This document shows, in pieces, positions 1 to 64,000 of a stretch of 64,000 nucleotides of DNA. Position 1 is the stretch's first letter, and each line of letters opens with the position of its first letter. Origin of the DNA: Chloroflexota bacterium (lineage in GTDB: Bacteria; Chloroflexota; Anaerolineae; Anaerolineales; Villigracilaceae); NCBI GenBank assembly GCA_016213105.1, contig JACRBN010000026.1, positions 868,001 to 932,000 on the forward strand, read 5' to 3'. A model generated the notes under the pieces. It was given only the letters and a program-made list of their open reading frames with translations, was not told the origin of the DNA and searched no databases. Both the position numbers and the translations under genes were made by a program.

Positions 1-283
1 GGCGGATGGTTTGTTTGATGATGTAAAAATTATCCAACATCCATTCGCCTGCGCGCGAAAACGAACCATCCTTCGACGGCGCGGCTTTGAAGATGGCATA
101 CGCGTTGTGTAAAGCCAGCTCCCAACTTTGCAGATATTCCAACAGGGTTGTTTCTTCGGAACGGGATAATTTTGCTGTTTCGATCTCGTGCGTTTTTGCC
201 AGCCGATGCGCAAATTCTCTCAGCCGCATATCCACGCCAAGGCTGGGCGATTCGGGCAGGATGACCTGGGGAGCAATTAACAT
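1..283 (-). CDS. Cyclic beta-glucan synthase (NdvB-like), N-terminal fragment
   Basis: The gene runs off the left edge, so only about 94 N-terminal residues are visible. Read on the minus strand from the ATG at 283, the protein begins MLIAPQVILPESPS and contains a stretch ending AGEWMLDNFYIIKQTIR. That resembles the N-terminal region of the very large NdvB/GT84-GH94 cyclic beta-1,2-glucan synthases and related GH36/GH94-type proteins, where an AxEWLLDNFyiIeeqir motif precedes the glycosyltransferase part. The start lies 3 bases downstream of the stop of the universal stress protein gene, so the two are probably cotranscribed. No catalytic region is in the window, so the assignment rests on one family-typical segment. 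Confidence 0.6.
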   Translation of the reverse strand, partial: MLIAPQVILPESPSLGVDMRLREFAHRLAKTHEIETAKLSRSEETTLLEYLQSWELALHNAYAIFKAAPSKDGSFSRAGEWMLDNFYIIKQTIR

Positions 284-286
284 AAG

Positions 287-1244
287 TTAACGCTCTGCGC
301 GTTCAGTTGAAAGTAAATCTGGAGATGTCGGTTCTTGTTTGGCTGGCAAGTCCTGCACGATAAGCAGAGACACCTTGCCATACATGATGAAATTATTGAC
401 CATACTTCCATAAGGCCATTGATGATTCCCCGAATATCCGTGCGCACTCAGCGCCACCAGATCAATCTGTTCCTGATCGGCCAGTTGATGCAATGCCAAT
501 GCCGCGTTGTCGCTCGCAATGAGATGCGTCTGAATGGTAATGCCTTCTAGATACGAGCGCGACTTCAACTGTTCGAGATAGCGTTCCGCTTCCTCGCGGT
601 TGCGTTCGACGACACGATTGGATAACTCAACATCTTCGCGGACGGGCGGCATTTGGCGCGCCATCTCTGGCGTTTGAATCACCTGCACAAGATGAATCTT
701 GGATTTATGGAAATTCGCCAGTTGCGTGACGATGGGCAAAACATTTTCCGCCCGCTGGGAACCATCCAACGGCACAAGGATATTTCGATAAACTGGGGCT
801 TCTGTTAATTCACCAGCGTGCGCCCGCACAATCAACAGCGAAGTTTGCGCGCTCAAAATGGTTTTTTGCGTAACGCTGCTGATTCCCCATTGGGTTAATC
901 CATGTCGCCCATGACTGCTCAAGATGATTAATTTCATGCCCCGGCTTTGAGCATATTCCGTAATGCCTTCAGCGATCAAGCCTTCCAACACTTCAGTCTG
1001 CACTCGAATATTTGATGTCTCAAGCCGCTCCTGTATTTTATCCAAATACAAAGCCGATTTTGTTTTGTTGATTTGCCAATTAAGCAAATCAAACATTTGG
1101 GCTGATGTTCCCGCATGTTTTTTTTTCCAAAATTCTAAGCAGCGTGATTTCCGCATCAAAAGGACGGGCAATGGCAACGACGTGGGGCAGAACACAGTCC
1201 GCCAGTTGAGAGCCATCCAATGGGACGAGAATAGTATCGAACAT
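287..1244 (-). pseudogene. Tandem universal stress protein (UspA x2), frameshifted
   Basis: Two UspA-type alpha/beta domains in tandem, predicted to be a cytoplasmic ATP-binding stress protein. The second domain is complete: it opens VYRNILVPLDGSQRAENVLP and carries a late ALSAHGYSGNHQWPYGS nucleotide-loop motif. The first domain is split. An ATG at 1244 gives MFDTILVPLDGSQLADCVLP, the canonical UspA beginning, but that frame ends soon after a run of nine A (minus strand, 1118-1126). The domain continues in the other frame (KKHAGTSAQMFDLLNW) through ILSSHGRHGLTQWGISSVTQ. Removing one A restores a protein of about 318 residues. An ORF starting at 1216 in the downstream frame exists, but its first 30 residues are out-of-frame nonsense. 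It is either a real frameshift, transcriptional slippage or a homopolymer sequencing error. It is followed at once by the NdvB-like gene. Confidence 0.8.
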
Positions 1245-1352
1245 GGGGCATCCCTTCGATTCTTTCATATAGCCAATTTGAGTCGGATTAAGGAATTGAA
1301 ACCTTAGTCAGCTGTGTTATGGCCGATATTGAAAATGTGATGAGGTATGGGA

Positions 1353-1380
1353 GTCATCTCGCGTATGCGAGTGGAATGAC
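1353..1380. repeat. Small palindrome in gene-free stretch
   Basis: Nested inverted repeat: GTCAT outside and CTCGC inside pair with GCGAG and ATGAC around a GTAT loop. It lies in the 1245-1885 stretch, where I see no convincing gene. Function unknown. Confidence 0.35.
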
Positions 1381-1548
1381 GGGGGCCGCGGAATGTTACT
1401 CTACAGAGGGTTCGTAACGCACCTGGCAGAAATGAGTCTTCCAACCGTAAGCGGTATAGCCTACTAAAATCAGTATACTCCACTTTAATGTTGTTTATGG
1501 AAGTTCTGATGTCTGAAGAGCATTAATGTTTGGCTGGAATTTTACTCA

Positions 1549-1698
1549 AGGATAAATCTGCCGGATGATGTCGGGGCCGAAGAATATTTTGCTGATACCA
1601 TCAACCATGGCAATTACTTCCAGCCGCTTGTATACATCTTGAGCGAAGCCAGGTTTTTCCTTAATAGTATTGCTCTTCGTCTTGGTGTATGCTTCGTG
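1549..1698 (-). other. Possible gene remnant (open frame without start)
   Basis: A minus-strand open frame of about 50 codons between stops at 1699-1701 and 1546-1548. Its translation looks protein-like (KEKPGFAQDVYKRLEVIAMV then SKIFFGPDIIRQIYP), but there is no start codon at its beginning. It could be the 3' end of a decayed gene. I do not recognise a family, and chance is not excluded. Confidence 0.15.
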
Positions 1699-1714
1699 TT
1701 AGAAATGTATCCAT

Positions 1715-1814
1715 GGCCTGTCCGTGTGTAAATGGTTGGCATTTGAGCCTTTGTGCTCCTCATCGGCGCCTTTGGGCGTTACGTTAGCCTTCATTTTCAC
1801 ACATAAGACAGGCC
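1715..1814. repeat. Imperfect inverted repeat enclosing about 60 bp
   Basis: The left arm GGCCTGTCCGTGTGTAAATG (1715-1734) is nearly complementary to the right arm (1792-1814, ending AAGACAGGCC). About 57 bp without coding potential lie between. This is the shape of a miniature inverted-repeat element, but no target duplication was seen and only one copy occurs in the window. Confidence 0.3.
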
Positions 1815-1885
1815 ACCTTCTTTCTATTTGGTTACAGTTGGATGCCGCGCTATGCATTCACCGATTTTCGGACAGGGGTTCGGAC

Positions 1886-1918
1886 AAAAAACGCCCCTCG
1901 CCGTGGGGAGGAGGGGCG
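1886..1918 (-). terminator. Intrinsic terminator of the MalT-like gene
   Basis: On the minus strand an 8-bp GC stem (CGCCCCTC pairing with GAGGGGCG) is followed by six T (plus-strand A run, 1886-1891). It lies about 65 bases past the stop of the MalT-like regulator. Confidence 0.85.
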
Positions 1919-1982
1919 CTTGCATGCGTGAAAATTTGCGACGTTCAGGAGGTTCAACTTTTCCACACGCCACTGGCACGGA

Positions 1983-4964
1983 TCATCGAACCAGCTTCAA
2001 GTCCTTTGCGCGGGTGATGGCCTGGATCCGGCTGTTGACGTTGAATTTGTAGTAAATATTCCCGAGATGTGATTTGACGGTGCTCTCGGAGATGGACAGT
2101 TTCGCTGCCATTTCCCGGTTGGAGCAGCCGGCGCTCAACAGGTGGAGTATTTCCTGTTCCCGCGTGGAAATAGAGGCGGATGTGGAGAGCATTTCCATTT
2201 CCGCTTTCGAGGCCCGCAGGTGTTCGCCGCAAGGATCCAACAGCCGCAGCAATTCCCTGATGAATATCTGCGCATCGCCGGTCAGGTTTTGGGTTTCCAA
2301 CGCCAGCGAGAGCAAGGAGGCGCAGGCGCCGCCCCTGTCCAGGAAGGGACGGATGAATCGTTCGGGTGCGGCAAATCGAATCGCCTCTGTCATGACCTGG
2401 AGGGCCTGGTTGATTTTATGCTGCTCGAATAATGCCAGCGCCAGCGGGATACGGGCCATCAGCAGCGGTTCAAAGGCGATGCCGTTCGGATGCCCGAGAA
2501 TGAGGTCGCTGAATTGTTTTTCGGCGGTTTCGAATTGTTTTCTTTTCAGGAAAATTTCCGCCTGCACCAGCATGGACAGGTGATGCTCCGGGCTGCCGGC
2601 CGATTCGTTGAGGATCTGCTCCGCGGATGCGACATCTCCACAGCGGATACAGATGAAGGCTTCGTAGGTGAGCAGGTCGTGATCGGTCCACGAACCGGAC
2701 GGCCGCCGCAGGTGCAGTTCGCGGATCGCCTGGATCGTGGCGCGGGCTTCCTTCGCCTGGCCCTGTACAACCTGGAGCTTGGCGCGCAAAATGGCGGCTT
2801 GAACAAACATGTTGGTGCTGGTTGGATTGGGGTCCACGTCCGCCATTTGGACCAGATATTTCTGCGCCATTTCTATTTCGTTCCGTTCGAGATGGATCTC
2901 GCTCAGCGCCCCGAGCGCGATGCTGGCCGGCTCCGGCAGTTTTCCCCGCTGGGAGAAAGCTTGTTCCAGCACCTGGCGGCACAGCTTTTCACTGCGCCGC
3001 AATTGTCCCGCCAGGATGGCCCGCTTGGCCATCACTCCCCCGGCCATTAAGATGACAAAGAGATTGTTTTGCGCCTGGGCTGTGTGCAGCAAATCGAGGA
3101 TGGGTTCTTCAGACGCGCTCTGATCCTGGCTGTACTTCGGTTTAAGCAGGTGCAGGCGGTCGAGCAAATCCCAGCGGGCGTCGTATTCATTTCCGGCCCG
3201 CGCCGGGGGTGTGAAGATGTCTCCCTGGGCCCAGATGCGGCGAAGCTGCTGGATCTCTGCCAGCACGTCGAGTTCGTCCTGCGTCTGGGAAGCCGCGGAT
3301 TTGCTGGAGATGCTCATTTCGATGTGGGTGATGAATTTTTCGATCTTCTTTTGGGGCAGGGCGTTGTTTGCCAGCCGTATGTAAACGAAGAGCAGGTTTC
3401 TGTGCTTTTGAACGACGCCTTCCGGTAATTCTTGCAGCCAGCGCAGCAGGCGTGAATCCTCCCCGAATTGTTCCAATTCGCGCAGGGCCATTTCTTCGAT
3501 CAAGGTTGCGGCTTCCTCCCAGGCTTCGGTGGATAGCAGGTGATAAATGGCGTCGGCGGGCGCGTACTGTTCACGATACCATTGCGCCGCGCGTTGATGG
3601 AGCTGGGGAACCTCCTCGGGAAAACGCGCGTGCAATTGACTGCATAACATTTCGGCGAACAGATCGTGATACCTGTACCACCCCTGTTCTTCCAGGCGGA
3701 TAATGAAAAGGTTTTCCTGCCACAGGTGCGCCAGCATTTCATTTCCGTTGGTTTGGCCGGTAATGGCATCGCACAGACTGCCGGTCAGGTTTTTCAGGAC
3801 GGCGGTTTTGAGCAGGAAGGATTGTATCTCCGGGGTGGAACGCTGGAGCACTGTTTCCATGAAATATTCGCGCAGGTAGATATGCGCGCCGCTGAATGTG
3901 TCGATGAACTGGCGGCGATCCTCCTGTTTTCCCAATGCCAGCGCGGTGAGCGTCAAGCCGGCCGCCCATCCCTCGGTGTGTTTGACCAGTTTTTCGAGAT
4001 CGTCATAGGCCAGGGGCGGTTCCTGGGGATATTGTCGCAGGTAGTTCATTCCCTCCGGGACGGTAAAACGCAGGTTGTTGGCGTCCAGTTCGGTCAGCAA
4101 CCCGCGCGCGCGCAAATGCCCCAGGGAGAGCGGGGGGCGGGTATGCCCCGATATAACCAGTTGGATATTGGCGGGGAAATGTTCGAGCCAGATTTGAATG
4201 GAGTCGTAAATTTCAGCATGGTTGACGCGCTGAAAATCGTCTAGCACCAGGCCAAGACGCGGGAACAGGGCCTGGAAGTGGATCACGTCATTGGTCAGGT
4301 GCATCACCGCTTCGGTGGGGTGGATGGAGGTGGCTGAGCCAAGGTAAGCCAGAAGTTCCTTTCCAAAGTCAGGATGAATGGCCTGAAAGGCGGTCACCAC
4401 TGAATACCAGAAGCGCACCGGGTGATTGTCGTGCTCGTCGACTGCGAGCCAGGCAACCGGGTAGCCGCAGGTTTGCTTCCAGTCGTTGAGCAGGGTGCTT
4501 TTGCCGAATCCGCTGGGGGCGTAGATCAAGGTCAGGGGAGTATTGATTTGTTGATTAAGACGGGGACGGGTGACAAGCTGGCGCGGCAGCACGGGAACAT
4601 TGATCTTTGTGATCGGCAGAAATGAAGTGCCGATGCGCGGCTCGCTCGTAAAATTTTCATTCCCCGCCGGCTGGGTCTGGCCTGCCAGGGAGAGGCTGGT
4701 TTGTTGCAGCCGTTCGAGGGTCAATTCCTCGGTCTTGCCCATATAGGCCTTGAATAATTTTCCGGCGCGGCGCCGGTAGGCATACCAGTAGGCTTTGTTG
4801 CGGCGCGTTTCACATTGCGCCACAAAACATCCATTTTGACCCTTGAATGAAAAATTTTTTGCCCCCAAAAGCCACTCATACCATAACGGCGAATCGACCG
4901 GGATGGGGAGTGTATCTGCCAGGAGGAGATTATCCTTGACGATTGGTTTGCCAGAGTCTGACAT
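1983..4964 (-). CDS. MalT/LuxR-family ATP-dependent transcriptional activator
   Basis: A 993-residue STAND-type regulator. An N-terminal segment of about 100 residues, rich in aromatic and basic residues (LWYEWLLGAKNFSFKGQNG), precedes a P-loop NTPase with Walker A APSGFGKSTLLNDW near residue 150 and Walker B LGLVLDDFQR. A long TPR-like helical sensor region follows, and the last 65 residues are a LuxR-type helix-turn-helix (LSTREQEILHLLSAG, SNREMAAKLSISESTVKSHL). The start at 4964 (MSDSGKP) is chosen because GGAG lies about 7 bases upstream; an ATG at 4976 in the same frame has no such site. It is divergent from the ABC transporter/glycosidase operon at 5354-16461, which it probably activates when a sugar inducer binds. 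The inducer cannot be read from the sequence. Confidence 0.9.
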   Translation of the reverse strand: MSDSGKPIVKDNLLLADTLPIPVDSPLWYEWLLGAKNFSFKGQNGCFVAQCETRRNKAYWYAYRRRAGKLFKAYMGKTEELTLERLQQTSLSLAGQTQPAGNENFTSEPRIGTSFLPITKINVPVLPRQLVTRPRLNQQINTPLTLIYAPSGFGKSTLLNDWKQTCGYPVAWLAVDEHDNHPVRFWYSVVTAFQAIHPDFGKELLAYLGSATSIHPTEAVMHLTNDVIHFQALFPRLGLVLDDFQRVNHAEIYDSIQIWLEHFPANIQLVISGHTRPPLSLGHLRARGLLTELDANNLRFTVPEGMNYLRQYPQEPPLAYDDLEKLVKHTEGWAAGLTLTALALGKQEDRRQFIDTFSGAHIYLREYFMETVLQRSTPEIQSFLLKTAVLKNLTGSLCDAITGQTNGNEMLAHLWQENLFIIRLEEQGWYRYHDLFAEMLCSQLHARFPEEVPQLHQRAAQWYREQYAPADAIYHLLSTEAWEEAATLIEEMALRELEQFGEDSRLLRWLQELPEGVVQKHRNLLFVYIRLANNALPQKKIEKFITHIEMSISSKSAASQTQDELDVLAEIQQLRRIWAQGDIFTPPARAGNEYDARWDLLDRLHLLKPKYSQDQSASEEPILDLLHTAQAQNNLFVILMAGGVMAKRAILAGQLRRSEKLCRQVLEQAFSQRGKLPEPASIALGALSEIHLERNEIEMAQKYLVQMADVDPNPTSTNMFVQAAILRAKLQVVQGQAKEARATIQAIRELHLRRPSGSWTDHDLLTYEAFICIRCGDVASAEQILNESAGSPEHHLSMLVQAEIFLKRKQFETAEKQFSDLILGHPNGIAFEPLLMARIPLALALFEQHKINQALQVMTEAIRFAAPERFIRPFLDRGGACASLLSLALETQNLTGDAQIFIRELLRLLDPCGEHLRASKAEMEMLSTSASISTREQEILHLLSAGCSNREMAAKLSISESTVKSHLGNIYYKFNVNSRIQAITRAKDLKLVR

Positions 4965-4987
4965 GGTTTTCTCCATGATAGCCAGTA

Positions 4988-5034
4988 AAGTTACCCAACA
5001 TATTTCATTATAGGCTGTTGGGTAACTTTTTCAA
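4988..5034 (-). promoter_or_regulatory. Promoter and palindromic operator of the MalT-like gene
   Basis: On the minus strand TTGAAA (5029-5034), a 16-bp spacer and TATAAT (5007-5012) form a near-consensus promoter. A perfect 13-bp inverted repeat (AAGTTACCCAACA, 4988-5000, and TGTTGGGTAACTT, 5016-5028) brackets the -10 box: one arm fills the spacer and the other covers the start region. This is the geometry of an operator, probably for autoregulation or for the divergent operon. Confidence 0.7.
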
Positions 5035-5353
5035 GTCAAACATCCCCCAATGTGATTTTTATCGCGCGCTTTTGTTACATTTTAATGCCTAAAAATCATC
5101 CAAACTCCTGATTTGCGGCGGCTGGCTTTGTTTTATCCTAATATCGATAATATTTTCCACGGCAGGATTTGTCGAGAAAGGAGGCCGCTACTCGTTTTCG
5201 AACATCTCACTGCGTGATGGGAAGGGATGTTTCAAACGTCCACCCGGCGCGCTTTATTTCTGATGGAAACAACCCTCTATGAAAAGTTTGTTGGCTTTCC
5301 TGGAAAGCCCCAGCAACACTCAAATCAATGAAAGGAAGAAAAGGAGAAACACA
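5035..5353 (+). promoter_or_regulatory. Upstream region of the ABC transporter operon
   Basis: About 320 bases between the regulator's promoter and the lipoprotein start. It holds an AT-rich symmetric element (AATAT-CGATA-ATATT, 5140-5154), a possible -10 or operator, and a strong Shine-Dalgarno-like AAAGGAGG (about 5177-5184) with no start codon at useful distance. I cannot place a consensus promoter with confidence. An in-frame ATG at 5279 has no ribosome site. Confidence 0.35.
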
Positions 5354-7267
<1,914 letters not shown>

Positions 7268-7281
7268 CCCGCCTTTTAGTT

Positions 7282-7326
7282 CAAGAACAGCCATGTTCCA
7301 TCCAAAGTGGGGCATGGCTGTTCTTG
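7282..7326 (+). other. Stem-loop between binding-protein and permease genes
   Basis: A perfect 14-bp inverted repeat (CAAGAACAGCCATG with CATGGCTGTTCTTG), extended inward by GU pairs. It begins 15 bases after the lipoprotein stop and is followed, after about 15 bases, by a run of seven T. It probably stabilises or partly terminates the binding-protein mRNA so that less permease than binding protein is made. Confidence 0.7.
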
Positions 7327-7514
7327 TAATCATCTGTTTGATTTTTTTGCGTTTGCGGTTAAAAATATCACGGTCTTGCAGATACACTGAAAAAACAGTT
7401 GGAACTCACGGAATATCCCGCTTTCAACGGCTGGAGCGATTTTCAAACAGGCTCCTGATGTCCAGTATGTAATCCCTGCCGGGCGAGGCCGTAGTCCCCT
7501 AGAGGAGGTGTGCG

Positions 7515-8519
7515 TTGAAAGGTTACCGAAAGTATTTCCTCAACAAATTGGGGTGGTTTGCAATCACCTTCGTTTTTGCCTTCCTGTTGAATTTCATCCT
7601 GCCGCGCCTGATGCCAGGTGATCCTGTGGCAGCCATTGTGTCCAGGCTGGCCCAGGGTATGAGTAATACCTCTGGCGTCCAGGCAATTTATCAGCAGTAC
7701 TCGGACCTGTTTGGCACCAACAAATCCCTGCTCGAACAATTCTTCATTTACATACAAAATGTAGCCCATGGTGACTTTGGATTCTCGTTCAGCCAATATC
7801 CCAGAACCGTGGCGGACGTGATCAAGGCCTCCATTTGGTGGACGATTGCCCTGCAATTCCCGGCCATTATTGTCGGCTGGTTGATCGGGAACACCCTCGG
7901 CGCGCTGGCTGCCTATCTCAAGGGAGGCTTCGACAAAGTCCTCATGCCGGTCAGCATTTTTGTCAGCAATTTCCCGGCATTTGGCATGGCAGTCTTCTTT
8001 ATGGTTATTTTTGGCGTCAATCTTAAGTGGTTTCCAACGTCAGGCGGGTATGGGTTTGACTTGATCCCAAGTTTTAGTTGGAATTTTATCTGGTCGGTGA
8101 TCGTTCACTACCAGTTGCCGTTCTGGTCGATTGTGGTCATTGCGATTGGCGGTCAGGCCATTGGCATGAGATCCATGTCCATTTACGAACTGAATGCGGA
8201 TTACGTGAAATACAGCCGCTTCATGGGCATCAAGGATCGAAAGATCGTCGGCTACGTCTTTCGGAATGCCATGCTCCCGCAGGTGACCGGTCTGGCTTTA
8301 TCCATCGGCACCATGGTCGGCGGCGCTCTGGTGGCGGAAATCGTTTTTAGTTACCCTGGACTCGGCACCACACTCTTGAGGGCCATCCTGGGACAGGATT
8401 ATCCGCTGATCTCGGCGTCCACGTTGATCGTCACGGTGATGGTGCTGGTTGCCAATTTCATCATCGAGATTTTATACGGGTTTATCGACCCGCGCATTAA
8501 AGCGGTACAGTCGGACTAG
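7515..8519 (+). CDS. ABC transporter permease (OppB/DppB-like)
   Basis: A 334-residue inner-membrane permease. It has one N-terminal transmembrane helix, a long external loop, then a five-helix BPD_transp_1 domain with the EAA-type cytoplasmic loop ([20 protein letters not shown]). The start is a TTG at 7515 preceded by a strong GAGGAGG (7502-7508); no ATG fits better. The C-terminal [20 protein letters not shown] is a hallmark of DppB-type proteins. It pairs with the next permease to form the channel of the oligosaccharide importer. Confidence 0.92.
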
Positions 8520-8533
8520 ATGGAGAGATTGCC

Positions 8534-9784
8534 ATGAAACATACCATCCAACAAGTTTTTCGATCGGGCAAGTTTGTTTTTGGTTTCGCCATTTTTGCCG
8601 CGGTATTGCTGATCGTGATCTTTTACCCGCTGATCATCACCGATGGCCCCTTGTCGATCATTGGCCAGGGCACCTTCTTTCCACCCGGCATCTACGTAAA
8701 TGTGTATGACAGCATGAGTTCCACGGTGTATACACTCAACCTGGACGATGCCGCCGCCAAACGCATTGCCAGCAAGTTGAACGAGGATGACCGTCTTGCA
8801 TTGAAGGAATGGCTCATGGCGGCTGGCGTCTCCGAAGCTGAGATCGATACCACCGATACCCAAAAGCTTCTGGATCTGTGGGTTAATAATTATGATTCCA
8901 AGAAGAGTATTCCTGGAATGACCAACGCCAAGCGAAACTATTATGTCCGTCTCAATACAGCCCTCAAAGGACTTATGGCGACGGAAGGGGTAACCGTTTC
9001 ACAATTCAACCTTCAAACACAGACCCTCGAAGAGGTGGATGCCGTCGAGCAGTCCGACTTTGTCAATATTACCGAAGTTGCGAACATGCGGGTGCTGCCG
9101 CTTGGAACCGATAATTTTGGGCGCGATGTGTTGACGGAACTGGTCGCGGCCACCGCCGTATCCTTGAAGATCGGTTTCGTCGCCGGGATCATTGCCACCC
9201 TGATCGGTCTGACCCTTGGGTTGCTGGGCGGGTATGTGGGTGGAATTGTGGATGACATCATCATGTTCATCACCAACCTCTTTATCGTCATCCCCTCCTT
9301 TGTGTTGCTGATCCTGATCTCATTCAGCATCGGGCAGGAACAACGGGGCGCCGTTACCATCGCGGTGGTGATCGGGTTTACCTCCTGGGTCTGGACCGCC
9401 AGGGCGGTCCGCTCGCAGGTCATTTCCCTGCGGAATCGCGACCACGTCAACCTATCGAAGCTGTCCGGACATTCCCTGGTTCACATCATCCTGTCGGATA
9501 TCCTGCCTTACATTGCCTCCTACGTGATCATGGCCTTGATTCTGCAAATTTCGTCGGGTATTCTGGCGGAGGCATCCTTATCGATCCTTGGGCTGGGCCC
9601 CAGGACCACCGAGGTTCCGACCCTGGGTTTGATGATGAACTGGGCCATGATCTACCAGGCGCAAATCCTGGGGAAATGGTGGGCCTACCTGCCTGTGCTG
9701 GTCACCATTGCCCTGATTACTTTTTCGATGAACTTGATGAATACCGGTCTCGACCAGGTGTTCAATCCGGCTTTGCGGGATTAG
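8534..9784 (+). CDS. ABC transporter permease (OppC/DppC-like) with large insert
   Basis: A 416-residue permease, about 110 residues longer than usual DppC proteins. Residues 1-45 hold the first transmembrane helix. A hydrophilic stretch follows (about residues 55-190) where normal family members have only a short link to the HPLGTDxxGRD motif, here seen as [19 protein letters not shown]. The five-helix transport domain and the LSILGLG motif are intact. The insert should lie on the outer face of the membrane. The gene starts 14 bases after the OppB-like gene and its stop abuts the ATPase gene. Confidence 0.9.
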
Positions 9785-9793
9785 GTGATTGAT

Positions 9794-10801
9794 ATGGCAA
9801 AAGTCATGTTGGAAGTACGGGAACTGACCACGAAATACATCACCCGTTTTCGGGAGGATGTCTATGCGGTCGACCACGTGTCCCTCAAGGTCGAGGAGGG
9901 CAAGTCGTTGGGCATCGCGGGCGAATCCGGCTGCGGAAAGTCGACGCTGGCGCTCAGTCTGATGGGTTATTACTTCCCTCCGCTGCACTATACCAGCGGG
10001 GAGATCATCATCGACGGGCACACCATCTCCGGCATGAACGCGGATGATGTGCGCAGGTCGATCCTGGGGAAGGAGATCGCCTACATCCCCCAGGCCGCCA
10101 TGAACGCCCTCAACCCGACCCAGAAGATCATCCACTTTATCGAGGATGTCATTCAGGCGCACAATCCGAAAACCACCAAGAAAGAAATTTATGAGCTGGC
10201 CCGCGAACGCTTCGAGCTTCTGGGATTGCCGGCCAGTGTGCTGCAAAGATACCCCGTCGAACTTTCGGGCGGCATGAAACAGCGTACGGTGATCGCGGTG
10301 TCGGTCATCCTGGGTCCCAAGGTGTTGATCGCCGACGAGCCATCCTCCGCGCTCGACGTCACTTCGCAGAAGATGGTCATCAAGATGCTGCGCGACCTGA
10401 TGGAGAAGGGCATCATCAAGTCGATGATCTTCATCACCCACGAACTGCCCCTGCTCTACAATGTGACCGACGATATCATGGTCATGTACGCGGGACAGAT
10501 CGTGGAAAAGGCCGGCGCTCACAAGGCTGTGTTCGATCCGCTGCATCCCTATTCCAAGGGCCTGATGGGCTCCATCATCGTGCCGGAGCAGGGCCTGCGC
10601 AACGTCAAATTGACGGCCATTCCGGGGGTGCCGCCCAATCTCAAGAAACCACCGTCTGGCTGCCGCTTTGCCGAGCGCTGCCAATACGCCAAGCCGGAGT
10701 GCAAGGCGATCTCCATCGGTATGCGTGATGTGGGCGAGGGTCGCACCTACCGCTGCATCTTCACGGAGCAGGAACTTCGGGAGGTTTACAAAAATGCTTA
10801 A
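9794..10801 (+). CDS. ABC transporter ATP-binding protein (OppD/DppD-like)
   Basis: A 335-residue cytoplasmic ATPase. Walker A is [14 protein letters not shown], the signature is [20 protein letters not shown], Walker B is [16 protein letters not shown] and the switch His is in [10 protein letters not shown]. The C-terminal oligo-HPY extension ([20 protein letters not shown], followed by paired Cys) is diagnostic of peptide/oligosaccharide-type importers and may bind an iron-sulfur cluster. I prefer the ATG at 9794; a GTG at 9785 abuts the previous stop. It overlaps the next gene by 8 bases. Confidence 0.92.
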
Positions 10802-11606
10802 CGAGAGATTTCCAATCCTGAGCGGTAAAGGGGTGACCAAGATCTTTGGGCTTGGCCGCCAGAAAACGGTCGCGGTCGACCACGTGGATTTCAATTTCTA
10901 CGCGGGCGAGATCATTTCGATCGTGGGCGAGTCGGGCAGTGGCAAGACCACCCTGGCGAAGATGCTGCTGGGCCTGATCAGCCACACCGAAGGCGACATC
11001 TTCTATCACGAGAAAAAACGCGACATCAGCAGTCAAAAGAAGAAGCAGGAATATTGGAAGGGCATCCAGGCCATCTTCCAGGACCCGTTCTCTTCGTATA
11101 ACATCTTCAACAAGATCGATTCGGTGCTGCTGGATTGCATCTACATGCGCGGTGGGCGCGGCCTTCCGCACGCGAAAAAAGTGGAGTTGATGACCGAGGC
11201 GTGCAGTTTCGTCAACCTGAAGTTCGAGGAACTGACCAACAAGTATCCCTTCGAACTGTCCGGCGGGCAGATGCAGCGCCTGATGATCGCCCGCATCTTC
11301 CTGCTCAAGCCCAAGATCCTGCTGGCGGACGAACCGACCTCGATGATCGATGCCAGTTCCCGCGCCACCATCCTGGACTACCTGTTGAAGCTGCGCAGCG
11401 AGACTGGCATGACCACCATCTTCATCACCCACGACATTGGCCTGGCATACTACGTATCCGATACCGTCTACATCATGGAGCGCGGTAAATTTGTCGAACA
11501 CGGGTCCGCTGACGAAGTGATCCTGACCCCCAGGAACGAATACACCAAACGCCTGATCAGCGATGTGCCCAAGATCTATGAAGAATGGGATCTTTCGACT
11601 GTGTAG
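10794..11606 (+). CDS. ABC transporter ATP-binding protein (OppF/DppF-like)
   Basis: A 270-residue second ATPase of the importer. Walker A is [16 protein letters not shown], the signature [18 protein letters not shown], and Walker [17 protein letters not shown], followed by [16 protein letters not shown]. The start at 10794 follows GGGAGG; a longer frame from 10668 lies in the preceding gene and is not coding. It ends with [15 protein letters not shown], without the oligo-HPY tail of its partner. It forms the heterodimeric motor with the preceding ATPase. Confidence 0.92.
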
Positions 11607-11668
11607 GGCGCTTCCCTTGAACGAAGGTACGTGAAAGCGAATCCTGAAAATTTATCGAGGACAATGTT

Positions 11669-14131
11669 ATGCTGAAACAATCTCTGGCTGGCGCGTGGAA
11701 GTTCCGCCAGTCTGGAACTGAGGAATGGTTGCCCGCCAATGTGCCGGGCGGTGTCCACACCGATCTACTGGCCCTGGGCCGCATCCCCGACCCGTTCGTG
11801 GGCGACAATGAAAGACGGGTTGCCTGGGTTGCTCAAAAGGATTGGGAGTATGCCCGCGCGTTCGATGTTCAACCCGAGGCCATGCAGCGTGGGCAGATCT
11901 GGCTGGTTTGCGACGGGCTGGATACGCTTGCGTCGCTGACGCTCAATGGGCAGCCGCTGGGAAATACGGAGAATATGTTCCGCCAATATTGTTGGGATGT
12001 GAAATCCCTGCTCAAGGCGGAAGGCAACGAACTGCGCATCAGCTTCGCTTCCCCCGTGCAATATACCGCTGCGCGCCAGGCCGTCCGCCCCATGATGGGT
12101 GTCTCGCAGGCCATCCCGGGCGGGCCGCATTTGCGCAAGGCGCCCTGCCAGTTCGGCTGGGACTGGGGGCCGCAGTTGCCGCCCATCGGCGTGTGGAAGG
12201 ATATCCGCCTGGAGGCTTTCGATTCGGTCCGTCTTTCGGAAGTTCACGTGCGCCAGCTTCATGCCGACGGCGCCGTTACGGTGGAGGCGTGCCTGGAGGT
12301 GGAAAACTGGACGCCCGGGCTTTCGGCCCTGCTTCAGGTGACCGCGCCCGACGGGGAAGTATTAACCGTCAGCCGGGAGTTGGTTTCTGATGACGGAAAC
12401 AGGCTCACGCTCCAGGTTGAAAATCCGCAACTGTGGTGGCCGAACGGATTTGGGAACCAGCCTCTTTATCAGGTCCAGGTCAAACTGAACCAGTCCGAGG
12501 CGGTCCTGGATGAAAAGGAATATCAACTCGGCCTGCGCACCCTCGAACTGCGCCAGGAACCTGATGAATGGGGACGCTCCTTCACGTTCGTGGTGAACGG
12601 GCTGCCGATTTTCGCCAAAGGTTCCAACTGGATTCCCGCCGACTCCTTCCCCACCCGCATTTCGGATGCGTATCTGGAGATGCTGATTCGCTCGGCGGCC
12701 GAGACCCATCAGAACATGCTGCGCGTGTGGGGCGGCGGTTTCTACGAGGAGGAGCGCTTCTACGATCTTTGCGACCGTTACGGCATCCTGGTATGGCAGG
12801 AGTTCATTTTCTCCTGCAGCGTGTACCCGCTGGATGACCCAGAGTTCGTGGAGAACGTGCATGTCGAAGCGGTGGAAAACATCCGCCGCCTGCGGCACCG
12901 CGCGTCTTTGGCGCTATGGTGCGGGAACAACGAGATGGAATGGGGTTGGGTGGATTGGGGTTGGAAGGAGCCTGCCGTCCAGGCGTTGAAGTCCGTTTAT
13001 GACAATTTCTTCCATCACACCCTGCCGGCCTGGTGCGCGGCCGAAGACCCCGACCATACCTATTGGCCCAGCTCGCCTTCCTCGGACACGCCCTTCGAGG
13101 CCCCCAATGGACAGATCCAGGGCGACGCGCACTATTGGGACGTGTGGCATGGGCGCAAGCCGTTCACAGCCTACCGCGACCAGTACCCGCGCTTCATGAG
13201 CGAGTTCGGCTTCCAGGCCCTGCCGCCGTTGGAGACCATCCGCACCTATGCGGCGGAATCTGATTGGAACATGACCTCCTATATCATGGACCAGCACCAG
13301 AAGAACGCCAGCGGCAACTCGCTGATGGTGGGGCAGATGCTGGATACTTTCCAGATGCCCAAGAATTTCGAGGCGCTGGTGTACCTCAGCCTGGTGTTGC
13401 AGGCCGAGGGCATCCGCTACGGGGTGGAGCATTGGCGCCGCCATACCCACCGCGTCTCGGGCACGCTGTACTGGCAGTTGAATGACTGCTGGCCGGTGGC
13501 GTCCTGGGCCAGCCTGGATTATTTCGGGCGCTGGAAGGCCCTGCATTACGCCGCGCGTCGTTTCTATGCGCCGCTGATGCTTTCGATTGAAGACGCGCCC
13601 CCGTGCCAGTCGATCTTCATTAGCAGCGACCTGCGCGAAGAATGGCAGGGCTCGGTGCGCTGGTCCCTGGAAACATTGGACGGCAAAGTGCTGGCCTCCG
13701 GCGAGAAAGCGACCCGCGTGGAACCGTCGGGGGTGACGGCTGTCGAAAAAATGGACTTTTCAGAATTCCTTAACGACGACACACGCAGGGAACTGGTATT
13801 CGCGGTCGAGTTATGGCAGTCAGACAAGTGCCTGGCCCGTCAAACCGCTTTCTTTGTCCCCACCAAACATCTGTCGTTGGTCGATCCGCAAATCGATTTC
13901 GATATGACCCTGAAGGAAGGCCTGCTTGCCATCGAACTGTCGGCGCGTTCATTGGCCCGTTTGGTGGAATGCAGCTTGAGCGGCGCGGATGTGATCTTCA
14001 GTGATAACTATTTCGACCTGCCCGCCCAAAAAGGAATCACCGTCACAACTCCATTGCCGGCCGGCTGGGATTTGGCCAGGGCGCGCGCGGCATTCCAGAC
14101 TCGCTCTGTCCATGACACGTACGCAAGGTGA
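11669..14131 (+). CDS. Beta-mannosidase (GH2)
   Basis: An 820-residue glycoside hydrolase of family 2 without signal peptide, hence cytoplasmic. The jelly-roll domain opens SLAGAWKFRQ and PANVPGGVHTDLLALGRIPD, the beta-mannosidase rather than beta-galactosidase pattern. The catalytic barrel has RVWGGGFYEEERFYDLCDRY, the acid/base Glu in LWCGNNEMEWGW and the nucleophile Glu in RFMSEFGFQALP. Length matches the family. It should release mannose from the non-reducing ends of imported beta-1,4-manno-oligosaccharides. It lies 62 bases after the ATPase and 23 bases before the GH3 gene, in one operon. Confidence 0.93.
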   Translation: MLKQSLAGAWKFRQSGTEEWLPANVPGGVHTDLLALGRIPDPFVGDNERRVAWVAQKDWEYARAFDVQPEAMQRGQIWLVCDGLDTLASLTLNGQPLGNTENMFRQYCWDVKSLLKAEGNELRISFASPVQYTAARQAVRPMMGVSQAIPGGPHLRKAPCQFGWDWGPQLPPIGVWKDIRLEAFDSVRLSEVHVRQLHADGAVTVEACLEVENWTPGLSALLQVTAPDGEVLTVSRELVSDDGNRLTLQVENPQLWWPNGFGNQPLYQVQVKLNQSEAVLDEKEYQLGLRTLELRQEPDEWGRSFTFVVNGLPIFAKGSNWIPADSFPTRISDAYLEMLIRSAAETHQNMLRVWGGGFYEEERFYDLCDRYGILVWQEFIFSCSVYPLDDPEFVENVHVEAVENIRRLRHRASLALWCGNNEMEWGWVDWGWKEPAVQALKSVYDNFFHHTLPAWCAAEDPDHTYWPSSPSSDTPFEAPNGQIQGDAHYWDVWHGRKPFTAYRDQYPRFMSEFGFQALPPLETIRTYAAESDWNMTSYIMDQHQKNASGNSLMVGQMLDTFQMPKNFEALVYLSLVLQAEGIRYGVEHWRRHTHRVSGTLYWQLNDCWPVASWASLDYFGRWKALHYAARRFYAPLMLSIEDAPPCQSIFISSDLREEWQGSVRWSLETLDGKVLASGEKATRVEPSGVTAVEKMDFSEFLNDDTRRELVFAVELWQSDKCLARQTAFFVPTKHLSLVDPQIDFDMTLKEGLLAIELSARSLARLVECSLSGADVIFSDNYFDLPAQKGITVTTPLPAGWDLARARAAFQTRSVHDTYAR

Positions 14132-14154
14132 GCCAACCTAACAGAAGGAACAAT

Positions 14155-16461
14155 ATGATTACTGACCTTCAATCCGTTATTTCCCAAATGACTCTCGAAG
14201 AAAAGGCGGCCCTTTGCACGGGCGCCAGCGCGTGGTCGACCACCCCGGTGGAACGGCTGGGCGTGCCCGAGATGATTGTTTCGGATGGCCCGCATGGCGT
14301 GCGTCGTGTGCCCGATGTGCATTCGATGGCCCTCAAAAGCCTGCCCGCCACCTGCTTCCCGACCGCCTCCTGCCTGGCTTCCACCTGGGACGTGGACCTG
14401 CTCCGTGAAATGGGAAATGCCCTGGCCGAGGAATGCATCGCCCTGAACGTGGATGTGCTGCTCGGTCCCGGCGCCAATATGAAGCGCTCCCCGCTGGGCG
14501 GCCGCAACTTTGAATATTTTTCCGAGGATCCCTTCCTGGCTGGGGAACTGGCCGCCAGCCTGATCAACGGAATCCAATCCAGGGGCGTGGGCACGTCGCT
14601 CAAGCACTATGCCGTCAACAACCAGGAATTCCAGCGCTTCAGCATCAGCGCCGAAGTCGATGAGCGCACCCTGCGCGAAATCTACCTGCCCGCCTTCGAG
14701 AAGGCCGTCAAACAGGCCAAGCCCTGGACGGTGATGTGCTCGTACAACAAAATCAACGGTGTCTATGGTTCGGAACAACATCACCTCCTGACCGAGATTC
14801 TCAAGGAGGAATGGGGCTTCGAGGGCCTGGTCGTCTCGGATTGGGGCGCGGTGCATGACCGCGTGGCCGCGCTCAAAGGCGGCCTGGACTGGGAAATGCC
14901 CGGTCCGCAGGATCGGCGCGTCCGGGCCGTTGTCGAAGCGGTGCGCTCCGGTCAATTGGATGAGGCGCTCCTGGACGAATCCGTCCGCCGCATTTTGCGG
15001 ATCGTCTTCAAGGCCAAGGAAACGCCCAAGGGCGGCGCCTTCGACGTGGATGCGCATCACGAACTCGCCCGCAAAATCGCCGCCGAGGGCATGGTGCTGC
15101 TCAAGAACGACGGCCTCCTGCCCCTCAAGGATCACCAGCATATCGCCGTGATTGGACACGCCGCGGAAAACGCCCACTTCCAGGGCGGCGGCAGCTCGCA
15201 TATCAACCCGACGCGGGTGGCCATGCCCTTCAAGGAGCTTCAGGCCCGCGCCGATAACGTCGAACTGACCTACGCCGAAGGCTATCCCACCGACAATTCC
15301 TTCCGCCAGGACATGATCGATCAGGCCGTGACGCTGGCCCAGTCTGCGGACGTTGCGCTGCTGTATATCGCTCTGCCCACCTTCAAGGAATCCGAAGGCT
15401 ACGACCGCACCGACCTCGACCTGACCGACCAGCAGGTTGCGCTGATCAAGGCCGTGGCCAAGGTTCAGCCAAGGATGGTCGTGGTGCTGAACAACGGCGC
15501 GCCCGTCGCCATGAGCGCCTGGATCGATGACGTGTCTGCCGTGCTTGAAGGCTGGATGATGGGCCAGGCGGGTGGCGCGGCGATTGCCGACGTGCTGTTC
15601 GGCCGGGTCAATCCGTGCGGCAAGCTGGCCGAGACCTTCCCGCTCAAACTTGCGGATACGCCGGCTTATCTCAACTGGCCGGGCGGCGCAGGCAAGGTTC
15701 GATATGGCGAAGGCCTGTTCATCGGCTATCGCTATTATGATGAAAAGGAACTGCCCGTCCTGTTTCCCTTCGGTTACGGCCTGAGCTACACCAGCTTTGC
15801 CTATGGCAACGCCAAAGTCTCGGCGAAAAACTTCAAGGATGTGAATGGGTTGACGGTCACGGTGGACGTGACCAACACGGGAAGCGTGGCGGGCAAGGAG
15901 ATCGTCCAGGTCTACGTCCATGACCAGAAATCTGCGCTGGTGCGGCCCGAGAAGGAACTGAAGGGCTTCGCCAAAGTGGAACTCCAGCCGGGCGAGACCA
16001 AATCTGTTTCGATCCAACTGGACTTCCGCGCCTTTGCCTACTACCACCCCGAATACAAGCAGTGGATTACCGAGACAGGCGACTTCGACCTGCTCATCGG
16101 CGCCTCTGCCGCCGATATTCGCTGCCGCCTGACCGCCACCCTCGAATCCACGCTGTGTCTGCCCTGCATCCTCGACATGGAATCGACCATGCGCGAGTGG
16201 ATGGCCGACCCGCGCGGCAGACAGGTGCTGGGGGCGCTCTACGAGCAAATCGAGACCCAGACCCGCAGAACGTTTGGCGAAGCCGAGCGATATGGCAATA
16301 AGAAGAACGGCAACGAGGCCGCCATTGGCATGGACATCATGGACATGATGGTCGATATGCCGGTGGTCAGTGTGCTAATGTTCCAGCAGGGCGCGCTCAC
16401 CATGCCCGCCGAGGAGATGGTGGCCGGGCTGCTACGGCAGGTTCATAGCACGGGAGCCTGA
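14155..16461 (+). CDS. Beta-glucosidase (GH3)
   Basis: A 768-residue glycoside hydrolase of family 3. The N-terminal barrel has RLGVPEMIVSDGPHGVRR and the nucleophile Asp in GLVVSDWGAVHD. The second domain follows (AAEGMVLLKNDGLLPL), then a fibronectin-III-like domain (VTNTGSVAGKEIVQVYV) and a helical tail of about 90 residues. No signal peptide, so it acts inside the cell. The ATG at 14155 with AGAAGGAA upstream is preferred to an in-frame GTG at 14128. Together with the beta-mannosidase it could finish degradation of glucomannan or cello-oligosaccharides. Confidence 0.93.
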   Translation: MITDLQSVISQMTLEEKAALCTGASAWSTTPVERLGVPEMIVSDGPHGVRRVPDVHSMALKSLPATCFPTASCLASTWDVDLLREMGNALAEECIALNVDVLLGPGANMKRSPLGGRNFEYFSEDPFLAGELAASLINGIQSRGVGTSLKHYAVNNQEFQRFSISAEVDERTLREIYLPAFEKAVKQAKPWTVMCSYNKINGVYGSEQHHLLTEILKEEWGFEGLVVSDWGAVHDRVAALKGGLDWEMPGPQDRRVRAVVEAVRSGQLDEALLDESVRRILRIVFKAKETPKGGAFDVDAHHELARKIAAEGMVLLKNDGLLPLKDHQHIAVIGHAAENAHFQGGGSSHINPTRVAMPFKELQARADNVELTYAEGYPTDNSFRQDMIDQAVTLAQSADVALLYIALPTFKESEGYDRTDLDLTDQQVALIKAVAKVQPRMVVVLNNGAPVAMSAWIDDVSAVLEGWMMGQAGGAAIADVLFGRVNPCGKLAETFPLKLADTPAYLNWPGGAGKVRYGEGLFIGYRYYDEKELPVLFPFGYGLSYTSFAYGNAKVSAKNFKDVNGLTVTVDVTNTGSVAGKEIVQVYVHDQKSALVRPEKELKGFAKVELQPGETKSVSIQLDFRAFAYYHPEYKQWITETGDFDLLIGASAADIRCRLTATLESTLCLPCILDMESTMREWMADPRGRQVLGALYEQIETQTRRTFGEAERYGNKKNGNEAAIGMDIMDMMVDMPVVSVLMFQQGALTMPAEEMVAGLLRQVHSTGA

Positions 16462-16492
16462 GCGCGCTTGCGCCCCGCCCATGCTTAAAATC

Positions 16493-16524
16493 AACTGGAC
16501 AGGCAGATGCCTGTCCAGTTTTTT
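16493..16524 (+). terminator. Terminator of the transporter/glycosidase operon
   Basis: AACTGGACAGGC and GCCTGTCCAGTT form a perfect stem around a short loop, followed by TTTT. It begins 31 bases past the GH3 stop. Confidence 0.9.
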
Positions 16525-16557
16525 AATTGACGTGGGATGGTTCATATCAACGCTCGA

Positions 16558-16597
16558 TAAAAACAAACACACCCTGCGCATATTGCGCAGGGCGTGT
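16558..16597 (-). terminator. Terminator at the end of the polysaccharide operon
   Basis: On the minus strand a 14-bp stem (plus-strand arms 16567-16580 and 16584-16597, one G-U pair) with a 3-base loop precedes TTTGTTTTT. It lies 25 bases past the last gene of the 31-kb minus-strand cluster, back to back with the plus-strand terminator. Confidence 0.88.
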
Positions 16598-16622
16598 ACT
16601 GGTTGATCCTGGCTGCCGCTCT

Positions 16623-17831
16623 CTATGCGGACAGGCGGTTGACCAGTTCCAGGTATTCGCGGGCGATGTTGGCCCAGGAGTATTTTTCGTTGAAGCGGTT
16701 GGATTCCACCGACAATTGCTGCAGGCGCATGCGATTGATATACAGGTAAATGATCGCGTCACACAGGGCGTTGACATCCTCGGACGGGAAATATTGCACC
16801 ATGTTCTCGTCGAAATAGGCTTCGATGGCGGGCGTGCGCGCCGCAATGACCGGCACGTGCAGGGCGGTGTACTCCATCAGCTTGGTCGGCAGGATCCCAT
16901 CGGTGAACACGTCGCGGCGGTAGGGGACGATGCCCAGGTCGGCGCGGGCGATGAGGGCGGGCAGGTCCGCCATGGGCAGGAGGGCGGTGCTGAACGTCAC
17001 CTGTCCGTTCAATTGCAGTTTCCTGGCCAGTCCGAGCAGGTCCTGCAAATATTCCCCGCGGCCATGCACGGTGAGGTGAAGCTGCGGGATGGCCGCCTGA
17101 AGTTGGGACACGGCCTGCAGGATCAGGTCGATGCCGTAGCGGTGCGCCAGCGTGCCGTGATAGATCAACTCGAAGCGTTGATCCCCGTTCGATGGACGTT
17201 CGACGGTTTCGCCGTTGAAGACCCGCCCGTCGGCGATGTTCATCACCACCGAGACCTTTTGCGCAGGTAGGCCGCGTTCGATCAGCGACTGCCGCCAGGC
17301 TTCGGTCACGGTGATGACGTGGTCGGCAAACCAGCATGAAAGGCTTTCCTGCCAGCGCACCAGGCGCACCGGCCAACTGTCCATGCCGCTCTTGAAGCGC
17401 GCCGCATAGAACTCGGGCATGACGTCGTGGATGTTGTGGATGACCCGCGCGCCCATCAATTTGGGCCATAACGCGGCGAAGACCAGGAAATCGGGCAGGT
17501 TGTGGGTTTCGACCACGGCATACTTTCTTTTTCCATGCAGCGCCGCCGCCTTGAACAGCGCCAGCGTGAAAAAGGACAGGTACTCGAACAACTGGCCCAT
17601 CAGGCCGCGGCTCTTGTCGCGCCGCACCGGCAGGCGGTGAATGGTGATTCCTCCCGCCGTCTCCCGATTGGATTCTTCGGGGGAATGTCGAAGACAGATG
17701 ACATCCACCTCGTACCCGTTCTGGACCAATACCTGCGCCTCGCGTTCGACGCGCGTCTCGTCGTGCGGATAATAGGCATGCACGATCATGCAATGCCGCC
17801 GGAGATTCTGTTTTTCACTCATGGTTCCCAT
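16623..17831 (-). CDS. Glycosyltransferase family 4
   Basis: A 402-residue GT4/GT-B enzyme, last gene of the polysaccharide operon. The N-terminal Rossmann part begins with HAYYPHDETRVEREAQVLVQNGYEVDV, cut here to its essentials: HAYYPHDETRV and AQVLVQNGYEVDV. The C-terminal donor-binding half has FELIYHGTLAHRYGIDL and a variant EX7E region (KLMEYTALHVPVIAAR). The start could instead be the ATG at 17822 (MSEKQN). It transfers an activated sugar to a growing lipid-linked oligosaccharide; donor and acceptor cannot be read from sequence. Confidence 0.88.
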   Translation of the reverse strand: MGTMSEKQNLRRHCMIVHAYYPHDETRVEREAQVLVQNGYEVDVICLRHSPEESNRETAGGITIHRLPVRRDKSRGLMGQLFEYLSFFTLALFKAAALHGKRKYAVVETHNLPDFLVFAALWPKLMGARVIHNIHDVMPEFYAARFKSGMDSWPVRLVRWQESLSCWFADHVITVTEAWRQSLIERGLPAQKVSVVMNIADGRVFNGETVERPSNGDQRFELIYHGTLAHRYGIDLILQAVSQLQAAIPQLHLTVHGRGEYLQDLLGLARKLQLNGQVTFSTALLPMADLPALIARADLGIVPYRRDVFTDGILPTKLMEYTALHVPVIAARTPAIEAYFDENMVQYFPSEDVNALCDAIIYLYINRMRLQQLSVESNRFNEKYSWANIAREYLELVNRLSA

Positions 17832-17861
17832 CCGTCTGTTGAAAAAATCGAATAAGCCACA

Positions 17862-18872
17862 TCACAGGAATTTCCTGGCGAGCTGATACCCGAACTCGCT
17901 CAACTTCAGGCGGGCCGGCGCGTGGACGCAGACGTTCCGCCCGTAGTTGACCTGGCGGCCGCCAAACTTGAGTTTGAAATCGCGCACGCCATACTCTTCG
18001 TCCGGTTTGCCGCCGCCGCCAAAATCGAAGGTGTGGCAGCCCAGTTCCCGGCCCAGTTCCAGCGCGCTCCAGACCATCAGGTCGCCCGGGCGGTATTCGG
18101 CGTATTCACGCAGGGGGCCGGTGTACCAGTACAGCACGCTGCCCTGGTGGATCAGCAGCATCAACACCCCGATGTTGACCTCGCCCAGCCTGGCGAAGAG
18201 GATGCGCATCATGCCCCTGGGATGCAGTTCCTCGAACACGGCGGAGAAAAATGACAGGCTCGGCAGGGGCACTTGAATGCGATGATAAACATCCTGCAAA
18301 ATGGCGTAGGCCGCCCCCAGGTCAGCGGAGGAACCCGCCTCCACGATAGTGACGCCTGATTTCTGCGCCTTGCGGATGTTGCGCTGGGCATTCGAGCGGA
18401 TGTTCTTCCACAATTCCTCGCTGGGGCGGGTCAGGTCGATCAGGAAATTCAGGTGCCCTTCATAGGCGAAGCCGTTGGCTTCGAGCGTGGGCAGCAGGTC
18501 GGTCACATCGTGGACGTTGCGAAATTCGGTGAACAGCACCCGCCGTCCCGCCTGGCGTTTGTATTCGCGCAGCAAAAAACTCAACGCGGCCCGGCCGGCT
18601 TCCCCTTCCACGCACAGCGGACCGCCATACACCACCGAGCGGGTCGTCATGAAACGGAAGATGCCGCCGATCACGGTGATATTGGCAGACAGGATCAAGG
18701 CCTGGATGCCACCTGCATCATCCACCGTCGCCCAAAGCTCGGGTTCATACCCTTTTGCGCGCGCAAAGGCATGGTACATCTCCGGCGAGTGGAAGATGTT
18801 GCCGCGCGGATTGTTCAGCACGAAATCCCGCCAGGGGCCTTCCTCCAAGGTGTGAACGATCTTCATATTCAT
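17862..18872 (-). CDS. FemAB/GNAT-like acyltransferase
   Basis: About 336 residues of the FemAB-related GNAT fold. Recognisable pieces are NIFHSPEMYHAFARAKGYEP near the N terminus, WKNIRSNAQRNIRKAQKSGV (the typical lysine-rich acceptor segment), and FDFGGGGKPDEEYGVRDFKL near the C terminus. Such proteins in exopolysaccharide loci transfer acyl or aminoacyl groups to sugars or peptides. The start at 18872 has GGAG 4 bases upstream and lies just after the stop of the preceding gene; the longer frame from 18920 would overlap that gene. Confidence 0.8.
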   Translation of the reverse strand: MNMKIVHTLEEGPWRDFVLNNPRGNIFHSPEMYHAFARAKGYEPELWATVDDAGGIQALILSANITVIGGIFRFMTTRSVVYGGPLCVEGEAGRAALSFLLREYKRQAGRRVLFTEFRNVHDVTDLLPTLEANGFAYEGHLNFLIDLTRPSEELWKNIRSNAQRNIRKAQKSGVTIVEAGSSADLGAAYAILQDVYHRIQVPLPSLSFFSAVFEELHPRGMMRILFARLGEVNIGVLMLLIHQGSVLYWYTGPLREYAEYRPGDLMVWSALELGRELGCHTFDFGGGGKPDEEYGVRDFKLKFGGRQVNYGRNVCVHAPARLKLSEFGYQLARKFL

Positions 18873-18882
18873 AAAACTCCAG

Positions 18883-20583
18883 TCAGGGGATGGATTTTGC
18901 GAGCGCTTCCAGTTGCGCATCGCTGATGTGTTCCAGGTCGAAGAGCAGATAGCCGTCCGAGCCGTCGCGCACCGCCAGCTCGATCTCCTGGATCAGGTTC
19001 CGCGGCGACTTTTGTTCCTCTTCGTCGCCATAGTCGACGTATGCGATCAGGCCGTAGGACAGGCGTCCATATCGGTCGAACGTGGATGACCATTCGCTCA
19101 GGGTGGCGTCCAATTCCTCGAACGTGGCCGCGTACGCGCGCGGGATCAGCAGGTCGATGTAGCCCTCATCCAGCCAGGCCTGCCAATCCTGGAGGTTCTC
19201 CTGCCTGGCCTGCTCGATGTCCGACGTGATGGTGACCGTCACCAGCGCATGGGGGGCCGTCTCCTTCACACGTCCGTACACCTCCCGCAGCAGGGAATTG
19301 ATCCCTTCCATGCGGAAGGCCCGCCACTGTGTGTTGCGCTGCTCATAAAAATCCAGATCCGTCGGGCGGTCGGCTGTGGGGATGAGATCATGCGCGCCGT
19401 TGGGGGTCATCAACAGCCAGTCCTCGAAGTGGTCGTGAGCCGCCTGCATGCCGGTCACGGCGCGCAGGTCCTTCAAGTTCATCGAGGGAGTCGGGCTGTC
19501 GATGAAGATCGCGCCCCCGCCGCGGTCGACGAAGCGCGCCAGACGGGCGGCCTCCTCCTCCGAAAAAAGATAAACAGCGGGCAGAACCAGCACGGAATCG
19601 GGATCGAGGCCGTCCAGTTCCGCGGGGGTGATCGTGAAGGGATTCCCGATGAAGGACGCCAGCCACTCGTAGGTGTCGTCGAAATCACCCTGGCCGTACT
19701 TGGCCGCCGTCCGCTCCGATTGCAGCAGGTAGACAAGGCCATTTTCCTGTTTGAGGGCCTGGATGCCGCGCTTCAGGATCTCGTCGCCGATGGCGGTCTT
19801 GCGCTCGTGCGCCTGCCAGTTCAGGATCAGGGCCTGGCCATTGCCAAATTGATTCAGCATCACGGCCGGGTATCCATTCGAAAAGCTCGCCAGCACCTGT
19901 GCCGTGGAGGGCAGGAGCAGGGCGTTGCCTTCGAAGAGGCCGTAGGCGGGTATTTCGGCGTAGCGCAGTTCGTTCAAATCGAAATCGTGCCCCTGGTTGA
20001 ATGCGGAGATGCTGTAGTTATCGAAGCCCCATTCCGCGCCGGGATAACGCGTGTAATCGAAATGGATGCCGTCCACGCCGCGCTGCATGGCTTCCATCAC
20101 CAGGTCGCTGATGAACTGGCGCGCGTCGGGATGGGAGAAATTGAGCCAGGGCAGGGTCTTGCCGTCGGGTCCGACCAGGCCCCAGTCGGGGTGTTTCTCG
20201 ATCACCACCGAGCTGCCCTTCGCATCGGCCACGCGTCCCACCTCGAACCAGGCATGTACCTGGATGTTCCTCCCGTGCGCCTCCTGCACCAGGTAGGCCA
20301 GCGGATCGAAGCCCGCCTCCACATCGTAGCGCTGCACGGCCACTTCGCTGGGGTACAGCACCATGCCGCCTGTGAACACGCCGACGAAGATCTGTTTGAA
20401 CCTGCCCAGTTCCACCCTGCGAATCACCTCATCGATGTCCTCGCGCGTGGTCACGGATTTGCGCTGCACCCACACGCCGCGCATCGACTCTGGTTCTAGT
20501 TCCAGGTTGATTTTTTGTGGAGCGCAACCCGCCAACAGGGCGATGGTCATTCCAAAAAGAAGAATACGTTTCAAAATGGTCAT
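18883..20583 (-). CDS. GHL10-like glycoside hydrolase lipoprotein with inserted domain
   Basis: A 566-residue predicted lipoprotein (MTILKRILLFGMTIALLAGC). Residues about 30-200 match the start of the GHL10 barrel: MRGVWVQRK, HAWFEVGRV, and RGVDGIHFDYTRYPGAEWGF. The barrel is then interrupted by about 200 residues resembling a GATase1-like or beta-galactosidase-trimerisation fold (VLVLPAVYLFSEEEAARLAR, FVDRGGGAIFIDSP) before the final strands (DWQAWLDEGYIDLLIPRAYA, YGLIAYVDYGD). It may cut or trim the polysaccharide outside the cytoplasmic membrane. Enzyme activity is family inference; such proteins are mostly uncharacterised. Confidence 0.75.
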   Translation of the reverse strand: MTILKRILLFGMTIALLAGCAPQKINLELEPESMRGVWVQRKSVTTREDIDEVIRRVELGRFKQIFVGVFTGGMVLYPSEVAVQRYDVEAGFDPLAYLVQEAHGRNIQVHAWFEVGRVADAKGSSVVIEKHPDWGLVGPDGKTLPWLNFSHPDARQFISDLVMEAMQRGVDGIHFDYTRYPGAEWGFDNYSISAFNQGHDFDLNELRYAEIPAYGLFEGNALLLPSTAQVLASFSNGYPAVMLNQFGNGQALILNWQAHERKTAIGDEILKRGIQALKQENGLVYLLQSERTAAKYGQGDFDDTYEWLASFIGNPFTITPAELDGLDPDSVLVLPAVYLFSEEEAARLARFVDRGGGAIFIDSPTPSMNLKDLRAVTGMQAAHDHFEDWLLMTPNGAHDLIPTADRPTDLDFYEQRNTQWRAFRMEGINSLLREVYGRVKETAPHALVTVTITSDIEQARQENLQDWQAWLDEGYIDLLIPRAYAATFEELDATLSEWSSTFDRYGRLSYGLIAYVDYGDEEEQKSPRNLIQEIELAVRDGSDGYLLFDLEHISDAQLEALAKSIP

Positions 20584-20597
20584 GACTCAGGTTCCAT

Positions 20598-21884
20598 CTA
20601 CCTGCCGACGAAGCGCAGGTAGTAATCCCAGATCGTCAAGGCATCGATGTCGCCCGTGACGCACAGGGCGCTGTGCGCGCCGTCGGGCCAGCGGGAGAGG
20701 CGTACCAGCGGCGCAGTGCTTTTCTCGATTTCCCCGACCAGCGCTTTTTCGTTCTCATGATTGAAACTCTCGCGCTGGATGAAGAGCGAGCAGGCCCTGC
20801 CATCCTCCATCGTCTCGACGATGTAGCCCTGCTGGCGCAGGAAGGCCGACAGGCGGGCGGGCGACGCGGGCGGGATGCCGATCACCGGCCGCATTTCGCT
20901 CTGGACCGTGATGCTGGTCCCGTTTAACCGGCTCCAGACCCCGTCCCAGTATTTGCCCTCCAGCAGCGTATCCACGTTGCGCGCCAGCAGCGTGACGCCT
21001 TTCGGCCCGCTCACGTCCACGTGATGCAGGCCGTTCGCCTCGCTGCGCACCTGCACCTGGGCGTCTGCAAGTTCCAGCCACCAGCGTGAGATCACGTCCA
21101 GGCGCGCGAACCAGACCGAGGGGCGGAGCTGGCGCGCGGCCTTGAGCGTCTCGCGCAGGGCCGCCTCGCACAGGTGAATCCGCTCGGGGTGCAGGCCCAG
21201 GGTGAATAGCTCGCCGCGCCGATGGGTCTCCCGCAAAATCGCCAGCCAGGGATTGTCCAGCGCCCCGCCCGAATCGAAGCGCAGGCGGTCGATCAGCGCC
21301 TCGTCGTCGGGCACGCAGTAGGGGATGCGCACCAGCCCATTCTCCAGGCGGGGCAGGGCCAGGTGTTCATCCGCAGATACCGCGCCATAGAAGCCGAGCA
21401 CGCGGCGGTAGGATTCCGATTCGTTTTCCTTCGCCACGTTCCAGGCGATCACCTGGCTGGAGTCGTACAGCAGGCCTGCTTGTTTGATAGCGGCCAGGGT
21501 GTCGCCATTCCAGCGCAGGTACGGACAGCGCAGTCCGCTGACCGCCAGTCCCTGCGACTCGAATTTCAGCCTGGCCCTGCTGAAGTGTTCGGCCTGCTGT
21601 TCGAAGGATAACTGCTTGTGGTCGATATGATAGTAGCCGTGAATGGCGTACTCGAGGTTGCGGCCCTGGTATTTTTCGGCGACGCCGCGGCTGCGCGCCA
21701 GCGCCGCCGCCACAAGCGGAAATGTCCCGCCGCAATCGTACTCGTCGAGCAGGCGCGCAAAATGCGCCAGGATGCCATCCATTTTGTGCGCGGTGATCCC
21801 GTAGCGCCCCATGATGACAGCCGCGCGCCGCGCCGTATTGAAGACGCCTTTGCCTTTCGCCGCGATGCTGAGCGCGTTGTTCAT
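20598..21884 (-). CDS. Polysaccharide deacetylase-like protein, possibly permuted
   Basis: A 428-residue protein with parts of a CE4/NodB deacetylase. Motif 2 is HGYYHID near residues 82-88 (two metal-binding His) and motif 3 is GLRCPYLRWNGDT near 118-129. The Asp-rich motif 1 that should precede them is missing from the N terminus. A motif-1-like segment, SALCVTGDIDALTIWDYYLR, preceded by RWPDGAH, sits at the extreme C terminus instead (about 405-425). The region between (about 250-400) is not recognised. The order suggests a circularly permuted domain or a truncated second domain. Likely role: removal of N-acetyl groups from polymer or precursor. Eight bases upstream of its ATG is the next gene's stop region, so they are cotranscribed. 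Confidence 0.7.
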   Translation of the reverse strand: MNNALSIAAKGKGVFNTARRAAVIMGRYGITAHKMDGILAHFARLLDEYDCGGTFPLVAAALARSRGVAEKYQGRNLEYAIHGYYHIDHKQLSFEQQAEHFSRARLKFESQGLAVSGLRCPYLRWNGDTLAAIKQAGLLYDSSQVIAWNVAKENESESYRRVLGFYGAVSADEHLALPRLENGLVRIPYCVPDDEALIDRLRFDSGGALDNPWLAILRETHRRGELFTLGLHPERIHLCEAALRETLKAARQLRPSVWFARLDVISRWWLELADAQVQVRSEANGLHHVDVSGPKGVTLLARNVDTLLEGKYWDGVWSRLNGTSITVQSEMRPVIGIPPASPARLSAFLRQQGYIVETMEDGRACSLFIQRESFNHENEKALVGEIEKSTAPLVRLSRWPDGAHSALCVTGDIDALTIWDYYLRFVGR

Positions 21885-21888
21885 GCGG

Positions 21889-23205
21889 TTACCAGCAAAT
21901 GCCCTGATATTGTTCGGTGGAGGTCTTTTCCCCGGCGATGCGCACCAGGTCGATGGTGACGTGGCGGCCGTTGTAGCGCGTCTGGATGTTCTGGAATTCG
22001 GGGGAGTTGTTGCCGATCACGATCACGTCGCTGCCTTCGATCACCGTCTCGACGGTGTCGCACATCAACTGCGCGATGTGCGGGATCTCCTTCTCGATGT
22101 AGGCGCGGTTGGCCCCGTGCAGGTTGGCCAGCGACACGTTGCGGTCGTAAACCTGGATCTCGTAGCCCTTGCCGATCAACCGCTCGATCAGTTCGACGAT
22201 GGGGCTTTCGCGCAGGTCATCCGTCCCGGCCTTGAAGCTGAAGCCCAGCACGCCGACCTTCTTGCTGCCCGCCTGGGTGACGAGGCGATAGGCCCGATCC
22301 ACCTGGCGTTCGTTGCTCGGCAGGATGGATTCCAGCACGGGCAGGTCCAGGTCGTAGTGGCGGCTGAGGTAGGTCAGCGCGCGCAGGTCCTTGGGCAGGC
22401 ACGAGCCGCCGAAGGCAAAGCCCGGCTTGAGGTAATAGGGCGAAAGGTTCAACTTGGTGTCGAGGCAGAAGATCTCCATTACCTTGTGGCTGTCGATGCC
22501 GCCCTCCTTACAGATGTTGCCGATCTCGTTCGCAAACGTGACCTTGAGGGCGTGAAAGGTATTGCAGGTGTACTTGATCATCTCGGCCACGCGGATGCAC
22601 GTCACCCGCAGGGGCGCTTCCAGCGCGCCGTACAGGTCCTGCACGACCTCGGCCACCTTTCCATCCTCCGCGCCGATGACGGTGAAGGGCGGGTTGTAGA
22701 AATCCTTGATGGAGGTGCCTTCGCGCAGGAACTCGGGGTTGAAGCACACCCCAAAATCGACGCCGCATTTTTTGCCCGAGGCCTGCTCCAGGGTCGGGAT
22801 CAACAATTCCTCGGTCGTGCCCGGCAGCACGGTGCTGCGCAGGATCACGACGTGATACTCCTTTTTGTCGGCCAGCGCGCGCCCGATTTCCTGCGCCACC
22901 TTTTCCACGTAATTCAGGTCAAGGCTGCCGTTCGAATTGCTGGGCGTCCCGACGCAGATGATGGACAACTCGGTCGAATGCACGGCCTCGCGCGAATCCA
23001 TGATCGCGTGGATGGAGCCCGAGTCCACGCCCTTTTTCATCAACTCGTTCAGCCCGGCTTCGATGATCGGACTGCGTCCCTGGTTGATGATGTCCGCCTT
23101 GAGCGGGTTGACGTCCACGCCGATCAAGTGATGGCCATTGTCCGCCAGGCAGGCCAGCGAAACGGCGCCCACGTATCCCAAACCGAAAATGCTAATGTTG
23201 GACAT
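21889..23205 (-). CDS. algD: Nucleotide-sugar 6-dehydrogenase, GDP-mannose type (AlgD-like)
   Basis: A 438-residue NAD-dependent UDP-glucose/GDP-mannose dehydrogenase family enzyme. The N-terminal Rossmann motif is ISIFGLGYVGAVSLACLADN. The catalytic Cys lies in FGGSCLPKDLRALTYL; the Leu-Pro after it is typical of GDP-mannose dehydrogenases such as AlgD, whereas UDP-sugar enzymes usually have Phe-Pro. The middle has EFLREGTSIKDFYNPPFTV and the C-terminal domain KVGVLGFSFKAGTDDLRESP. It would make GDP-mannuronate (two-step oxidation, two NAD) as a polymer building block. Substrate choice rests on the motif and should be tested. The symbol is by family resemblance. Confidence 0.88.
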   Translation of the reverse strand: MSNISIFGLGYVGAVSLACLADNGHHLIGVDVNPLKADIINQGRSPIIEAGLNELMKKGVDSGSIHAIMDSREAVHSTELSIICVGTPSNSNGSLDLNYVEKVAQEIGRALADKKEYHVVILRSTVLPGTTEELLIPTLEQASGKKCGVDFGVCFNPEFLREGTSIKDFYNPPFTVIGAEDGKVAEVVQDLYGALEAPLRVTCIRVAEMIKYTCNTFHALKVTFANEIGNICKEGGIDSHKVMEIFCLDTKLNLSPYYLKPGFAFGGSCLPKDLRALTYLSRHYDLDLPVLESILPSNERQVDRAYRLVTQAGSKKVGVLGFSFKAGTDDLRESPIVELIERLIGKGYEIQVYDRNVSLANLHGANRAYIEKEIPHIAQLMCDTVETVIEGSDVIVIGNNSPEFQNIQTRYNGRHVTIDLVRIAGEKTSTEQYQGICW

Positions 23206-23274
23206 TTTTCTCTCCTCGTCTTTGAACTGATAAAGGGTTCAACGGTATCGAAAACGATCTCTGCCAACTGTGGC

Positions 23275-23323
23275 GCGGGATGGCATCCCGCGGAGATGAA
23301 CACTGGCGGAATTACATTCCGCC
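23275..23323. repeat. Two tandem palindromes (REP-like)
   Basis: GCGGGATGGCATCCCGC (23275-23291) and GGCGGAATTACATTCCGCC (23305-23323) are adjacent hairpins in the 131-bp gap between two genes of the operon. Neither is followed by a T run on the minus strand, so they are not obvious terminators. Similar GGAxTTxxAxTCC palindromes occur near 39396. Confidence 0.6.
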
Positions 23324-23336
23324 TCACAATTGACCT

Positions 23337-24359
23337 TTACGCCCCCAGCGCGGACCCGACCAGTGCGGCCAGCTCCCCGATTTTTTTCTGCCATTCAGCC
23401 TGCTGGCTGACCTGCATCTCGCGGATTCCCGAGAGATACCCGGCATAGTTCGCTTTCATCTCATGGACTCCCTGACGGATGCCATCGCTGGTGTTATCCA
23501 CATGCACCGTGCCCTGGTGGAAATATTCGCGCAGCAGCGGCCAGTGTGAGGTGACGATTGGCCGTCCCAGGGAGAGCGCTTCGCAGGCGCCCCTCTGCAT
23601 GGTGTGGTCGCGGGTGGTCAGGCACATGACGGCATGGCTGCCGCGCATCAACGCATAATATTGTTCCGTGCTCAGAAAGTCCGTGAAATTGACGTTGGCC
23701 GGCGCGCCCTTCACCAGGTCTGGATTGGCGCGGCTGACTTTGCCGGTGATGTAAAACCGCACGCCTTCCATGCCCTGCGCGGCCTGCAAGACCTGTTTCA
23801 GCGGTTCGTCATCCGAGAAGGTGTTGACGACGGTCACGTTGAAACTTCCGTTCAACGGGTAGGGCGCGCCGTCGGGAAAGGCGGTGGGAATATCGCGCAG
23901 GACCAGCGCGCGGGCCTTCCAGTCTGCCAGCATCTGCGCGAAATGTTCATTCGTGACGATGGTGGTCAGGGCATTGCGGGCGAGGAAGGCCCAGAACCAG
24001 CGCGGGCGCGTCCAGTAGGGGAGCAGCAGGGCGGCGCTGTGCGCGTCCACGATGTAGCGGCTTCCGCTCAACAGGCAATAGAGGGCCACGAACAGCACCG
24101 CCAGCCCGGGCGGACTCTGCACGAAGACTAGCCGCGGCCGTTTGCGCAGGAGCAGGCCGAGCGTCCGCCCCGCGAGGAGTGGATACTTGAACAGCGCGGA
24201 TAAAAATCCGCGGCGGGCCGTCACCTGGAGGAAATGTAGTTCCCGAATCCCCAACTCCCTGGCAAAGACCTGACTGCGCGGCCCGTGACTCGGCGGTCCC
24301 CACACCAGGAAGAGGGTTCGGTCTGCATAGGCTGAAAACGGATGTGCGTTCGTCGTCAT
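23337..24359 (-). CDS. Glycosyltransferase family 4
   Basis: A 340-residue GT-B fold enzyme of the GT4 type. FLVWGPPSHGPRSQVFAREL is the N-terminal strand-loop that binds the acceptor side. PRLVFVQSPPGLAVLFVALY shows a membrane-associating helix typical of polysaccharide glycosyltransferases. The C-terminal half has EALSLGRPIVTSHWPLLREY as a variant donor-binding segment. Its ATG overlaps the stop of the next downstream glycosyltransferase gene (ATGA, 24356-24359), implying translational coupling. Confidence 0.85.
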   Translation of the reverse strand: MTTNAHPFSAYADRTLFLVWGPPSHGPRSQVFARELGIRELHFLQVTARRGFLSALFKYPLLAGRTLGLLLRKRPRLVFVQSPPGLAVLFVALYCLLSGSRYIVDAHSAALLLPYWTRPRWFWAFLARNALTTIVTNEHFAQMLADWKARALVLRDIPTAFPDGAPYPLNGSFNVTVVNTFSDDEPLKQVLQAAQGMEGVRFYITGKVSRANPDLVKGAPANVNFTDFLSTEQYYALMRGSHAVMCLTTRDHTMQRGACEALSLGRPIVTSHWPLLREYFHQGTVHVDNTSDGIRQGVHEMKANYAGYLSGIREMQVSQQAEWQKKIGELAALVGSALGA

Positions 24360-25567
24360 GATTTGACCATTTCCATGAGCAGGCGGTGGGCGTTGCGCGC
24401 CGCATCGAATTGCTCGATCACGATCTGCCGTCCGCGTTCGCCCATGCGCTTCCTCAGCGCGGGGTCTTCGAGCAGGCGGGCGATGGCCTCGGCCAGGGCG
24501 GCGGCATCGGAGGGCGGCACGAGCAGGCCGTTCACGCCGCTGGCCACAACCTCCGGGATACCCGAATGCTGCGTGGAAATCACCGGCACCTGCGTGGCCA
24601 TGGCTTCCAGGATCACGTTGGGGATGCCGTCGCGGTCGCCGTCCGCGCTGGTGATGCAGGGCAGCACGAACAGCGCAGAGCGCTGGTATTCGCGGGTCAC
24701 CTCCTCATGCGGGAGTGCGCCGCGCAGGCTGACGATTTCCTCCAGGCCCAGGTCGCGGATGTGCTTCTCCAACTCGCCCCGCAGCGGCCCCTCGCCGATG
24801 ATCTGGCAATGGAACAGGAAGCCCCTGTCTACCAGGATGCGGCAGGCCTTCAACAGGAAGGAGAAACCTTTCTTCTCCTTGAGTTGTCCGACCGAGGTGA
24901 TCAAGGGCAGGGCCGCAAGCGCGGGGTCTGCCTGGGGCTGATAGGTTTGCGTATCCAGCCCGTGATGGAAGCAATGTAATTTGCCGTTCAGGTGGTAGGT
25001 TTCCGCCAGGTGCTGTTTGTTGTAGGCGGTGCAGGTCGCGATGAAGCGCGCCCGCGAGAATTTCAGCGGCAGCAGCAGCGGCTTGACGTAAATGTCGTTG
25101 GCGTGGGCGGTCAGGCTGTAGGGGATGTCCAGCAGGCGGCCGGCTACGAGCGCTACAGTCGAAGCGCGGTCGGCAAAGTGGGCATGGATGTGGCCGCAGG
25201 CTTGTTCGGAGATGATCTGGGCCGCGTACACGCCTGCGAGGAAGTGCAGGAACGTCCTCAAGCGGGACGCAATACCCGGGTGGGGCTGTGAGAGCAGCTC
25301 GAACAGGGTGCCGAAGTAGGCCGACGGGCGCCGCAGTGCAAAGCGCAGCTGTCCCAGAATGAGCCGTCCCCAAGCGGGCGGCAGCAGGTAGGAGGTGATC
25401 TCCTGCAAATCCTGCTGCGCCGCCGAGGGGCGCGCCTGCGGCCTGCGGATGGAAAGCACCCGCACGCGCGCCTCATGCTGGCGCATGGCACGGATCTCCC
25501 GGTCGATGAAGGTGGTCGTCAGGCCGGGATAGGTTCCGATTACGTAAACGAGGGAAAAGTCTTTCAT
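24356..25567 (-). CDS. Glycosyltransferase family 4
   Basis: A 403-residue GT4 enzyme: MKDFSLVYVIGTYPGLTTTF at the N terminus, HAHFADRASTVALVAGRLLD in the first domain, LITSVGQLKEKKGFSFLLKA starting the donor domain, and the EX7E-type segment VILEAMATQVPVISTQHSGI. The start at 25567 is 1 base beyond the upstream stop; a longer frame from 25696 runs inside the upstream gene and is not coding. Colanic-acid-type WcaL proteins look similar, but the linkage made is unknown. Confidence 0.9.
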   Translation of the reverse strand: MKDFSLVYVIGTYPGLTTTFIDREIRAMRQHEARVRVLSIRRPQARPSAAQQDLQEITSYLLPPAWGRLILGQLRFALRRPSAYFGTLFELLSQPHPGIASRLRTFLHFLAGVYAAQIISEQACGHIHAHFADRASTVALVAGRLLDIPYSLTAHANDIYVKPLLLPLKFSRARFIATCTAYNKQHLAETYHLNGKLHCFHHGLDTQTYQPQADPALAALPLITSVGQLKEKKGFSFLLKACRILVDRGFLFHCQIIGEGPLRGELEKHIRDLGLEEIVSLRGALPHEEVTREYQRSALFVLPCITSADGDRDGIPNVILEAMATQVPVISTQHSGIPEVVASGVNGLLVPPSDAAALAEAIARLLEDPALRKRMGERGRQIVIEQFDAARNAHRLLMEMVKS

Positions 25568-25568
25568 G

Positions 25569-26330
25569 CTATGGGATGTGGATGCCGTCCACGGCGTTGG
25601 CGTCCAGCGCCCAACCGCTGCCGTCGAAGTAGAGCGCCGGCTGGTAATTGCAGGCGGTGACATCGCCCAGCGAGGTCGGGATGCAGACGAACACATCCTC
25701 GTTCAGGCCGGAGATGCCGGTGACCGCGAAGTCTGTCACGACCGAAAGGTAGATGCTGCCGTTCGAGGCAACATCCAGGCCGGAGGTGTCCTCGTTGCCG
25801 CTGTCGGCCAGGCCGACGTCCGAGCCGTCGAAGTACAGCGCCCAGGTGCCGCTGGTCACGTCGCCCAGGCTGGCCGGGGTGAAGGCCAGAATGTCCTCAT
25901 CCACCGCACCGGAGATGCCCGCAATGGACGGGCTGCCGCTGGTCGAGATCAGGATGCGGCCGTCGGGCAGCAGGTCGAGCGCATCGATCAACTCGTTGGA
26001 GGTGTCCAAACCGACATCCTCGCCGTCGAAGTATTTGGTGAAGGTGCCGCTGGTCAGGTCGCCCAGCGCGGTGGCATTGAACTGCACCACGTCCCACGGG
26101 TCGACGGCCACGCCCCCCACAGTGGTGGCTGCGTTGAAGGTCAACAGCACGGTGGTCGGGTTGACGATCACGAAGTCATTCAAGTCCTGCCCACTGGTGG
26201 AGACGCCCACGTCCGAGGCGTCGAAGAACATGGCCCAGTTGACACCATTGAAGTACAGGATGTCCACGTCTTCAGCCACCACGCCGCCGACTGTCCCGCC
26301 GCCGCTCAGGGAAAGGTAAAGCGGCTGGTT
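25569..26330 (-). repeat. YFDGSDVGL module, copy 2
   Basis: Encodes the C-terminal module. YFDGSDVGL-like cores occur here as [30 protein letters not shown] and [10 protein letters not shown]. The DNA is clearly repetitive with 26600-27360, including the recurrent plus-strand string CCGAGCCGTCGAAGTACAG. Confidence 0.8.
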
Positions 26331-29315
26331 GGATTGAAGCGGAGTGGGGGAAGGCGTGAGGGTTGCAGTCGGTGTATTGGTGGCAGTGAACGTGGCTGTG
26401 AAGGTGGGCGTGTCGGTTGGGGTGTTGGTGATGGTCGGTGTGGTTGTGTTCGTGGGGGTGTCCGTTGCGGTATTGGTAACGGTGGGCGTAAACGTATTCG
26501 TGGGGGTCGGCGACGGACCGGCAGTGAACGTAAGTGTCGGGGTGAAGGTCTCGGTGGGGGCCGGTGTGTTGGTCGGGGTTGAAGTTGAGGTGGCGGTTGG
26601 GATCGGTCCCAGGGCCAGATAGGCAAAGGCGTCGATGTTGTTCGTGCCCAACGTCCAGGTGCTGGCGTCGAAGTAAAGCGATGGCTGGTAGGTGCAGGCC
26701 GTCACGCTGCCCAGGGAGGTGGGGACGCAGATGAAAATGTCGTTATTTTCACCGGACACGCCGGGCACGGAAAAGGCGCCCAGGGTGGAGAGGTAGATGT
26801 TCCCGCCGATCACGTCCAGGGCGTCGGTATCCTCGCTGCTGCTGTTGGCCAGGCCGACGTCCGAGCCGTCGAAGTACAGCGTCCAGGTGCCGCTGGTCGC
26901 ATCGCCCAGGGAGGCTGGGGTGAATTCCAGGATGTCTTCATCGGCCCCGGTTACGGCGGGCACGGCGGGATTGCCGGTCGTCGAGACCAGCACGTGTCCA
27001 TTGGGCAGCAGGCTGACCGCATCGATGTTTTCGGCGGTCGTGTCCAGGCCCACGTCGCTGCCGTCCAGGTACATGCTGAAGGTCCCGGCGGTGTTGAGTC
27101 CCAGCGAGGTGGCGTTGAACTGCACGATGTCGTTGGGCGTGAAGGGGATGCCGCCGAGCGTGATGGCGCTGGAGAAATTAAAGAGCAGTGTGGATGAGTC
27201 GATCACCGAGAAGCCGAAGGTGTCGGGCGAGGTTACGCCCACGTCCGAGCCGTCGAAGTACAGACTCCAACTGGCGCCGTCGAATTTCAGGATGTCTTCA
27301 TCCGCGAAGGCCACACCGCCGACCGTCCCATTGCTGGCAAACGAAACGTACATGGGGTTGGAGGATGCGCCGACCGGCGGGGTAATGGTTGCGGTGGCCG
27401 TCGGGGTGAAAGTGGTGGTTGGGGTGGGGGAGGTGGTCGGCGTGTTGGTCAGCGTGGGGGTCCAGGTGGGCGTCACGTTCGGGTCCGGTGTAACGGTCAA
27501 GGTGGAGGTGGGCGTCTGGGTGGGTGGGACTTGCACGTTGCCCAGGAAGACTTCCCACACCTTGCCATCGTTCTCGTTGGGGTCGGCACCGTTGTCCACG
27601 CCGCGGCTGACGATGTACAGGCTCTTGATGGTTGGATTCTGACTGCCAGGCCCGTAGGCCAGCCCTGAACGCGCCACCTTGCCCAGATAGGCCAGGTCAT
27701 AGGTGTTGAGAAGGGTGCCGCCCAGGGTGAATTCACCGACATAGCGGTCGCTGCCATTCGTGCTGACCACGAACACGCTGGGCAGGTCCGGGTTGTAGGC
27801 TACTCCTTCCAGATCCTGGAAGCCGGCTGCGGCTGTGTCGAAATGCATCACTGGGCCATCGTCTGCGCCAAGCACCCCGTTGGCTCCCAGATTGAACATA
27901 TATACTTCCGCGTCGATGCCGCCGGCGATGAAAATGGTATTCTGCCCAATCGAAACATCCTCGGCGTCGTCGATGCCGTAGCTCGAGAAGACGTTGACCG
28001 AGGTGACGATATCATCTCCGGTGCAGTAGATCGTATCCGCCCCGGGGTTCACTTCATAGATACGGTTGGCGTTGTCATCCGAGAAATACACGCGTCCATT
28101 GAGCGGGTTGATGGCGGTGCCGGTCGGCTCGTTCGAAAAGGTCGGGGAGGTGGTGCAGGTGCTGACCAGGCCGCCGGTCAGGGTCGACTCGAAAACGTTC
28201 TTGCCGGTCCAATAGGGCGGCATTTCCTCCACCTCACTGTCGCTGATGAGCAGGGTCTTGTGCGCGGGCCAATAGGCCACACCGGCCGGGTCGGGGCTGG
28301 AGGGATTCCAGGCGCTGTTGGACGTGTTGATGGTCTGGATCAGGGTGGTGGAAACCAGCAGGGCAGACACCGGCGCAGCCGGCTGGGCCGTCAGGGCCAG
28401 TTCGATGATTTCGCCGTTGGGTGTGCCTGCCGCTGTCTGGCCCCCGCCCGCCTGAAGTACGTCGCCCAGGAAAAAGAGATGTTGGGTGGATGGGTCATCC
28501 GTGTTATCGCCGCTGGGAGCAAACACCATCATGCGGAGATGGTCGAGCGGCAGCGTGGCCAGGTTGAAGTGGGAGACCTGCTCCCCAGCCTGGGTGATCT
28601 CGTAAACCATTCGATTGGCGGCGTCCAGGAGATAAAGATGATCGTTGTCCGGGTTATAGGCCAGGCCTTGCAGACCGGCGTATCCCAACTTCTCCAGGCT
28701 GAGTTGCTGCACGCGGCTGTCGCGCAGGGCTGTGTCCCCGTCGAAGCCCAGGTCCGGGCCGGGCGCGAGAATGACAATCTGGTTGCCGGACGCGTTCAAC
28801 GCGAACAGGCGTCCGCTGCGCGGATCGAAGGTCATGCCGCGCACGTCGCCAAGTCCGACCGCGCTCACGTTATGGCTTCGGCTGGCACGGGTGTTGGGTT
28901 CGGGGATGCCGTTCTCGTTGACCTTGTATTCATCCAGTTGGGTGTTGGCCTTGTCCAGGATGAACAGGCTGTTGGTATATTCATTGAAAGCCAGGTTGCG
29001 GGCATCTTCGACCGACAGTTTGAGACCCCGGGTATCGATGGCGTCCTCGTTCAGCCCGATTCCGCTGACGTCGCTGTCGCCGCTCCACAGCAGGAAGCTC
29101 CTGGCCTTGGGCGAGTAGGCAAACCCGCCGGGGGCCCCGCTCCCATATTCCCGCGTGTAGATGGTGCGCACTTCGAACCAGGGACTTTCCTCGATCTGCC
29201 GGGCGGCGATGACTGTGCTGACCGATGGCAGGAGAATGGCAAGCAGGAGGGCTGCCAGCAGGAGGTAACGCAGCGAGACCGCCAATTTTTTCGAAATACC
29301 GTTAAAGTTAAGCAT
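25569..29315 (-). CDS. Secreted beta-propeller / YFDGSDVGL-repeat protein
   Basis: A 1248-residue exported protein with an N-terminal signal/anchor helix ([16 protein letters not shown]). Residues about 45-600 look like a beta-propeller, with repeated strands such as [38 protein letters not shown] and [20 protein letters not shown]. Two Thr/Pro-rich linkers (about 605-650 and 905-990) then separate two copies of a roughly 250-residue module. Each module has four units built round an [10 protein letters not shown] core with a preceding DEDIL-F segment. Acidic residues in the units suggest calcium binding, but this is not shown. It has no sortase, dockerin or PEP-CTERM signal. Its place inside the operon suggests a polymer-binding or cell-surface structural role. 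It overlaps the sulfotransferase gene upstream by 8 bases. Confidence 0.8.
26600..27360 (-). repeat. YFDGSDVGL module, copy 1
   Basis: Encodes the first module, with cores [30 protein letters not shown] and [10 protein letters not shown] in the same order as copy 2. The parallel order points to duplication of the whole module. A Thr/Pro linker region (26330-26600) separates the copies. Confidence 0.8.
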
Positions 29316-30312
29316 ATTGTCCTCTGATCTCTGATGTGTTTTTCGATGACAGACGGGAACGGGGGATGGGTTCGCCGCGTTGGATCTTGAGCGTGCTCAC
29401 CAGCATCCACCCAACCATGCGGACCAGGCTGGAGGGGAGCACCTGCCCATAGAACTTGAGTTTTTCCATCCCCGATAATTGGATCGGATCGAGCGGATAG
29501 CCGAATTGCTGCATGAAACTTCCGCCGACCAATTGGATGTAGGCGATCTCGACGTTGGACAGTACCTCCCGATAGCGCCCGATGGGTTTCTGGGAGATCT
29601 GTCCCGGCTCGATCTTGCCGAAGGAACTGTTGCCGCCGCTGCTGACGTGGTCGCTGGCGCCGCTCATGCTCAACATCTCGGGCGTGTATTCCTCGCCGAC
29701 GAAGGCGCAGATTTCCTTTAAGGACGCTTCGGGCCGGCCAGCCAGGTCCTCGAAGCGGACGATCTTATAGCGGTCGGGAAAACGCTTTTGGTTGTCCACC
29801 GCCTTGCGCATGGACAGTAACCAGCGGCCGTTGGCCCCGCCCAGGCGCGGCACGTCCCGCCCGTGACGTTTGCGCACCGAGGCGTAGCGGTCGCGCGGGT
29901 CGCGGGTGATGTGCAGGATCTTGGCGTCTGGGAATTCGGCGAAAACGCGCGCGGCGTAATGTTCGGTGTGCAGGGATTTGTCCCCCCAGCGGAACTTTCC
30001 CAGGCTTTCCGCGTGCTGTTGGTGGAACAGCGAGAACAGGCGCCCGTAGGTCGGCTTCTCGCTCCCAAACGCGGCGCGGATGCGCTCGGCGTCCGGCTGC
30101 AGAAAGGTTTGAATGCGGTTGTAGCGCAGCATCTCGTTGAAACAGCGCTCGAAGTTATCCTCCTGCCCAAGGTCGCCGTAGCGGTTATGGAAGTAACGCC
30201 ACATGTTCGTGCGGCGCACCATCGAGATGTTGGGGTGGGATGCCAGCAGGGCGAACAGCAGGGTGGTGCCGCTGCGGTCGGGCCCGGCGATAAAGATGGG
30301 ACCATCGGTCAT
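29308..30312 (-). CDS. Sulfotransferase (array member 1)
   Basis: A 334-residue Sulfotransfer-family enzyme predicted to move sulfate from PAPS to a sugar hydroxyl. The 5'-phosphosulfate loop is canonical, [20 protein letters not shown]. The 3'-phosphate motif [14 protein letters not shown] keeps both Arg and Ser. The family-specific segments [26 protein letters not shown] and [18 protein letters not shown] are shared with array members at 37.5-41.4 kb. The start at 30312 has GAGGAG upstream; the frame to 30537 is not coding. It ends with a basic tail after a hydrophobic segment ([13 protein letters not shown]) that could associate with membrane. Confidence 0.9.
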
Positions 30313-30322
30313 AATCAACTCC

Positions 30323-31537
30323 TCAAGAGGTCGCGCCCGCGTCGAGCGGGCTGAATTCACTGGTAAACAGGTCGAGATGTTCCTGGGCTTGTTTGCGGGC
30401 GCCGAAGTGGAGTTCCACGCGGCGGCGGGCGGCCTGTCCCATTTGGGCGGCCAGACCCGGGTCGGACAATAATTGCCGAATGGCCTGCGCCAGCGCCGCG
30501 GAATCGCCTGGCTTGACCAGCAGGCCGGTTTCGCCATGAAACATCACCTGACTGGTGCCCGATACCTGCGTGGCGATGACCGGCAGGCCGCTGGCCATGG
30601 CCTCGATCAGGGCCATCGGCAGCCCCTCCCACAGCGACGGCAGGATGAACAGGTCGCTGGCGGCCAGCAGGGCGGGGACGTCGCCGCGGTTGCCGAGGAA
30701 AAGCATATGGTTTTCGAGGCGCAATTCCCGCGTTCGCGCTTGAAGGGCTGTTCGCAATTCCCCGTCTCCAGCCAACAGCACCTTCAAGTGCGGGAATGAT
30801 TCGATCACTTCCAACAGCGCCTCCAACAGGAAGCGATGTCCCTTTTGTGCCTTGAAGGTTGCCACCACCACTGCGACCTGGTCAAAGGGTTCCAGGCCCA
30901 ATTCCCGCCGCAGGCTGGCCCGCTCCTGGCGTTTGCCGTAGCGCCGCACATCCACGCTGTTGCTGATGGCGATGATCTTTTGCTGCGGGATGGCGGGCAT
31001 GCTCTGCATGATGGAGGCCCGCACCTCCTCTGAAACCGCGATCAGGCGGTTCACTCCGCGTGCGCCCAGGCTGTACAGGCTGTGATAGCCCCAGCGTTTG
31101 GGCTTGAACAGCCACTTGTGGCGGGCCAGGTGTTCCTCGCGCAGTTCGAAGCGCGCATTGTGAAATGTCCAGAAAATTCGCACGCGCGCCTGCCAGCGCA
31201 GGCTGAGCACCAGGAAATCCAGGCTGCGCAGCAGGTGCGTCTGGACGATGTCCACGCTGTATTTTTCGAGCAGGCCCAGCAGCGCCCGCCGAATGCGCAG
31301 CAGGTCGAGCAGGAACCCGGGCAATGCCGTGATGCCGTGCTCGCGCGCGGGCAGGATTTCCACCGGGATGCCCAGCCGCTCAATCTCCGCGCGCAGCGCT
31401 CCGTCCTTGAACGTGACCACGACGGAACTGCAACCGGCCTGTTCCAGATTCTCGGCCAGCGTGCGCACCACCTCCTGTGCGCCGCCGATCTCGAGGTTGC
31501 TGATGATTTGCATCACGCACAGGCGGCCATTTTTCAT
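30323..31537 (-). CDS. Glycosyltransferase family 4
   Basis: A 404-residue GT4 enzyme. VMQIISNLEIGGAQEVVRTL is the typical acceptor-side opening (GGAQ/E), VAVVVATFKAQKGHRFLLEA opens the donor domain, and ALIEAMASGLPVIATQVSGT is the EX7E donor-binding segment. The start at 31537 overlaps the stop of the phosphotransferase gene in an ATGA. The enzyme probably adds one sugar to the repeat unit; donor unknown. Confidence 0.92.
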   Translation of the reverse strand: MKNGRLCVMQIISNLEIGGAQEVVRTLAENLEQAGCSSVVVTFKDGALRAEIERLGIPVEILPAREHGITALPGFLLDLLRIRRALLGLLEKYSVDIVQTHLLRSLDFLVLSLRWQARVRIFWTFHNARFELREEHLARHKWLFKPKRWGYHSLYSLGARGVNRLIAVSEEVRASIMQSMPAIPQQKIIAISNSVDVRRYGKRQERASLRRELGLEPFDQVAVVVATFKAQKGHRFLLEALLEVIESFPHLKVLLAGDGELRTALQARTRELRLENHMLFLGNRGDVPALLAASDLFILPSLWEGLPMALIEAMASGLPVIATQVSGTSQVMFHGETGLLVKPGDSAALAQAIRQLLSDPGLAAQMGQAARRRVELHFGARKQAQEHLDLFTSEFSPLDAGATS

Positions 31538-32655
31538 GCCTCCCACCTCACCCAGGACTTGAGGCCTGGCACCGTTAAAGGATGCCGTCCCAGCCACCCG
31601 GCCTGGTTCACGGCATCGTGCGCCAGGTACAGTTTGTGGGCGGGACCGTCCGTCTCGAAGTAGGAACTCCAATACTGCACGGCTTTGGCCAGCTTGTAAT
31701 ATTTCCAGACCTGCGGGAACCACTGCCATTCCTGGTCGCTGATCGGGAACTCGCGCTGGTAGGCGCCGAGGAGTTGGGTGATCGATTCCATGTCGTGCTC
31801 GCCCATACTGTTGCGCAGCTTGGAGAGGCAGGACACCAGGTCGCTGAGCCGCCATTCGAGGCGGGCCAGCTCGAAGTCCATGGGGGTGGCGTGGTCGCCG
31901 CCCTGGAAGATGATGTTGTGCAGGCCAAAGTCCCCGTGGATGATGGTGCGCGGCAGGGAAACGCCGCCCAGCTTGTCGGTCAGGTCGCTCATGTCGCGCA
32001 GGATCCCATCCGCGTGGGCGATGAGCCAGCGCGCGTTGGGGTCATCCAAATGCCGCGACCGTTCCTTGAATTCGGTGACTTTTCGAACGTGCCAATCGAT
32101 GTCCCGCACGCGGCCGCCCTGATGGGAAACGAACCCGAGGTGATGGCTGCCTCTGGGGGTGAAGTCCAGCAGTTGACGGTGCAGCAGCGCCAGCGTGCGC
32201 CCGGCTGTGCGCATCAACTTCATGCGGTGCGGGCGGAAAAGAAAGGTCCAGGAATAATTCAGGCCTTCGACGAATTCGAACATGCAGTACGTCCGCCCGC
32301 CAAGCTGGACGCGGGTCGCGCCGCCCGGGCTGGCGAGCAGGCGCGGGGCGGGGAAATTCGTCCCGGCCAGGAATTGCAGGATCGAATGTTCGTACGCGAT
32401 GGTGTCGGCGCTCCAGTCGGCGCGGTAGAGTTTGAGCACCTTGGGGCCATCGTCGGTGCGCACGATCAGGTTGCGATTGCGGCGGGCGTTGGGCATGTTG
32501 CGCGAAGGCGCGGCCAATTCCAGGCCGTAGTGCGCCAGCACGGATTGCACCACCTGCGGCTCGATATCCGCGCTGCGCAGGCGCGACGTGATGCCCGCCG
32601 ATAGTCGGGCGGGGCGGGGGAAATACAGAATGTCGAAGCGGGTCATGGTATTCAT
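31534..32655 (-). CDS. APH-family phosphotransferase
   Basis: A 373-residue kinase-like protein of the aminoglycoside/choline phosphotransferase fold. The catalytic loop is RTIIHGDFGLHNIIFQ and the metal-binding Asp is in TPMDFELARLEW. The N-lobe has NLIVRTDDGPKVLKLYRADW with the ATP-binding Lys. In polysaccharide loci such enzymes phosphorylate sugars or small alcohols rather than antibiotics; the substrate is unknown. ATGs at 32655 and 32646 are both possible starts. Its stop overlaps the downstream glycosyltransferase start. Confidence 0.85.
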   Translation of the reverse strand: MNTMTRFDILYFPRPARLSAGITSRLRSADIEPQVVQSVLAHYGLELAAPSRNMPNARRNRNLIVRTDDGPKVLKLYRADWSADTIAYEHSILQFLAGTNFPAPRLLASPGGATRVQLGGRTYCMFEFVEGLNYSWTFLFRPHRMKLMRTAGRTLALLHRQLLDFTPRGSHHLGFVSHQGGRVRDIDWHVRKVTEFKERSRHLDDPNARWLIAHADGILRDMSDLTDKLGGVSLPRTIIHGDFGLHNIIFQGGDHATPMDFELARLEWRLSDLVSCLSKLRNSMGEHDMESITQLLGAYQREFPISDQEWQWFPQVWKYYKLAKAVQYWSSYFETDGPAHKLYLAHDAVNQAGWLGRHPLTVPGLKSWVRWEA

Positions 32656-32661
32656 GGGTTT

Positions 32662-33465
32662 TCAGGCGTTGATCGGGAGGAAGACTTGCTCTGCAATCGG
32701 CGCATACAGGCTGGCGAGATCCTGTTCCAGGCGGCGGGCCGCATCCTGGGGGGAGCCAGCTTCGTTGTTGACCTGGATCACGGGCCAGCCTTTCGTGATG
32801 GCATGACCCACGGCCAGGTGGACGATGGCGTGGGCATGGCCCATGAACTGCGCAACCACCTCGTCGCCGCGTCCCTGGAAGCGTTTCCACAATCCGCGGC
32901 GGTGGACGCGCTGGAGGCAGGTTTCCAGGGATGCCTGGGGGTGAATGACCAGGTTCGGCAGCGGGATCAGTTCCAGGTACGAGCGGATGTGCGCCGCCTG
33001 CGGCTTTTCGGCTTCCGAGGCAAAGAGCTGAACCACGCGGTGGACAAAGCCCTCGTCGAGGATCAGGACATCGTTGGGCTGGGCATATTCCTTGAAAAAC
33101 TGATATTGGCCGGTCAGGTTGAGGAACCAGCGCAGAACGTGTCCCCGGTCGGCGCGAGAGATGGGACGTTCATGCTGAAAGCGCAGCAGCGAGTCCATCA
33201 GTTCCCGGTTCTCGCGCTGGAAGGCTGCCTGGCGCAGACGGCTGGAGTGATGGAAGACCTGCCACAAAAGCGGGCCTCTCAGCGACGGCGGGGCATACGC
33301 GCCGACCAGCCGTCCGAGCGGAGTGCGCCGCGCAAAGGGGCGGGCGGCCTCGATGACCGGCCAGGTGCGCAGTCCGCGCGCGGCAAAAAATGTCTTCACG
33401 GCCGGCAGCAGGGTGGTCTTGCCGGCGCCCGGCGTGCTGATGAACTCCACGACCGTCAGGCTCAT
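32662..33465 (-). CDS. P-loop kinase-like protein
   Basis: A 267-residue P-loop NTPase. Walker A is EFISTPGAGKTTLLPAVKTF at the very N terminus, a probable Walker B is NDVLILDEGFVHRVV, and VIHPQASLETCLQRVHRR is a lid-like Arg-rich region as in adenylate/thymidylate kinase relatives. The start at 33465 overlaps the preceding gene in an ATGA. It sits between an APH-type kinase and a nucleotidyltransferase-kinase fusion, so it is likely part of one phosphotransfer module. It could be a small-molecule kinase; I cannot tell the substrate. Confidence 0.75.
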   Translation of the reverse strand: MSLTVVEFISTPGAGKTTLLPAVKTFFAARGLRTWPVIEAARPFARRTPLGRLVGAYAPPSLRGPLLWQVFHHSSRLRQAAFQRENRELMDSLLRFQHERPISRADRGHVLRWFLNLTGQYQFFKEYAQPNDVLILDEGFVHRVVQLFASEAEKPQAAHIRSYLELIPLPNLVIHPQASLETCLQRVHRRGLWKRFQGRGDEVVAQFMGHAHAIVHLAVGHAITKGWPVIQVNNEAGSPQDAARRLEQDLASLYAPIAEQVFLPINA

Positions 33466-35009
33466 AGGGCGGCCCAGATCTTGCGCTTGATCTGTAGCAG
33501 CACGTCTTCGAGGGGCAGGTCGGCGTCCTGGGTCGTCCAATGTGCGGAAGCGTCCGCGCGCAGGCTGGCTTCCAGTTTCCCGAGGGCGGCGACTTTCTTT
33601 TGGAGGGTCTCCAGCGCGTGGTCGGGCTTGCGCTGGTGGGAAACCTCGGGGGGCACCTTGAGCAGCACGATCAAATCCGGTCGGCCGAATTGGCGGTACA
33701 GCTTTTTCTCGCGCTCGGAAAGGAAAGGGGTCAGTATTCCGCCGCCATTCGGCTGTATCTCCGGGCCGTCCAGCGGGGATTCGTAGGGGAAGCGGTCGAA
33801 GAGCGCAACCGAACCGCCGCGGGCTTGTTCCCGCGCCGCGACGTAACGGCGAAGGCGGTCATGGCCGATGGAGAGATAATGCGCGTTGAGGAGGAATGCC
33901 CGGGCGGCATCCAGGCCGCGCACGAGCCAGTTCCCGCTCCCAAGCCGTTTGCCCAGTTCATGTCCACTGCGGCGGGCCATGCGAAAGGCCAGGTACAGCA
34001 CGGAACTGAGGCGCGAGGGTTTCTTGCTGCCGAGGTAATGGCTGTGAACGTCCAGCCGCCAGCCCAGCCATTTTTCGAGTTGTCCGCTGAGGGTGGTCTT
34101 GCCCGAGCCGTCCGCGCCGACCAGTGAGATGGTCAGGCCTCCGTTGGGCAGTGTCATGCCGCGGGCGGGGCGGAAGCGGGGCAGCACCTGCCGCCGCCAC
34201 AGTTCCCGAAAATAACGCGCGACAGCCGTCACACGGTTCTGGCGCTGATAACGGTTCAAGGCCTTGCGCACCTGTCCGCGCAGGTTCAGCAATTTCCAGC
34301 CGTCGCGCGGATTTGTGGAGATGGTTTCCAGAAATTCCAGGATGGTGGTCACGGGCAGGAGGTCCGAAAGGCCCGAGAGCACGCGCGTCAACTCGTCCAT
34401 GTCCGTTTGCCTGGACAGCCAGCCCAGTTCGTTCAGGATGTGGTCGGGCAGCCCGGAGGAGCGGATCGAGAGGACATCCTTGAGCGCGTCGCGGTCGCGG
34501 TACTTGAGCAGGGCGCGCAGGCACAGGATGCTCAGCTCCAGCTCCGGGGTTGGGATGTTGACCCACCCGCCCACGCTGACGGTCGAACTCAGGAATTGTT
34601 CTTCGAGCGGGAGGTGATAATTCTTGACGAACTGCTCGCCCAGCACCAGCCGGTAATGCACGTGCAGGTGAAAGAGCCGGCCGGTCTCGTGATCGAAGCC
34701 CAGGTAATCCTCGATGCCGGGGTAGCGTTTGCCGAGCGGGGCCAGCACGCGTTTGATGTCCTGCTCGGCCAGCACGCGCCGCAGCAGGTCCGCCTGGGAC
34801 GGGTCGAACAACAGGTCCATGTCGGTCTTGCCCAACATGCCATGCTCCAGACGCAGGTTGCTTTTCCAATGGCAATAGCGCAGATTGTTCAGCGCAAAGG
34901 CCTCGAACAGCCTTCTCACGCTTTCGAGCGCGGCGGGATGGGCGGGCCTTGCGTCGGCGATCTGGGTGGGGGAGAACAGGTTGGTCAACATGGGTTTATT
35001 GAAAGGCAT
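33462..35009 (-). CDS. Nucleotidyltransferase-thymidylate kinase-like fusion
   Basis: A 515-residue two-domain protein. The N-terminal part (to about 290) resembles polymerase-beta-type nucleotidyltransferases: LRYCHWKSNLRLEHGMLGKT followed by DMDLLFDP, the likely metal-binding acidic pair. The C-terminal part (about 300-515) is a thymidylate-kinase-like P-loop domain with LVGADGSGKTTLSGQLEKWL and a DRFPYESPLDG motif. Similar fusions occur in surface-polysaccharide loci, but their reaction is not established to my knowledge. The start may be 35009 or the ATG at 34991; neither has a clear ribosome site. It overlaps the preceding sulfotransferase gene. Confidence 0.8.
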   Translation of the reverse strand: MPFNKPMLTNLFSPTQIADARPAHPAALESVRRLFEAFALNNLRYCHWKSNLRLEHGMLGKTDMDLLFDPSQADLLRRVLAEQDIKRVLAPLGKRYPGIEDYLGFDHETGRLFHLHVHYRLVLGEQFVKNYHLPLEEQFLSSTVSVGGWVNIPTPELELSILCLRALLKYRDRDALKDVLSIRSSGLPDHILNELGWLSRQTDMDELTRVLSGLSDLLPVTTILEFLETISTNPRDGWKLLNLRGQVRKALNRYQRQNRVTAVARYFRELWRRQVLPRFRPARGMTLPNGGLTISLVGADGSGKTTLSGQLEKWLGWRLDVHSHYLGSKKPSRLSSVLYLAFRMARRSGHELGKRLGSGNWLVRGLDAARAFLLNAHYLSIGHDRLRRYVAAREQARGGSVALFDRFPYESPLDGPEIQPNGGGILTPFLSEREKKLYRQFGRPDLIVLLKVPPEVSHQRKPDHALETLQKKVAALGKLEASLRADASAHWTTQDADLPLEDVLLQIKRKIWAAL

Positions 35010-35928
35010 ATCCGGATAAAAAGTCGAAGCGTTCGATCTGCGCGGCGACCTGGTCGATGTGGGCCGTGTCCCAGGCCACCCACTGGCGGCTGGTCTCGGG
35101 GGCGTCGTGCAGAATATCGGTGCAGGCGGTCAGGTAATCGGGCTCGGCTTGCAGGCCCAGAAATTCACAAATATCCGTCAGGTGCGCCCTGCCGTCCCGC
35201 ACGAAATCTTCATAGCGTACCGACAACAGGCGGGACGGTCCGATCTGTTTTCGCAGTGTGGCCAGCGTCTCGCAGTACGCGAAATAGGTTCCGATCGCAT
35301 TTTCGAAGGAACGCCCGCCGCGCACCATCATGGCGCTGATCGGGTCGTAGGGGTTGCGGATCACCTGAATGAATTTGACCTGCACGCCGGGCAGCGTGTA
35401 TTGGATGCGCTCCAGCAGGTCGGGCTGTTGCCCCAGCGTCCGCGTGGATGACCCGGCCGTGCTGTCCCCGATCACGCGCAGGCTGCGGTAGCGTCCCTGC
35501 CACTGGCCGGGCACCAGGTAGGAATAGGGCTGGAGACGGCGCGCCGTGACGCGTCCCTTGCGTAGTTCGCGGCGCGACTGCCGCAGCAAAATGTGAAAGA
35601 TCTGGTCGCGGCTGAAACCCGCCCGCACGTATTCGAGCGCATCGGCTTCATCGGACAGGATCGCGTCCGGGTGCGCGTCCAGCAGGGCGCCGATCATACT
35701 GACCCCGCTCTTGTTGTGGCCGACGAACATGCAGTAGGTGCGCACATCCTTGAACTGATCGGGCGCGGTCCAGGCTGAGTAGTACGAAGCGATGAAGTGG
35801 CGGAACATCAACAGCCTGCGATAGCCTGCGCTGCGGAAGAGGAGCGCGCCCGCGCCGCTCTTCAGGAAGCGGCGGAAGGCGCTGGGCTTCAGGCTGATCC
35901 CGTTATGGTGAGTCAATGCTTTGCTCAT
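34996..35928 (-). CDS. Sulfotransferase, divergent type
   Basis: A 310-residue sulfotransferase-fold protein that is not a close relative of the other five. The first 50 residues (SAFRRFLKSGAGALLFRSAG) are extra. The PAPS loop reads MFVGHNKSGVSMIGALLDAH and the 3'-phosphate motif QVIRNPYDPISAMMVRGG. YEDFVRDGRAHLTDICEFLG matches the usual late segment. It probably sulfates a different position or acceptor from the tandem array. Its stop overlaps the next gene. Confidence 0.82.
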   Translation of the reverse strand: MSKALTHHNGISLKPSAFRRFLKSGAGALLFRSAGYRRLLMFRHFIASYYSAWTAPDQFKDVRTYCMFVGHNKSGVSMIGALLDAHPDAILSDEADALEYVRAGFSRDQIFHILLRQSRRELRKGRVTARRLQPYSYLVPGQWQGRYRSLRVIGDSTAGSSTRTLGQQPDLLERIQYTLPGVQVKFIQVIRNPYDPISAMMVRGGRSFENAIGTYFAYCETLATLRKQIGPSRLLSVRYEDFVRDGRAHLTDICEFLGLQAEPDYLTACTDILHDAPETSRQWVAWDTAHIDQVAAQIERFDFLSGYAFQ

Positions 35929-35932
35929 GGCC

Positions 35933-37444
35933 TCAGACCTGTTCCCGTTTCATGGAGGCGGTTCCCACCTGTTGGGATACGGAACTCCTGGCCGTCTGCC
36001 GGGCGAACCGATGTTGGTGCGCATCCATAAAGCGGGCGATCAAGCCGAGGGTCAGCCACCAGGCCCCCAGTCCAAAGACGACGCGCATGTTGGCAAAGTT
36101 GTAGACGATGAAATGGCTCAGGAGCGTCATCCAGAAGATGACCATGATCTTGCGGCTCCAAAATCCATCCCTGGGCATTTTGGAAAAATGCTTGATGGTC
36201 AATCCCAGCCAATAGAAGAGCGGCCCCAGATAGGTGAAAATGCCAACCAGGCCCTGTTCTGCCAGCATGCTCAGGAAGAAATTGTGCGAGGCGTGATCCT
36301 TGTTGTCGCCCGGGATATTGGCCACCGGCGGATTTTGGAACTGGCGGTCGAAGCGGTCGAAGTTGCCGTAGCCCCACCCGAAGACCGGCCGGGTCAGGAA
36401 CATGCGGACGGCGGCCGCGTAGACCGGCACCCGGCTCAACGCGGAATTTTCGGAGCGTTCGGACATCAACCGTTCCCCCGCCCAGCGGATCTGGGTTTGC
36501 AGGAACAGCGCGGCGATGATCAAAAAAGCGGGGACGATCACCAGTCCGAGCCGCGTCAGGAACCTGGGGTAAATGAAGAACAAGCCGACCAGGGCGAGCA
36601 GCCCGGCCAGCCAGCCGGCCCGCGAGAAGGCGATGAAGATGCAGTAGACCGTCAGCAGGAAGGTCAGGATGGACATCGTCCGCAGGCGGCCCGCGGCCAG
36701 CTGCAGGCCGTAATGCAGCGAGATGAACCCGGAGAGGATCAGGGTCGTGATATAGGCGTTCGTATTGATCAGTGTGCCGATGGTGCGGTGGTTTTCGTAG
36801 TCCACCCATTTGGCGGGCAGGGCGCCCGGGGCGATCCAGGTGACTGTACCGATGGCGGTCTGGCTCAGGGCCACGAAAAACATGACCGGCACCAGCCAGC
36901 GGATCACGCGTTCGTCCGGGCTGGAGAGGCGCACGATCAGGTACAGGCAGATCGGGATGACGATGCGGTCGTAGACCAGGTAGGTGGTCGCCAGCGGGGT
37001 CAGGTTGTCGTACCAGACGGAGACCAGGCTTTCCAGCACGTAGATTCCCATCAGCATTTCAGGAAAACCTAGTTTGGGCAATTTTTTGGCGCTCATTCCC
37101 AGCGCGGAAGGCAGCAGGATGAGCACGAGGGTGAACAATGGCAGGGCGCGATGGATCACCCAGTACACCTGACGCTCCCAGGATGAGGTGGCAGTCATCA
37201 AAAACGGGTCGATGGCCAGCCAGACGATGATGGAGAGGAAGGGATAACGCTGCAACACGATGATGGACGGGACGGCAAAGATCACCACGGCTGCAATGTG
37301 CCACAGGTCCATCACGATCAGGCGCGCGATCAGCAGACCGATGATGACGGCCGCCAGCCCATACAGGATGTCCCGCACGGGCAGCTGGCGCCGGCGGGTT
37401 TGAAATGCAGGGAACTGGGGGAGAAGTCTATTAACGAATTTCAT
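35933..37444 (-). CDS. O-antigen ligase/polymerase-like membrane protein (Wzy-type)
   Basis: A 503-residue polytopic membrane protein of about 12 helices with the Wzy_C/WaaL hallmark: a large outside loop containing RPVFGWGYGNFDRFDRQFQN and the following HASHNFFLSMLAEQGLVGI. These conserved Gly/Arg/His residues are typical of polymerases or ligases that use lipid-linked oligosaccharide. With the flippase and Wzz-like protein in the same operon, a Wzy polymerase is the better guess. Confidence 0.85.
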   Translation of the reverse strand: MKFVNRLLPQFPAFQTRRRQLPVRDILYGLAAVIIGLLIARLIVMDLWHIAAVVIFAVPSIIVLQRYPFLSIIVWLAIDPFLMTATSSWERQVYWVIHRALPLFTLVLILLPSALGMSAKKLPKLGFPEMLMGIYVLESLVSVWYDNLTPLATTYLVYDRIVIPICLYLIVRLSSPDERVIRWLVPVMFFVALSQTAIGTVTWIAPGALPAKWVDYENHRTIGTLINTNAYITTLILSGFISLHYGLQLAAGRLRTMSILTFLLTVYCIFIAFSRAGWLAGLLALVGLFFIYPRFLTRLGLVIVPAFLIIAALFLQTQIRWAGERLMSERSENSALSRVPVYAAAVRMFLTRPVFGWGYGNFDRFDRQFQNPPVANIPGDNKDHASHNFFLSMLAEQGLVGIFTYLGPLFYWLGLTIKHFSKMPRDGFWSRKIMVIFWMTLLSHFIVYNFANMRVVFGLGAWWLTLGLIARFMDAHQHRFARQTARSSVSQQVGTASMKREQV

Positions 37445-37471
37445 CTTGTCTTGATCAAGGTTGCTGACGAT

Positions 37472-38467
37472 CTACGCGCCTGCGCCGGCCTGTTCGGTCT
37501 CTTTGATGATTCGATAGGAGGGCAGCGCGCGCCCAATGCGGTTCAGGAAGGACTCGCGCACGCGCCAGATGGCCATGCGCACGTAATTGACCGGAATGTC
37601 GAGGAAGGTGAAAAGCAATCCGTCCAGCAGGGACAGTTTGATCCTGTCCAGGTCGTACCCGAAGTCGGCCATCTCGACCGCGCTGGTCATCTGCATGAAG
37701 GCGATCTGGCGCGGGGAGAGCACCTCACGATAGCGCCCAATCGAGCGCGTGGAGATGCGGCCCGGCTCATACTGTCCATAGGAACTGTTGCCGCCCTCGT
37801 CGGCGAATTGCTCCGCGCCCTTCATCGAAAGCATGAGCGGGGTGTATTCCTCCCCGATGAAGTCACAGATCGTTTGCAGGGTACGCTCAGGCTCGCTGGC
37901 CAGCGTCTCGTAGCGCACGATCATGTACTGGCCCGGGTAGCGCGCCTGGTTGCGGCGCGCATGTTCGAGCGAGGACAGCCAGACCGCGCTTCCCACGCCC
38001 GCGCCGCCGCGGCTGACCTTCCAGCGCTTCACAGCCGAGGCGTAGCGGTCGCGTGGGTCGCGCTGGATGTGCAGGATGCGCGCATGGGGATAGGCTTCGA
38101 AGATCTGTTCGGCGTAGCGTTCGGTGTTCAGCGATTTATCGCCCCAGCGCGGACGTCCCAGGCGGCGGGCATACTGTTCCTCGATCAACGCGAACAGGCG
38201 CGGATAGGTCATCGGGCCGACGGTGAAGTCGCGGCGCAGTCTCTCCGCATCCAGTTGAACGGGCACCAGGCGCTTGTAGCGCAGCAGGTCCCTGAGGCAG
38301 CGTTCGAAGTTCTTCGGTTCGCCCAGGTCGCCGTATTGGTTATAAAAATAAGTCCACAGGTTGGTGCGGCGCGTCATGGCGATGTTTGGATGGGAAGCCA
38401 GCAGGGCGTAGAGCAGGCTCGTGCCGCTGCGCTCCAGACCGGCGATGAAAATCGGTCCCTTGTTCAT
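37472..38467 (-). CDS. Sulfotransferase (array member 2)
   Basis: A 331-residue paralogue of the 29.3-kb enzyme. PAPS loop IAGLERSGTSLLYALLASHP, 3'-phosphate motif [40 protein letters not shown], and [20 protein letters not shown]. Motif residues are intact, so it should be active. A basic, partly hydrophobic C-terminal tail follows. Its start overlaps the next array gene's stop in ATGA. Confidence 0.9.
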   Translation of the reverse strand: MNKGPIFIAGLERSGTSLLYALLASHPNIAMTRRTNLWTYFYNQYGDLGEPKNFERCLRDLLRYKRLVPVQLDAERLRRDFTVGPMTYPRLFALIEEQYARRLGRPRWGDKSLNTERYAEQIFEAYPHARILHIQRDPRDRYASAVKRWKVSRGGAGVGSAVWLSSLEHARRNQARYPGQYMIVRYETLASEPERTLQTICDFIGEEYTPLMLSMKGAEQFADEGGNSSYGQYEPGRISTRSIGRYREVLSPRQIAFMQMTSAVEMADFGYDLDRIKLSLLDGLLFTFLDIPVNYVRMAIWRVRESFLNRIGRALPSYRIIKETEQAGAGA

Positions 38468-39372
38468 AAGCTCAACTCCTTTTGAATCAGTTCACGCTGG
38501 CCCAACCCGGATCCCAGTGTGCCGGCCAGCAGGGCGGCCAGGTTGACCGGCAGCGCCAGCCCGTACAGGAGCCGTTCCCGCCAGGAGAGGCGCTGGTCGG
38601 CATACCCATATCCGAAATGTTTCATCGGCTGTCCAGCGTGCGCGTGGATGAAGTGCAGGTCGCGCTTCACCAGCGGACGTCCCGTCCCTGCCGCGTGTGC
38701 CTCGATCTCCCCGACCTTCAGCATCTGCGGCTCAAAAGGCTCATCGAGAAAATTGCAAATCTCACGCAGGGTCTGTTCCGGGCGGTCAAATAATTGCTCG
38801 TAGTAAATGACCCGATATTGGGTGGGATAGAGATGTTGATGGCGACGCGCCAAACGGGCCGAACTCAGCCACCAGGCCGTTTCCCAGCCGATGCGGCCCA
38901 CGCGATGGGAGGACGCTGCCTGGCTCTCCCCATACCTCGCGCCGGGGTCGCGCAGCATGTGGATCATCCTGGCGGATGGGTAGGCCGCGAAGAGCCGGTC
39001 GGCGTAGCGTTCGATGAAGCCCAACTGGTCGCCCCAGCGCTGTTTGCCCTCGCTTTGGGCGTATTGCGCGTGGAGAATGGCAAACAGGCGCTCATACGTG
39101 GCCGGCCCCTGCGCAAACTCCGCGCGGATCTGGCCTGCATTTGGGCGCAGCGCGCGGATCGGTTTGAAGGCCAGCAGTTCCTTCAGACAGCGTTTCAGGT
39201 TGGACGCCCGTCCCAGGTCGCCGAAGCGATTGTAGAAGCGATCCCACAAATGCGTGCGGCGGGAAATGAGAATGTTGGGATGCGCTGAAAGCATCAACCG
39301 CAACTGGGTTTTACCGGTAAAACTCAATCCACCAATAAAGATCGGTCTGTATTCCATGCTCAGCTGTTCCAT
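38464..39372 (-). CDS. Sulfotransferase-like protein, divergent (array member 3)
   Basis: A 302-residue paralogue with altered motifs. The PAPS loop is IGGLSFTGKTQLRLMLSAHP, having lost the Arg-Ser pair and gained a Walker-A-like GKT. The 3'-phosphate motif reads MLRDPGARYGES rather than RDPRDRYxS, and the late IGRYR segment is replaced by VKRDLHFIHAHAG. RWGDQLGFIERYADRLFAAY and YYEQLFDRPEQTLREICNFL remain. It may have a changed substrate or be losing activity. Starts at 39372 and 39357 (MEYRPIF) are possible. Confidence 0.78.
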   Translation of the reverse strand: MEQLSMEYRPIFIGGLSFTGKTQLRLMLSAHPNILISRRTHLWDRFYNRFGDLGRASNLKRCLKELLAFKPIRALRPNAGQIRAEFAQGPATYERLFAILHAQYAQSEGKQRWGDQLGFIERYADRLFAAYPSARMIHMLRDPGARYGESQAASSHRVGRIGWETAWWLSSARLARRHQHLYPTQYRVIYYEQLFDRPEQTLREICNFLDEPFEPQMLKVGEIEAHAAGTGRPLVKRDLHFIHAHAGQPMKHFGYGYADQRLSWRERLLYGLALPVNLAALLAGTLGSGLGQRELIQKELSL

Positions 39373-39464
39373 GCATCAGATATTAATGCTCCCGCTGGAT
39401 TTGTAATCCAACGGCCATCTGGCGGATTGCAAATCGCGCCAGGAGCGATATATTCCATGCTCAG
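39350..39464. repeat. Direct repeats flanking palindromic spacer
   Basis: A 14-bp direct repeat, TATTCCATGCTCAG, occurs at 39350-39363 and 39451-39464. A second short match, TCAGATATT, is at 39377-39385 and 39461-39469. Between them lie the palindromes TGGATTTGTAATCCA (39396-39410) and GGCGGATTGCAAATCGCGCC (39421-39440). It looks like a small inserted or duplicated element between two sulfotransferase genes. Confidence 0.55.
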
Positions 39465-40375
39465 ATATTCTTCGTCAGGCCCTTGATCTGCCAGCCCAAC
39501 CCTTCGAGCGAGTTGACCGTTTCATCCAGCAGGTGGAAGCGCAGGCGTTCCCGCCACGAAAATTGGATCGGCTCCAGCGCATACCCGAAGGCGGACATCA
39601 ACCCTCCGACCTGTTTCTGGATATAGGCTATGTCGCGCGCGCCCAGCCCAAGCCGATACCTGCCAATGTATTGCGCCGTGAGCGGACCCCCATCCTCCGC
39701 GTCCCGGTTCAGGCCTTCGAAACGCGCCTCGCCCTGCATGGTCAACATTTCGGGCAGGAAGTCCTCCCCCAGGAATTCGCAGGTTTCACACAGGGTCGTT
39801 TGTGGGTGGCTGGCCATATCCTCGTAGCGGATGACCTTGTAGCGCCCCGGGTATTTGACCTGGTTCCGCTGTGCCAGCAGGGCCGAGATCCGCCAGCGGG
39901 CCGTGGCAACGCCCAAGCCAACGCGGCGATGGGATTTGTGCAGCATGGCCTCGTAGCGGTCACGCGGGTCGCACAGCATGTGGATCATCCTTGCATCGGG
40001 ATGGGCGGCGAAAATATCATCGGCCTTCTGTTCGATGAATTCGGTCTGGTCGCCCCAACGGGCCTTGCCGGTGGCCCGGGCGTGCTGCTCATGGATCAGG
40101 GCGAAGAGTCGGCCGTAGGTAACGGGACCCGCTCCCAGTTCCCGTTCGAGGCGGGGGAGGTCTGGGCCCAGGGCGCGGATGTGTTTCGACTTCATCAAGG
40201 CTGCCAGGCAGCGCTTCAGGTTGGCGGGCTGGGTCAAATCGCCGTGGCGCTCGAAGTGGGAGGTCCACAGATTGGTGCGGCACGAGAAGGTCAGCCGCGG
40301 ATGCCCGGCCAGCAGCATGCGCATGTAGGTCTTGCCCGAGCGTTCGAGGCCGCCGATGAAGATGGGATCGTTCAT
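39461..40375 (-). CDS. Sulfotransferase-like protein (array member 4)
   Basis: A 304-residue paralogue. The PAPS loop IGGLERSGKTYMRMLLAGHP fits the Walker A pattern exactly (GxxxxGKT). The 3'-phosphate motif reads MIHMLCDPRDRYEAM: the Arg that normally contacts the 3'-phosphate is Cys and the following Ser is missing. YIGRYRLGLGARDIAYIQKQ and YEDMASHPQTTLCETCEFLG are conserved. Its N terminus overlaps the stop of array member 5 in an ATGA. Confidence 0.82.
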   Translation of the reverse strand: MNDPIFIGGLERSGKTYMRMLLAGHPRLTFSCRTNLWTSHFERHGDLTQPANLKRCLAALMKSKHIRALGPDLPRLERELGAGPVTYGRLFALIHEQHARATGKARWGDQTEFIEQKADDIFAAHPDARMIHMLCDPRDRYEAMLHKSHRRVGLGVATARWRISALLAQRNQVKYPGRYKVIRYEDMASHPQTTLCETCEFLGEDFLPEMLTMQGEARFEGLNRDAEDGGPLTAQYIGRYRLGLGARDIAYIQKQVGGLMSAFGYALEPIQFSWRERLRFHLLDETVNSLEGLGWQIKGLTKNI

Positions 40376-41385
40376 GCGCCGCCCGCCGTGTCGCGGATGA
40401 CCATGTTCTGGGCGGGCTTGCGCCCAAAGGTCTCGGGGTAGTTGTGCTGGAACAATTCGATGCCCAGCCAGGTGGCAAAACGGACAAAGTTGGACGGCCA
40501 GCGCAGGAACGCGTACTCGAGAGCCGCCGCGGGAGGGAAGCGCACGGGATCGACCTCGTATCCGAACTCGCGCAGGCTGGCCCCGGAGATGCTTTGCATG
40601 AAGGCCAGTTCGGGTTTAGGCAGGTTGAGGCGATACAACCCGATGTGCGCCTGGGACAGCGGGGAGATGCGCGTGCCGTATTCCACTTCGCGCAGCATTT
40701 TGGCGCGATGCTCGGGCGCCCCGCTCATGGCGGGCATATCTGCGACGTACTCCTCCCCGATGAACTGGCAGATGTCCTGCAGGGTCGCTTCGGGTTCACG
40801 CACCAGGTCCTCGAAGCGCACGACCTTGTATTGGCGGGGATATTTCTTTAGGTTGCGCCTGGCCAGGGTGGTTGTGTAGAGCCAGCGGGCCGTCGCACCG
40901 CCCGCGCGGCCCCTGCCGTTCGGCCACATCTTGAGGGAAGCCACATAGCGGTCGCGCGGATCGCGCAGCATGTGGATCATGCGTCCCTCGGGGTAGGCCT
41001 TGAGGACGATGTCCGCGTAGCGCTCGATCAGCCCGGTCTGCTCGCCCCAGCGCGGCTTGCCTTCGCGGCGGGCGTGCTGTTCGAGGATGATGCCAAACAG
41101 GCGTTCGTAGGTGGGCAGCCCCTGGCGGAATTCGCGTCGAATCTCGTCCGCATTCGGCTGGAGGAAGCGCACGTGTTTGTATTCCAGCAGGGCCTGGAGG
41201 CAGCGCTCGAAATTTTCGGGTTTTCCCAGGTCGCCGAACTGTCCGTAGAAATACGTCCACATGTTCGAGCCCACGGCGGGGATCGAAATGTTGGGGTGCG
41301 AAACCAGGAAGGCCCGCAGGGTCGTTTTTCCGCAGCGGTCGAGGCCGCCGATGAAAATGGGGCGAGGGTCAGTTTGCATCGTCAT
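40372..41385 (-). CDS. Sulfotransferase (array member 5)
   Basis: A 337-residue paralogue. PAPS loop IGGLDRCGKTTLRAFLVSHP (Walker-A-like), 3'-phosphate motif MIHMLRDPRDRYVASLKMWP with Arg intact, RWGEQTGLIERYADIVLKAY, and HIGLYRLNLPKPELAFMQSI. It is first of the tandem array in transcription order after the flippase. A C-terminal FVRFATWLGIELF segment could sit at the membrane surface. Confidence 0.87.
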   Translation of the reverse strand: MTMQTDPRPIFIGGLDRCGKTTLRAFLVSHPNISIPAVGSNMWTYFYGQFGDLGKPENFERCLQALLEYKHVRFLQPNADEIRREFRQGLPTYERLFGIILEQHARREGKPRWGEQTGLIERYADIVLKAYPEGRMIHMLRDPRDRYVASLKMWPNGRGRAGGATARWLYTTTLARRNLKKYPRQYKVVRFEDLVREPEATLQDICQFIGEEYVADMPAMSGAPEHRAKMLREVEYGTRISPLSQAHIGLYRLNLPKPELAFMQSISGASLREFGYEVDPVRFPPAAALEYAFLRWPSNFVRFATWLGIELFQHNYPETFGRKPAQNMVIRDTAGGA

Positions 41386-41388
41386 CTC

Positions 41389-42948
41389 TCAGGAGGGTCG
41401 TTTGAATAATTTCAGGGCGCGGCTGCGCAGCCCGTCCAGCATGAAGGCTTCTTCCTTCGAGAAGCCCATCGCCCATGTCAGGCCGCCATAGACCAGCAGG
41501 AGGAGGATGCTTCCCAGCGCGGCGCGGATGAGGTCGACTCCGGCCGGCAGCCAGATTCCCAGCAGCAGGGCGCCGCCGGCAGCAGCCAGCGCGGCCACGA
41601 CCGGCTTGATGAAGCCGCGGTTGAAGGGCAACAGTTTGAAGAGCACGTACACCTGGATCATGCGCAACAGATTGACCGTGCCTTCCCCGACCAGGACAGC
41701 CACGGCCGCCCCCAGCAGGCCCCAGCGCGGGATGAGCAGCAGGTCGAGTCCGAGGTACAGGCCAAGCCGCAGGAAGGAATTGATCAGTTTGAGGCGGGTG
41801 TGCCCGGTCATATCCAGGATGACGCCGCCCATGCCGGTGCCCACGTTCAGCAGGTCCGCGATGGCCAGGAAGATAAGCGCGGTGGCGCCTTCCACGTAGC
41901 TGGCTCCAAAAATGGACAGCAATGCGCCGGGATAAATGACCATGACCAGGAAGATGGGAAGCTGAACCATTACCGCCCATTTGTTGGCGGTCTGGTAGAT
42001 TTGCCCCATTTGCTGCATGTCCTTGCGGTCGTGGAGTTGGGCCACGATGGGCTTGGACGAGACGTTGATGGAGGAGGTGAAGTGGCCGCTGATGGCCGTG
42101 ATCTGGCTGGCCACGGCAAACAGGCCCACGCCCGTGATGGAACTCAGCGAGCCCAGCACCAGGGCCTGCAGGTTGCTCTGGAACTGGACCATCAATCCAG
42201 ACAGCCAGACCGGCAGGGAAAATCCCAGCAATCCCCTGATGTCCCGTTTGGCGGGGGAAAGGGGACGCCGCAGCGGGAAGACCCGGTTCAGGTAATGGAT
42301 CATCAGGATGGAGGCGCCCAGGTCCGCCACGCCGAACGTGGCAACCGCCAGATAGGGGCTGAATCCGCTCAGGGCCAGGAGCGCGATCATGACCAGGCGG
42401 AAGACCGGCTGAAAGACGAAGCGGGCGATGACCGGGTAATCCATGCGCCCAAAGCCCTTGATGCTGCTGGCCAGCACTTCGCTCAGGGCCAGCACCGGGA
42501 TCAGCACCGCCGCCAGTTGGAGCAGGGGGGCGAGGCCCGCATTGTGAAAGGCCCGCTCGGCAATCGGGTAGGCAAACCCAAACAAGATCGTTCCAGACAC
42601 CGCGCTCATCAGCATGGCCAGGCTGACGCCGGTCTGGATGGTGCCCCAGACAGACTCGTCGTCCTTGCGCCCGACCATCACGGCCACGTAGCGGATCAGG
42701 GCCGCATCCAGCCCAAGCAGGGCCAGCCCGACGCCGATATTGGTGGCGCTCAATGCCAGGCTGTACATGCCGTATTCGCTGGCGCCCAGCACGCGCGCCA
42801 AAACGAAGGCCGTGACGAAGCGAACGGCATCCAGAAACATTTTGCCGCTAAAGATGACCCCCCCGCCCCTGGCGACCGCGCTCATATTGTGTTGGAACGC
42901 AGGCGCCGCTTCCACTTTTACGACATTGGCATCCAGGTGATTTTCCAT
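41389..42948 (-). CDS. Polysaccharide flippase (Wzx/MATE-like)
   Basis: A 519-residue membrane protein with about 14 predicted helices, of the oligosaccharide flippase family. The N terminus has GGGVIFSGKMFLDAVRFVTA and VLGASEYGMYSLALSATNIG, both typical of Wzx proteins. It would turn the undecaprenyl-diphosphate-linked repeat unit to the outer face for polymerisation. The start at 42948 (MENHLDAN) is preferred; the frame to 43050 adds an implausible leader. A 155-base gap separates it from the Wzz-like gene. Confidence 0.9.
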   Translation of the reverse strand: MENHLDANVVKVEAAPAFQHNMSAVARGGGVIFSGKMFLDAVRFVTAFVLARVLGASEYGMYSLALSATNIGVGLALLGLDAALIRYVAVMVGRKDDESVWGTIQTGVSLAMLMSAVSGTILFGFAYPIAERAFHNAGLAPLLQLAAVLIPVLALSEVLASSIKGFGRMDYPVIARFVFQPVFRLVMIALLALSGFSPYLAVATFGVADLGASILMIHYLNRVFPLRRPLSPAKRDIRGLLGFSLPVWLSGLMVQFQSNLQALVLGSLSSITGVGLFAVASQITAISGHFTSSINVSSKPIVAQLHDRKDMQQMGQIYQTANKWAVMVQLPIFLVMVIYPGALLSIFGASYVEGATALIFLAIADLLNVGTGMGGVILDMTGHTRLKLINSFLRLGLYLGLDLLLIPRWGLLGAAVAVLVGEGTVNLLRMIQVYVLFKLLPFNRGFIKPVVAALAAAGGALLLGIWLPAGVDLIRAALGSILLLLVYGGLTWAMGFSKEEAFMLDGLRSRALKLFKRPS

Positions 42949-43103
42949 GAAGTCTCGTTGATTTTCAGTGGCAGTATCTATAAATGGGAAAGTGGCGCCG
43001 GGTGGCCTTCCGCAAATCCTTGGATTTGACGGAAAGACATCCTGCTCCACGGGAATCGCCGCTTCCTTCGAAGCGCACTCGTTTTGGCGGGAACGGTCGG
43101 CTG

Positions 43104-44168
43104 CTAATTCGGGCTGACCAGATTCAAACTCTCGATGGCCTGTTCGAGCAGCTTCTCCTGGCTGGTCTGTCCGCCCGTATAGGAGATGACCGACAGGTAG
43201 CTGTTGATGCGGGTGTGTTCGTTATCCATATCGTGCGCCACGGACTCGATGGCCTGTTGAACACCCTCCAGGGCGGCCTGCGCCCGGTCCGGCTTCATGT
43301 CCGGGAAGAGAATGGCGAAGACCACGCCGTTGAAGCGGGCCAGGATATCCACCTCGCGGATGGATTTCTCGGTCAGGATCCTGACCATTCGCAAGGTCTC
43401 CTGCTTTTCCCGCTCCGTCGGCTCATCCCCGTCGAAATGAACCTTGACCAGCCCGATCGAGAGGGGGGAGTGTGTGCGCTTGGAGCGGGCCATCTCTTGG
43501 TACAGGCGGTGGGTCAGATAGGATTTGTTGTATGCGCCCGTCTCGCGGTCGATGATGTTGAAGGTGTCCACTTCCTGGTAGGAGGGTTTGAACGCCTCGG
43601 TGATGAAGATCAGGGCAACCCCGAGGGCCAGCCCCAGAAGACCACCCAGCGACAGGTTGAGCGTGAAGTCCGGGCTGGTGGGCTTGGAGGGAGTATTGGC
43701 CGTGTCCAGGATGCCCAATTGATAGACATCGTACAACTCCTTGATGTATTTCACCGTCTCCTCGCCGATCGTATTCGCGAAGTCGCGCGAGAGGATGGGG
43801 TCGCGGCTCTCGACGCGCACCTCGAGGATGTTGGTCCCGGCGATCACGCTGGCCGACACGGACAGGTCCTGCTGCTCTCTGGCCGTCAAGCCCATTTCGT
43901 CGACGGCCTGGTTCTTGATCAATTTGCTGGCGGCCACCTCGGCAAAGGTGGAGTTGATCTCCGAGCGGTTGCTGACCGTATCCAGCGCCTTGAGGAAATC
44001 GCCCGACACCGCATCGGAACTGGGGCGGATGACGAAGGAGGCGTGCGATTCGTAGATGGGCGTCTGTTGGCTGGTCCAGTAATAGGTGCCGGCAAAGACG
44101 ATCACCACGGACAGCGCCAGGAGCCACCAGCGTTTGACGAACAAGCGAAGGTATTCTTTGATGATCAT
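43104..44168 (-). CDS. Wzz chain-length protein fused to degenerate GGDEF domain
   Basis: A 354-residue membrane protein. Residues 1-195 are a Wzz-type co-polymerase: N-terminal helix (WWLLALSVVIVFAGTYYW), external domain, and a second helix at about 172-192 preceded by Pro-rich PTSPDF. The cytoplasmic tail (about 207-350) is not the usual short end or tyrosine kinase. It resembles a diguanylate cyclase domain: DRETGAYNKSYLTHRLYQEM matches the DxLTGLxNRRyl opening. The GGDEF signature itself is FNGVVF (279-284), so cyclase activity is not expected. It may sense c-di-GMP or another signal and adjust polymer length. Confidence 0.82.
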   Translation of the reverse strand: MIIKEYLRLFVKRWWLLALSVVIVFAGTYYWTSQQTPIYESHASFVIRPSSDAVSGDFLKALDTVSNRSEINSTFAEVAASKLIKNQAVDEMGLTAREQQDLSVSASVIAGTNILEVRVESRDPILSRDFANTIGEETVKYIKELYDVYQLGILDTANTPSKPTSPDFTLNLSLGGLLGLALGVALIFITEAFKPSYQEVDTFNIIDRETGAYNKSYLTHRLYQEMARSKRTHSPLSIGLVKVHFDGDEPTEREKQETLRMVRILTEKSIREVDILARFNGVVFAILFPDMKPDRAQAALEGVQQAIESVAHDMDNEHTRINSYLSVISYTGGQTSQEKLLEQAIESLNLVSPN

Positions 44169-44193
44169 TGTTTCTTTCTTGGAGGGAAACCTG

Positions 44194-44886
44194 TCACCCG
44201 GCGCCTCGCCCGGATAGAACGGTTTTGAAGGTCCACCAGATGATCTGGATATCCAGGAACAGGCTTTGTTTCCGAACATACTGGATATCGAAGCGGGCGA
44301 TCTGGTCGAAGGAGAGACTGCTTCTGCCCATCACCTGCGCCAGGCCGGTGATGCCCGGCAGGGTGTTCAAACGTTCGTAATGCCAGCCCTTGTAAAAATC
44401 CACCTCCCAGTTCACGTTGGGCCGCGGTCCGATCAGGCTCATTTCGCCTTTCAGGATGTTCAGAACCTGGGGGAGTTCGTCCAGGCTGGTCTTGCGTAGG
44501 ATCTGTCCCAGCCGCGTGATGTCCTGCTTTGGGATGGGCTTGTGCAGGGTGCCTTCATCGCTTTCGATCCGGCCGGAGACGTACTTCTCCATGTAGGTGC
44601 GTTCCGAATCGTTGCTGCGGTTGCAGACCATGGTGCGGAACTTGTACACGCGAAAACGCTTCCCGCCCAGCCCGACTCGCTCCTGGATGTAGATCGGCGC
44701 CCCCGGGGAATCGAGCGCGATCAACAGCGACAGGAGCGGAACGACAATGAGCAGGACGGGCAGCAGCAGAATACAGCCGAGCAGGTCAATCACCCGTTTG
44801 GAAAGTCGGGGTTTCGGATAGTACTTCCAATCCGCCCGAAAGACCTGGCTGCCTTGGAACAATGGAAGGGACTCTGTATCTCTCAT
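44194..44886 (-). CDS. Polyprenyl-phosphate sugar-1-phosphate transferase (WbaP/PglC-like)
   Basis: A 230-residue initiating glycosylphosphotransferase. The single re-entrant helix is [20 protein letters not shown] and the catalytic core has [38 protein letters not shown] (catalytic Asp-Glu) and [16 protein letters not shown]. It has only the core domain, not the extra N-terminal helices of WbaP. It would load the first sugar phosphate onto undecaprenyl phosphate. The ATG at 44886 lies inside the preceding gene and the two frames overlap by 101 bases. Confidence 0.92.
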
Positions 44887-45886
44887 GGCTGTTTACCTCT
44901 ATGGTTCTGCAAACGCTTGCCGATTCGACCAGGGCCATTGCCACCTGCAGGGCGCGGATGGCGTCCAACCCGCTGACAAGGTGATTGGCCTTGCCTTGCA
45001 GGTGACCGATAAATGTTTCGAGCTCGGTGCGGAGCGGTTCCTTTTTCTTGATGGCGTATTGGATGATGGCGCCCTCGCTGACCCCGCGGATCAGGCTCAG
45101 GGAGGTCCACTCGCTGGCGTCCACATCCGCATTTTCGAAGAAGCACAAATCCTGCGTGATGTAGTTAACGCGGAACATGCCCCGTTCGCCGGTCACGTAC
45201 AATTCGCGGATCTTGGTGGGCGTCAGCCAGTTGATCTCGAGCAGGCCGATGGTGTTATCCATGAAGTGCAGTGTGCCCACGAACATATCCTCACAAAGCT
45301 GGTGGAGGGTGGACTTGGCCTCGGCGTACACGCGGTCGACGTGACTGCCCGTCACGTAGTGCATGATGTCGAGGTCGTGGATCGCCAGATCCTTGATCAC
45401 GCCCACATCCTGGATGCGGGTGGGGAAGGGCCCGACCCGGCGGGCATGCACCTGGAAGACCCGGCCGAGTTCGCCGCTGTCGAGCCTGCGTTTCAACTCC
45501 ACGATGGCCGGGTTGAAGCGCTCGATGTGGCCCACGGTCAGCACACAGTTGCGCCGGTTGGCCAGGTTCAACAGTTCCCAGGCCTGTTCCAGCGTGGCGG
45601 CGATGGGCTTTTCCACCAATACGTTGCAGCCCATCTCCAGCAGGCCACGGGTCACCTCGTAATGGAACTCGGTCGGCACCGCCACCGAGACCGCATCCGG
45701 CTTCTCCTTTTCCACCATCTCGCGGAAATCCGAGTAAAGCGGGACGTGATAAAGAGTACTCAATGGGCCGGCCAGGGCCTGGTTCTGGTCCACGATGGCG
45801 ACCAGTTCCACGCCCGGCATTTCACTATACACACGGACATGATTGCGTCCCATCATGCCCACGCCTACCACGGCAACACGGGTCAT
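44786..45886 (-). CDS. Gfo/Idh/MocA-family sugar-nucleotide oxidoreductase
   Basis: A 366-residue NAD-dependent oxidoreductase. The Rossmann motif is VAVVGVGMMGRNHVRVYSEM, the catalytic Lys is in CNVLVEKPIA, and VGHIERFNPAIVELKRRL is typical of WlbA/WbpB-like 3-dehydrogenases acting on UDP-GlcNAc-uronate-type sugars. With the adjoining aminotransferase and acetyltransferase it forms the standard three-gene route to a 3-acetamido sugar. The last 33 residues extend over the next gene and look unlike the family, so a frameshift near 44890 is possible. Confidence 0.87.
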   Translation of the reverse strand: MTRVAVVGVGMMGRNHVRVYSEMPGVELVAIVDQNQALAGPLSTLYHVPLYSDFREMVEKEKPDAVSVAVPTEFHYEVTRGLLEMGCNVLVEKPIAATLEQAWELLNLANRRNCVLTVGHIERFNPAIVELKRRLDSGELGRVFQVHARRVGPFPTRIQDVGVIKDLAIHDLDIMHYVTGSHVDRVYAEAKSTLHQLCEDMFVGTLHFMDNTIGLLEINWLTPTKIRELYVTGERGMFRVNYITQDLCFFENADVDASEWTSLSLIRGVSEGAIIQYAIKKKEPLRTELETFIGHLQGKANHLVSGLDAIRALQVAMALVESASVCRTIEVNSHERYRVPSIVPRQPGLSGGLEVLSETPTFQTGD

Positions 45887-46959
45887 AGCTTGTTTACCTC
45901 CGTCACAATTCTTTCCAGGTCTTCTTCCGATAAAAGTGGGTGAACCGGCAGCGACAGGACTTCCATCGACATCTTTTCAGCCATCGGCAGGGTGATGTCG
46001 CCAATCAGGCCCTGGATGGATTTTTGCTTGTGGACCGGCACCGGGTAATAGATGCCCACGTCGATCCCGGCCTGGTCCAGGAATTTGACCACGTCGTCCC
46101 GCTGGCGGCCGCCGTTCACGCGGATCGTGTACTGATGCCAGACGTGCTCACAACCCGTCTGGACCGTGGGCGTGGTGACCGATTCGATGTGCTGATTCAG
46201 GTACCCGGCATTCGTCCGCCTGCGGAGCATCATATCCTCCAGCCGGTCCATTTGGACCAGGCCGATGGCCGCCTGGAGATCCATCATGCGGAAGTTGTAG
46301 CCGACCATGTCGTGGTAATAGCGCACCTTCATGCCGTGGCTGCGAATCAGGCGGCATTTTTCGGCCACTTCATCGTCATTGGTGGTGATCATCCCGCCTT
46401 CACCGGTCATCAGGTTCTTGGTGGCGTAAAAACTGAACGCGCCCGTTCCGAAGCTGCCGGCATACTTCCCCTTGTAGCTGGCCTTGACCGACTGACAGGC
46501 ATCCTCGATGATCCTCAGACCGTGATTGTCGGCAATCGCCTGGATGCGGTCCATGTCACACATGTGGCCGTAGAGGTGTACAGGCAGGATGGCCTTTGTC
46601 TTGGGGGTAATGGCGGCCTCGATCAGGTTCGCGTCGATGTTGAAGGTGACGGGGTCGATATCCACGAAGACCGGGGTGGCCCCGCTGAACAAAATGGCGT
46701 TGGCGGTCGCCATGAAGGTGAACGGGGTGGTGATCACCTCATCGCCCGGGCCGACGCCGTTGGCAAGCAGGGCGATCTGCAGGGCGCAGGTCCCATTGCT
46801 GACGGCGATGGCGTGCTTCACACCGCACAGGGCGGCAAAGCGTTGTTCGAACAGCGCCGTGCGCGGACCCTGCGCAAGGAAACCAGACTCCATGACTTCC
46901 ATGACGGCAGCCTTTTCGGCCTCGGTAATGTTGGGCTTGGAAATCGGAATGCGCATCAT
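45883..46959 (-). CDS. DegT/DnrJ/EryC1 aminotransferase
   Basis: A 358-residue PLP-dependent sugar aminotransferase. The PLP-binding Lys lies in FSFYATKNLMTGEGGMITTN; LRIIEDACQSVKASYKGKYA carries the Asp that contacts the PLP pyridine; HDMVGYNFRMMDLQAAIGL is also typical. Resembles WbpE/WlbC, which place an amino group at C3 of a UDP-sugar. The start at 46959 overlaps the acetyltransferase stop (AATGATG). It is coupled by ATGA to the oxidoreductase. Confidence 0.93.
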   Translation of the reverse strand: MMRIPISKPNITEAEKAAVMEVMESGFLAQGPRTALFEQRFAALCGVKHAIAVSNGTCALQIALLANGVGPGDEVITTPFTFMATANAILFSGATPVFVDIDPVTFNIDANLIEAAITPKTKAILPVHLYGHMCDMDRIQAIADNHGLRIIEDACQSVKASYKGKYAGSFGTGAFSFYATKNLMTGEGGMITTNDDEVAEKCRLIRSHGMKVRYYHDMVGYNFRMMDLQAAIGLVQMDRLEDMMLRRRTNAGYLNQHIESVTTPTVQTGCEHVWHQYTIRVNGGRQRDDVVKFLDQAGIDVGIYYPVPVHKQKSIQGLIGDITLPMAEKMSMEVLSLPVHPLLSEEDLERIVTEVNKL

Positions 46960-47555
46960 TTTGCCACCTCGTAGTTTGGCTGAAAAACGTAGTGCTCCAG
47001 GCAGGTCGGGCAGTGGAAGGTGCCATTGCCTGCATCGATGAGTTTGGCCGCGCATTTGCAAACGTAGCCCACCTGGCGGGCCGGGTTTCCAACCACGAGC
47101 GCATGATCGGGGACGTCGCGGGTTACGACCGCCCCGGCGGCCACCAGGGCGAAGGAGCCGATGGTCAGGTTGGGCAGGATCACGGCCCCGGCGCCGATCG
47201 AAGCGCCATAGTGGATGCGCGTCAGGCCCACTTCCCAATCATCGTTGCCCTTCAGGCTCCCGTCCGGGTTGATCGCCCTGGGACGCTTGTCGTTGGTGAA
47301 AATGGCGCCCGGGCCGACAAACACCCCGGATTCGATGGTGATGCCGTGATAGATGAGCGCCCCATTCTGGATCTTGACGTCATCGCCGATCTCGACGCTG
47401 AAGTCGATGTAGACATCCTTGCCGATGATGCAGTTGCGCCCGATGCTGACCTTCTCCCTGACCTGGGCCTGATTCCAAATCCGAGTGCCGTCTCCTATGT
47501 TGACATCCTTGGAAACGTTTGCTGTTGGGTGTATGGTAAATGCCGGTGTATCCAT
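46956..47555 (-). CDS. Left-handed beta-helix N-acetyltransferase (WbpD/WlbB-like)
   Basis: A 199-residue hexapeptide-repeat acyltransferase. Runs such as VNIGDGTRIWNQAQVREKVS and GRNCIIGKDVYIDFSVEIGD form the beta helix, and the C terminus ends in a four-cysteine zinc-ribbon (YVCKCAAKL, FHCPTCLEHY) seen in some WbpD-like enzymes. It would acetylate the 3-amino group made by the next gene. It is the first structural gene after the promoter at 47879-47907. The start at 47555 has GGAGGAA upstream; the open frame to 47822 has no ribosome site. Confidence 0.9.
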   Translation of the reverse strand: MDTPAFTIHPTANVSKDVNIGDGTRIWNQAQVREKVSIGRNCIIGKDVYIDFSVEIGDDVKIQNGALIYHGITIESGVFVGPGAIFTNDKRPRAINPDGSLKGNDDWEVGLTRIHYGASIGAGAVILPNLTIGSFALVAAGAVVTRDVPDHALVVGNPARQVGYVCKCAAKLIDAGNGTFHCPTCLEHYVFQPNYEVAK

Positions 47556-47878
47556 GGGTTCCTCCGTCTTGGCTTCTGGATCAAACTGATAAAATATCCA
47601 CGGATGGAAATCGCGCTTTCCCACTTCAAAAAATGCGCAATTTTCAACCAGGTGAGATTTAAAATGTGCCGATGGGGGTGTTGCATGCTCCGCCCATCCA
47701 ACATGGATGGCTCCTGTTGCTGCGGAACTTAAAAAGGTTTGTCCCCCGGGGGATGGCTTGGCCAATTTTTTCCAACTGAACTGAAGCGCACTTTTGAATA
47801 CCGATGAAGGCTGGTTGTTCAATCTCCTTCACTTCCACTGTGCCGCAATTACATTAATCCTTTGTTTACGTGATGTTA
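47556..47878 (-). other. Untranslated leader of the polysaccharide operon
   Basis: About 320 bases between the promoter and the first gene. On the minus strand it carries CCATCCA-TGT-TGGATGG (a 7-bp hairpin, near 47693-47709) and a CCCCCGGGGG palindrome followed after a few bases by TTTTT (near 47733-47756). I did not see the E. coli ops sequence. It is a plausible loading region for the antiterminator encoded upstream. Confidence 0.4.
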
Positions 47879-47907
47879 ATCATATAAATAAGACCCTCTT
47901 GGTGCAA
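47879..47907 (-). promoter_or_regulatory. Promoter of the polysaccharide operon
   Basis: On the minus strand TTGCAC (47902-47907), a 17-bp spacer and TATGAT (47879-47884). It lies between the antiterminator gene's terminator and the first polysaccharide gene. Confidence 0.65.
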
Positions 47908-48017
47908 TAGCACTGGATAATTTTTGTTGACTAATAACGGGGGATGGTATTAACCGAAAGGATTAGCCTTTTGTGAAATAACGCGCATGGAGACAGGCAG
48001 CAAAAAACACCCGCAAT

Positions 48018-48052
48018 AAAAAAGACCCGGCGATTATTCCTGATGCCGGGCC
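48018..48052 (-). terminator. Terminator after the NusG-like gene
   Basis: On the minus strand GCCCGGC and GCCGGGT (one G-U pair) form a stem around 13 bases, followed by C and six T. It begins 23 bases past the NusG-like stop. Confidence 0.85.
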
Positions 48053-48074
48053 TTCAGCCATGAATGGAAGGCGC

Positions 48075-48590
48075 TTACGCTGGATAACTTATTTCCACGT
48101 GGGAGAGGGGCAATTCCACAGGGATGCGATTTCCCCTGCTCAGGGTGAGCAGGATGCGAATCCGTTCATCCCCCGCAAGACGAAGATCGAAAATCGCCTC
48201 ATACCCGGCGAACGGTCCGCGGATCACCTTCAAGGGACCGCCCGGGACGAAATCAGCCCGCGCATTCAGCGGCGCTTGCATCTGGGACTCGATGCCGGTG
48301 ATAAGCGTGTGCATCACGTTGGCCGGGATGACGGCGGGTTCCCCGTCGAAATTCACCAGGCCGGCCGAGTAGGGCATCCACTGAAAAAGGGTGAACCCGG
48401 TTTGCAGCAGGTCGATGTGTACGAACATGTAACCCGCAAAGAAGGGCTTTGTCTTCCGCGAGCGTGGATCCACGGGGGTGTATGCCTGGCGGGGATAATA
48501 AGTTTCAAATCCCCTCAGGGAAACCTGTTTATAAAGCGCATCCTCTTTGTTCGGCTTACTTTTCAAAACATACCATTGTGCGTCGCTCAT
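48075..48590 (-). CDS. NusG/RfaH-family transcription antiterminator
   Basis: A 171-residue specialised NusG paralogue. The NGN domain occupies residues 1-105 (AQWYVLKSKPNKEDALYKQV, FAGYMFVHIDLLQTGFTLFQ). A KOW domain follows (VPGGPLKVIRGPFAGYEAIF). Paralogues of this type (RfaH, UpxY, LoaP) bind RNA polymerase at the start of long polysaccharide operons and prevent early termination. It precedes a 31-kb cluster read in the same direction, which fits. Its ATG overlaps the stop of a small upstream ORF (ATGA, 48587-48590). Confidence 0.9.
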   Translation of the reverse strand: MSDAQWYVLKSKPNKEDALYKQVSLRGFETYYPRQAYTPVDPRSRKTKPFFAGYMFVHIDLLQTGFTLFQWMPYSAGLVNFDGEPAVIPANVMHTLITGIESQMQAPLNARADFVPGGPLKVIRGPFAGYEAIFDLRLAGDERIRILLTLSRGNRIPVELPLSHVEISYPA

Positions 48591-48745
48591 GACATCCTTC
48601 CAACTGCATACCAGTAAAAAATACTTCGCAATGTTTTGAAGACCAGCTTAAGCGAGGCGGGATGCCATGTCCATAGCCTTTTGATGATCCCCAGCGGTGA
48701 ATAGCGGGCCATTCTCTCATCCGCGATTTTATTGACGCTGCCCAT
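48587..48745 (-). CDS. Small basic protein coupled to the antiterminator gene
   Basis: A 52-residue ORF (MGSVNKIADERMARYSPLGI to the C terminus YWYAVGRMS) whose stop overlaps the NusG-like start by ATGA. It is basic and aromatic-rich. The start may instead be the internal ATG at 48712, which has GGATGAGAG upstream. I do not recognise a family. The coupling is the main reason to think it is translated. Confidence 0.4.
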   Translation of the reverse strand: MGSVNKIADERMARYSPLGIIKRLWTWHPASLKLVFKTLRSIFYWYAVGRMS

Positions 48746-48760
48746 CCCCGCGTGTATAGT
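48732..48760 (+). promoter_or_regulatory. Promoter of the glycosidase gene
   Basis: TTGACG (48732-48737), 17-bp spacer and TATAGT (48755-48760), about 75 bases upstream of the glycosidase start on the plus strand. Confidence 0.65.
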
Positions 48761-48839
48761 AAAACAAAACCCGAAGGACCGAACCAGATAAGAACATCTC
48801 CTGCATCTCATGGACGGTCATCGCCGCAAAGGAATTGCC

Positions 48840-50276
48840 ATGCCTGAAAATGAACCACTTCCATATCCAAGCCTGCACACGGATGACCCGTCGGTCAACC
48901 GCGCCTATCGCATTGCGCTGGGCGACCTGTTGGGCAATGTCCAACCGTTCCAGGAGGGCCTGCTGGAGGAACCGCGCCCCGTGCTGCTGGCCGGTCTGGA
49001 TTACGACACTCCCTGGACGCGCGATGCAGCCATCAATGTCTGGAACGGACTGGGGTTGATCTGGCCGGGGGTTGCGCGCAATACACTGCTTTCCGTGCTC
49101 GAGCGCAAGGGGGATCGCCTGCTGATCGGCGGTCAATATTGGGACGCGATCATCTGGAGCCTGGGCGCCTGGACGTATTATCTTCATACCGGCGAACGGG
49201 ATTTCCTGGCGCTGGCTTTGCAGGCGGTGCGCAACAGCCTCGAACGCTTCGAGGCCGAGGAATTCGACGCGGACTTGGGTCTCTTTCGCGGCCCGGCCGT
49301 CTACGGGGATGGCGTCGCGGCGTATCCGCAGCGTTACTCGCCCGGCGGGACCAGCTCGATCCTCGACTGGGTCCAATTCAACCCGCAGCGGAAAGCCGAC
49401 CGCGGCTACGGCATCCCGATGATGAGCCTTTCGACCAATTGCGTCTATTACCAGGCCTACCGCACCGTGAACTGGATGGCGGAGGAATTGTCGCTGAGTC
49501 CGGTGTTCGCCTATGAACAGCGGGCAGCCGCCTTGTGTGAAAATATCCAGAAGCATTTTTGGAATCCAGCGCTGGGAACCTTCCGCTACCTGGTGGATGC
49601 CGAGGGCGGCAGTGACCACCAGGAGGGGCTGGGCCATTCCTTCGCCCTGCTGTTTGGCCTGGCGGATGCGCAGCAGGCCCGCAGCGTGCTGGACAAACAA
49701 TTCATCGCCCCGGCCGGCATCCCCTGCGTCTGGCCGTCCTATGAGCGCTATCTTCAAAAGGGCGGATATGGGCGGCACAGCGGCACCGTCTGGCCTTTTA
49801 TCTCCGCTTTCTGGGGCGCGGCGGCGCTCCAGCATGGGCGTTCGGACCTGTTCGAGCGGGAGTTCAAGCTATTCAGCGGCCACATCAACCGCCACGGTCA
49901 ATGCGCCGAGATCTATCACCCGCTGAGCGGGGAGGTGTACGGCGGCTTGCAGGAGGCGGGTCAGGGCGCGGATGGGCTGGAGTGGGCCTCCTGCTCCCGC
50001 CAGAGTTGGACCGCCAGCGCCTACCTGCGCATGCTCCTGTTCGGCGTGGCGGGCCTGCGCTTCAGCAGCGCGGGCGTGGAGTTTCAGCCTTGTTTGATGG
50101 ATGGCCTGGAGAAGGTGCAAATCAACCCACTGCGGTATCGCAGCAGTTTGTTGGACTTGACCCTGATTGGCCGCGGGACGCAGATCCGCCGCTTCTCGGT
50201 CAACGGTGTGAGCGCCGAACCCTTCCTGCCCGCCGATGTGTGGGGGGAACAGCGGGTGGTGATCGAGGTGGGATAG
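48840..50276 (+). CDS. (alpha/alpha)6-barrel glycoside hydrolase (GH63/GH37-like)
   Basis: A 478-residue cytoplasmic glycosidase of the six-hairpin barrel superfamily. LAGLDYDTPWTRDAAINVWN has the Trp-Arg-Asp type substrate motif, GGQYWDAIIWSLGAWTYYLH follows, and the late HSGTVWPFISAFWGAAALQH with EWASCSRQSWTASAYLRMLL lines the active site. Similar proteins include mannosylglycerate hydrolase-like (MGH1) and amylo-1,6-glucosidase-like enzymes. The start at 48840 has AAAGGAA upstream; an ATG at 48810 is less likely. Substrate not predictable. It is monocistronic or reads into the DUF2207 gene 108 bases on. Confidence 0.8.
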   Translation: MPENEPLPYPSLHTDDPSVNRAYRIALGDLLGNVQPFQEGLLEEPRPVLLAGLDYDTPWTRDAAINVWNGLGLIWPGVARNTLLSVLERKGDRLLIGGQYWDAIIWSLGAWTYYLHTGERDFLALALQAVRNSLERFEAEEFDADLGLFRGPAVYGDGVAAYPQRYSPGGTSSILDWVQFNPQRKADRGYGIPMMSLSTNCVYYQAYRTVNWMAEELSLSPVFAYEQRAAALCENIQKHFWNPALGTFRYLVDAEGGSDHQEGLGHSFALLFGLADAQQARSVLDKQFIAPAGIPCVWPSYERYLQKGGYGRHSGTVWPFISAFWGAAALQHGRSDLFEREFKLFSGHINRHGQCAEIYHPLSGEVYGGLQEAGQGADGLEWASCSRQSWTASAYLRMLLFGVAGLRFSSAGVEFQPCLMDGLEKVQINPLRYRSSLLDLTLIGRGTQIRRFSVNGVSAEPFLPADVWGEQRVVIEVG

Positions 50277-50384
50277 GCGCTCCCCTGGGCGCATCTCCCG
50301 GGCGTGATTGTTAAAGTGTTGTAAATAACTGGCTTCCGTCCCAACTTTCCCGTATGATTAACGTAGAAATAATCGGAGGAACCC

Positions 50385-52070
50385 ATGCTGCGAAAATCTT
50401 TCGTCACGCTCGTTTCGGTCCTGTTGATTGCCCTGTTTACGGCCACCCCGGCTTTGGCGGCGAAATCCTATTACGCCGAGCGCTTCGATGTCGATGTTGC
50501 CATCCAGGAAAACGGTTCGATCATCGTCACCGAAACCGTTGAATTTCACTTCGAAGGTGACCCGTTCACCTTTGCCTTTCGCGAAATCTCCGCCGCCGAA
50601 ACCGACGGGTTGACCTTCCTCGATGCCAGCATGGACGGCGTCCCGATGCCGCTGGGCACTCAGGCGGGACAGGTGGAGGTCTCGGGCGGGGATTCGCTCC
50701 AGGTGAAGTGGCATTTCCCAGCCACGTCCAACGCCACGCGCGTCTTTACGGTGCGCTACCGCGTCGAGGGCGTCATCCGCAAGGGGCAGGCGGATACCCT
50801 CATTTGGCGTGCCATCCCCGAAGACCACGATTACGCCATCCGGGCCTCCACCATCACGCTGACGTTTCCCTCGCAGGCGGTCCCGCTCGAAGCGCCGCGC
50901 CTCAACCGGGACTTCGAATCTGCTTCGACGGCCCAGGGCTTTACCCTCACTGCGGGCGGACTCGACGAAGACCAGGATTTGATCCTCACCGCGCTGTTCC
51001 CTTCCGACAGCCTGACCCGGGCGGCCCCGCTTTGGCAGACCCGCCAGGAACAGACGGAGGCGGCCACCTCACAAGCTCTGCCGGTCAGCCTGTTTGCCGG
51101 GGCTGCCGCATTTCTGCTGGGCGGATTCGGCTTGTGGAGCTATGCCCGCGCCAACAAACGCGAATTGAACCTCAGCGACGTGATGCCCACGCCCAATCCG
51201 CCCTCGAACCTGCCGCCTGCCGTGGTGGGCGCGTTGACCGGCCAGCCGAACGGCTTCATGGGTGCGATCTTCGATCTTGCCAGCCGCGGCGTTTTGGAGA
51301 TCGAGGAACAGAAAGGCGCCTGGGGCACGGTCAATTACGTTCTGGCCCGCAGGCAAATGGAGGTTCCCGTGCGCCCGCATGAACAGAGCCTGCTGGATGC
51401 CTTGTACGAACGCGGCGGAACTGAAATCAATATGAACGAGATCGCCGCGCGCCTGGGGATGAAGGGTAAGGCCTTTGACCGGGCCGTGGAGGCGGAACTG
51501 GTCCAGCGCGGCTGGTTCGACCTGAACCGTAAGCGGACGCGCAGGAACCTGGCAGCCGGCGGGATCGCGGTTCTGCTGCTTTCGATCATTATTTTTATCG
51601 GTGCTGTGGTCGCCTGGGTGAGCAATGGCTTTGACGCTACGTTGTCCATGTTGTTTGCGGGGATCACCGGGCTGGGCGCGGGGACGTTCCTCCTGTCGAT
51701 CATTCTGCTGATCTATGCCGGCACGTATTCCACGCTCACCCCGGCCGGGGAGGAGCAGGCCGTCCGCTGGAAGGGTTTCCAGGCATATCTCAAACTGGTG
51801 AGCAAGGGACGGGAAACCGCCATCCGCCCCGATTTCTTCGAGATGTACCTGGCGTATGCTGCGGTCTTCGGACTGGGCGCTCAATGGGCGAAGTATTTCC
51901 AGAAAATGGGCGATGTGCCGCTGCCCATCTGGCTCCACGCTGCGGCCGGCGTGAACACCGACTTTGGCGCGATGGTGGTGGTCATGTCCGCTTCGGATGC
52001 GGCCGGCGTCAGCGCAGGCGGGGCGGGGGGTGCAGGCGCTTCGGGTGGAGGCTCCAGCGGCGCCGGATAG
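50385..52070 (+). CDS. DUF2207 membrane protein
   Basis: A 561-residue protein with a signal peptide (SVLLIALFTATPALA) and an external domain of about 200 residues built of beta strands (DVAIQENGSIIVTETVEFHF) typical of DUF2207. Helices occur near residues 225-250 and 390-450, and a cytoplasmic segment lies between. The C terminus is a Gly/Ser/Ala-rich tail (AGGAGGAGASGGGSSGAG). Ribosome site GGAGGA precedes the ATG. Function of the family is unknown to me. Confidence 0.85.
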   Translation: MLRKSFVTLVSVLLIALFTATPALAAKSYYAERFDVDVAIQENGSIIVTETVEFHFEGDPFTFAFREISAAETDGLTFLDASMDGVPMPLGTQAGQVEVSGGDSLQVKWHFPATSNATRVFTVRYRVEGVIRKGQADTLIWRAIPEDHDYAIRASTITLTFPSQAVPLEAPRLNRDFESASTAQGFTLTAGGLDEDQDLILTALFPSDSLTRAAPLWQTRQEQTEAATSQALPVSLFAGAAAFLLGGFGLWSYARANKRELNLSDVMPTPNPPSNLPPAVVGALTGQPNGFMGAIFDLASRGVLEIEEQKGAWGTVNYVLARRQMEVPVRPHEQSLLDALYERGGTEINMNEIAARLGMKGKAFDRAVEAELVQRGWFDLNRKRTRRNLAAGGIAVLLLSIIIFIGAVVAWVSNGFDATLSMLFAGITGLGAGTFLLSIILLIYAGTYSTLTPAGEEQAVRWKGFQAYLKLVSKGRETAIRPDFFEMYLAYAAVFGLGAQWAKYFQKMGDVPLPIWLHAAAGVNTDFGAMVVVMSASDAAGVSAGGAGGAGASGGGSSGAG

Positions 52071-52112
52071 TGTGAAGGTCATTCCCTGCCATGCTGTACC
52101 ACGGAAAAACAG

Positions 52113-52769
52113 ATGAATCCTGACATCGGGTACTGGGTGACCCTGTCCATTCCATTCCTCTTGATCCCCAGCGCATGGGTCGTCTTTGTTTCCCTTTCGA
52201 AACGGCTGGGAAGGGAAAAGGGATATCTGCTCGGCTTCCTCTTTTACTGGCTGGTCTGGTGTGTGCTGGTTCCCCTGGCCATCCTTGGCTGGGACGGTTT
52301 TCAGCTCCTGTTCGTGGATACGGTTCCGCTCTTTTCCCGCCCGAACTGGCCGGCCGCCGTTTTATTTGCCTTCATCTCCCTGGTGACCCTGCTCATGTAC
52401 GGCAGGGATTTCCTTCGGGCGTCCCCGACCCTGATCCTCATCGCCATCCCCGCCGCCACGCTCAACGGCATTTGCGAGGAACTGCTCTGGCGCGGATTAT
52501 TCGTGCGGGCCTTCCCCGACAATATCTGGCTGGCAATCGTGCTCCCGTCCATCGGATTTGCGCTCTGGCATTGGGTGCCCCTGCAAATCCACTCGCAGGG
52601 CGGGCGGACGGCCTTTGTGATCTCCACGTTTTTTCTGGGCCTGGCCTATGGCTGGATTTCGTATGAAACCGGCTCAGCCAGGTGGGCGGCTGTCTCGCAC
52701 AGTCTGAACGGAATTTTGGCCCTGGGTGGGATGATTGCGCCGTCCGTCTTGAAATTGCTCAAGCGTTGA
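52113..52769 (+). CDS. CPBP-family intramembrane metalloprotease (CAAX-like)
   Basis: A 218-residue polytopic protein with the Abi/CPBP motifs: ICEELLWRGLFVRAF (Glu-Glu and Arg), GFALWHWVP (zinc-binding His) and AAVSHSLNGILAL (second His region). These are the expected catalytic residues, so it is probably active. Targets in bacteria are mostly unknown. It follows DUF2207 by 43 bases and is the last gene before the 370-base gap that leads the catabolic operon. Confidence 0.88.
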   Translation: MNPDIGYWVTLSIPFLLIPSAWVVFVSLSKRLGREKGYLLGFLFYWLVWCVLVPLAILGWDGFQLLFVDTVPLFSRPNWPAAVLFAFISLVTLLMYGRDFLRASPTLILIAIPAATLNGICEELLWRGLFVRAFPDNIWLAIVLPSIGFALWHWVPLQIHSQGGRTAFVISTFFLGLAYGWISYETGSARWAAVSHSLNGILALGGMIAPSVLKLLKR

Positions 52770-53030
52770 TCTGGTCTGGGGGTGGAATCGGGCAGAAATT
52801 CCCGCCTGTGGCGGCGAATGTCCCCGCGATGAACGTAACAGGAAATGGTGACATTTGATAATTGTCTGACATCTTGAATTGTTATAGTGTTATTTCATGC
52901 TGTTATTCTGACCTGTCAGGAAAAAACTGGCAACTTAAGGACATCAAACATTGTTTGCGAATCGTCCAATGCTGGCATACCTTCATCAAACCATGATTCA
53001 TGGGCAGAAGAGAGGGGAGGTGCTTATCGA

Positions 53031-53105
53031 ATGATTATGTATGCGCGCTTGCCGCGCATTTTTTGTCCCAGGCGGGAGCGGAAAATAAAAACCATTCGAA
53101 CGTAA
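53031..53105 (+). CDS. Putative leader peptide (24 aa, Arg-rich)
   Basis: ATG at 53031 (or 53037), preceded by AGGGGAGGTG about 8 bases upstream. It encodes 24 residues that include PRIFCPRRERK, with six Arg in the last 20. The terminator hairpin lies inside it, and the permease starts 33 bases after its stop. Ribosome stalling at its Arg codons could control the hairpin. No other evidence of translation. Confidence 0.4.
   Translation: MIMYARLPRIFCPRRERKIKTIRT
53041..53064 (+). terminator. Leader terminator or attenuator
   Basis: ATGCGCG, a 5-base loop and CGCGCAT form a perfect 7-bp stem that runs into a six-T tract (53059-53064), 75 bases upstream of the permease start. It overlaps the small leader ORF. 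Confidence 0.65.
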
Positions 53106-53138
53106 TATCGCCACAAAGATAGTTCGAGGAGAATCAAA

Positions 53139-54542
53139 ATGGCAGTTCAAGAAAAGAAGATCATCGGTTATCTTCCAGAAGATACGCCTCCCGTGGGCGC
53201 CATGTTGAGCCTTGGGTTTCAGCAATTCCTGACCATGTTCCCCGCCACGGTTCTGGTCGCCATCCTGACCAAATTCGATGTCGGCATCACCCTGCTGGCC
53301 TCCGGTCTCGGGACGATCATCGCCCTGCTGGTCTCGAAGCGCAAAATCCCGATGTACTACGGCTCATCCTTCTCATACATTGCGGTCATCATCACGGTGA
53401 TGAGCAAGTTCGCGCCGGATTGTTATAACTCTACAGCAGTTTATTGCCCAGAAGGCGTTCAGATTGTCCAGGTAGGCATCGTTCTGACGGCGGTGTTCGA
53501 GATCCTGATTGGCTTGCTAATCATGCGCATCGGCAAGGCAGCGCTGGATCGCGTCCTGCCGCCCATCGTTACGGGTTCGATGGCCATGGTCATCGGTATC
53601 GCGCTGGCCAATGCGGCCCTCGGCAACGCCGGCAACTGGGCGGCTCCAGAGGTGGCTGCAAAAACATGGATCGTGGCCTTCATCACCCTGGTCGCGACCA
53701 TCCTGTTCTCGGTCTATTTGCAGGGCAAGGGCTTGATCGGCATGCTGCCAATTTTGCTTGGCGCGATATTCGGCTATCTGGTTGCCATTCCTTTTGGATT
53801 GGTGCATTTTGAGAATGTCACCAACGCACCCTGGCTGGAAATGCCCAAGTTTACCTTCCCCGCCTTCACCAATCCAGATGCCTGGGGCATGGCGCTCAGC
53901 ATTGCTCTGATCTTCATCGCCACCATCCCTGAATCGACCGCGCACCTGTACCAAATGAGTCTCTACATTGACGCGCTCGCGGCCGAAATGGGACGCAAAC
54001 CCCACAACATCAAGGAACTGATCGGCCTCAACCTCATTGCGGATGGAACGGACGATGTTGTGGTTGGACTCCTCGGTGGCTGCGCCGGCACGAACTATGG
54101 TGAGAACAATTCGCTCATGGCAATTACTCGCAACTATTCAACTGCCGTGCTGATGACCGCGGGAGGCATTGCCTTTGTGCTGGCCTTCTCTGGCAAACTG
54201 GTGGCGCTGGTCAACACCATGCCTGCGGCGGTCGTCGGTGGCTTGAGCATCTACCTCTTCGGCGTGATCGGTATGCAGGGCGTCGCCCTGATCCAGTCCG
54301 AGAAGGTCAACCTGTTCGACCCGAAGCAGTTGGCCGTCGGCGCGATCATCCTGATCACCGGCATTGGCGGCAACCTGGCGCTTGCCAATGGCGTGTTCCC
54401 CTTCAACATTCCGTTCCTGTTCCCGAATGGAATTCCCGCCATCGTCTTTGCGGCCATCCTGGGCATCCTGGTCAACACGATCTTCCTCGTATTACCACCT
54501 TCCCGCTTTGGCATCAAAGAACGGGATAATATCAACAAGTAA
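53139..54542 (+). CDS. NCS2 nucleobase permease (UraA/uracil-type residues)
   Basis: A 467-residue proton-coupled nucleobase transporter of the uracil-xanthine permease family with about 14 helices. The family signature appears as TNYGENNSLMAITRNYS (Glu322), and the helix-8 Glu is in ATIPESTAHLYQMS (Glu265). Both resemble UraA-type uracil permeases (Glu in the TYGENxG motif), whereas xanthine/urate members have Gln there. Ser325 replaces the usual Gly. GAGGAG precedes the ATG. It leads the operon with the molybdenum hydroxylase, so a uracil-like or other N-heterocycle is likely imported. Annotation pipelines would probably call it xanthine/uracil permease. Confidence 0.9.
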   Translation: MAVQEKKIIGYLPEDTPPVGAMLSLGFQQFLTMFPATVLVAILTKFDVGITLLASGLGTIIALLVSKRKIPMYYGSSFSYIAVIITVMSKFAPDCYNSTAVYCPEGVQIVQVGIVLTAVFEILIGLLIMRIGKAALDRVLPPIVTGSMAMVIGIALANAALGNAGNWAAPEVAAKTWIVAFITLVATILFSVYLQGKGLIGMLPILLGAIFGYLVAIPFGLVHFENVTNAPWLEMPKFTFPAFTNPDAWGMALSIALIFIATIPESTAHLYQMSLYIDALAAEMGRKPHNIKELIGLNLIADGTDDVVVGLLGGCAGTNYGENNSLMAITRNYSTAVLMTAGGIAFVLAFSGKLVALVNTMPAAVVGGLSIYLFGVIGMQGVALIQSEKVNLFDPKQLAVGAIILITGIGGNLALANGVFPFNIPFLFPNGIPAIVFAAILGILVNTIFLVLPPSRFGIKERDNINK

Positions 54543-54552
54543 TCCAACGCCT

Positions 54553-54632
54553 CATGCCGGCCCGTCTCGCGGCTGGCATGGGATCACACCATCGGTGGAA
54601 CGTTTGCGCGAAGATCCCCAGGCGTTCCACCG
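54553..54632 (+). other. Two stem-loops after the permease gene
   Basis: CATGCCGGCC/GGCTGGCATG (54553-54580) and CGGTGGAACG/CGTTCCACCG (54593-54602 and 54623-54632). No T run follows, so they are more likely mRNA-stabilising or processing structures than terminators. They lie in the 135-base gap before the hydroxylase genes. Confidence 0.6.
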
Positions 54633-54677
54633 GTCTTCCATCTGTAATGGAACACATTCTCCTGCAAGGAGACCCAC

Positions 54678-55571
54678 ATGACTCTTGATACTCATCCGAC
54701 ACTTCCTGAATTCGAATATATCCGACCGGCGACCCTGGCCGAGGCCAGCGACTTCCTGGCCCGCCATGCTGGGGAGGCGCGTCCCTTCCTGGGCGGCACT
54801 GACGTCTTCGTGCGCATGCGGGACGGTTTTTTGACCCCCAGGTACCTGGTCGATGTGAAACGACTGGACGGCATGAACGATCTGCGCTTCGACCCGCAGG
54901 CGGGCCTGACCATTGGCGCGGCGGTCAACATGAACCGCGTGGCCGCGGCGCCCGAGGTGCAGGCGCATTATCCGTTGCTGGCGGAGGCCTGCCGCACGGT
55001 CGCCAGTTATCAACTGCGCACGCGCGCGACCATCGTCGGCAATATCTGCAACGCCTCCCCCGCCGGCGACACCATCGGCGCCTGCCTGTTGTTCGACGGC
55101 GTGCTGCACATCCAGGGCGTGGACGGCCCCAGGCTGGAGCCGCTCAAGTCCTTCTTCCTTGGCCCCGGCAAGACCACCCTGAAGCCGGGCGACATCGTCA
55201 CTGCGATCCAGTTCCCGCTCCCGCCGCAAGGCTGCCAGGGGACCTACATCAAACTGGGCCGTAACAAGTTGAGCGATCTGTCCATCGTCGGCGTGACGGC
55301 CCTCGGGTGCCCGGACGCGGCCTGCGCTTCGGGGTATCGCTTCCGCGTAGCGCTGACTTCCGTTGCGCCGGTGCCGCTGGTGGCGGGCGCGGTCGAGACC
55401 TGCCTGGCGGAGAATCCCATCACCCCCGATGCCATCCAGGAGGCGGCCCGCCTGGCCGCGGAAGCCAGCACACCCATCGATGACGTGCGCGGCAGTGCGC
55501 GCTATCGCAAACAAATGGTGGGGAAACTGTCGGCGCGCGCCTTGAACGCCGTCTGGCGCAAACTGGGTTGA
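54678..55571 (+). CDS. Molybdenum hydroxylase FAD-binding subunit (XdhB/CoxM-like)
   Basis: A 297-residue middle subunit. PFLGGTDVFVRMRDGF is the first FAD loop, TRATIVGNICNASPAGDT the second, and the C-terminal domain has KQMVGKLSARALNAVWRKLG. It passes electrons from the iron-sulfur clusters to FAD and then to the acceptor. It belongs to one complex with the next two genes (order FAD, iron-sulfur, molybdenum). CAAGGAG precedes the ATG. Confidence 0.92.
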   Translation: MTLDTHPTLPEFEYIRPATLAEASDFLARHAGEARPFLGGTDVFVRMRDGFLTPRYLVDVKRLDGMNDLRFDPQAGLTIGAAVNMNRVAAAPEVQAHYPLLAEACRTVASYQLRTRATIVGNICNASPAGDTIGACLLFDGVLHIQGVDGPRLEPLKSFFLGPGKTTLKPGDIVTAIQFPLPPQGCQGTYIKLGRNKLSDLSIVGVTALGCPDAACASGYRFRVALTSVAPVPLVAGAVETCLAENPITPDAIQEAARLAAEASTPIDDVRGSARYRKQMVGKLSARALNAVWRKLG

Positions 55572-55590
55572 GACGCGGATCGGAGAAACC

Positions 55591-56073
55591 ATGGCATTCC
55601 ATAAAATAAATATCACGGTAAATGGCGCACAGGAGCAGGTCGTCGTTCCGTCGAACATGACGCTCATGCAGATGCTGCGCGAGAGCCTGGCCCTGACGGG
55701 CACCAAGAACGGCTGCTCGGCCGGCGAGTGCGGCGCATGCACCGCGCTGATGAACGGCGAACCCGTCAACACCTGCATGGTGCTGGCCGCCGAGTGCGAC
55801 GGCGTGGAGATCGTCACGGTGGAGGGATTGGCGGACGACAATCGCCTTTCCCCACTCCAGGAGGCGATGCTGGCAACGGGCGGCGTCCAGTGCGGATTCT
55901 GCACGCCCGGCGTCCTGATCTCCTCGCGCGCCCTGCTCGACCGCAATCCCAACCCCAGCGAGGACGAGATCCGTGAGGCGCTGGTTGGGAATTTGTGCCG
56001 CTGCACCGGCTACGTGCGCATCATCGAGGCTGTCAAGGCGGCCGCCAGGACGCAAGTGGCGGCGTCGGCCTGA
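55591..56073 (+). CDS. Molybdenum hydroxylase 2Fe-2S subunit (XdhC/CoxS-like)
   Basis: A 160-residue small subunit. The N-terminal plant-type cluster has GCSAGECGACTALMNGEP with a fourth Cys in VNTC; the second, helical cluster has QCGFCTPGVLIS and LCRCTGYVRIIEA. All eight cluster Cys are present. It starts 19 bases after the FAD subunit and 55 bases before the large subunit. Confidence 0.95.
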   Translation: MAFHKINITVNGAQEQVVVPSNMTLMQMLRESLALTGTKNGCSAGECGACTALMNGEPVNTCMVLAAECDGVEIVTVEGLADDNRLSPLQEAMLATGGVQCGFCTPGVLISSRALLDRNPNPSEDEIREALVGNLCRCTGYVRIIEAVKAAARTQVAASA

Positions 56074-56128
56074 CCGCCGTTCCAGGAAAGTTCCAAACCA
56101 GATTTATGCATCCATAAGGAGAACACTT

Positions 56129-58483
56129 ATGGTCGAACCTAAAGTGCAAGGCAATATCAGTCCGGTTGGCGAAAACAAACCCCGCATCGACGCGCGCGAA
56201 AAGGTGACCGGTGCCGCCGTCTACGCCGATGACATTCAATTCGGCAACGGCCTGCTGCATGCCCGCATCAAACGCAGCCCGCACCCGCACGCCCTGATCA
56301 AGAAAATCGACGTTACGAAGGCGCGCGCCCTGCCCGGCGTGAAGGCCGTTGTGACGGGAGAGGATTTCCCCGGTTACATCGGGTTGTATTTACAGGACCG
56401 CTACATCTTTTGCCGCGACCGCGTGCGCTACGTGGGCGACCCCGTGGCCGGGGTGGCCGCCTCCAGCGTGGAGATCGCCGAGCAGGCCCTGGATTTGATC
56501 GAAGTGGAATATGAGCTGCTGCCGCCGGTGCTCGATCCCGAGTTCGGCGCTGGCGCCGAGGCCCCGCTGCTGCATCCAGACCTGGGAAAATACGTGGTGG
56601 CGAATTTCATCTTCCCCCAGGCGGGGACGAATATCTCCAACCACTTCAAGATCCGCAAGGGCGACGTGGACGGCGCTTGGGAACAGTGCGCGGCGGTCGT
56701 CGAGCGCAAGTACCGCATCCCCCACATCCAGCACGTGCCCATCGAGACGCACGTTGCCATCGCCAAGGTTGAAGTGACCGGCGAGATCACCTTGTGGGGC
56801 AGTTCCCAATCCCCGTTTGCGCAACGCAACCTCATCGCCCAGTCCATGGGCATCTCGCAGAGCAAGATGCGCGTCATTGCGCCCTTCGTCGGCGGCGGAT
56901 TTGGCTGCAAGGCCGGCGTGAGCATGGAAGCCCTGGCCGTCGCCATCGCGACCAAGGTCAAGGGACATCCCGTCAAGCTGGTGCTGACCCGCGAGGAGGA
57001 ATTCTATACAGCCTTCGTGCGCCAGGGACTGGTGGCCTATTTCAAGATCGGCTGCGACGCGCAGGGCCGCCTGCTGGCCATGGAAAATAAATTCTACTGG
57101 GACGGCGGGGCCTACACCGAATACGGCGTCAACGTTACGCGCGCCTCGGGCTACAGCAGCAGCGGACCCTACGAAGTCCCCAACATCAAAACGGACAGTT
57201 GCTGCGTCTACACCAACCATCCCGTCGGCGGGCCGATGCGCGGTTTCGGCATGCCCGAAATGCACGCCGGGCTGGAACAGTGCATCGACGAACTGGCCCT
57301 GCAGATCAAAATGGATGCGGTCGATTTCCGCAGGCTCAACTGCCTGAAGACCGGCAGCTCCCTGGTGACCGGCAGCAGGATGCATCCCACCGGCCTGCCG
57401 CAGTGCATCGAGAAAGCCGCGGATGCCATTGGCTGGGGCAGAAAGGCTCCCGCCAGCGCCCCTAACAAACGACGCGGCAAAGGCCTGGCCCTGATGTGGA
57501 AGGCGCCCGCCATGCCGCCCAACGCCGGTTCGAGCGCCTGGGTGGAACTGGCCGAAGACGGCTCGCTGAACGTGGGCGTGGGCGGCCAGGATCTCGGTCA
57601 GGGTGTCTTCACCGTGGCGGCCCAAATGGCTGCCGCCGCCTTGGGCGTGCCCTACGAGTCGGTGCGCGTGGCCATTCCGGTGGATACCCGTTACAGCCCG
57701 TACGAGTGGCAGACGGTCGCCAGCCGCCTGACCTGGAGCATGGGCAATGCCATCGTCAACGCCGCAAAGGATGCCCGCCGCCAGATCCTGGAGACCGTGT
57801 CGGCGGCCTGGGAGGAGCCCATCGAGAATTTGGACATCGTCAACGGTGTCGTGATTTCGTTCAAGAGCGAGAAGGAAGTCCCACTGAAAAACCTGGTCAT
57901 TTACGGGCTGCCCAAGCCGGACGGCCAGGGCTGGCGGGGCGGACCGATCGTTGGGCGCGGCAACTTCATGCCCACCTACGTGACCGGCCTTGACCCCGAG
58001 ACCGGCCAGGGTGAGCGGGCGGTGGTTCACTACACCACCGGCGCACAGGCCGTCGAATTGGAAGTCGACCTTGAGACCGGGCGCATCGACATCCTGCGCG
58101 GCGTCTCGGCTTTCGATGTCGGCAAGGCCATCAACCCCGAGCTGGTCAAGGCGCAGATGGAGGGCGGATTCGTGCAGGGCATGAGTTCAGCCCTGTTCGA
58201 GAGCCTGCAACTGAAAGGTGGCGTGCTCCAGAATCCCAGCTTCGTCGATTACCGCATCGCCACCTCCACCGATGCCCCCAAGGACCTCGAAGCCTTCATC
58301 GTCGAGGTGCCGCAGGACGACGGCCCGTGGGGCGCGCGCGGCATCGGTGAACATTCCATGGTGCCGACCATCCCTGCCATCGCCAACGCCATCTACGACG
58401 CGGTCGGCATCCGCCTGGACGGCCCGCCTTTCACCGCTGAAAAAGTGTACCTGGCCATGCTGGACGCTGGCATTGTGAAGTGA
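56129..58483 (+). CDS. Molybdenum hydroxylase large subunit (XdhA-like)
   Basis: A 784-residue molybdopterin-binding subunit. It opens with DAREKVTGAAVYADDI, then WGSSQSPFAQRNLIAQSMGI, APFVGGGFGCKAGVSMEALA, and GGPMRGFGMPEMHAGLEQCI. The catalytic Glu is in GARGIGEHSMVPTIPAIANA near the C terminus. The CO-dehydrogenase selenocysteine/Cys loop AYxCSFR is absent, so it is not a CODH; it groups by motif with purine, nicotinate and other N-heterocycle hydroxylases. GFGCK in place of GFGGK is a local variant. Real substrate unknown: xanthine is the default guess, but uracil or another heterocycle would fit the permease. The start at 56129 has AAGGAGA; the frame from 55973 overlaps the previous gene. 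Confidence 0.92.
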   Translation: MVEPKVQGNISPVGENKPRIDAREKVTGAAVYADDIQFGNGLLHARIKRSPHPHALIKKIDVTKARALPGVKAVVTGEDFPGYIGLYLQDRYIFCRDRVRYVGDPVAGVAASSVEIAEQALDLIEVEYELLPPVLDPEFGAGAEAPLLHPDLGKYVVANFIFPQAGTNISNHFKIRKGDVDGAWEQCAAVVERKYRIPHIQHVPIETHVAIAKVEVTGEITLWGSSQSPFAQRNLIAQSMGISQSKMRVIAPFVGGGFGCKAGVSMEALAVAIATKVKGHPVKLVLTREEEFYTAFVRQGLVAYFKIGCDAQGRLLAMENKFYWDGGAYTEYGVNVTRASGYSSSGPYEVPNIKTDSCCVYTNHPVGGPMRGFGMPEMHAGLEQCIDELALQIKMDAVDFRRLNCLKTGSSLVTGSRMHPTGLPQCIEKAADAIGWGRKAPASAPNKRRGKGLALMWKAPAMPPNAGSSAWVELAEDGSLNVGVGGQDLGQGVFTVAAQMAAAALGVPYESVRVAIPVDTRYSPYEWQTVASRLTWSMGNAIVNAAKDARRQILETVSAAWEEPIENLDIVNGVVISFKSEKEVPLKNLVIYGLPKPDGQGWRGGPIVGRGNFMPTYVTGLDPETGQGERAVVHYTTGAQAVELEVDLETGRIDILRGVSAFDVGKAINPELVKAQMEGGFVQGMSSALFESLQLKGGVLQNPSFVDYRIATSTDAPKDLEAFIVEVPQDDGPWGARGIGEHSMVPTIPAIANAIYDAVGIRLDGPPFTAEKVYLAMLDAGIVK

Positions 58484-58487
58484 GCCA

Positions 58488-60047
58488 ATGATCACCAAAG
58501 CCCTGCTCAAACCCAGCGAATATCACGACTCGGTCAGCCTGATGCTGGTGGCGCGTGAACTCTCCAAACTGGAGGGCATCCGCGACGCTGCCGTGATGAT
58601 GGCGACCGAGGCCAACAAGTCGATCATGGCCGAGGCGGGGTTGTTGACCGCCGAGGCCGACTCGGCCACGCCCAACGACCTGCTGATCGCCGTCAGCGCC
58701 GAAGAAGCCTCTGTGGCCGAAGCCGCCCTGCAAAAGGCCGAAGTCCTCTTGAAGAAGAAAGCCGCCGCGAGTGAGACGGGCGAGTTCAAGCCCAAAACCA
58801 TCCGCGGCGCGCTGGCCTCCAATCAAGCCGCCAACGTGGCGGTCATCTCCGTGGCGGGACGCTACGCCACCGACGAGGCCTGGGAAGCCCTGACGCGCGG
58901 CCTGCACGTGCTGCTCTTCAGCGACAACGTCTCGCTGGAGGATGAGATCGCCCTGAAAAAATATGCCCGCGACCACGGCCTGCTGCTCATGGGCCCGGGT
59001 GCGGGCACGACCATCCTCAACAACGTGGCGCTCGGTTTTGCCAACGTTCTGCCGCGCGGCCCCGTCGGCATCGTCTCGGCGGCGGGCACGGGCTTGCAGG
59101 AGGTCAGCACGCTGCTGGCCCGCCGCGGCGTGGGCATTACCCAGGGCATCGGCACGGGCGGCCGTGACCTGAAGAAGGAAGTCGGCGGCATCATGATGCT
59201 GGAGGCCTTGAAGGCGCTTCAACAGGATGACGCCACGCAGGTGCTGGTGCTGGTCAGCAAGCCGCCTGCCGCCGAGGTGGTCAAGACCATCCTGGACCAG
59301 GTGGCTGCCTCCGTTAAACCGACCGTCATCTGCTTCCTGGGCGGGGACGTGTCTGCCCTGCCGAAGCTGCCCAATCTCATTGCGACGGGTACGCTGTACG
59401 AATGTGCCTTGCTGGCCGCGAACGTGGTGCAAGGCCAAAGCGGGAATGTTAAAGAATTGCTCGAAGTCGAAAACGCCAAACTGGCCGAACAGGCCAAAGC
59501 GCTCAAGGCTAAGCTCAACCCGAATCAACGCTACCTGCGCGGACTGTTCTCGGGCGGTACGCTATGTTATGAGGCGCAGGTCATCTGGAAGGAAATGCTC
59601 GACGTTCCCGTTTATTCCAACGCGCCATTGCCTGGCGGCCCCAGCCTGCAAGATTCCACCAGGAGCTATCAGCACACCACCGTCGACCTGGGCGAGGAGG
59701 AATTCACGGTCGGACGTCCGCACCCGATGATCGACAATGACCTGCGCATCCGCCGCCTGTTACAGGAGGCGCGCGACCCCGAAGTGGCCGTCCTCCTGCT
59801 GGACGTGGTCATCGGCTACGGCGCGCATCCCGACCCGCTCAGCGAACTGGGGCCTGCCATCCGACAGGCCAAAGCCCTAGCCGAACGCGAACTGCTGGTC
59901 GTGGCGTCCGTGACGGGCACCGAAGAGGATCCGCAAAAACTGAGTACACAGATCGCCGCCTTGCAAGCCGCGGGCGTCATCGTCTGCGAGAGCAACGCCG
60001 CCGCGGCCCGCCTGACGGGACTGCTCGTCTCGGGAGGAGCGCAATGA
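58488..60047 (+). CDS. fdrA: FdrA family protein (AllF-like)
   Basis: A 519-residue protein of the FdrA family, related to the alpha part of succinyl-CoA synthetase. LLMGPGAGTTILNNVALGFA, SAAGTGLQEVSTLLARRGVG and ITQGIGTGGRDLKKEVGG are nucleotide-fold loops. The phosphohistidine loop of succinyl-CoA synthetase is absent and YLRGLFSGGTLCYEAQVIWK is found instead. In E. coli FdrA with DUF1116 (YlbE) and DUF2877 (YlbF) makes the oxamate carbamoyltransferase of allantoin breakdown. Here only the first two are present. It may therefore carry out a carbamoyl or acyl transfer on the product of the hydroxylase pathway. It starts 4 bases after the large subunit gene. Confidence 0.9.
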   Translation: MITKALLKPSEYHDSVSLMLVARELSKLEGIRDAAVMMATEANKSIMAEAGLLTAEADSATPNDLLIAVSAEEASVAEAALQKAEVLLKKKAAASETGEFKPKTIRGALASNQAANVAVISVAGRYATDEAWEALTRGLHVLLFSDNVSLEDEIALKKYARDHGLLLMGPGAGTTILNNVALGFANVLPRGPVGIVSAAGTGLQEVSTLLARRGVGITQGIGTGGRDLKKEVGGIMMLEALKALQQDDATQVLVLVSKPPAAEVVKTILDQVAASVKPTVICFLGGDVSALPKLPNLIATGTLYECALLAANVVQGQSGNVKELLEVENAKLAEQAKALKAKLNPNQRYLRGLFSGGTLCYEAQVIWKEMLDVPVYSNAPLPGGPSLQDSTRSYQHTTVDLGEEEFTVGRPHPMIDNDLRIRRLLQEARDPEVAVLLLDVVIGYGAHPDPLSELGPAIRQAKALAERELLVVASVTGTEEDPQKLSTQIAALQAAGVIVCESNAAAARLTGLLVSGGAQ

Positions 60048-61441
60048 CGAAAATCAACGATATCTTCGGCAAGGACTTGACCGTGGTCAACGTCGGCCTG
60101 GCGAGCATGGCCCAGTCGGTCAGCGCCCAGGGCGTCAAGGTGGTCGACCTCGACTGGCAGCCGCCCAAGGACGGGATTCCGCACCTGCGCGTGACCCAAT
60201 CAGGCGTCAGCATGGAGGATGCCAACCAGGAGGTCGTCAGCCGCATCCGTCGCGGAGGGGCTTTCCTGGTCGGCATGGGCATCGCCCGCGACGTCATCCC
60301 TGGCATGCACGATCACATGATCCTGCACGCCGGCCCACCCATCGAGTGGGATCGCATGTGCGGCCCGACGCGCGGCGCAGTCATGGGCGCCTTGATCTAT
60401 GAAGGACTTGCAAAAGATGAAGAGGAAGCCGCCAAGCTGGCTGCCTCGGGCGCCATCGAGTTCTCGCCTTGCCATCATCATCAGTCTGTCGGCCCAATGG
60501 CGGGCGTGGTGTCTCCCAACATGCCCGTCTTCATCCTCGAAAACAAGACGTTTGGTAACCGCGCCTACTGCACCCAAAACGAAGGACTTGGAAAAGTCCT
60601 GCGCTACGGCGGCATGGGCCCCGAGGTGTACGCGCGCCTGAAATGGATGGAGACCGATCTCTATCCCGCGCTTGACCGTGCCTTGCAAAGCCTGCCCAAT
60701 GGCATTGACATCAAGAGCCTGATCGCGCAGGCCCTGCACATGGGCGACGAGTGTCACAACCGCAACCGCGCCGCCACGTCGCTGTTCCTGCGCGCCATCG
60801 GCCCCGCGCTGGCCCGCACCAATCAGGACAATGAAACGCTGGCGAAGGTCATCGAGTTCATCGACCGCAACGACCACTTCTTCCTGAACCTGTCCATGCC
60901 CGCGGGCAAGGCCATGCTCGAAGCCGCGGAGGGAGTTGAGGGCAGCACCATCATCACGGTCATGGCCCGCAACGGCACGGACTTCGGCATCCGCCTGGCG
61001 TCCATGCCCGAGCGTTGGTTCACCGCGCCCGCAGGCAAGGTGCAGGGACTGTACTTCCCGCAATACACCGACGCCGACGCCAATCCCGACATCGGCGACA
61101 GCACCATCACCGAGACGGCGGGTTACGGCGGCATGGCTATGGCGGCTGCGCCTGCCATCACGCAGTTCGTCGGCGGGACGCCGCAACTGGCCACCCAGAC
61201 CACGCTGGAGATGTACGAGATTACCTTTGGCGAGCACGAGAACCTGACCATCCCTGCCCTGAATTTCCGCGGCACGCCGCTCGGTATCGATGTGCGCAAG
61301 GTGATGGAAACAGGCATCCTGCCGCAGATCAATACAGGCATTGCCCACAAGAATCCTGGCGTGGGCATGGTCGGCGCTGGTATTCTGCGCGCGCCCGAAA
61401 AATGTTTCAAGGATGCCTTCGAGGCATTGCAGGAAATGTGA
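60044..61441 (+). CDS. DUF1116 protein (YlbE/AllG-like)
   Basis: A 465-residue DUF1116 member. Family features are HDHMILHAGPPIEWDRMCGP, SPCHHHQSVGPMAGVVSPNM and GIDVRKVMETGILPQINTG near the C terminus. It overlaps FdrA by 4 bases (ATGA), so the two are probably a complex. In E. coli the homologue is part of oxamate carbamoyltransferase; the role of DUF1116 in such a pair is not fully understood. The next gene is 92 bases on, past a long inverted repeat. Confidence 0.92.
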   Translation: MTKINDIFGKDLTVVNVGLASMAQSVSAQGVKVVDLDWQPPKDGIPHLRVTQSGVSMEDANQEVVSRIRRGGAFLVGMGIARDVIPGMHDHMILHAGPPIEWDRMCGPTRGAVMGALIYEGLAKDEEEAAKLAASGAIEFSPCHHHQSVGPMAGVVSPNMPVFILENKTFGNRAYCTQNEGLGKVLRYGGMGPEVYARLKWMETDLYPALDRALQSLPNGIDIKSLIAQALHMGDECHNRNRAATSLFLRAIGPALARTNQDNETLAKVIEFIDRNDHFFLNLSMPAGKAMLEAAEGVEGSTIITVMARNGTDFGIRLASMPERWFTAPAGKVQGLYFPQYTDADANPDIGDSTITETAGYGGMAMAAAPAITQFVGGTPQLATQTTLEMYEITFGEHENLTIPALNFRGTPLGIDVRKVMETGILPQINTGIAHKNPGVGMVGAGILRAPEKCFKDAFEALQEM

Positions 61442-61448
61442 GTAATAG

Positions 61449-61496
61449 CGGTGGTCGAGTAGCCCTCAAAGAGCATTCGGGGCTACTCGACCACCG
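61449..61496 (+). other. Long intercistronic inverted repeat
   Basis: A perfect 17-bp inverted repeat (CGGTGGTCGAGTAGCCC, 61449-61465, and its complement, 61480-61496) round a 14-base loop, 8 bases after the DUF1116 stop. No T run follows. It may protect the upstream mRNA or reduce expression of the cyclase gene. Confidence 0.75.
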
Positions 61497-61533
61497 GGTT
61501 GCCAAAAATTCAAACCATTAAAAAGGAGTTCCC

Positions 61534-62415
61534 ATGAAATTCATTGACCTGACCATCCCGCTTGGCATTGCCACTCCTGCCTGGCCCACGTATGAACCGC
61601 TGCAAGTCAAGTACTTCAAGCGCCTGGCCCCCAACGGTGCCAACGGACAGGTGGTCACCCACTCCAATCATCTCGGCACCCACCTGGATGGCGAGATCCA
61701 TTTCCACACGCCTGGTAAGGACATCGCCTCGCTCGACATGGACTTCCTGGTTCACGAAGCGGCTGTGGTCGACCTGAGTGACATCTGCGGCGACTATGAC
61801 GTGTACACCAGCAAGATGGTCGAAGAGCGTGTCGAAGTGCGCGAGGGCGACATCCTCATCATCCACACGGGCTATCACCACTTCGGCTGGGACATGCCCA
61901 CCGCTGACGAGATCCGCTACATGGTCAAGCACCCAGGCCCCGACCGAGAGTTCGCCGAATGGGCCAAGGCCAGGAAGCTGCGCTGGATCGGCGTCGACTG
62001 CGGCAGCGCCGACCACCCGATGAACACCATCATCCGCGACTGGATGCCGCGCCAGGCCCGCCAGGCGGACAAGGTATTCAAGAAAAAATTCGGCATGCCG
62101 CTGGCAGATTTCTTCGATGACAGCAAGTACCAGCTCATGCACTTGGAGATGTTCCCGCACGGCATCATCCACGCCGAGTGCCTGGGCGGCGAGATCGACC
62201 TGCTGCTCAACCGCCGTGTGACCATCGGCATGTTCCCCTGGCGCTTCGTGGACGGTGAGTCCTGCATCTCGCGCTGCGTGGCGATGGTGGACGATGCCGA
62301 GTACGAGGAATTGATGGCGAAGAAGGCGGCCATGCAGAAGACCAAGTTCGGCGATGCCTTCGATCCCACGCACGTGGAAAGCCTGAACACCCTCACCAAG
62401 AAAAACATGGAATAG
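61534..62415 (+). CDS. Metal-dependent cyclase/hydrolase (PF04199 family)
   Basis: A 293-residue protein of the kynurenine formamidase/isatin hydrolase superfamily. The metal motif HxxGTHxDxxxH appears as SNHLGTHLDGEIHFHTPG (His46, His50, Asp52 and His56 or His58), and DILIIHTGYHHFGW is the second conserved segment. Family members hydrolyse cyclic or N-formyl amides with a divalent metal. In this operon it is a good candidate to open the ring made by the hydroxylase. AAAAAGGAG precedes the ATG. Substrate is inference. Confidence 0.88.
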   Translation: MKFIDLTIPLGIATPAWPTYEPLQVKYFKRLAPNGANGQVVTHSNHLGTHLDGEIHFHTPGKDIASLDMDFLVHEAAVVDLSDICGDYDVYTSKMVEERVEVREGDILIIHTGYHHFGWDMPTADEIRYMVKHPGPDREFAEWAKARKLRWIGVDCGSADHPMNTIIRDWMPRQARQADKVFKKKFGMPLADFFDDSKYQLMHLEMFPHGIIHAECLGGEIDLLLNRRVTIGMFPWRFVDGESCISRCVAMVDDAEYEELMAKKAAMQKTKFGDAFDPTHVESLNTLTKKNME

Positions 62416-62421
62416 TCAAAC

Positions 62422-62448
62422 GCAGGTCACGTTTCAAACGTGGCCTGC
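62422..62448 (+). other. Stem-loop between cyclase and GNAT-like genes
   Basis: GCAGGTCACGT and ACGTGGCCTGC pair with one G-U pair around a 5-base loop, 6 bases after the cyclase stop. No T run follows. Confidence 0.6.
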
Positions 62449-62483
62449 CGAATGTCATCTTAATCCACTTTAGGAGAGACCGA

Positions 62484-63173
62484 ATGGCAATGGATATGGA
62501 ACTCGAAATGGTATTGCGGCCGCCGCAGTTGCCGATGCCGCCTTACCCCCCCAAGATGGTCACCCTTGCAAACGGCAAAGTCATGGTCATTCGCCAAGCT
62601 GTGCGCGAGGATGTGCCTGCCATCCTGAAATCTGTTCACCCCTGTCTGTTCATCGAGCGCGATTACTACGACGTGGTCAGCGCGCGCGTCTATGGTGAAC
62701 TGCTGGCCTGGTATCGCTACCGTGTCAAGAGCGAGTACTGCCTGCTGGGCCAGGTGGACGGTTACCTGGTTGGCCTGGTCAACGGCCGCCTGGAGAACGA
62801 AAAGGTCGGCATGAGCTATCACACCCTGGCCATCGACCGCGGCCTGCGCATCGGCTCGCACCTGTTCGCCGCCAAGATGGAATATCACATGGAATACCTG
62901 AACCAGGATCAGGTGCTGGTCGTGGCCGAAAGCCCGATCGGCTTCCGCCGCTGGATGGTGGAGTACCCGCTGATCGAGACCAGGATCCCGCACGAGCTGG
63001 GCGGCGGCGATTCCTGGGTTCTGACCCGCGAGACTTATTTCAATGCCAAGCCGCGCCTGGTGGTGGGTGACCGCCCCGTCCCGCAGGAACTGATGGACGA
63101 AGCCATGCTCGACATCAAGTTCGCCGATGACGATACCATCCGCGAACGCATCGCCGGGTTGAAAGGGAGATAA
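62484..63173 (+). CDS. GNAT-like acetyltransferase
   Basis: A 229-residue protein. VMVIRQAVREDVPAILKSVH is a typical GNAT first strand-helix, followed by YCLLGQVDGYLVGLVNGRLE and a weak acyl-CoA region GLRIGSHLFAAKMEYHMEYL, where the usual Arg/Gln-x-x-Gly-x-Gly/Ala is changed to GLRIGS. The fold is likely but activity is uncertain. It begins 68 bases after the cyclase and ends 3 bases before the thiolase-like gene, so it belongs to this operon. I know no role for it in nucleobase breakdown. Confidence 0.65.
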   Translation: MAMDMELEMVLRPPQLPMPPYPPKMVTLANGKVMVIRQAVREDVPAILKSVHPCLFIERDYYDVVSARVYGELLAWYRYRVKSEYCLLGQVDGYLVGLVNGRLENEKVGMSYHTLAIDRGLRIGSHLFAAKMEYHMEYLNQDQVLVVAESPIGFRRWMVEYPLIETRIPHELGGGDSWVLTRETYFNAKPRLVVGDRPVPQELMDEAMLDIKFADDDTIRERIAGLKGR

Positions 63174-63176
63174 GCC

Positions 63177-64000
63177 ATGAGAGACGTTGCAATTATCGGC
63201 GCTGGCATGATCCCCTTCGGCCGCCGCGATGAAGACACCCTGATGGAAATGCTGGCCTATGCCTCGCTCAAGGCGCTGGATGATGCGGGCCTGGGCGACA
63301 AAACTGTGGATGCGGTCTACGTCGCCAACATGGGCGGCGGGATGCTCCAGCATCAGTCGGCGATTGCCAGCTCGTTGGTGGACCGCCTCAGCCTGCTGCC
63401 TGCCGCCGCGGAGACCATCGAGAACGGCCCCGCCTCGGGCGCCTCGGCCATCAAGAACGGACTCCTGGCTGTGGCCTCGGGCTACTACGACTATGTGTTG
63501 GTGGTCGGCGGTGAGAAGATGCGCGAAGTCACCGGCTGGCGCGCGACCGACTTTGTCGCCACCATGACCCACCCGCAGGCGGAATATCCCTACGGCATCA
63601 CACTGCCTGGCATGGCGGGCATGTTCACCCGCCTGTACATGGAAAAACACGGCGTGACCCGCGAGCAACTGCTGGCGGTCTCGCTCAAGAATCAGGAGAT
63701 GGGCACGCTCAATCCGTATGCGCACGTCGAGATGGCGCTGGATCGCGGCGGCATCTTCGACAGCCCGCACTCCGTCGTCAACAACCCGGTCTCAGCCGAC
63801 CCGCTGCACCTGTATGACCTGTGCCCGGTCAGCGATGGCGCGGCAGCCATAGTCATCTGTCCGCTGGAGATGGCGAAGAAGCATAACAAGACGCCCATCC
63901 ACATCGCGGGCTTTGGTCAGGCCACCGACACACAGACCTTGCAGGAGCGCGAAGACCCCACCGATCTGAAAGCCGTTTCCCTGGCCGCGCAAAAGGCCTT
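63177..64000 (+). CDS. Thiolase-fold protein lacking the catalytic Cys (partial)
   Basis: The gene runs off the right end; 274 residues are visible. VAIIGAGMIPFGRRDEDTLM is the SCP2/acetyl-CoA-acetyltransferase-type start and DLCPVSDGAAAIVICPLEM is a conserved thiolase segment. The nucleophile loop, normally N-x-C-A-S-G, reads ETIENGPASGASAI, so Pro85 takes the place of Cys. Thiolysis by the usual mechanism is therefore not expected. Thiolase-fold aldolases such as Ltp2, which work with a DUF35 partner, also lack this Cys, so the downstream gene is worth reading. ATG at 63177, 3 bases after the GNAT-like stop. Confidence 0.85.
   Translation, partial: MRDVAIIGAGMIPFGRRDEDTLMEMLAYASLKALDDAGLGDKTVDAVYVANMGGGMLQHQSAIASSLVDRLSLLPAAAETIENGPASGASAIKNGLLAVASGYYDYVLVVGGEKMREVTGWRATDFVATMTHPQAEYPYGITLPGMAGMFTRLYMEKHGVTREQLLAVSLKNQEMGTLNPYAHVEMALDRGGIFDSPHSVVNNPVSADPLHLYDLCPVSDGAAAIVICPLEMAKKHNKTPIHIAGFGQATDTQTLQEREDPTDLKAVSLAAQKA

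Follow-up and report, generated by a model that had tools for sequence, protein, structure and literature searches.

A candidate pyrimidine-base catabolic operon joining a molybdenum hydroxylase to AllFGH-type transcarbamylase genes in Chloroflexota

Which compound is broken down by an operon that joins a nucleobase permease and a molybdenum (Mo) hydroxylase to transcarbamylase subunits, a PF04199 hydrolase, a GNAT-fold protein and a thiolase-fold protein? The question is raised by the end of the window, by which we mean the whole 64,000-nucleotide stretch of Chloroflexota DNA analysed here. All nine genes of the plus-strand set are present at 53139-64000, and the gene list of the original prediction was borne out by Pfam matches above the curated cut-offs for the permease, Mo hydroxylase, FdrA, DUF1116 (AllG), PF04199 and Thiolase_N. 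The genes lie on one strand throughout with the short gaps it had described, ranging from -4 to 135 nt (in order 135, 19, 55, 4, -4, 92, 68, 3 and -1 nt), and a purine-rich site is found upstream of most operon gene starts. The operon runs beyond the window end (64000) to 65616 and there includes the rest of the thiolase-like gene, a gene for a DUF35/ChsH2-type OB protein (64364-64720, plus strand) and the gene for AllH (PF11392, above the Pfam cut-off; about 64723-65616, plus strand), followed by a divergent phosphoesterase gene. A DUF35 gene had been named as one to look for beyond 64000, as had carbamate kinase and CoA-transferase genes; neither of the latter two was found in the operon and its flanking DNA.

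We consider it probable that the set is a pyrimidine-base catabolic operon in which barbiturate is converted to ureidomalonate and then to malonamate and carbamoyl phosphate, with uracil as the most likely substrate and cytosine and thymine as close alternatives. We infer all reactions, the substrate and the CoA steps from what was computed, namely which genes are present, how they are conserved, which of them occur together and which replace one another. The base would be imported by the NCS2 permease and oxidised at C6 by the Mo hydroxylase to barbiturate, after which the PF04199 hydrolase, in place of barbiturase, would open the ring to ureidomalonate (3-oxo-3-ureidopropanoate). Ureidomalonate is one carbon longer than its homologue oxalurate, the substrate in E. 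coli; AllF-AllG-AllH would split it by phosphorolysis into malonamate and carbamoyl phosphate, and a carbamate kinase encoded elsewhere would make ATP from the carbamoyl phosphate. The GNAT-fold protein may then transfer the malonyl group to CoA, from malonamate or, where AllFGH is absent, from ureidomalonate, and the Cys-less thiolase/DUF35 pair may decarboxylate malonyl-CoA to acetyl-CoA; the carbon of uracil or thymine would end as (methyl)malonyl-CoA and then acetyl- or propionyl-CoA. Ring oxidation, ring opening and transcarbamylation are well supported by context, and the CoA steps are guesswork for which the fold, the residues and the replacement of genes served as guides. Overall, the original interpretation of ring hydroxylation, ring opening and carbamoyl recovery gained support from comparative genomics, through conserved order, hydroxylase scores below the xanthine dehydrogenase (XDH) model cut-offs, and barbiturase-signature genes beside the same partners.

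The permease gene (53139..54542, plus strand) encodes an NCS2-family protein nearest UraA (PF00860, 190 bits). Its best NCBIfam model was uracil permease (NF007995), at 232.9 bits and below the cut-off of 477, and its best solved structures were three uracil permease sequences (153-157 bits; next 47 bits). It is followed on the same strand by genes for the FAD subunit (54678..55571; PF00941, PF03450), the [2Fe-2S] subunit (55591..56073; PF01799, PF00111) and the large subunit, type T1, of the Mo hydroxylase (56129..58483; MoCoBD_1, MoCoBD_2, Ald_Xan_dh_C). The large subunit most likely starts at 56129, with an ATG after AAGGAGA; the searches used a start at 56123, two codons longer. It scored below the cut-offs of all 13 NCBIfam models matched, including XDH models with 520.5 bits against 780 (NF043082), 485.6 against 916, 440.3 against 783.65, 356.9 against 830.45 and 278.2 against 849.5. 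A plain XDH, named beforehand as an outcome that would speak against the prediction, was rejected on these scores, which lie under every XDH cut-off listed. Glu802 and Arg880 (bovine numbering), the substrate-binding residues of XDH, are not seen in 19 T1 rows at columns chosen by motif in an alignment without the bovine sequence, but E. coli XdhA also lacks both there. The catalytic-Glu motif GARG[IV]GEH is present in all 19 T1 rows. The nearest structure was 4-hydroxybenzoyl-CoA reductase (359 bits); the window enzyme resembles this reductase and XdhABC in how its subunits are arranged, in its cofactor domains and in the motif with the catalytic Glu, but it scores below the listed cut-offs, forms its own group and has its own operon partners. 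As judged from sequence, the T1 large subunit is a proposed uracil/thymine hydroxylase.

In the tree, T1 (the window's clade) and T2 Mo hydroxylases formed separate groups, and some genomes carry both (e.g. G216, at loci L046 and L047). This division favours a rather unlikely alternative, a thymine-specialised T1 operon running through 5-methylbarbiturate, ureidomethylmalonate, methylmalonamate plus carbamoyl phosphate, methylmalonyl-CoA and propionyl-CoA, with T2 sister operons for uracil. However, the types mix at L056, where a T1 Mo hydroxylase is joined to T2-type FdrA/AllG/PF04199 genes, and two T1 loci hold a gene resembling cytosine deaminase, which speaks for uracil.

The same gene order recurs in other genomes, as the original prediction required, so the gene set is not a product of chance. 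Scattered members of the Chloroflexota carry the set in this order, and parts of it recur in three other phyla. Among 400 Chloroflexota genomes, the GNAT gene, marking a scattered core, was found in 7 and AllG in 71; AllG was present in all seven GNAT-gene genomes of this phylum set and in all ten with a close PF04199 orthologue (at least 78% identity). Hypergeometric and Fisher figures were set aside as evidence, since they take no account of kinship among the genomes and make the case look too strong. In a set of 29 loci, 28 could be judged for order; the GNAT gene is followed by the thiolase-like gene in all 28, and PF04199 lies upstream in 24 of them. FdrA/AllG lie just upstream of PF04199 in 17 of 23 judgeable loci and not in the other six. 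These six count against the main reading, as does the failure to find AllG in 3 of 16 genomes searched, all three being MAGs.

Could two unrelated pathways simply adjoin, with the Mo hydroxylase and permease serving one compound and AllFGH and the CoA genes another? AllFGH and the GNAT/thiolase/DUF35 block are each found apart from Mo genes, and AllG with PF04199 lacks a Mo gene in 11 of 81 tabulated stretches, many of them incomplete. In contrast, Mo hydroxylase and PF04199 are jointly present (12) or jointly absent (8) in all 20 hand-picked AllG-centred stretches (L087-L106), and Actinomycetota show the same linkage around another kind of ring opener; we hold this explanation to be very unlikely. 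The eight stretches with neither partner also count against the pyrimidine reading and imply further roles for the transcarbamylase family.

The PF04199 metal-dependent hydrolase (61534..62415, plus strand; 106.2 bits against a cut-off of 23.1) is, on sequence grounds, the proposed barbiturate ring opener. Its metal-site motif HxGTHxD (H46-x-G48-T49-H50-x-D52) is invariant in 32 aligned sequences and also in a set of 16; the structure model had a mean pLDDT of 48.7, too poor for a fold search. A PF04199 orthologue was found in 28 of 30 GNAT-gene genomes and is missing in the one with a barbiturase gene. That genome, G406, is the only one of the 30 with a match to PF09663, the barbiturase family, and the window's own genome had none. 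The G406 PF09663 gene lies directly before AllH-FdrA-AllG, and its protein is nearest a solved barbiturase (526 bits, against at most 298 for cyanuric acid hydrolases) and carries four of five published barbiturase-specific residues, at columns placed by hand. Against the main reading, NCBIfam names it cyanuric acid amidohydrolase, above the cut-off.

In Actinomycetota, the phylum of G406, the same four-residue barbiturase signature was present in 14 of 17 PF09663 loci examined. Near these 14 loci, FdrA-AllG were found in eight (AllH in seven), carbamate kinase in nine and Mo hydroxylase in seven; AllG was absent from the retrieved stretch in the remaining six, which counts against the main reading. 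When five barbiturase-signature stretches were extended, MoB-MoC-MoA appeared in all five, two of which already had MoB/MoC at the edge, leaving three blind. Two loci with a cyanuric acid hydrolase signature had no FdrA-AllG, carbamate kinase or Mo hydroxylase, one of them being a 3.8-kb contig. The step from uracil to barbiturate, offered earlier as an example only, thereby received independent support from barbiturase-signature genes beside the same partners. G406 has two other Mo hydroxylases that resemble the T2 type (40% identity), so its barbiturase need not serve a T1 enzyme. Likewise, the tree includes two Mo enzymes linked to barbiturase (L136, L143), and both fall in the T2 clade and not the window's T1 clade, which counts against the main reading and fits a thymine role for T1.

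A further alternative is an s-triazine route, in which an AtzC-like deaminase would yield cyanuric acid, the ring opener carboxybiuret/biuret, and AllFGH would take the carbamoyl group. Among solved structures, the amidohydrolase of L025 is somewhat nearer AtzC (190 bits) than cytosine deaminase (162 bits); the L052 enzyme carries the NCBIfam name cyanuric acid amidohydrolase, and nitrifier allFGHK adjoins biuret genes (PMC12625717). We nevertheless regard this route as highly improbable: barbiturase-type substrate-determining residues occur in 8/8 PF09663 loci with AllG, both cyanuric acid hydrolase-signature loci lack AllG, the Mo hydroxylase would have no task, and the amidohydrolase scores best as cytosine deaminase in NCBIfam, below the cut-off.

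For carbamoyl recovery, the AllF/FdrA transcarbamylase subunit (58488..60047, plus strand; NF004760, 497 bits against a cut-off of 433) and the AllG subunit (60044..61441, plus strand; PF06545, formerly DUF1116, 328.5 bits against 27) are encoded together with AllH, each above its model cut-off (PF11392 for AllH). The carbamoyl role first assigned to FdrA and DUF1116 held as to the families, with the correction that AllH, encoded immediately beyond the window end, is a third subunit. FdrA has a CoA-ligase-type Pfam domain, and alignment identity to the E. coli proteins was about 42% for FdrA, 46% for AllG and 24% for AllH. According to PMC11326118, E. coli AllFGH phosphorolyses oxalurate in a reaction analogous to that proposed here, and the oxamate activity of the family was assigned to genes only in 2024. 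As in the E. coli system of AllFGH and the carbamate kinase AllK (PMC11326118), all three subunit families are present, and the proposed reaction likewise splits an N-acyl urea by phosphorolysis, giving an amide and carbamoyl phosphate. In contrast to E. coli, the window operon links these genes with those for a Mo hydroxylase, a nucleobase permease and a ring-opening hydrolase, ureidomalonate is proposed as the substrate, and carbamate kinase is unlinked rather than in the operon. No carbamate kinase gene was found among the operon genes or by tblastn in the 20 kb of L002, which counts against the main reading; one above the cut-off lies on another contig of the same genome (G000:C14:54945-55877).

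The oxalurate activity of E. coli AllFGH also suggests an allantoin/oxalurate variant or another cyclic ureide (parabanate, hydantoin), in which the Mo hydroxylase and cyclase would make oxalurate for AllFGH to cleave. A sister-operon family-III CoA-transferase (L089) is nearest oxalate CoA-transferase, below the model cut-off. This variant appears quite unlikely, since none of the 11 operon genes scanned, besides AllFGH, matches an allantoin-pathway family, and barbiturase-signature partners and malonyl-CoA-type decarboxylases would have no place in it.

The 229-aa protein encoded at 62484..63173 (plus strand) has no Pfam match, but the earlier label "GNAT-like" agrees with its AlphaFold model (pLDDT 87.3, pTM 0.87), which adopts a GNAT fold (Foldseek probability 1.00; best VIA Z 13.9 to a GNAT acetyltransferase, rmsd 3.0 over 166 residues). 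Many acetyltransferases matched at similar Z (Foldseek, VIA), and therefore no function was drawn from the top match. Malonyl-CoA decarboxylase also has a GNAT-type fold; it was not among the best 50 rows of either Foldseek or VIA. Acyl transfer to CoA is proposed for the protein from this predicted fold.

The thiolase-fold protein (63177..64364, plus strand, the window ending at 64000; Thiolase_N) cannot be an ordinary thiolase, a correction to the first description. Its nucleophilic Cys is replaced by Pro (NGPASG) in all 29 aligned sequences, 26 near-complete and three further, from an alignment whose coverage and identity filter left out shorter or more divergent pieces, including that of L038; this excludes a Claisen thiolysis that follows the usual mechanism. 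DUF35 proteins partner thiolases in the archaeal acetoacetyl-CoA thiolase 6esq, BbsAB, PhlBC and Ltp2-ChsH2. The window protein has the same fold as these pairs, is likewise encoded with DUF35 and retains the two His motifs of the active site, but differs in its Pro. The GNAT gene is not an obligatory partner, as three genomes have PF04199-thiolase-DUF35-AllH without it, and a longer GNAT form lacks the thiolase/DUF35 pair at five loci; that each occurs without the other counts against the main reading.

Methylmalonyl-CoA-decarboxylase-type Na+ pump genes in L046 and beside the T1 genes of L049 fit a malonyl end point. A strict exchange of this decarboxylase for the thiolase/DUF35 pair was rejected: L046 fits, but G409 has both (L035, L049). 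For the alpha subunits of L046 and L049 the best model is methylmalonyl-CoA decarboxylase, as a thymine-specialised operon would have it, but the scores are 802 and 749 bits against a cut-off of 998.8; enzymes of this type may also accept malonyl-CoA, which counts against that alternative.

Among known routes, the pyrimidine reading is close to the oxidative pyrimidine degradation of Rhodococcus and others. As described in PMC3758960 and PMC4051656, the classical route runs from uracil to barbiturate and on through barbiturase and ureidomalonase; it was described in the 1950s, is considered rare and ends in malonate and urea (PMC3758960). As far as these descriptions go, the proposed intermediates barbiturate and ureidomalonate are alike, whereas a PF04199 hydrolase stands here for the PF09663 barbiturase, and a transcarbamylase replaces the hydrolytic ureidomalonase to give carbamoyl phosphate, not free urea. 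Judging by titles and abstract openings, none of the papers listed from an open-access PMC collection, which holds no preprints and few subscription journals, describes this gene set. More tentatively, and with somewhat less than even confidence, we suggest that AllFGH homologues are ureidomalonate transcarbamylases of an energy-conserving oxidative pyrimidine branch in at least two phyla, that an unrelated PF04199 hydrolase replaces barbiturase in Chloroflexota, and that GNAT and the Cys-less thiolase/DUF35 pair form a new module from malonyl amide through malonyl-CoA to acetyl-CoA.

If true, the pyrimidine reading would give genes to an old, poorly known degradation route, including candidates for the uracil-oxidising enzyme. 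The oxidative route would be more widespread and would use two or more unrelated ring openers; its last step in many genomes would be an energy-conserving transcarbamylase. The AllFGH family would gain a second substrate, and the DUF35/Cys-less thiolase module would be open to direct test. It also suggests a way in which nucleobases from dead cells may sustain some uncultured Chloroflexota.

The nine genes of the original prediction, for a permease, three Mo hydroxylase subunits, FdrA, AllG (DUF1116), a PF04199 hydrolase, a GNAT-like protein and a thiolase-like protein, proved to be real, closely spaced and on one strand. Reading the host contig past 64000 completed the operon: the thiolase-like gene stops at 64364 and is followed by the genes for a DUF35/ChsH2-type OB protein (64364-64720) and AllH (PF11392, about 64723-65616), directly after which a phosphoesterase gene lies on the opposite strand. 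DUF35 was thus present where the prediction had looked for it; the carbamate kinase gene sought in the same place lies on another contig of this genome (G000). Because AllH was found, the E. coli-type oxamate transcarbamylase AllF-AllG-AllH is complete in the operon with all three subunits, and alignments showed about 42% (AllF), 46% (AllG) and 24% (AllH) identity to the E. coli proteins. The E. coli AllFGH enzyme is described as forming oxamate and carbamoyl phosphate from oxalurate and phosphate (PMC11326118). Upstream of the operon, window positions 48810-52769 encode a glycoside-hydrolase-like protein, a DUF2207 membrane protein and a CAAX-type protease with no evident link to the pathway, and a 171-aa frame on the minus strand (48075-48590) resembles by eye a NusG/RfaH-type antiterminator. 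G000 contains six matches to the Mo hydroxylase large subunit with an E value of 1e-30 or lower, on contigs C7, C14, C18, C20 (two) and C25; the C14 match lies ~15 kb from the carbamate kinase gene.

Querying a set of 84,980 species genomes with the 229-aa GNAT-like protein returned 29 loci, presumably 26 in Chloroflexota and one each in Bipolaricaulota, Acidimicrobiia and Eisenbacteria. The placement of the hosts Aquidulcis and Thermoflexales in Chloroflexota was checked, and two loci, L018 and L031, come from the same MAG. By our own reading of the gene table, the thiolase-like gene lies 3' of the GNAT gene in 28 of 28 judgeable loci (the contig of L041 stops inside the GNAT gene), bearing out the expected conservation of gene order. 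A PF04199 gene lies upstream of the GNAT gene in 24 of 28 loci, the four without it being L035, L036, L038 and L039 (L040 was left out, as its contig starts inside the GNAT gene). Where the contig covers the region just ahead of PF04199 (23 loci), 17 loci have FdrA and/or AllG there and six have neither (L014, L017, L025, L030, L032 and L041). An AllG match was detected somewhere in 13 of 16 genomes searched, which included the hosts of AllG-less loci; one of the 13 was partial. Some copies appear broken, with FdrA (L018), the thiolase-like gene (L016) and the GNAT gene (L037) each in two pieces. Short AllG-like pieces at L017:4283-4418, between a Mo gene and the PF04199 gene, are probably a decayed AllG, and the same genome carries an AllG of the sister-operon type at another site (L055).

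The core is scattered across the phylum. Of 400 sampled genomes, 71 encode AllG, and these include all 7 that carry the GNAT gene and all 10 that have a close PF04199 orthologue (78% identity or more). Carbamate kinase exceeded the model cut-off in all 7 genomes with the GNAT gene versus 97 of 400 overall, uncorrected for kinship, and was also present in most sampled members of the window's family. The most important control was sampling by AllG, for which 20 AllG-centred stretches, one each from 20 of the 71 genomes, were chosen by hand from among the best scorers and closest relatives. Mo hydroxylase and PF04199 genes were both present in 12 stretches and both absent from 8, and none carried just one of them. 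The eight AllG-FdrA stretches without either gene (L088, L090, L092, L094, L095, L097, L105 and L106), four of which contain carbamate kinase (L090, L092, L097 and L106), point to further uses of the transcarbamylase family.

Sister operons of Chloroflexota, likewise with Mo hydroxylase and PF04199 genes, carry an amidase (L051, L099, L101, L102, L103, L089 and L093), a nitrilase-type hydrolase (L054 and L100) or carbamate kinase (L091 and L096). In a tree of Mo large subunits, which has some long end branches and an arbitrary root, the type of the window operon (T1; 12 rows, support 100/100) stood apart from that of 14 sister-operon rows (T2), and two barbiturase-linked rows fell inside the T2 group. 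The two types may serve different bases. Since in L056 a T1 Mo hydroxylase stands together with FdrA, AllG and PF04199 genes of the T2 type, the chemistry is probably common to both. Eight loci (L047, L054, L087, L100, L104, L149, L150 and L151) combine FdrA2-AllG2 and a T2 Mo hydroxylase with a protein of about 557 aa in which two PF04199 domains are fused; some such operons also carry a Bmp-type ABC transporter, and L149-L151 have beside them a second PF04199 gene, which is T1-like.

As to which pyrimidine is used, the permease is closest to UraA and scores below the uracil permease cut-off. The T1 loci L018 and L025 encode an amidohydrolase whose nearest relatives are AtzC and cytosine deaminase; at the contig end of L138, a 70-residue fragment of a related protein adjoins a barbiturase gene. 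L025 also has a second Mo hydroxylase gene (L025:1494-4280), between those for the amidohydrolase and a Bmp transporter; its iron-sulfur and Mo subunits share a single reading frame, and it resembles the window's large subunit at about 32%. Genes for a Na+-pumping decarboxylase lie within the T1 operon at L046:6273-9836 and, on the opposite strand, adjoining T1 genes at L049:12867-16315; the alpha subunit is closest to methylmalonyl-CoA decarboxylase, below the model cut-off. These genes suit an end product of either malonyl-CoA (from uracil) or methylmalonyl-CoA (from thymine).

The ring opener proposed for the operon is the PF04199 hydrolase, and the known alternative is PF09663, the cyanuric acid hydrolase/barbiturase family. 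Both were searched in 30 genomes with the GNAT gene, of which G168 and G423 are apparently identical. A close PF04199 orthologue was present in 28, the exceptions being G410, where the contig breaks off at the GNAT gene, and G406, the only one with PF09663. In G406, a member of Actinomycetota, the PF09663 gene (locus L052) is directly followed by AllH, FdrA and AllG. Against solved structures, its product scored 526 bits with barbiturase 5hwe and 298 bits or less with cyanuric acid hydrolases. L052:5679-6833 is called a cyanuric acid amidohydrolase by NCBIfam NF052395, above the model cut-off. The activity-separating residues listed in PMC3758960 are Arg195, Thr321, Arg325, Gly345 and Gly346 in AtzD versus Asn, His, Lys, Val and Ser in barbiturase; at these columns, placed by hand from the alignment with solved structures, the L052 protein has Asn, His, Lys, Val and Ala, four of five being of the barbiturase type. 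Judged by these residues and its closest solved relative, NF052395 may be overreaching here. The link of this barbiturase to the T1 enzyme of G406 is only putative, because that genome has other Mo hydroxylases as well, including two that share 40% identity with the T2 type.

The PF09663 family was found in 18 of 296 Actinomycetota genomes, and 16 further loci were analyzed with L052 (17 in all, excluding G615, which is truncated by the end of its contig). The Asn-His-Lys-Val signature was present in 14 of 17 and that of cyanuric acid hydrolase in L128 (a 3.8-kb contig) and L142, whose stretches contain neither AllG-FdrA nor carbamate kinase. The PF09663 protein at L143:9422-10537, adjoining T2 Mo genes, has neither signature and carries Met where Ser233 aligns; from these residues, it may act on a different substrate. 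Among the 14 barbiturase-signature loci, AllG and FdrA were found in eight (L052, L132, L133, L134, L135, L137, L140 and L141), all except L137 with AllH, and carbamate kinase in nine (L129-L135, L140 and L141); these counts are lower bounds, since stretch lengths vary from 3 to 20 kb. Mo genes were predicted past AllG, and five stretches extended there (L144-L148) all contained MoB-MoC-MoA; three of these extensions were blind, L134 and L137 already having MoB and MoC at their edge. Mo genes thereby occur in seven of 14 loci, L136 and L140 included, and in four of the five extended stretches (L144-L147) they have close by an amidase gene whose product shares 31-38% identity with the L099 amidase. 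Such a cluster would encode a whole path of permease, Mo hydroxylase, barbiturase, transcarbamylase, carbamate kinase and amidase.

The assignment of the CoA end is the weakest part of the reading. The AlphaFold model of the GNAT protein was good (pLDDT 87.3, pTM 0.87) and matched many CoA-dependent acyltransferases, the best of them with a VIA Z of 13.9 and rmsd 3.0 over 166 aligned residues. In the thiolase-like protein, the nucleophilic Cys is replaced by Pro in 26 of 26 sequences and in three more, and both His motifs are kept, with a gap at the first in one row. Related enzymes that have lost this Cys, such as decarboxylating ketosynthases and the Ltp2 aldolase, still permit decarboxylation or aldol cleavage, and we therefore propose that the thiolase-like protein could decarboxylate malonyl-CoA. 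The GNAT gene and the thiolase/DUF35 pair are each separable from the other, so that they probably represent two steps rather than one complex.

In the open-access papers searched, no description was found of this gene set, of a PF04199 ring opener or of a transcarbamylase end. The kind of pathway is already known, and the recurring operon is best read as encoding oxidative pyrimidine degradation in a form that saves carbamoyl phosphate.
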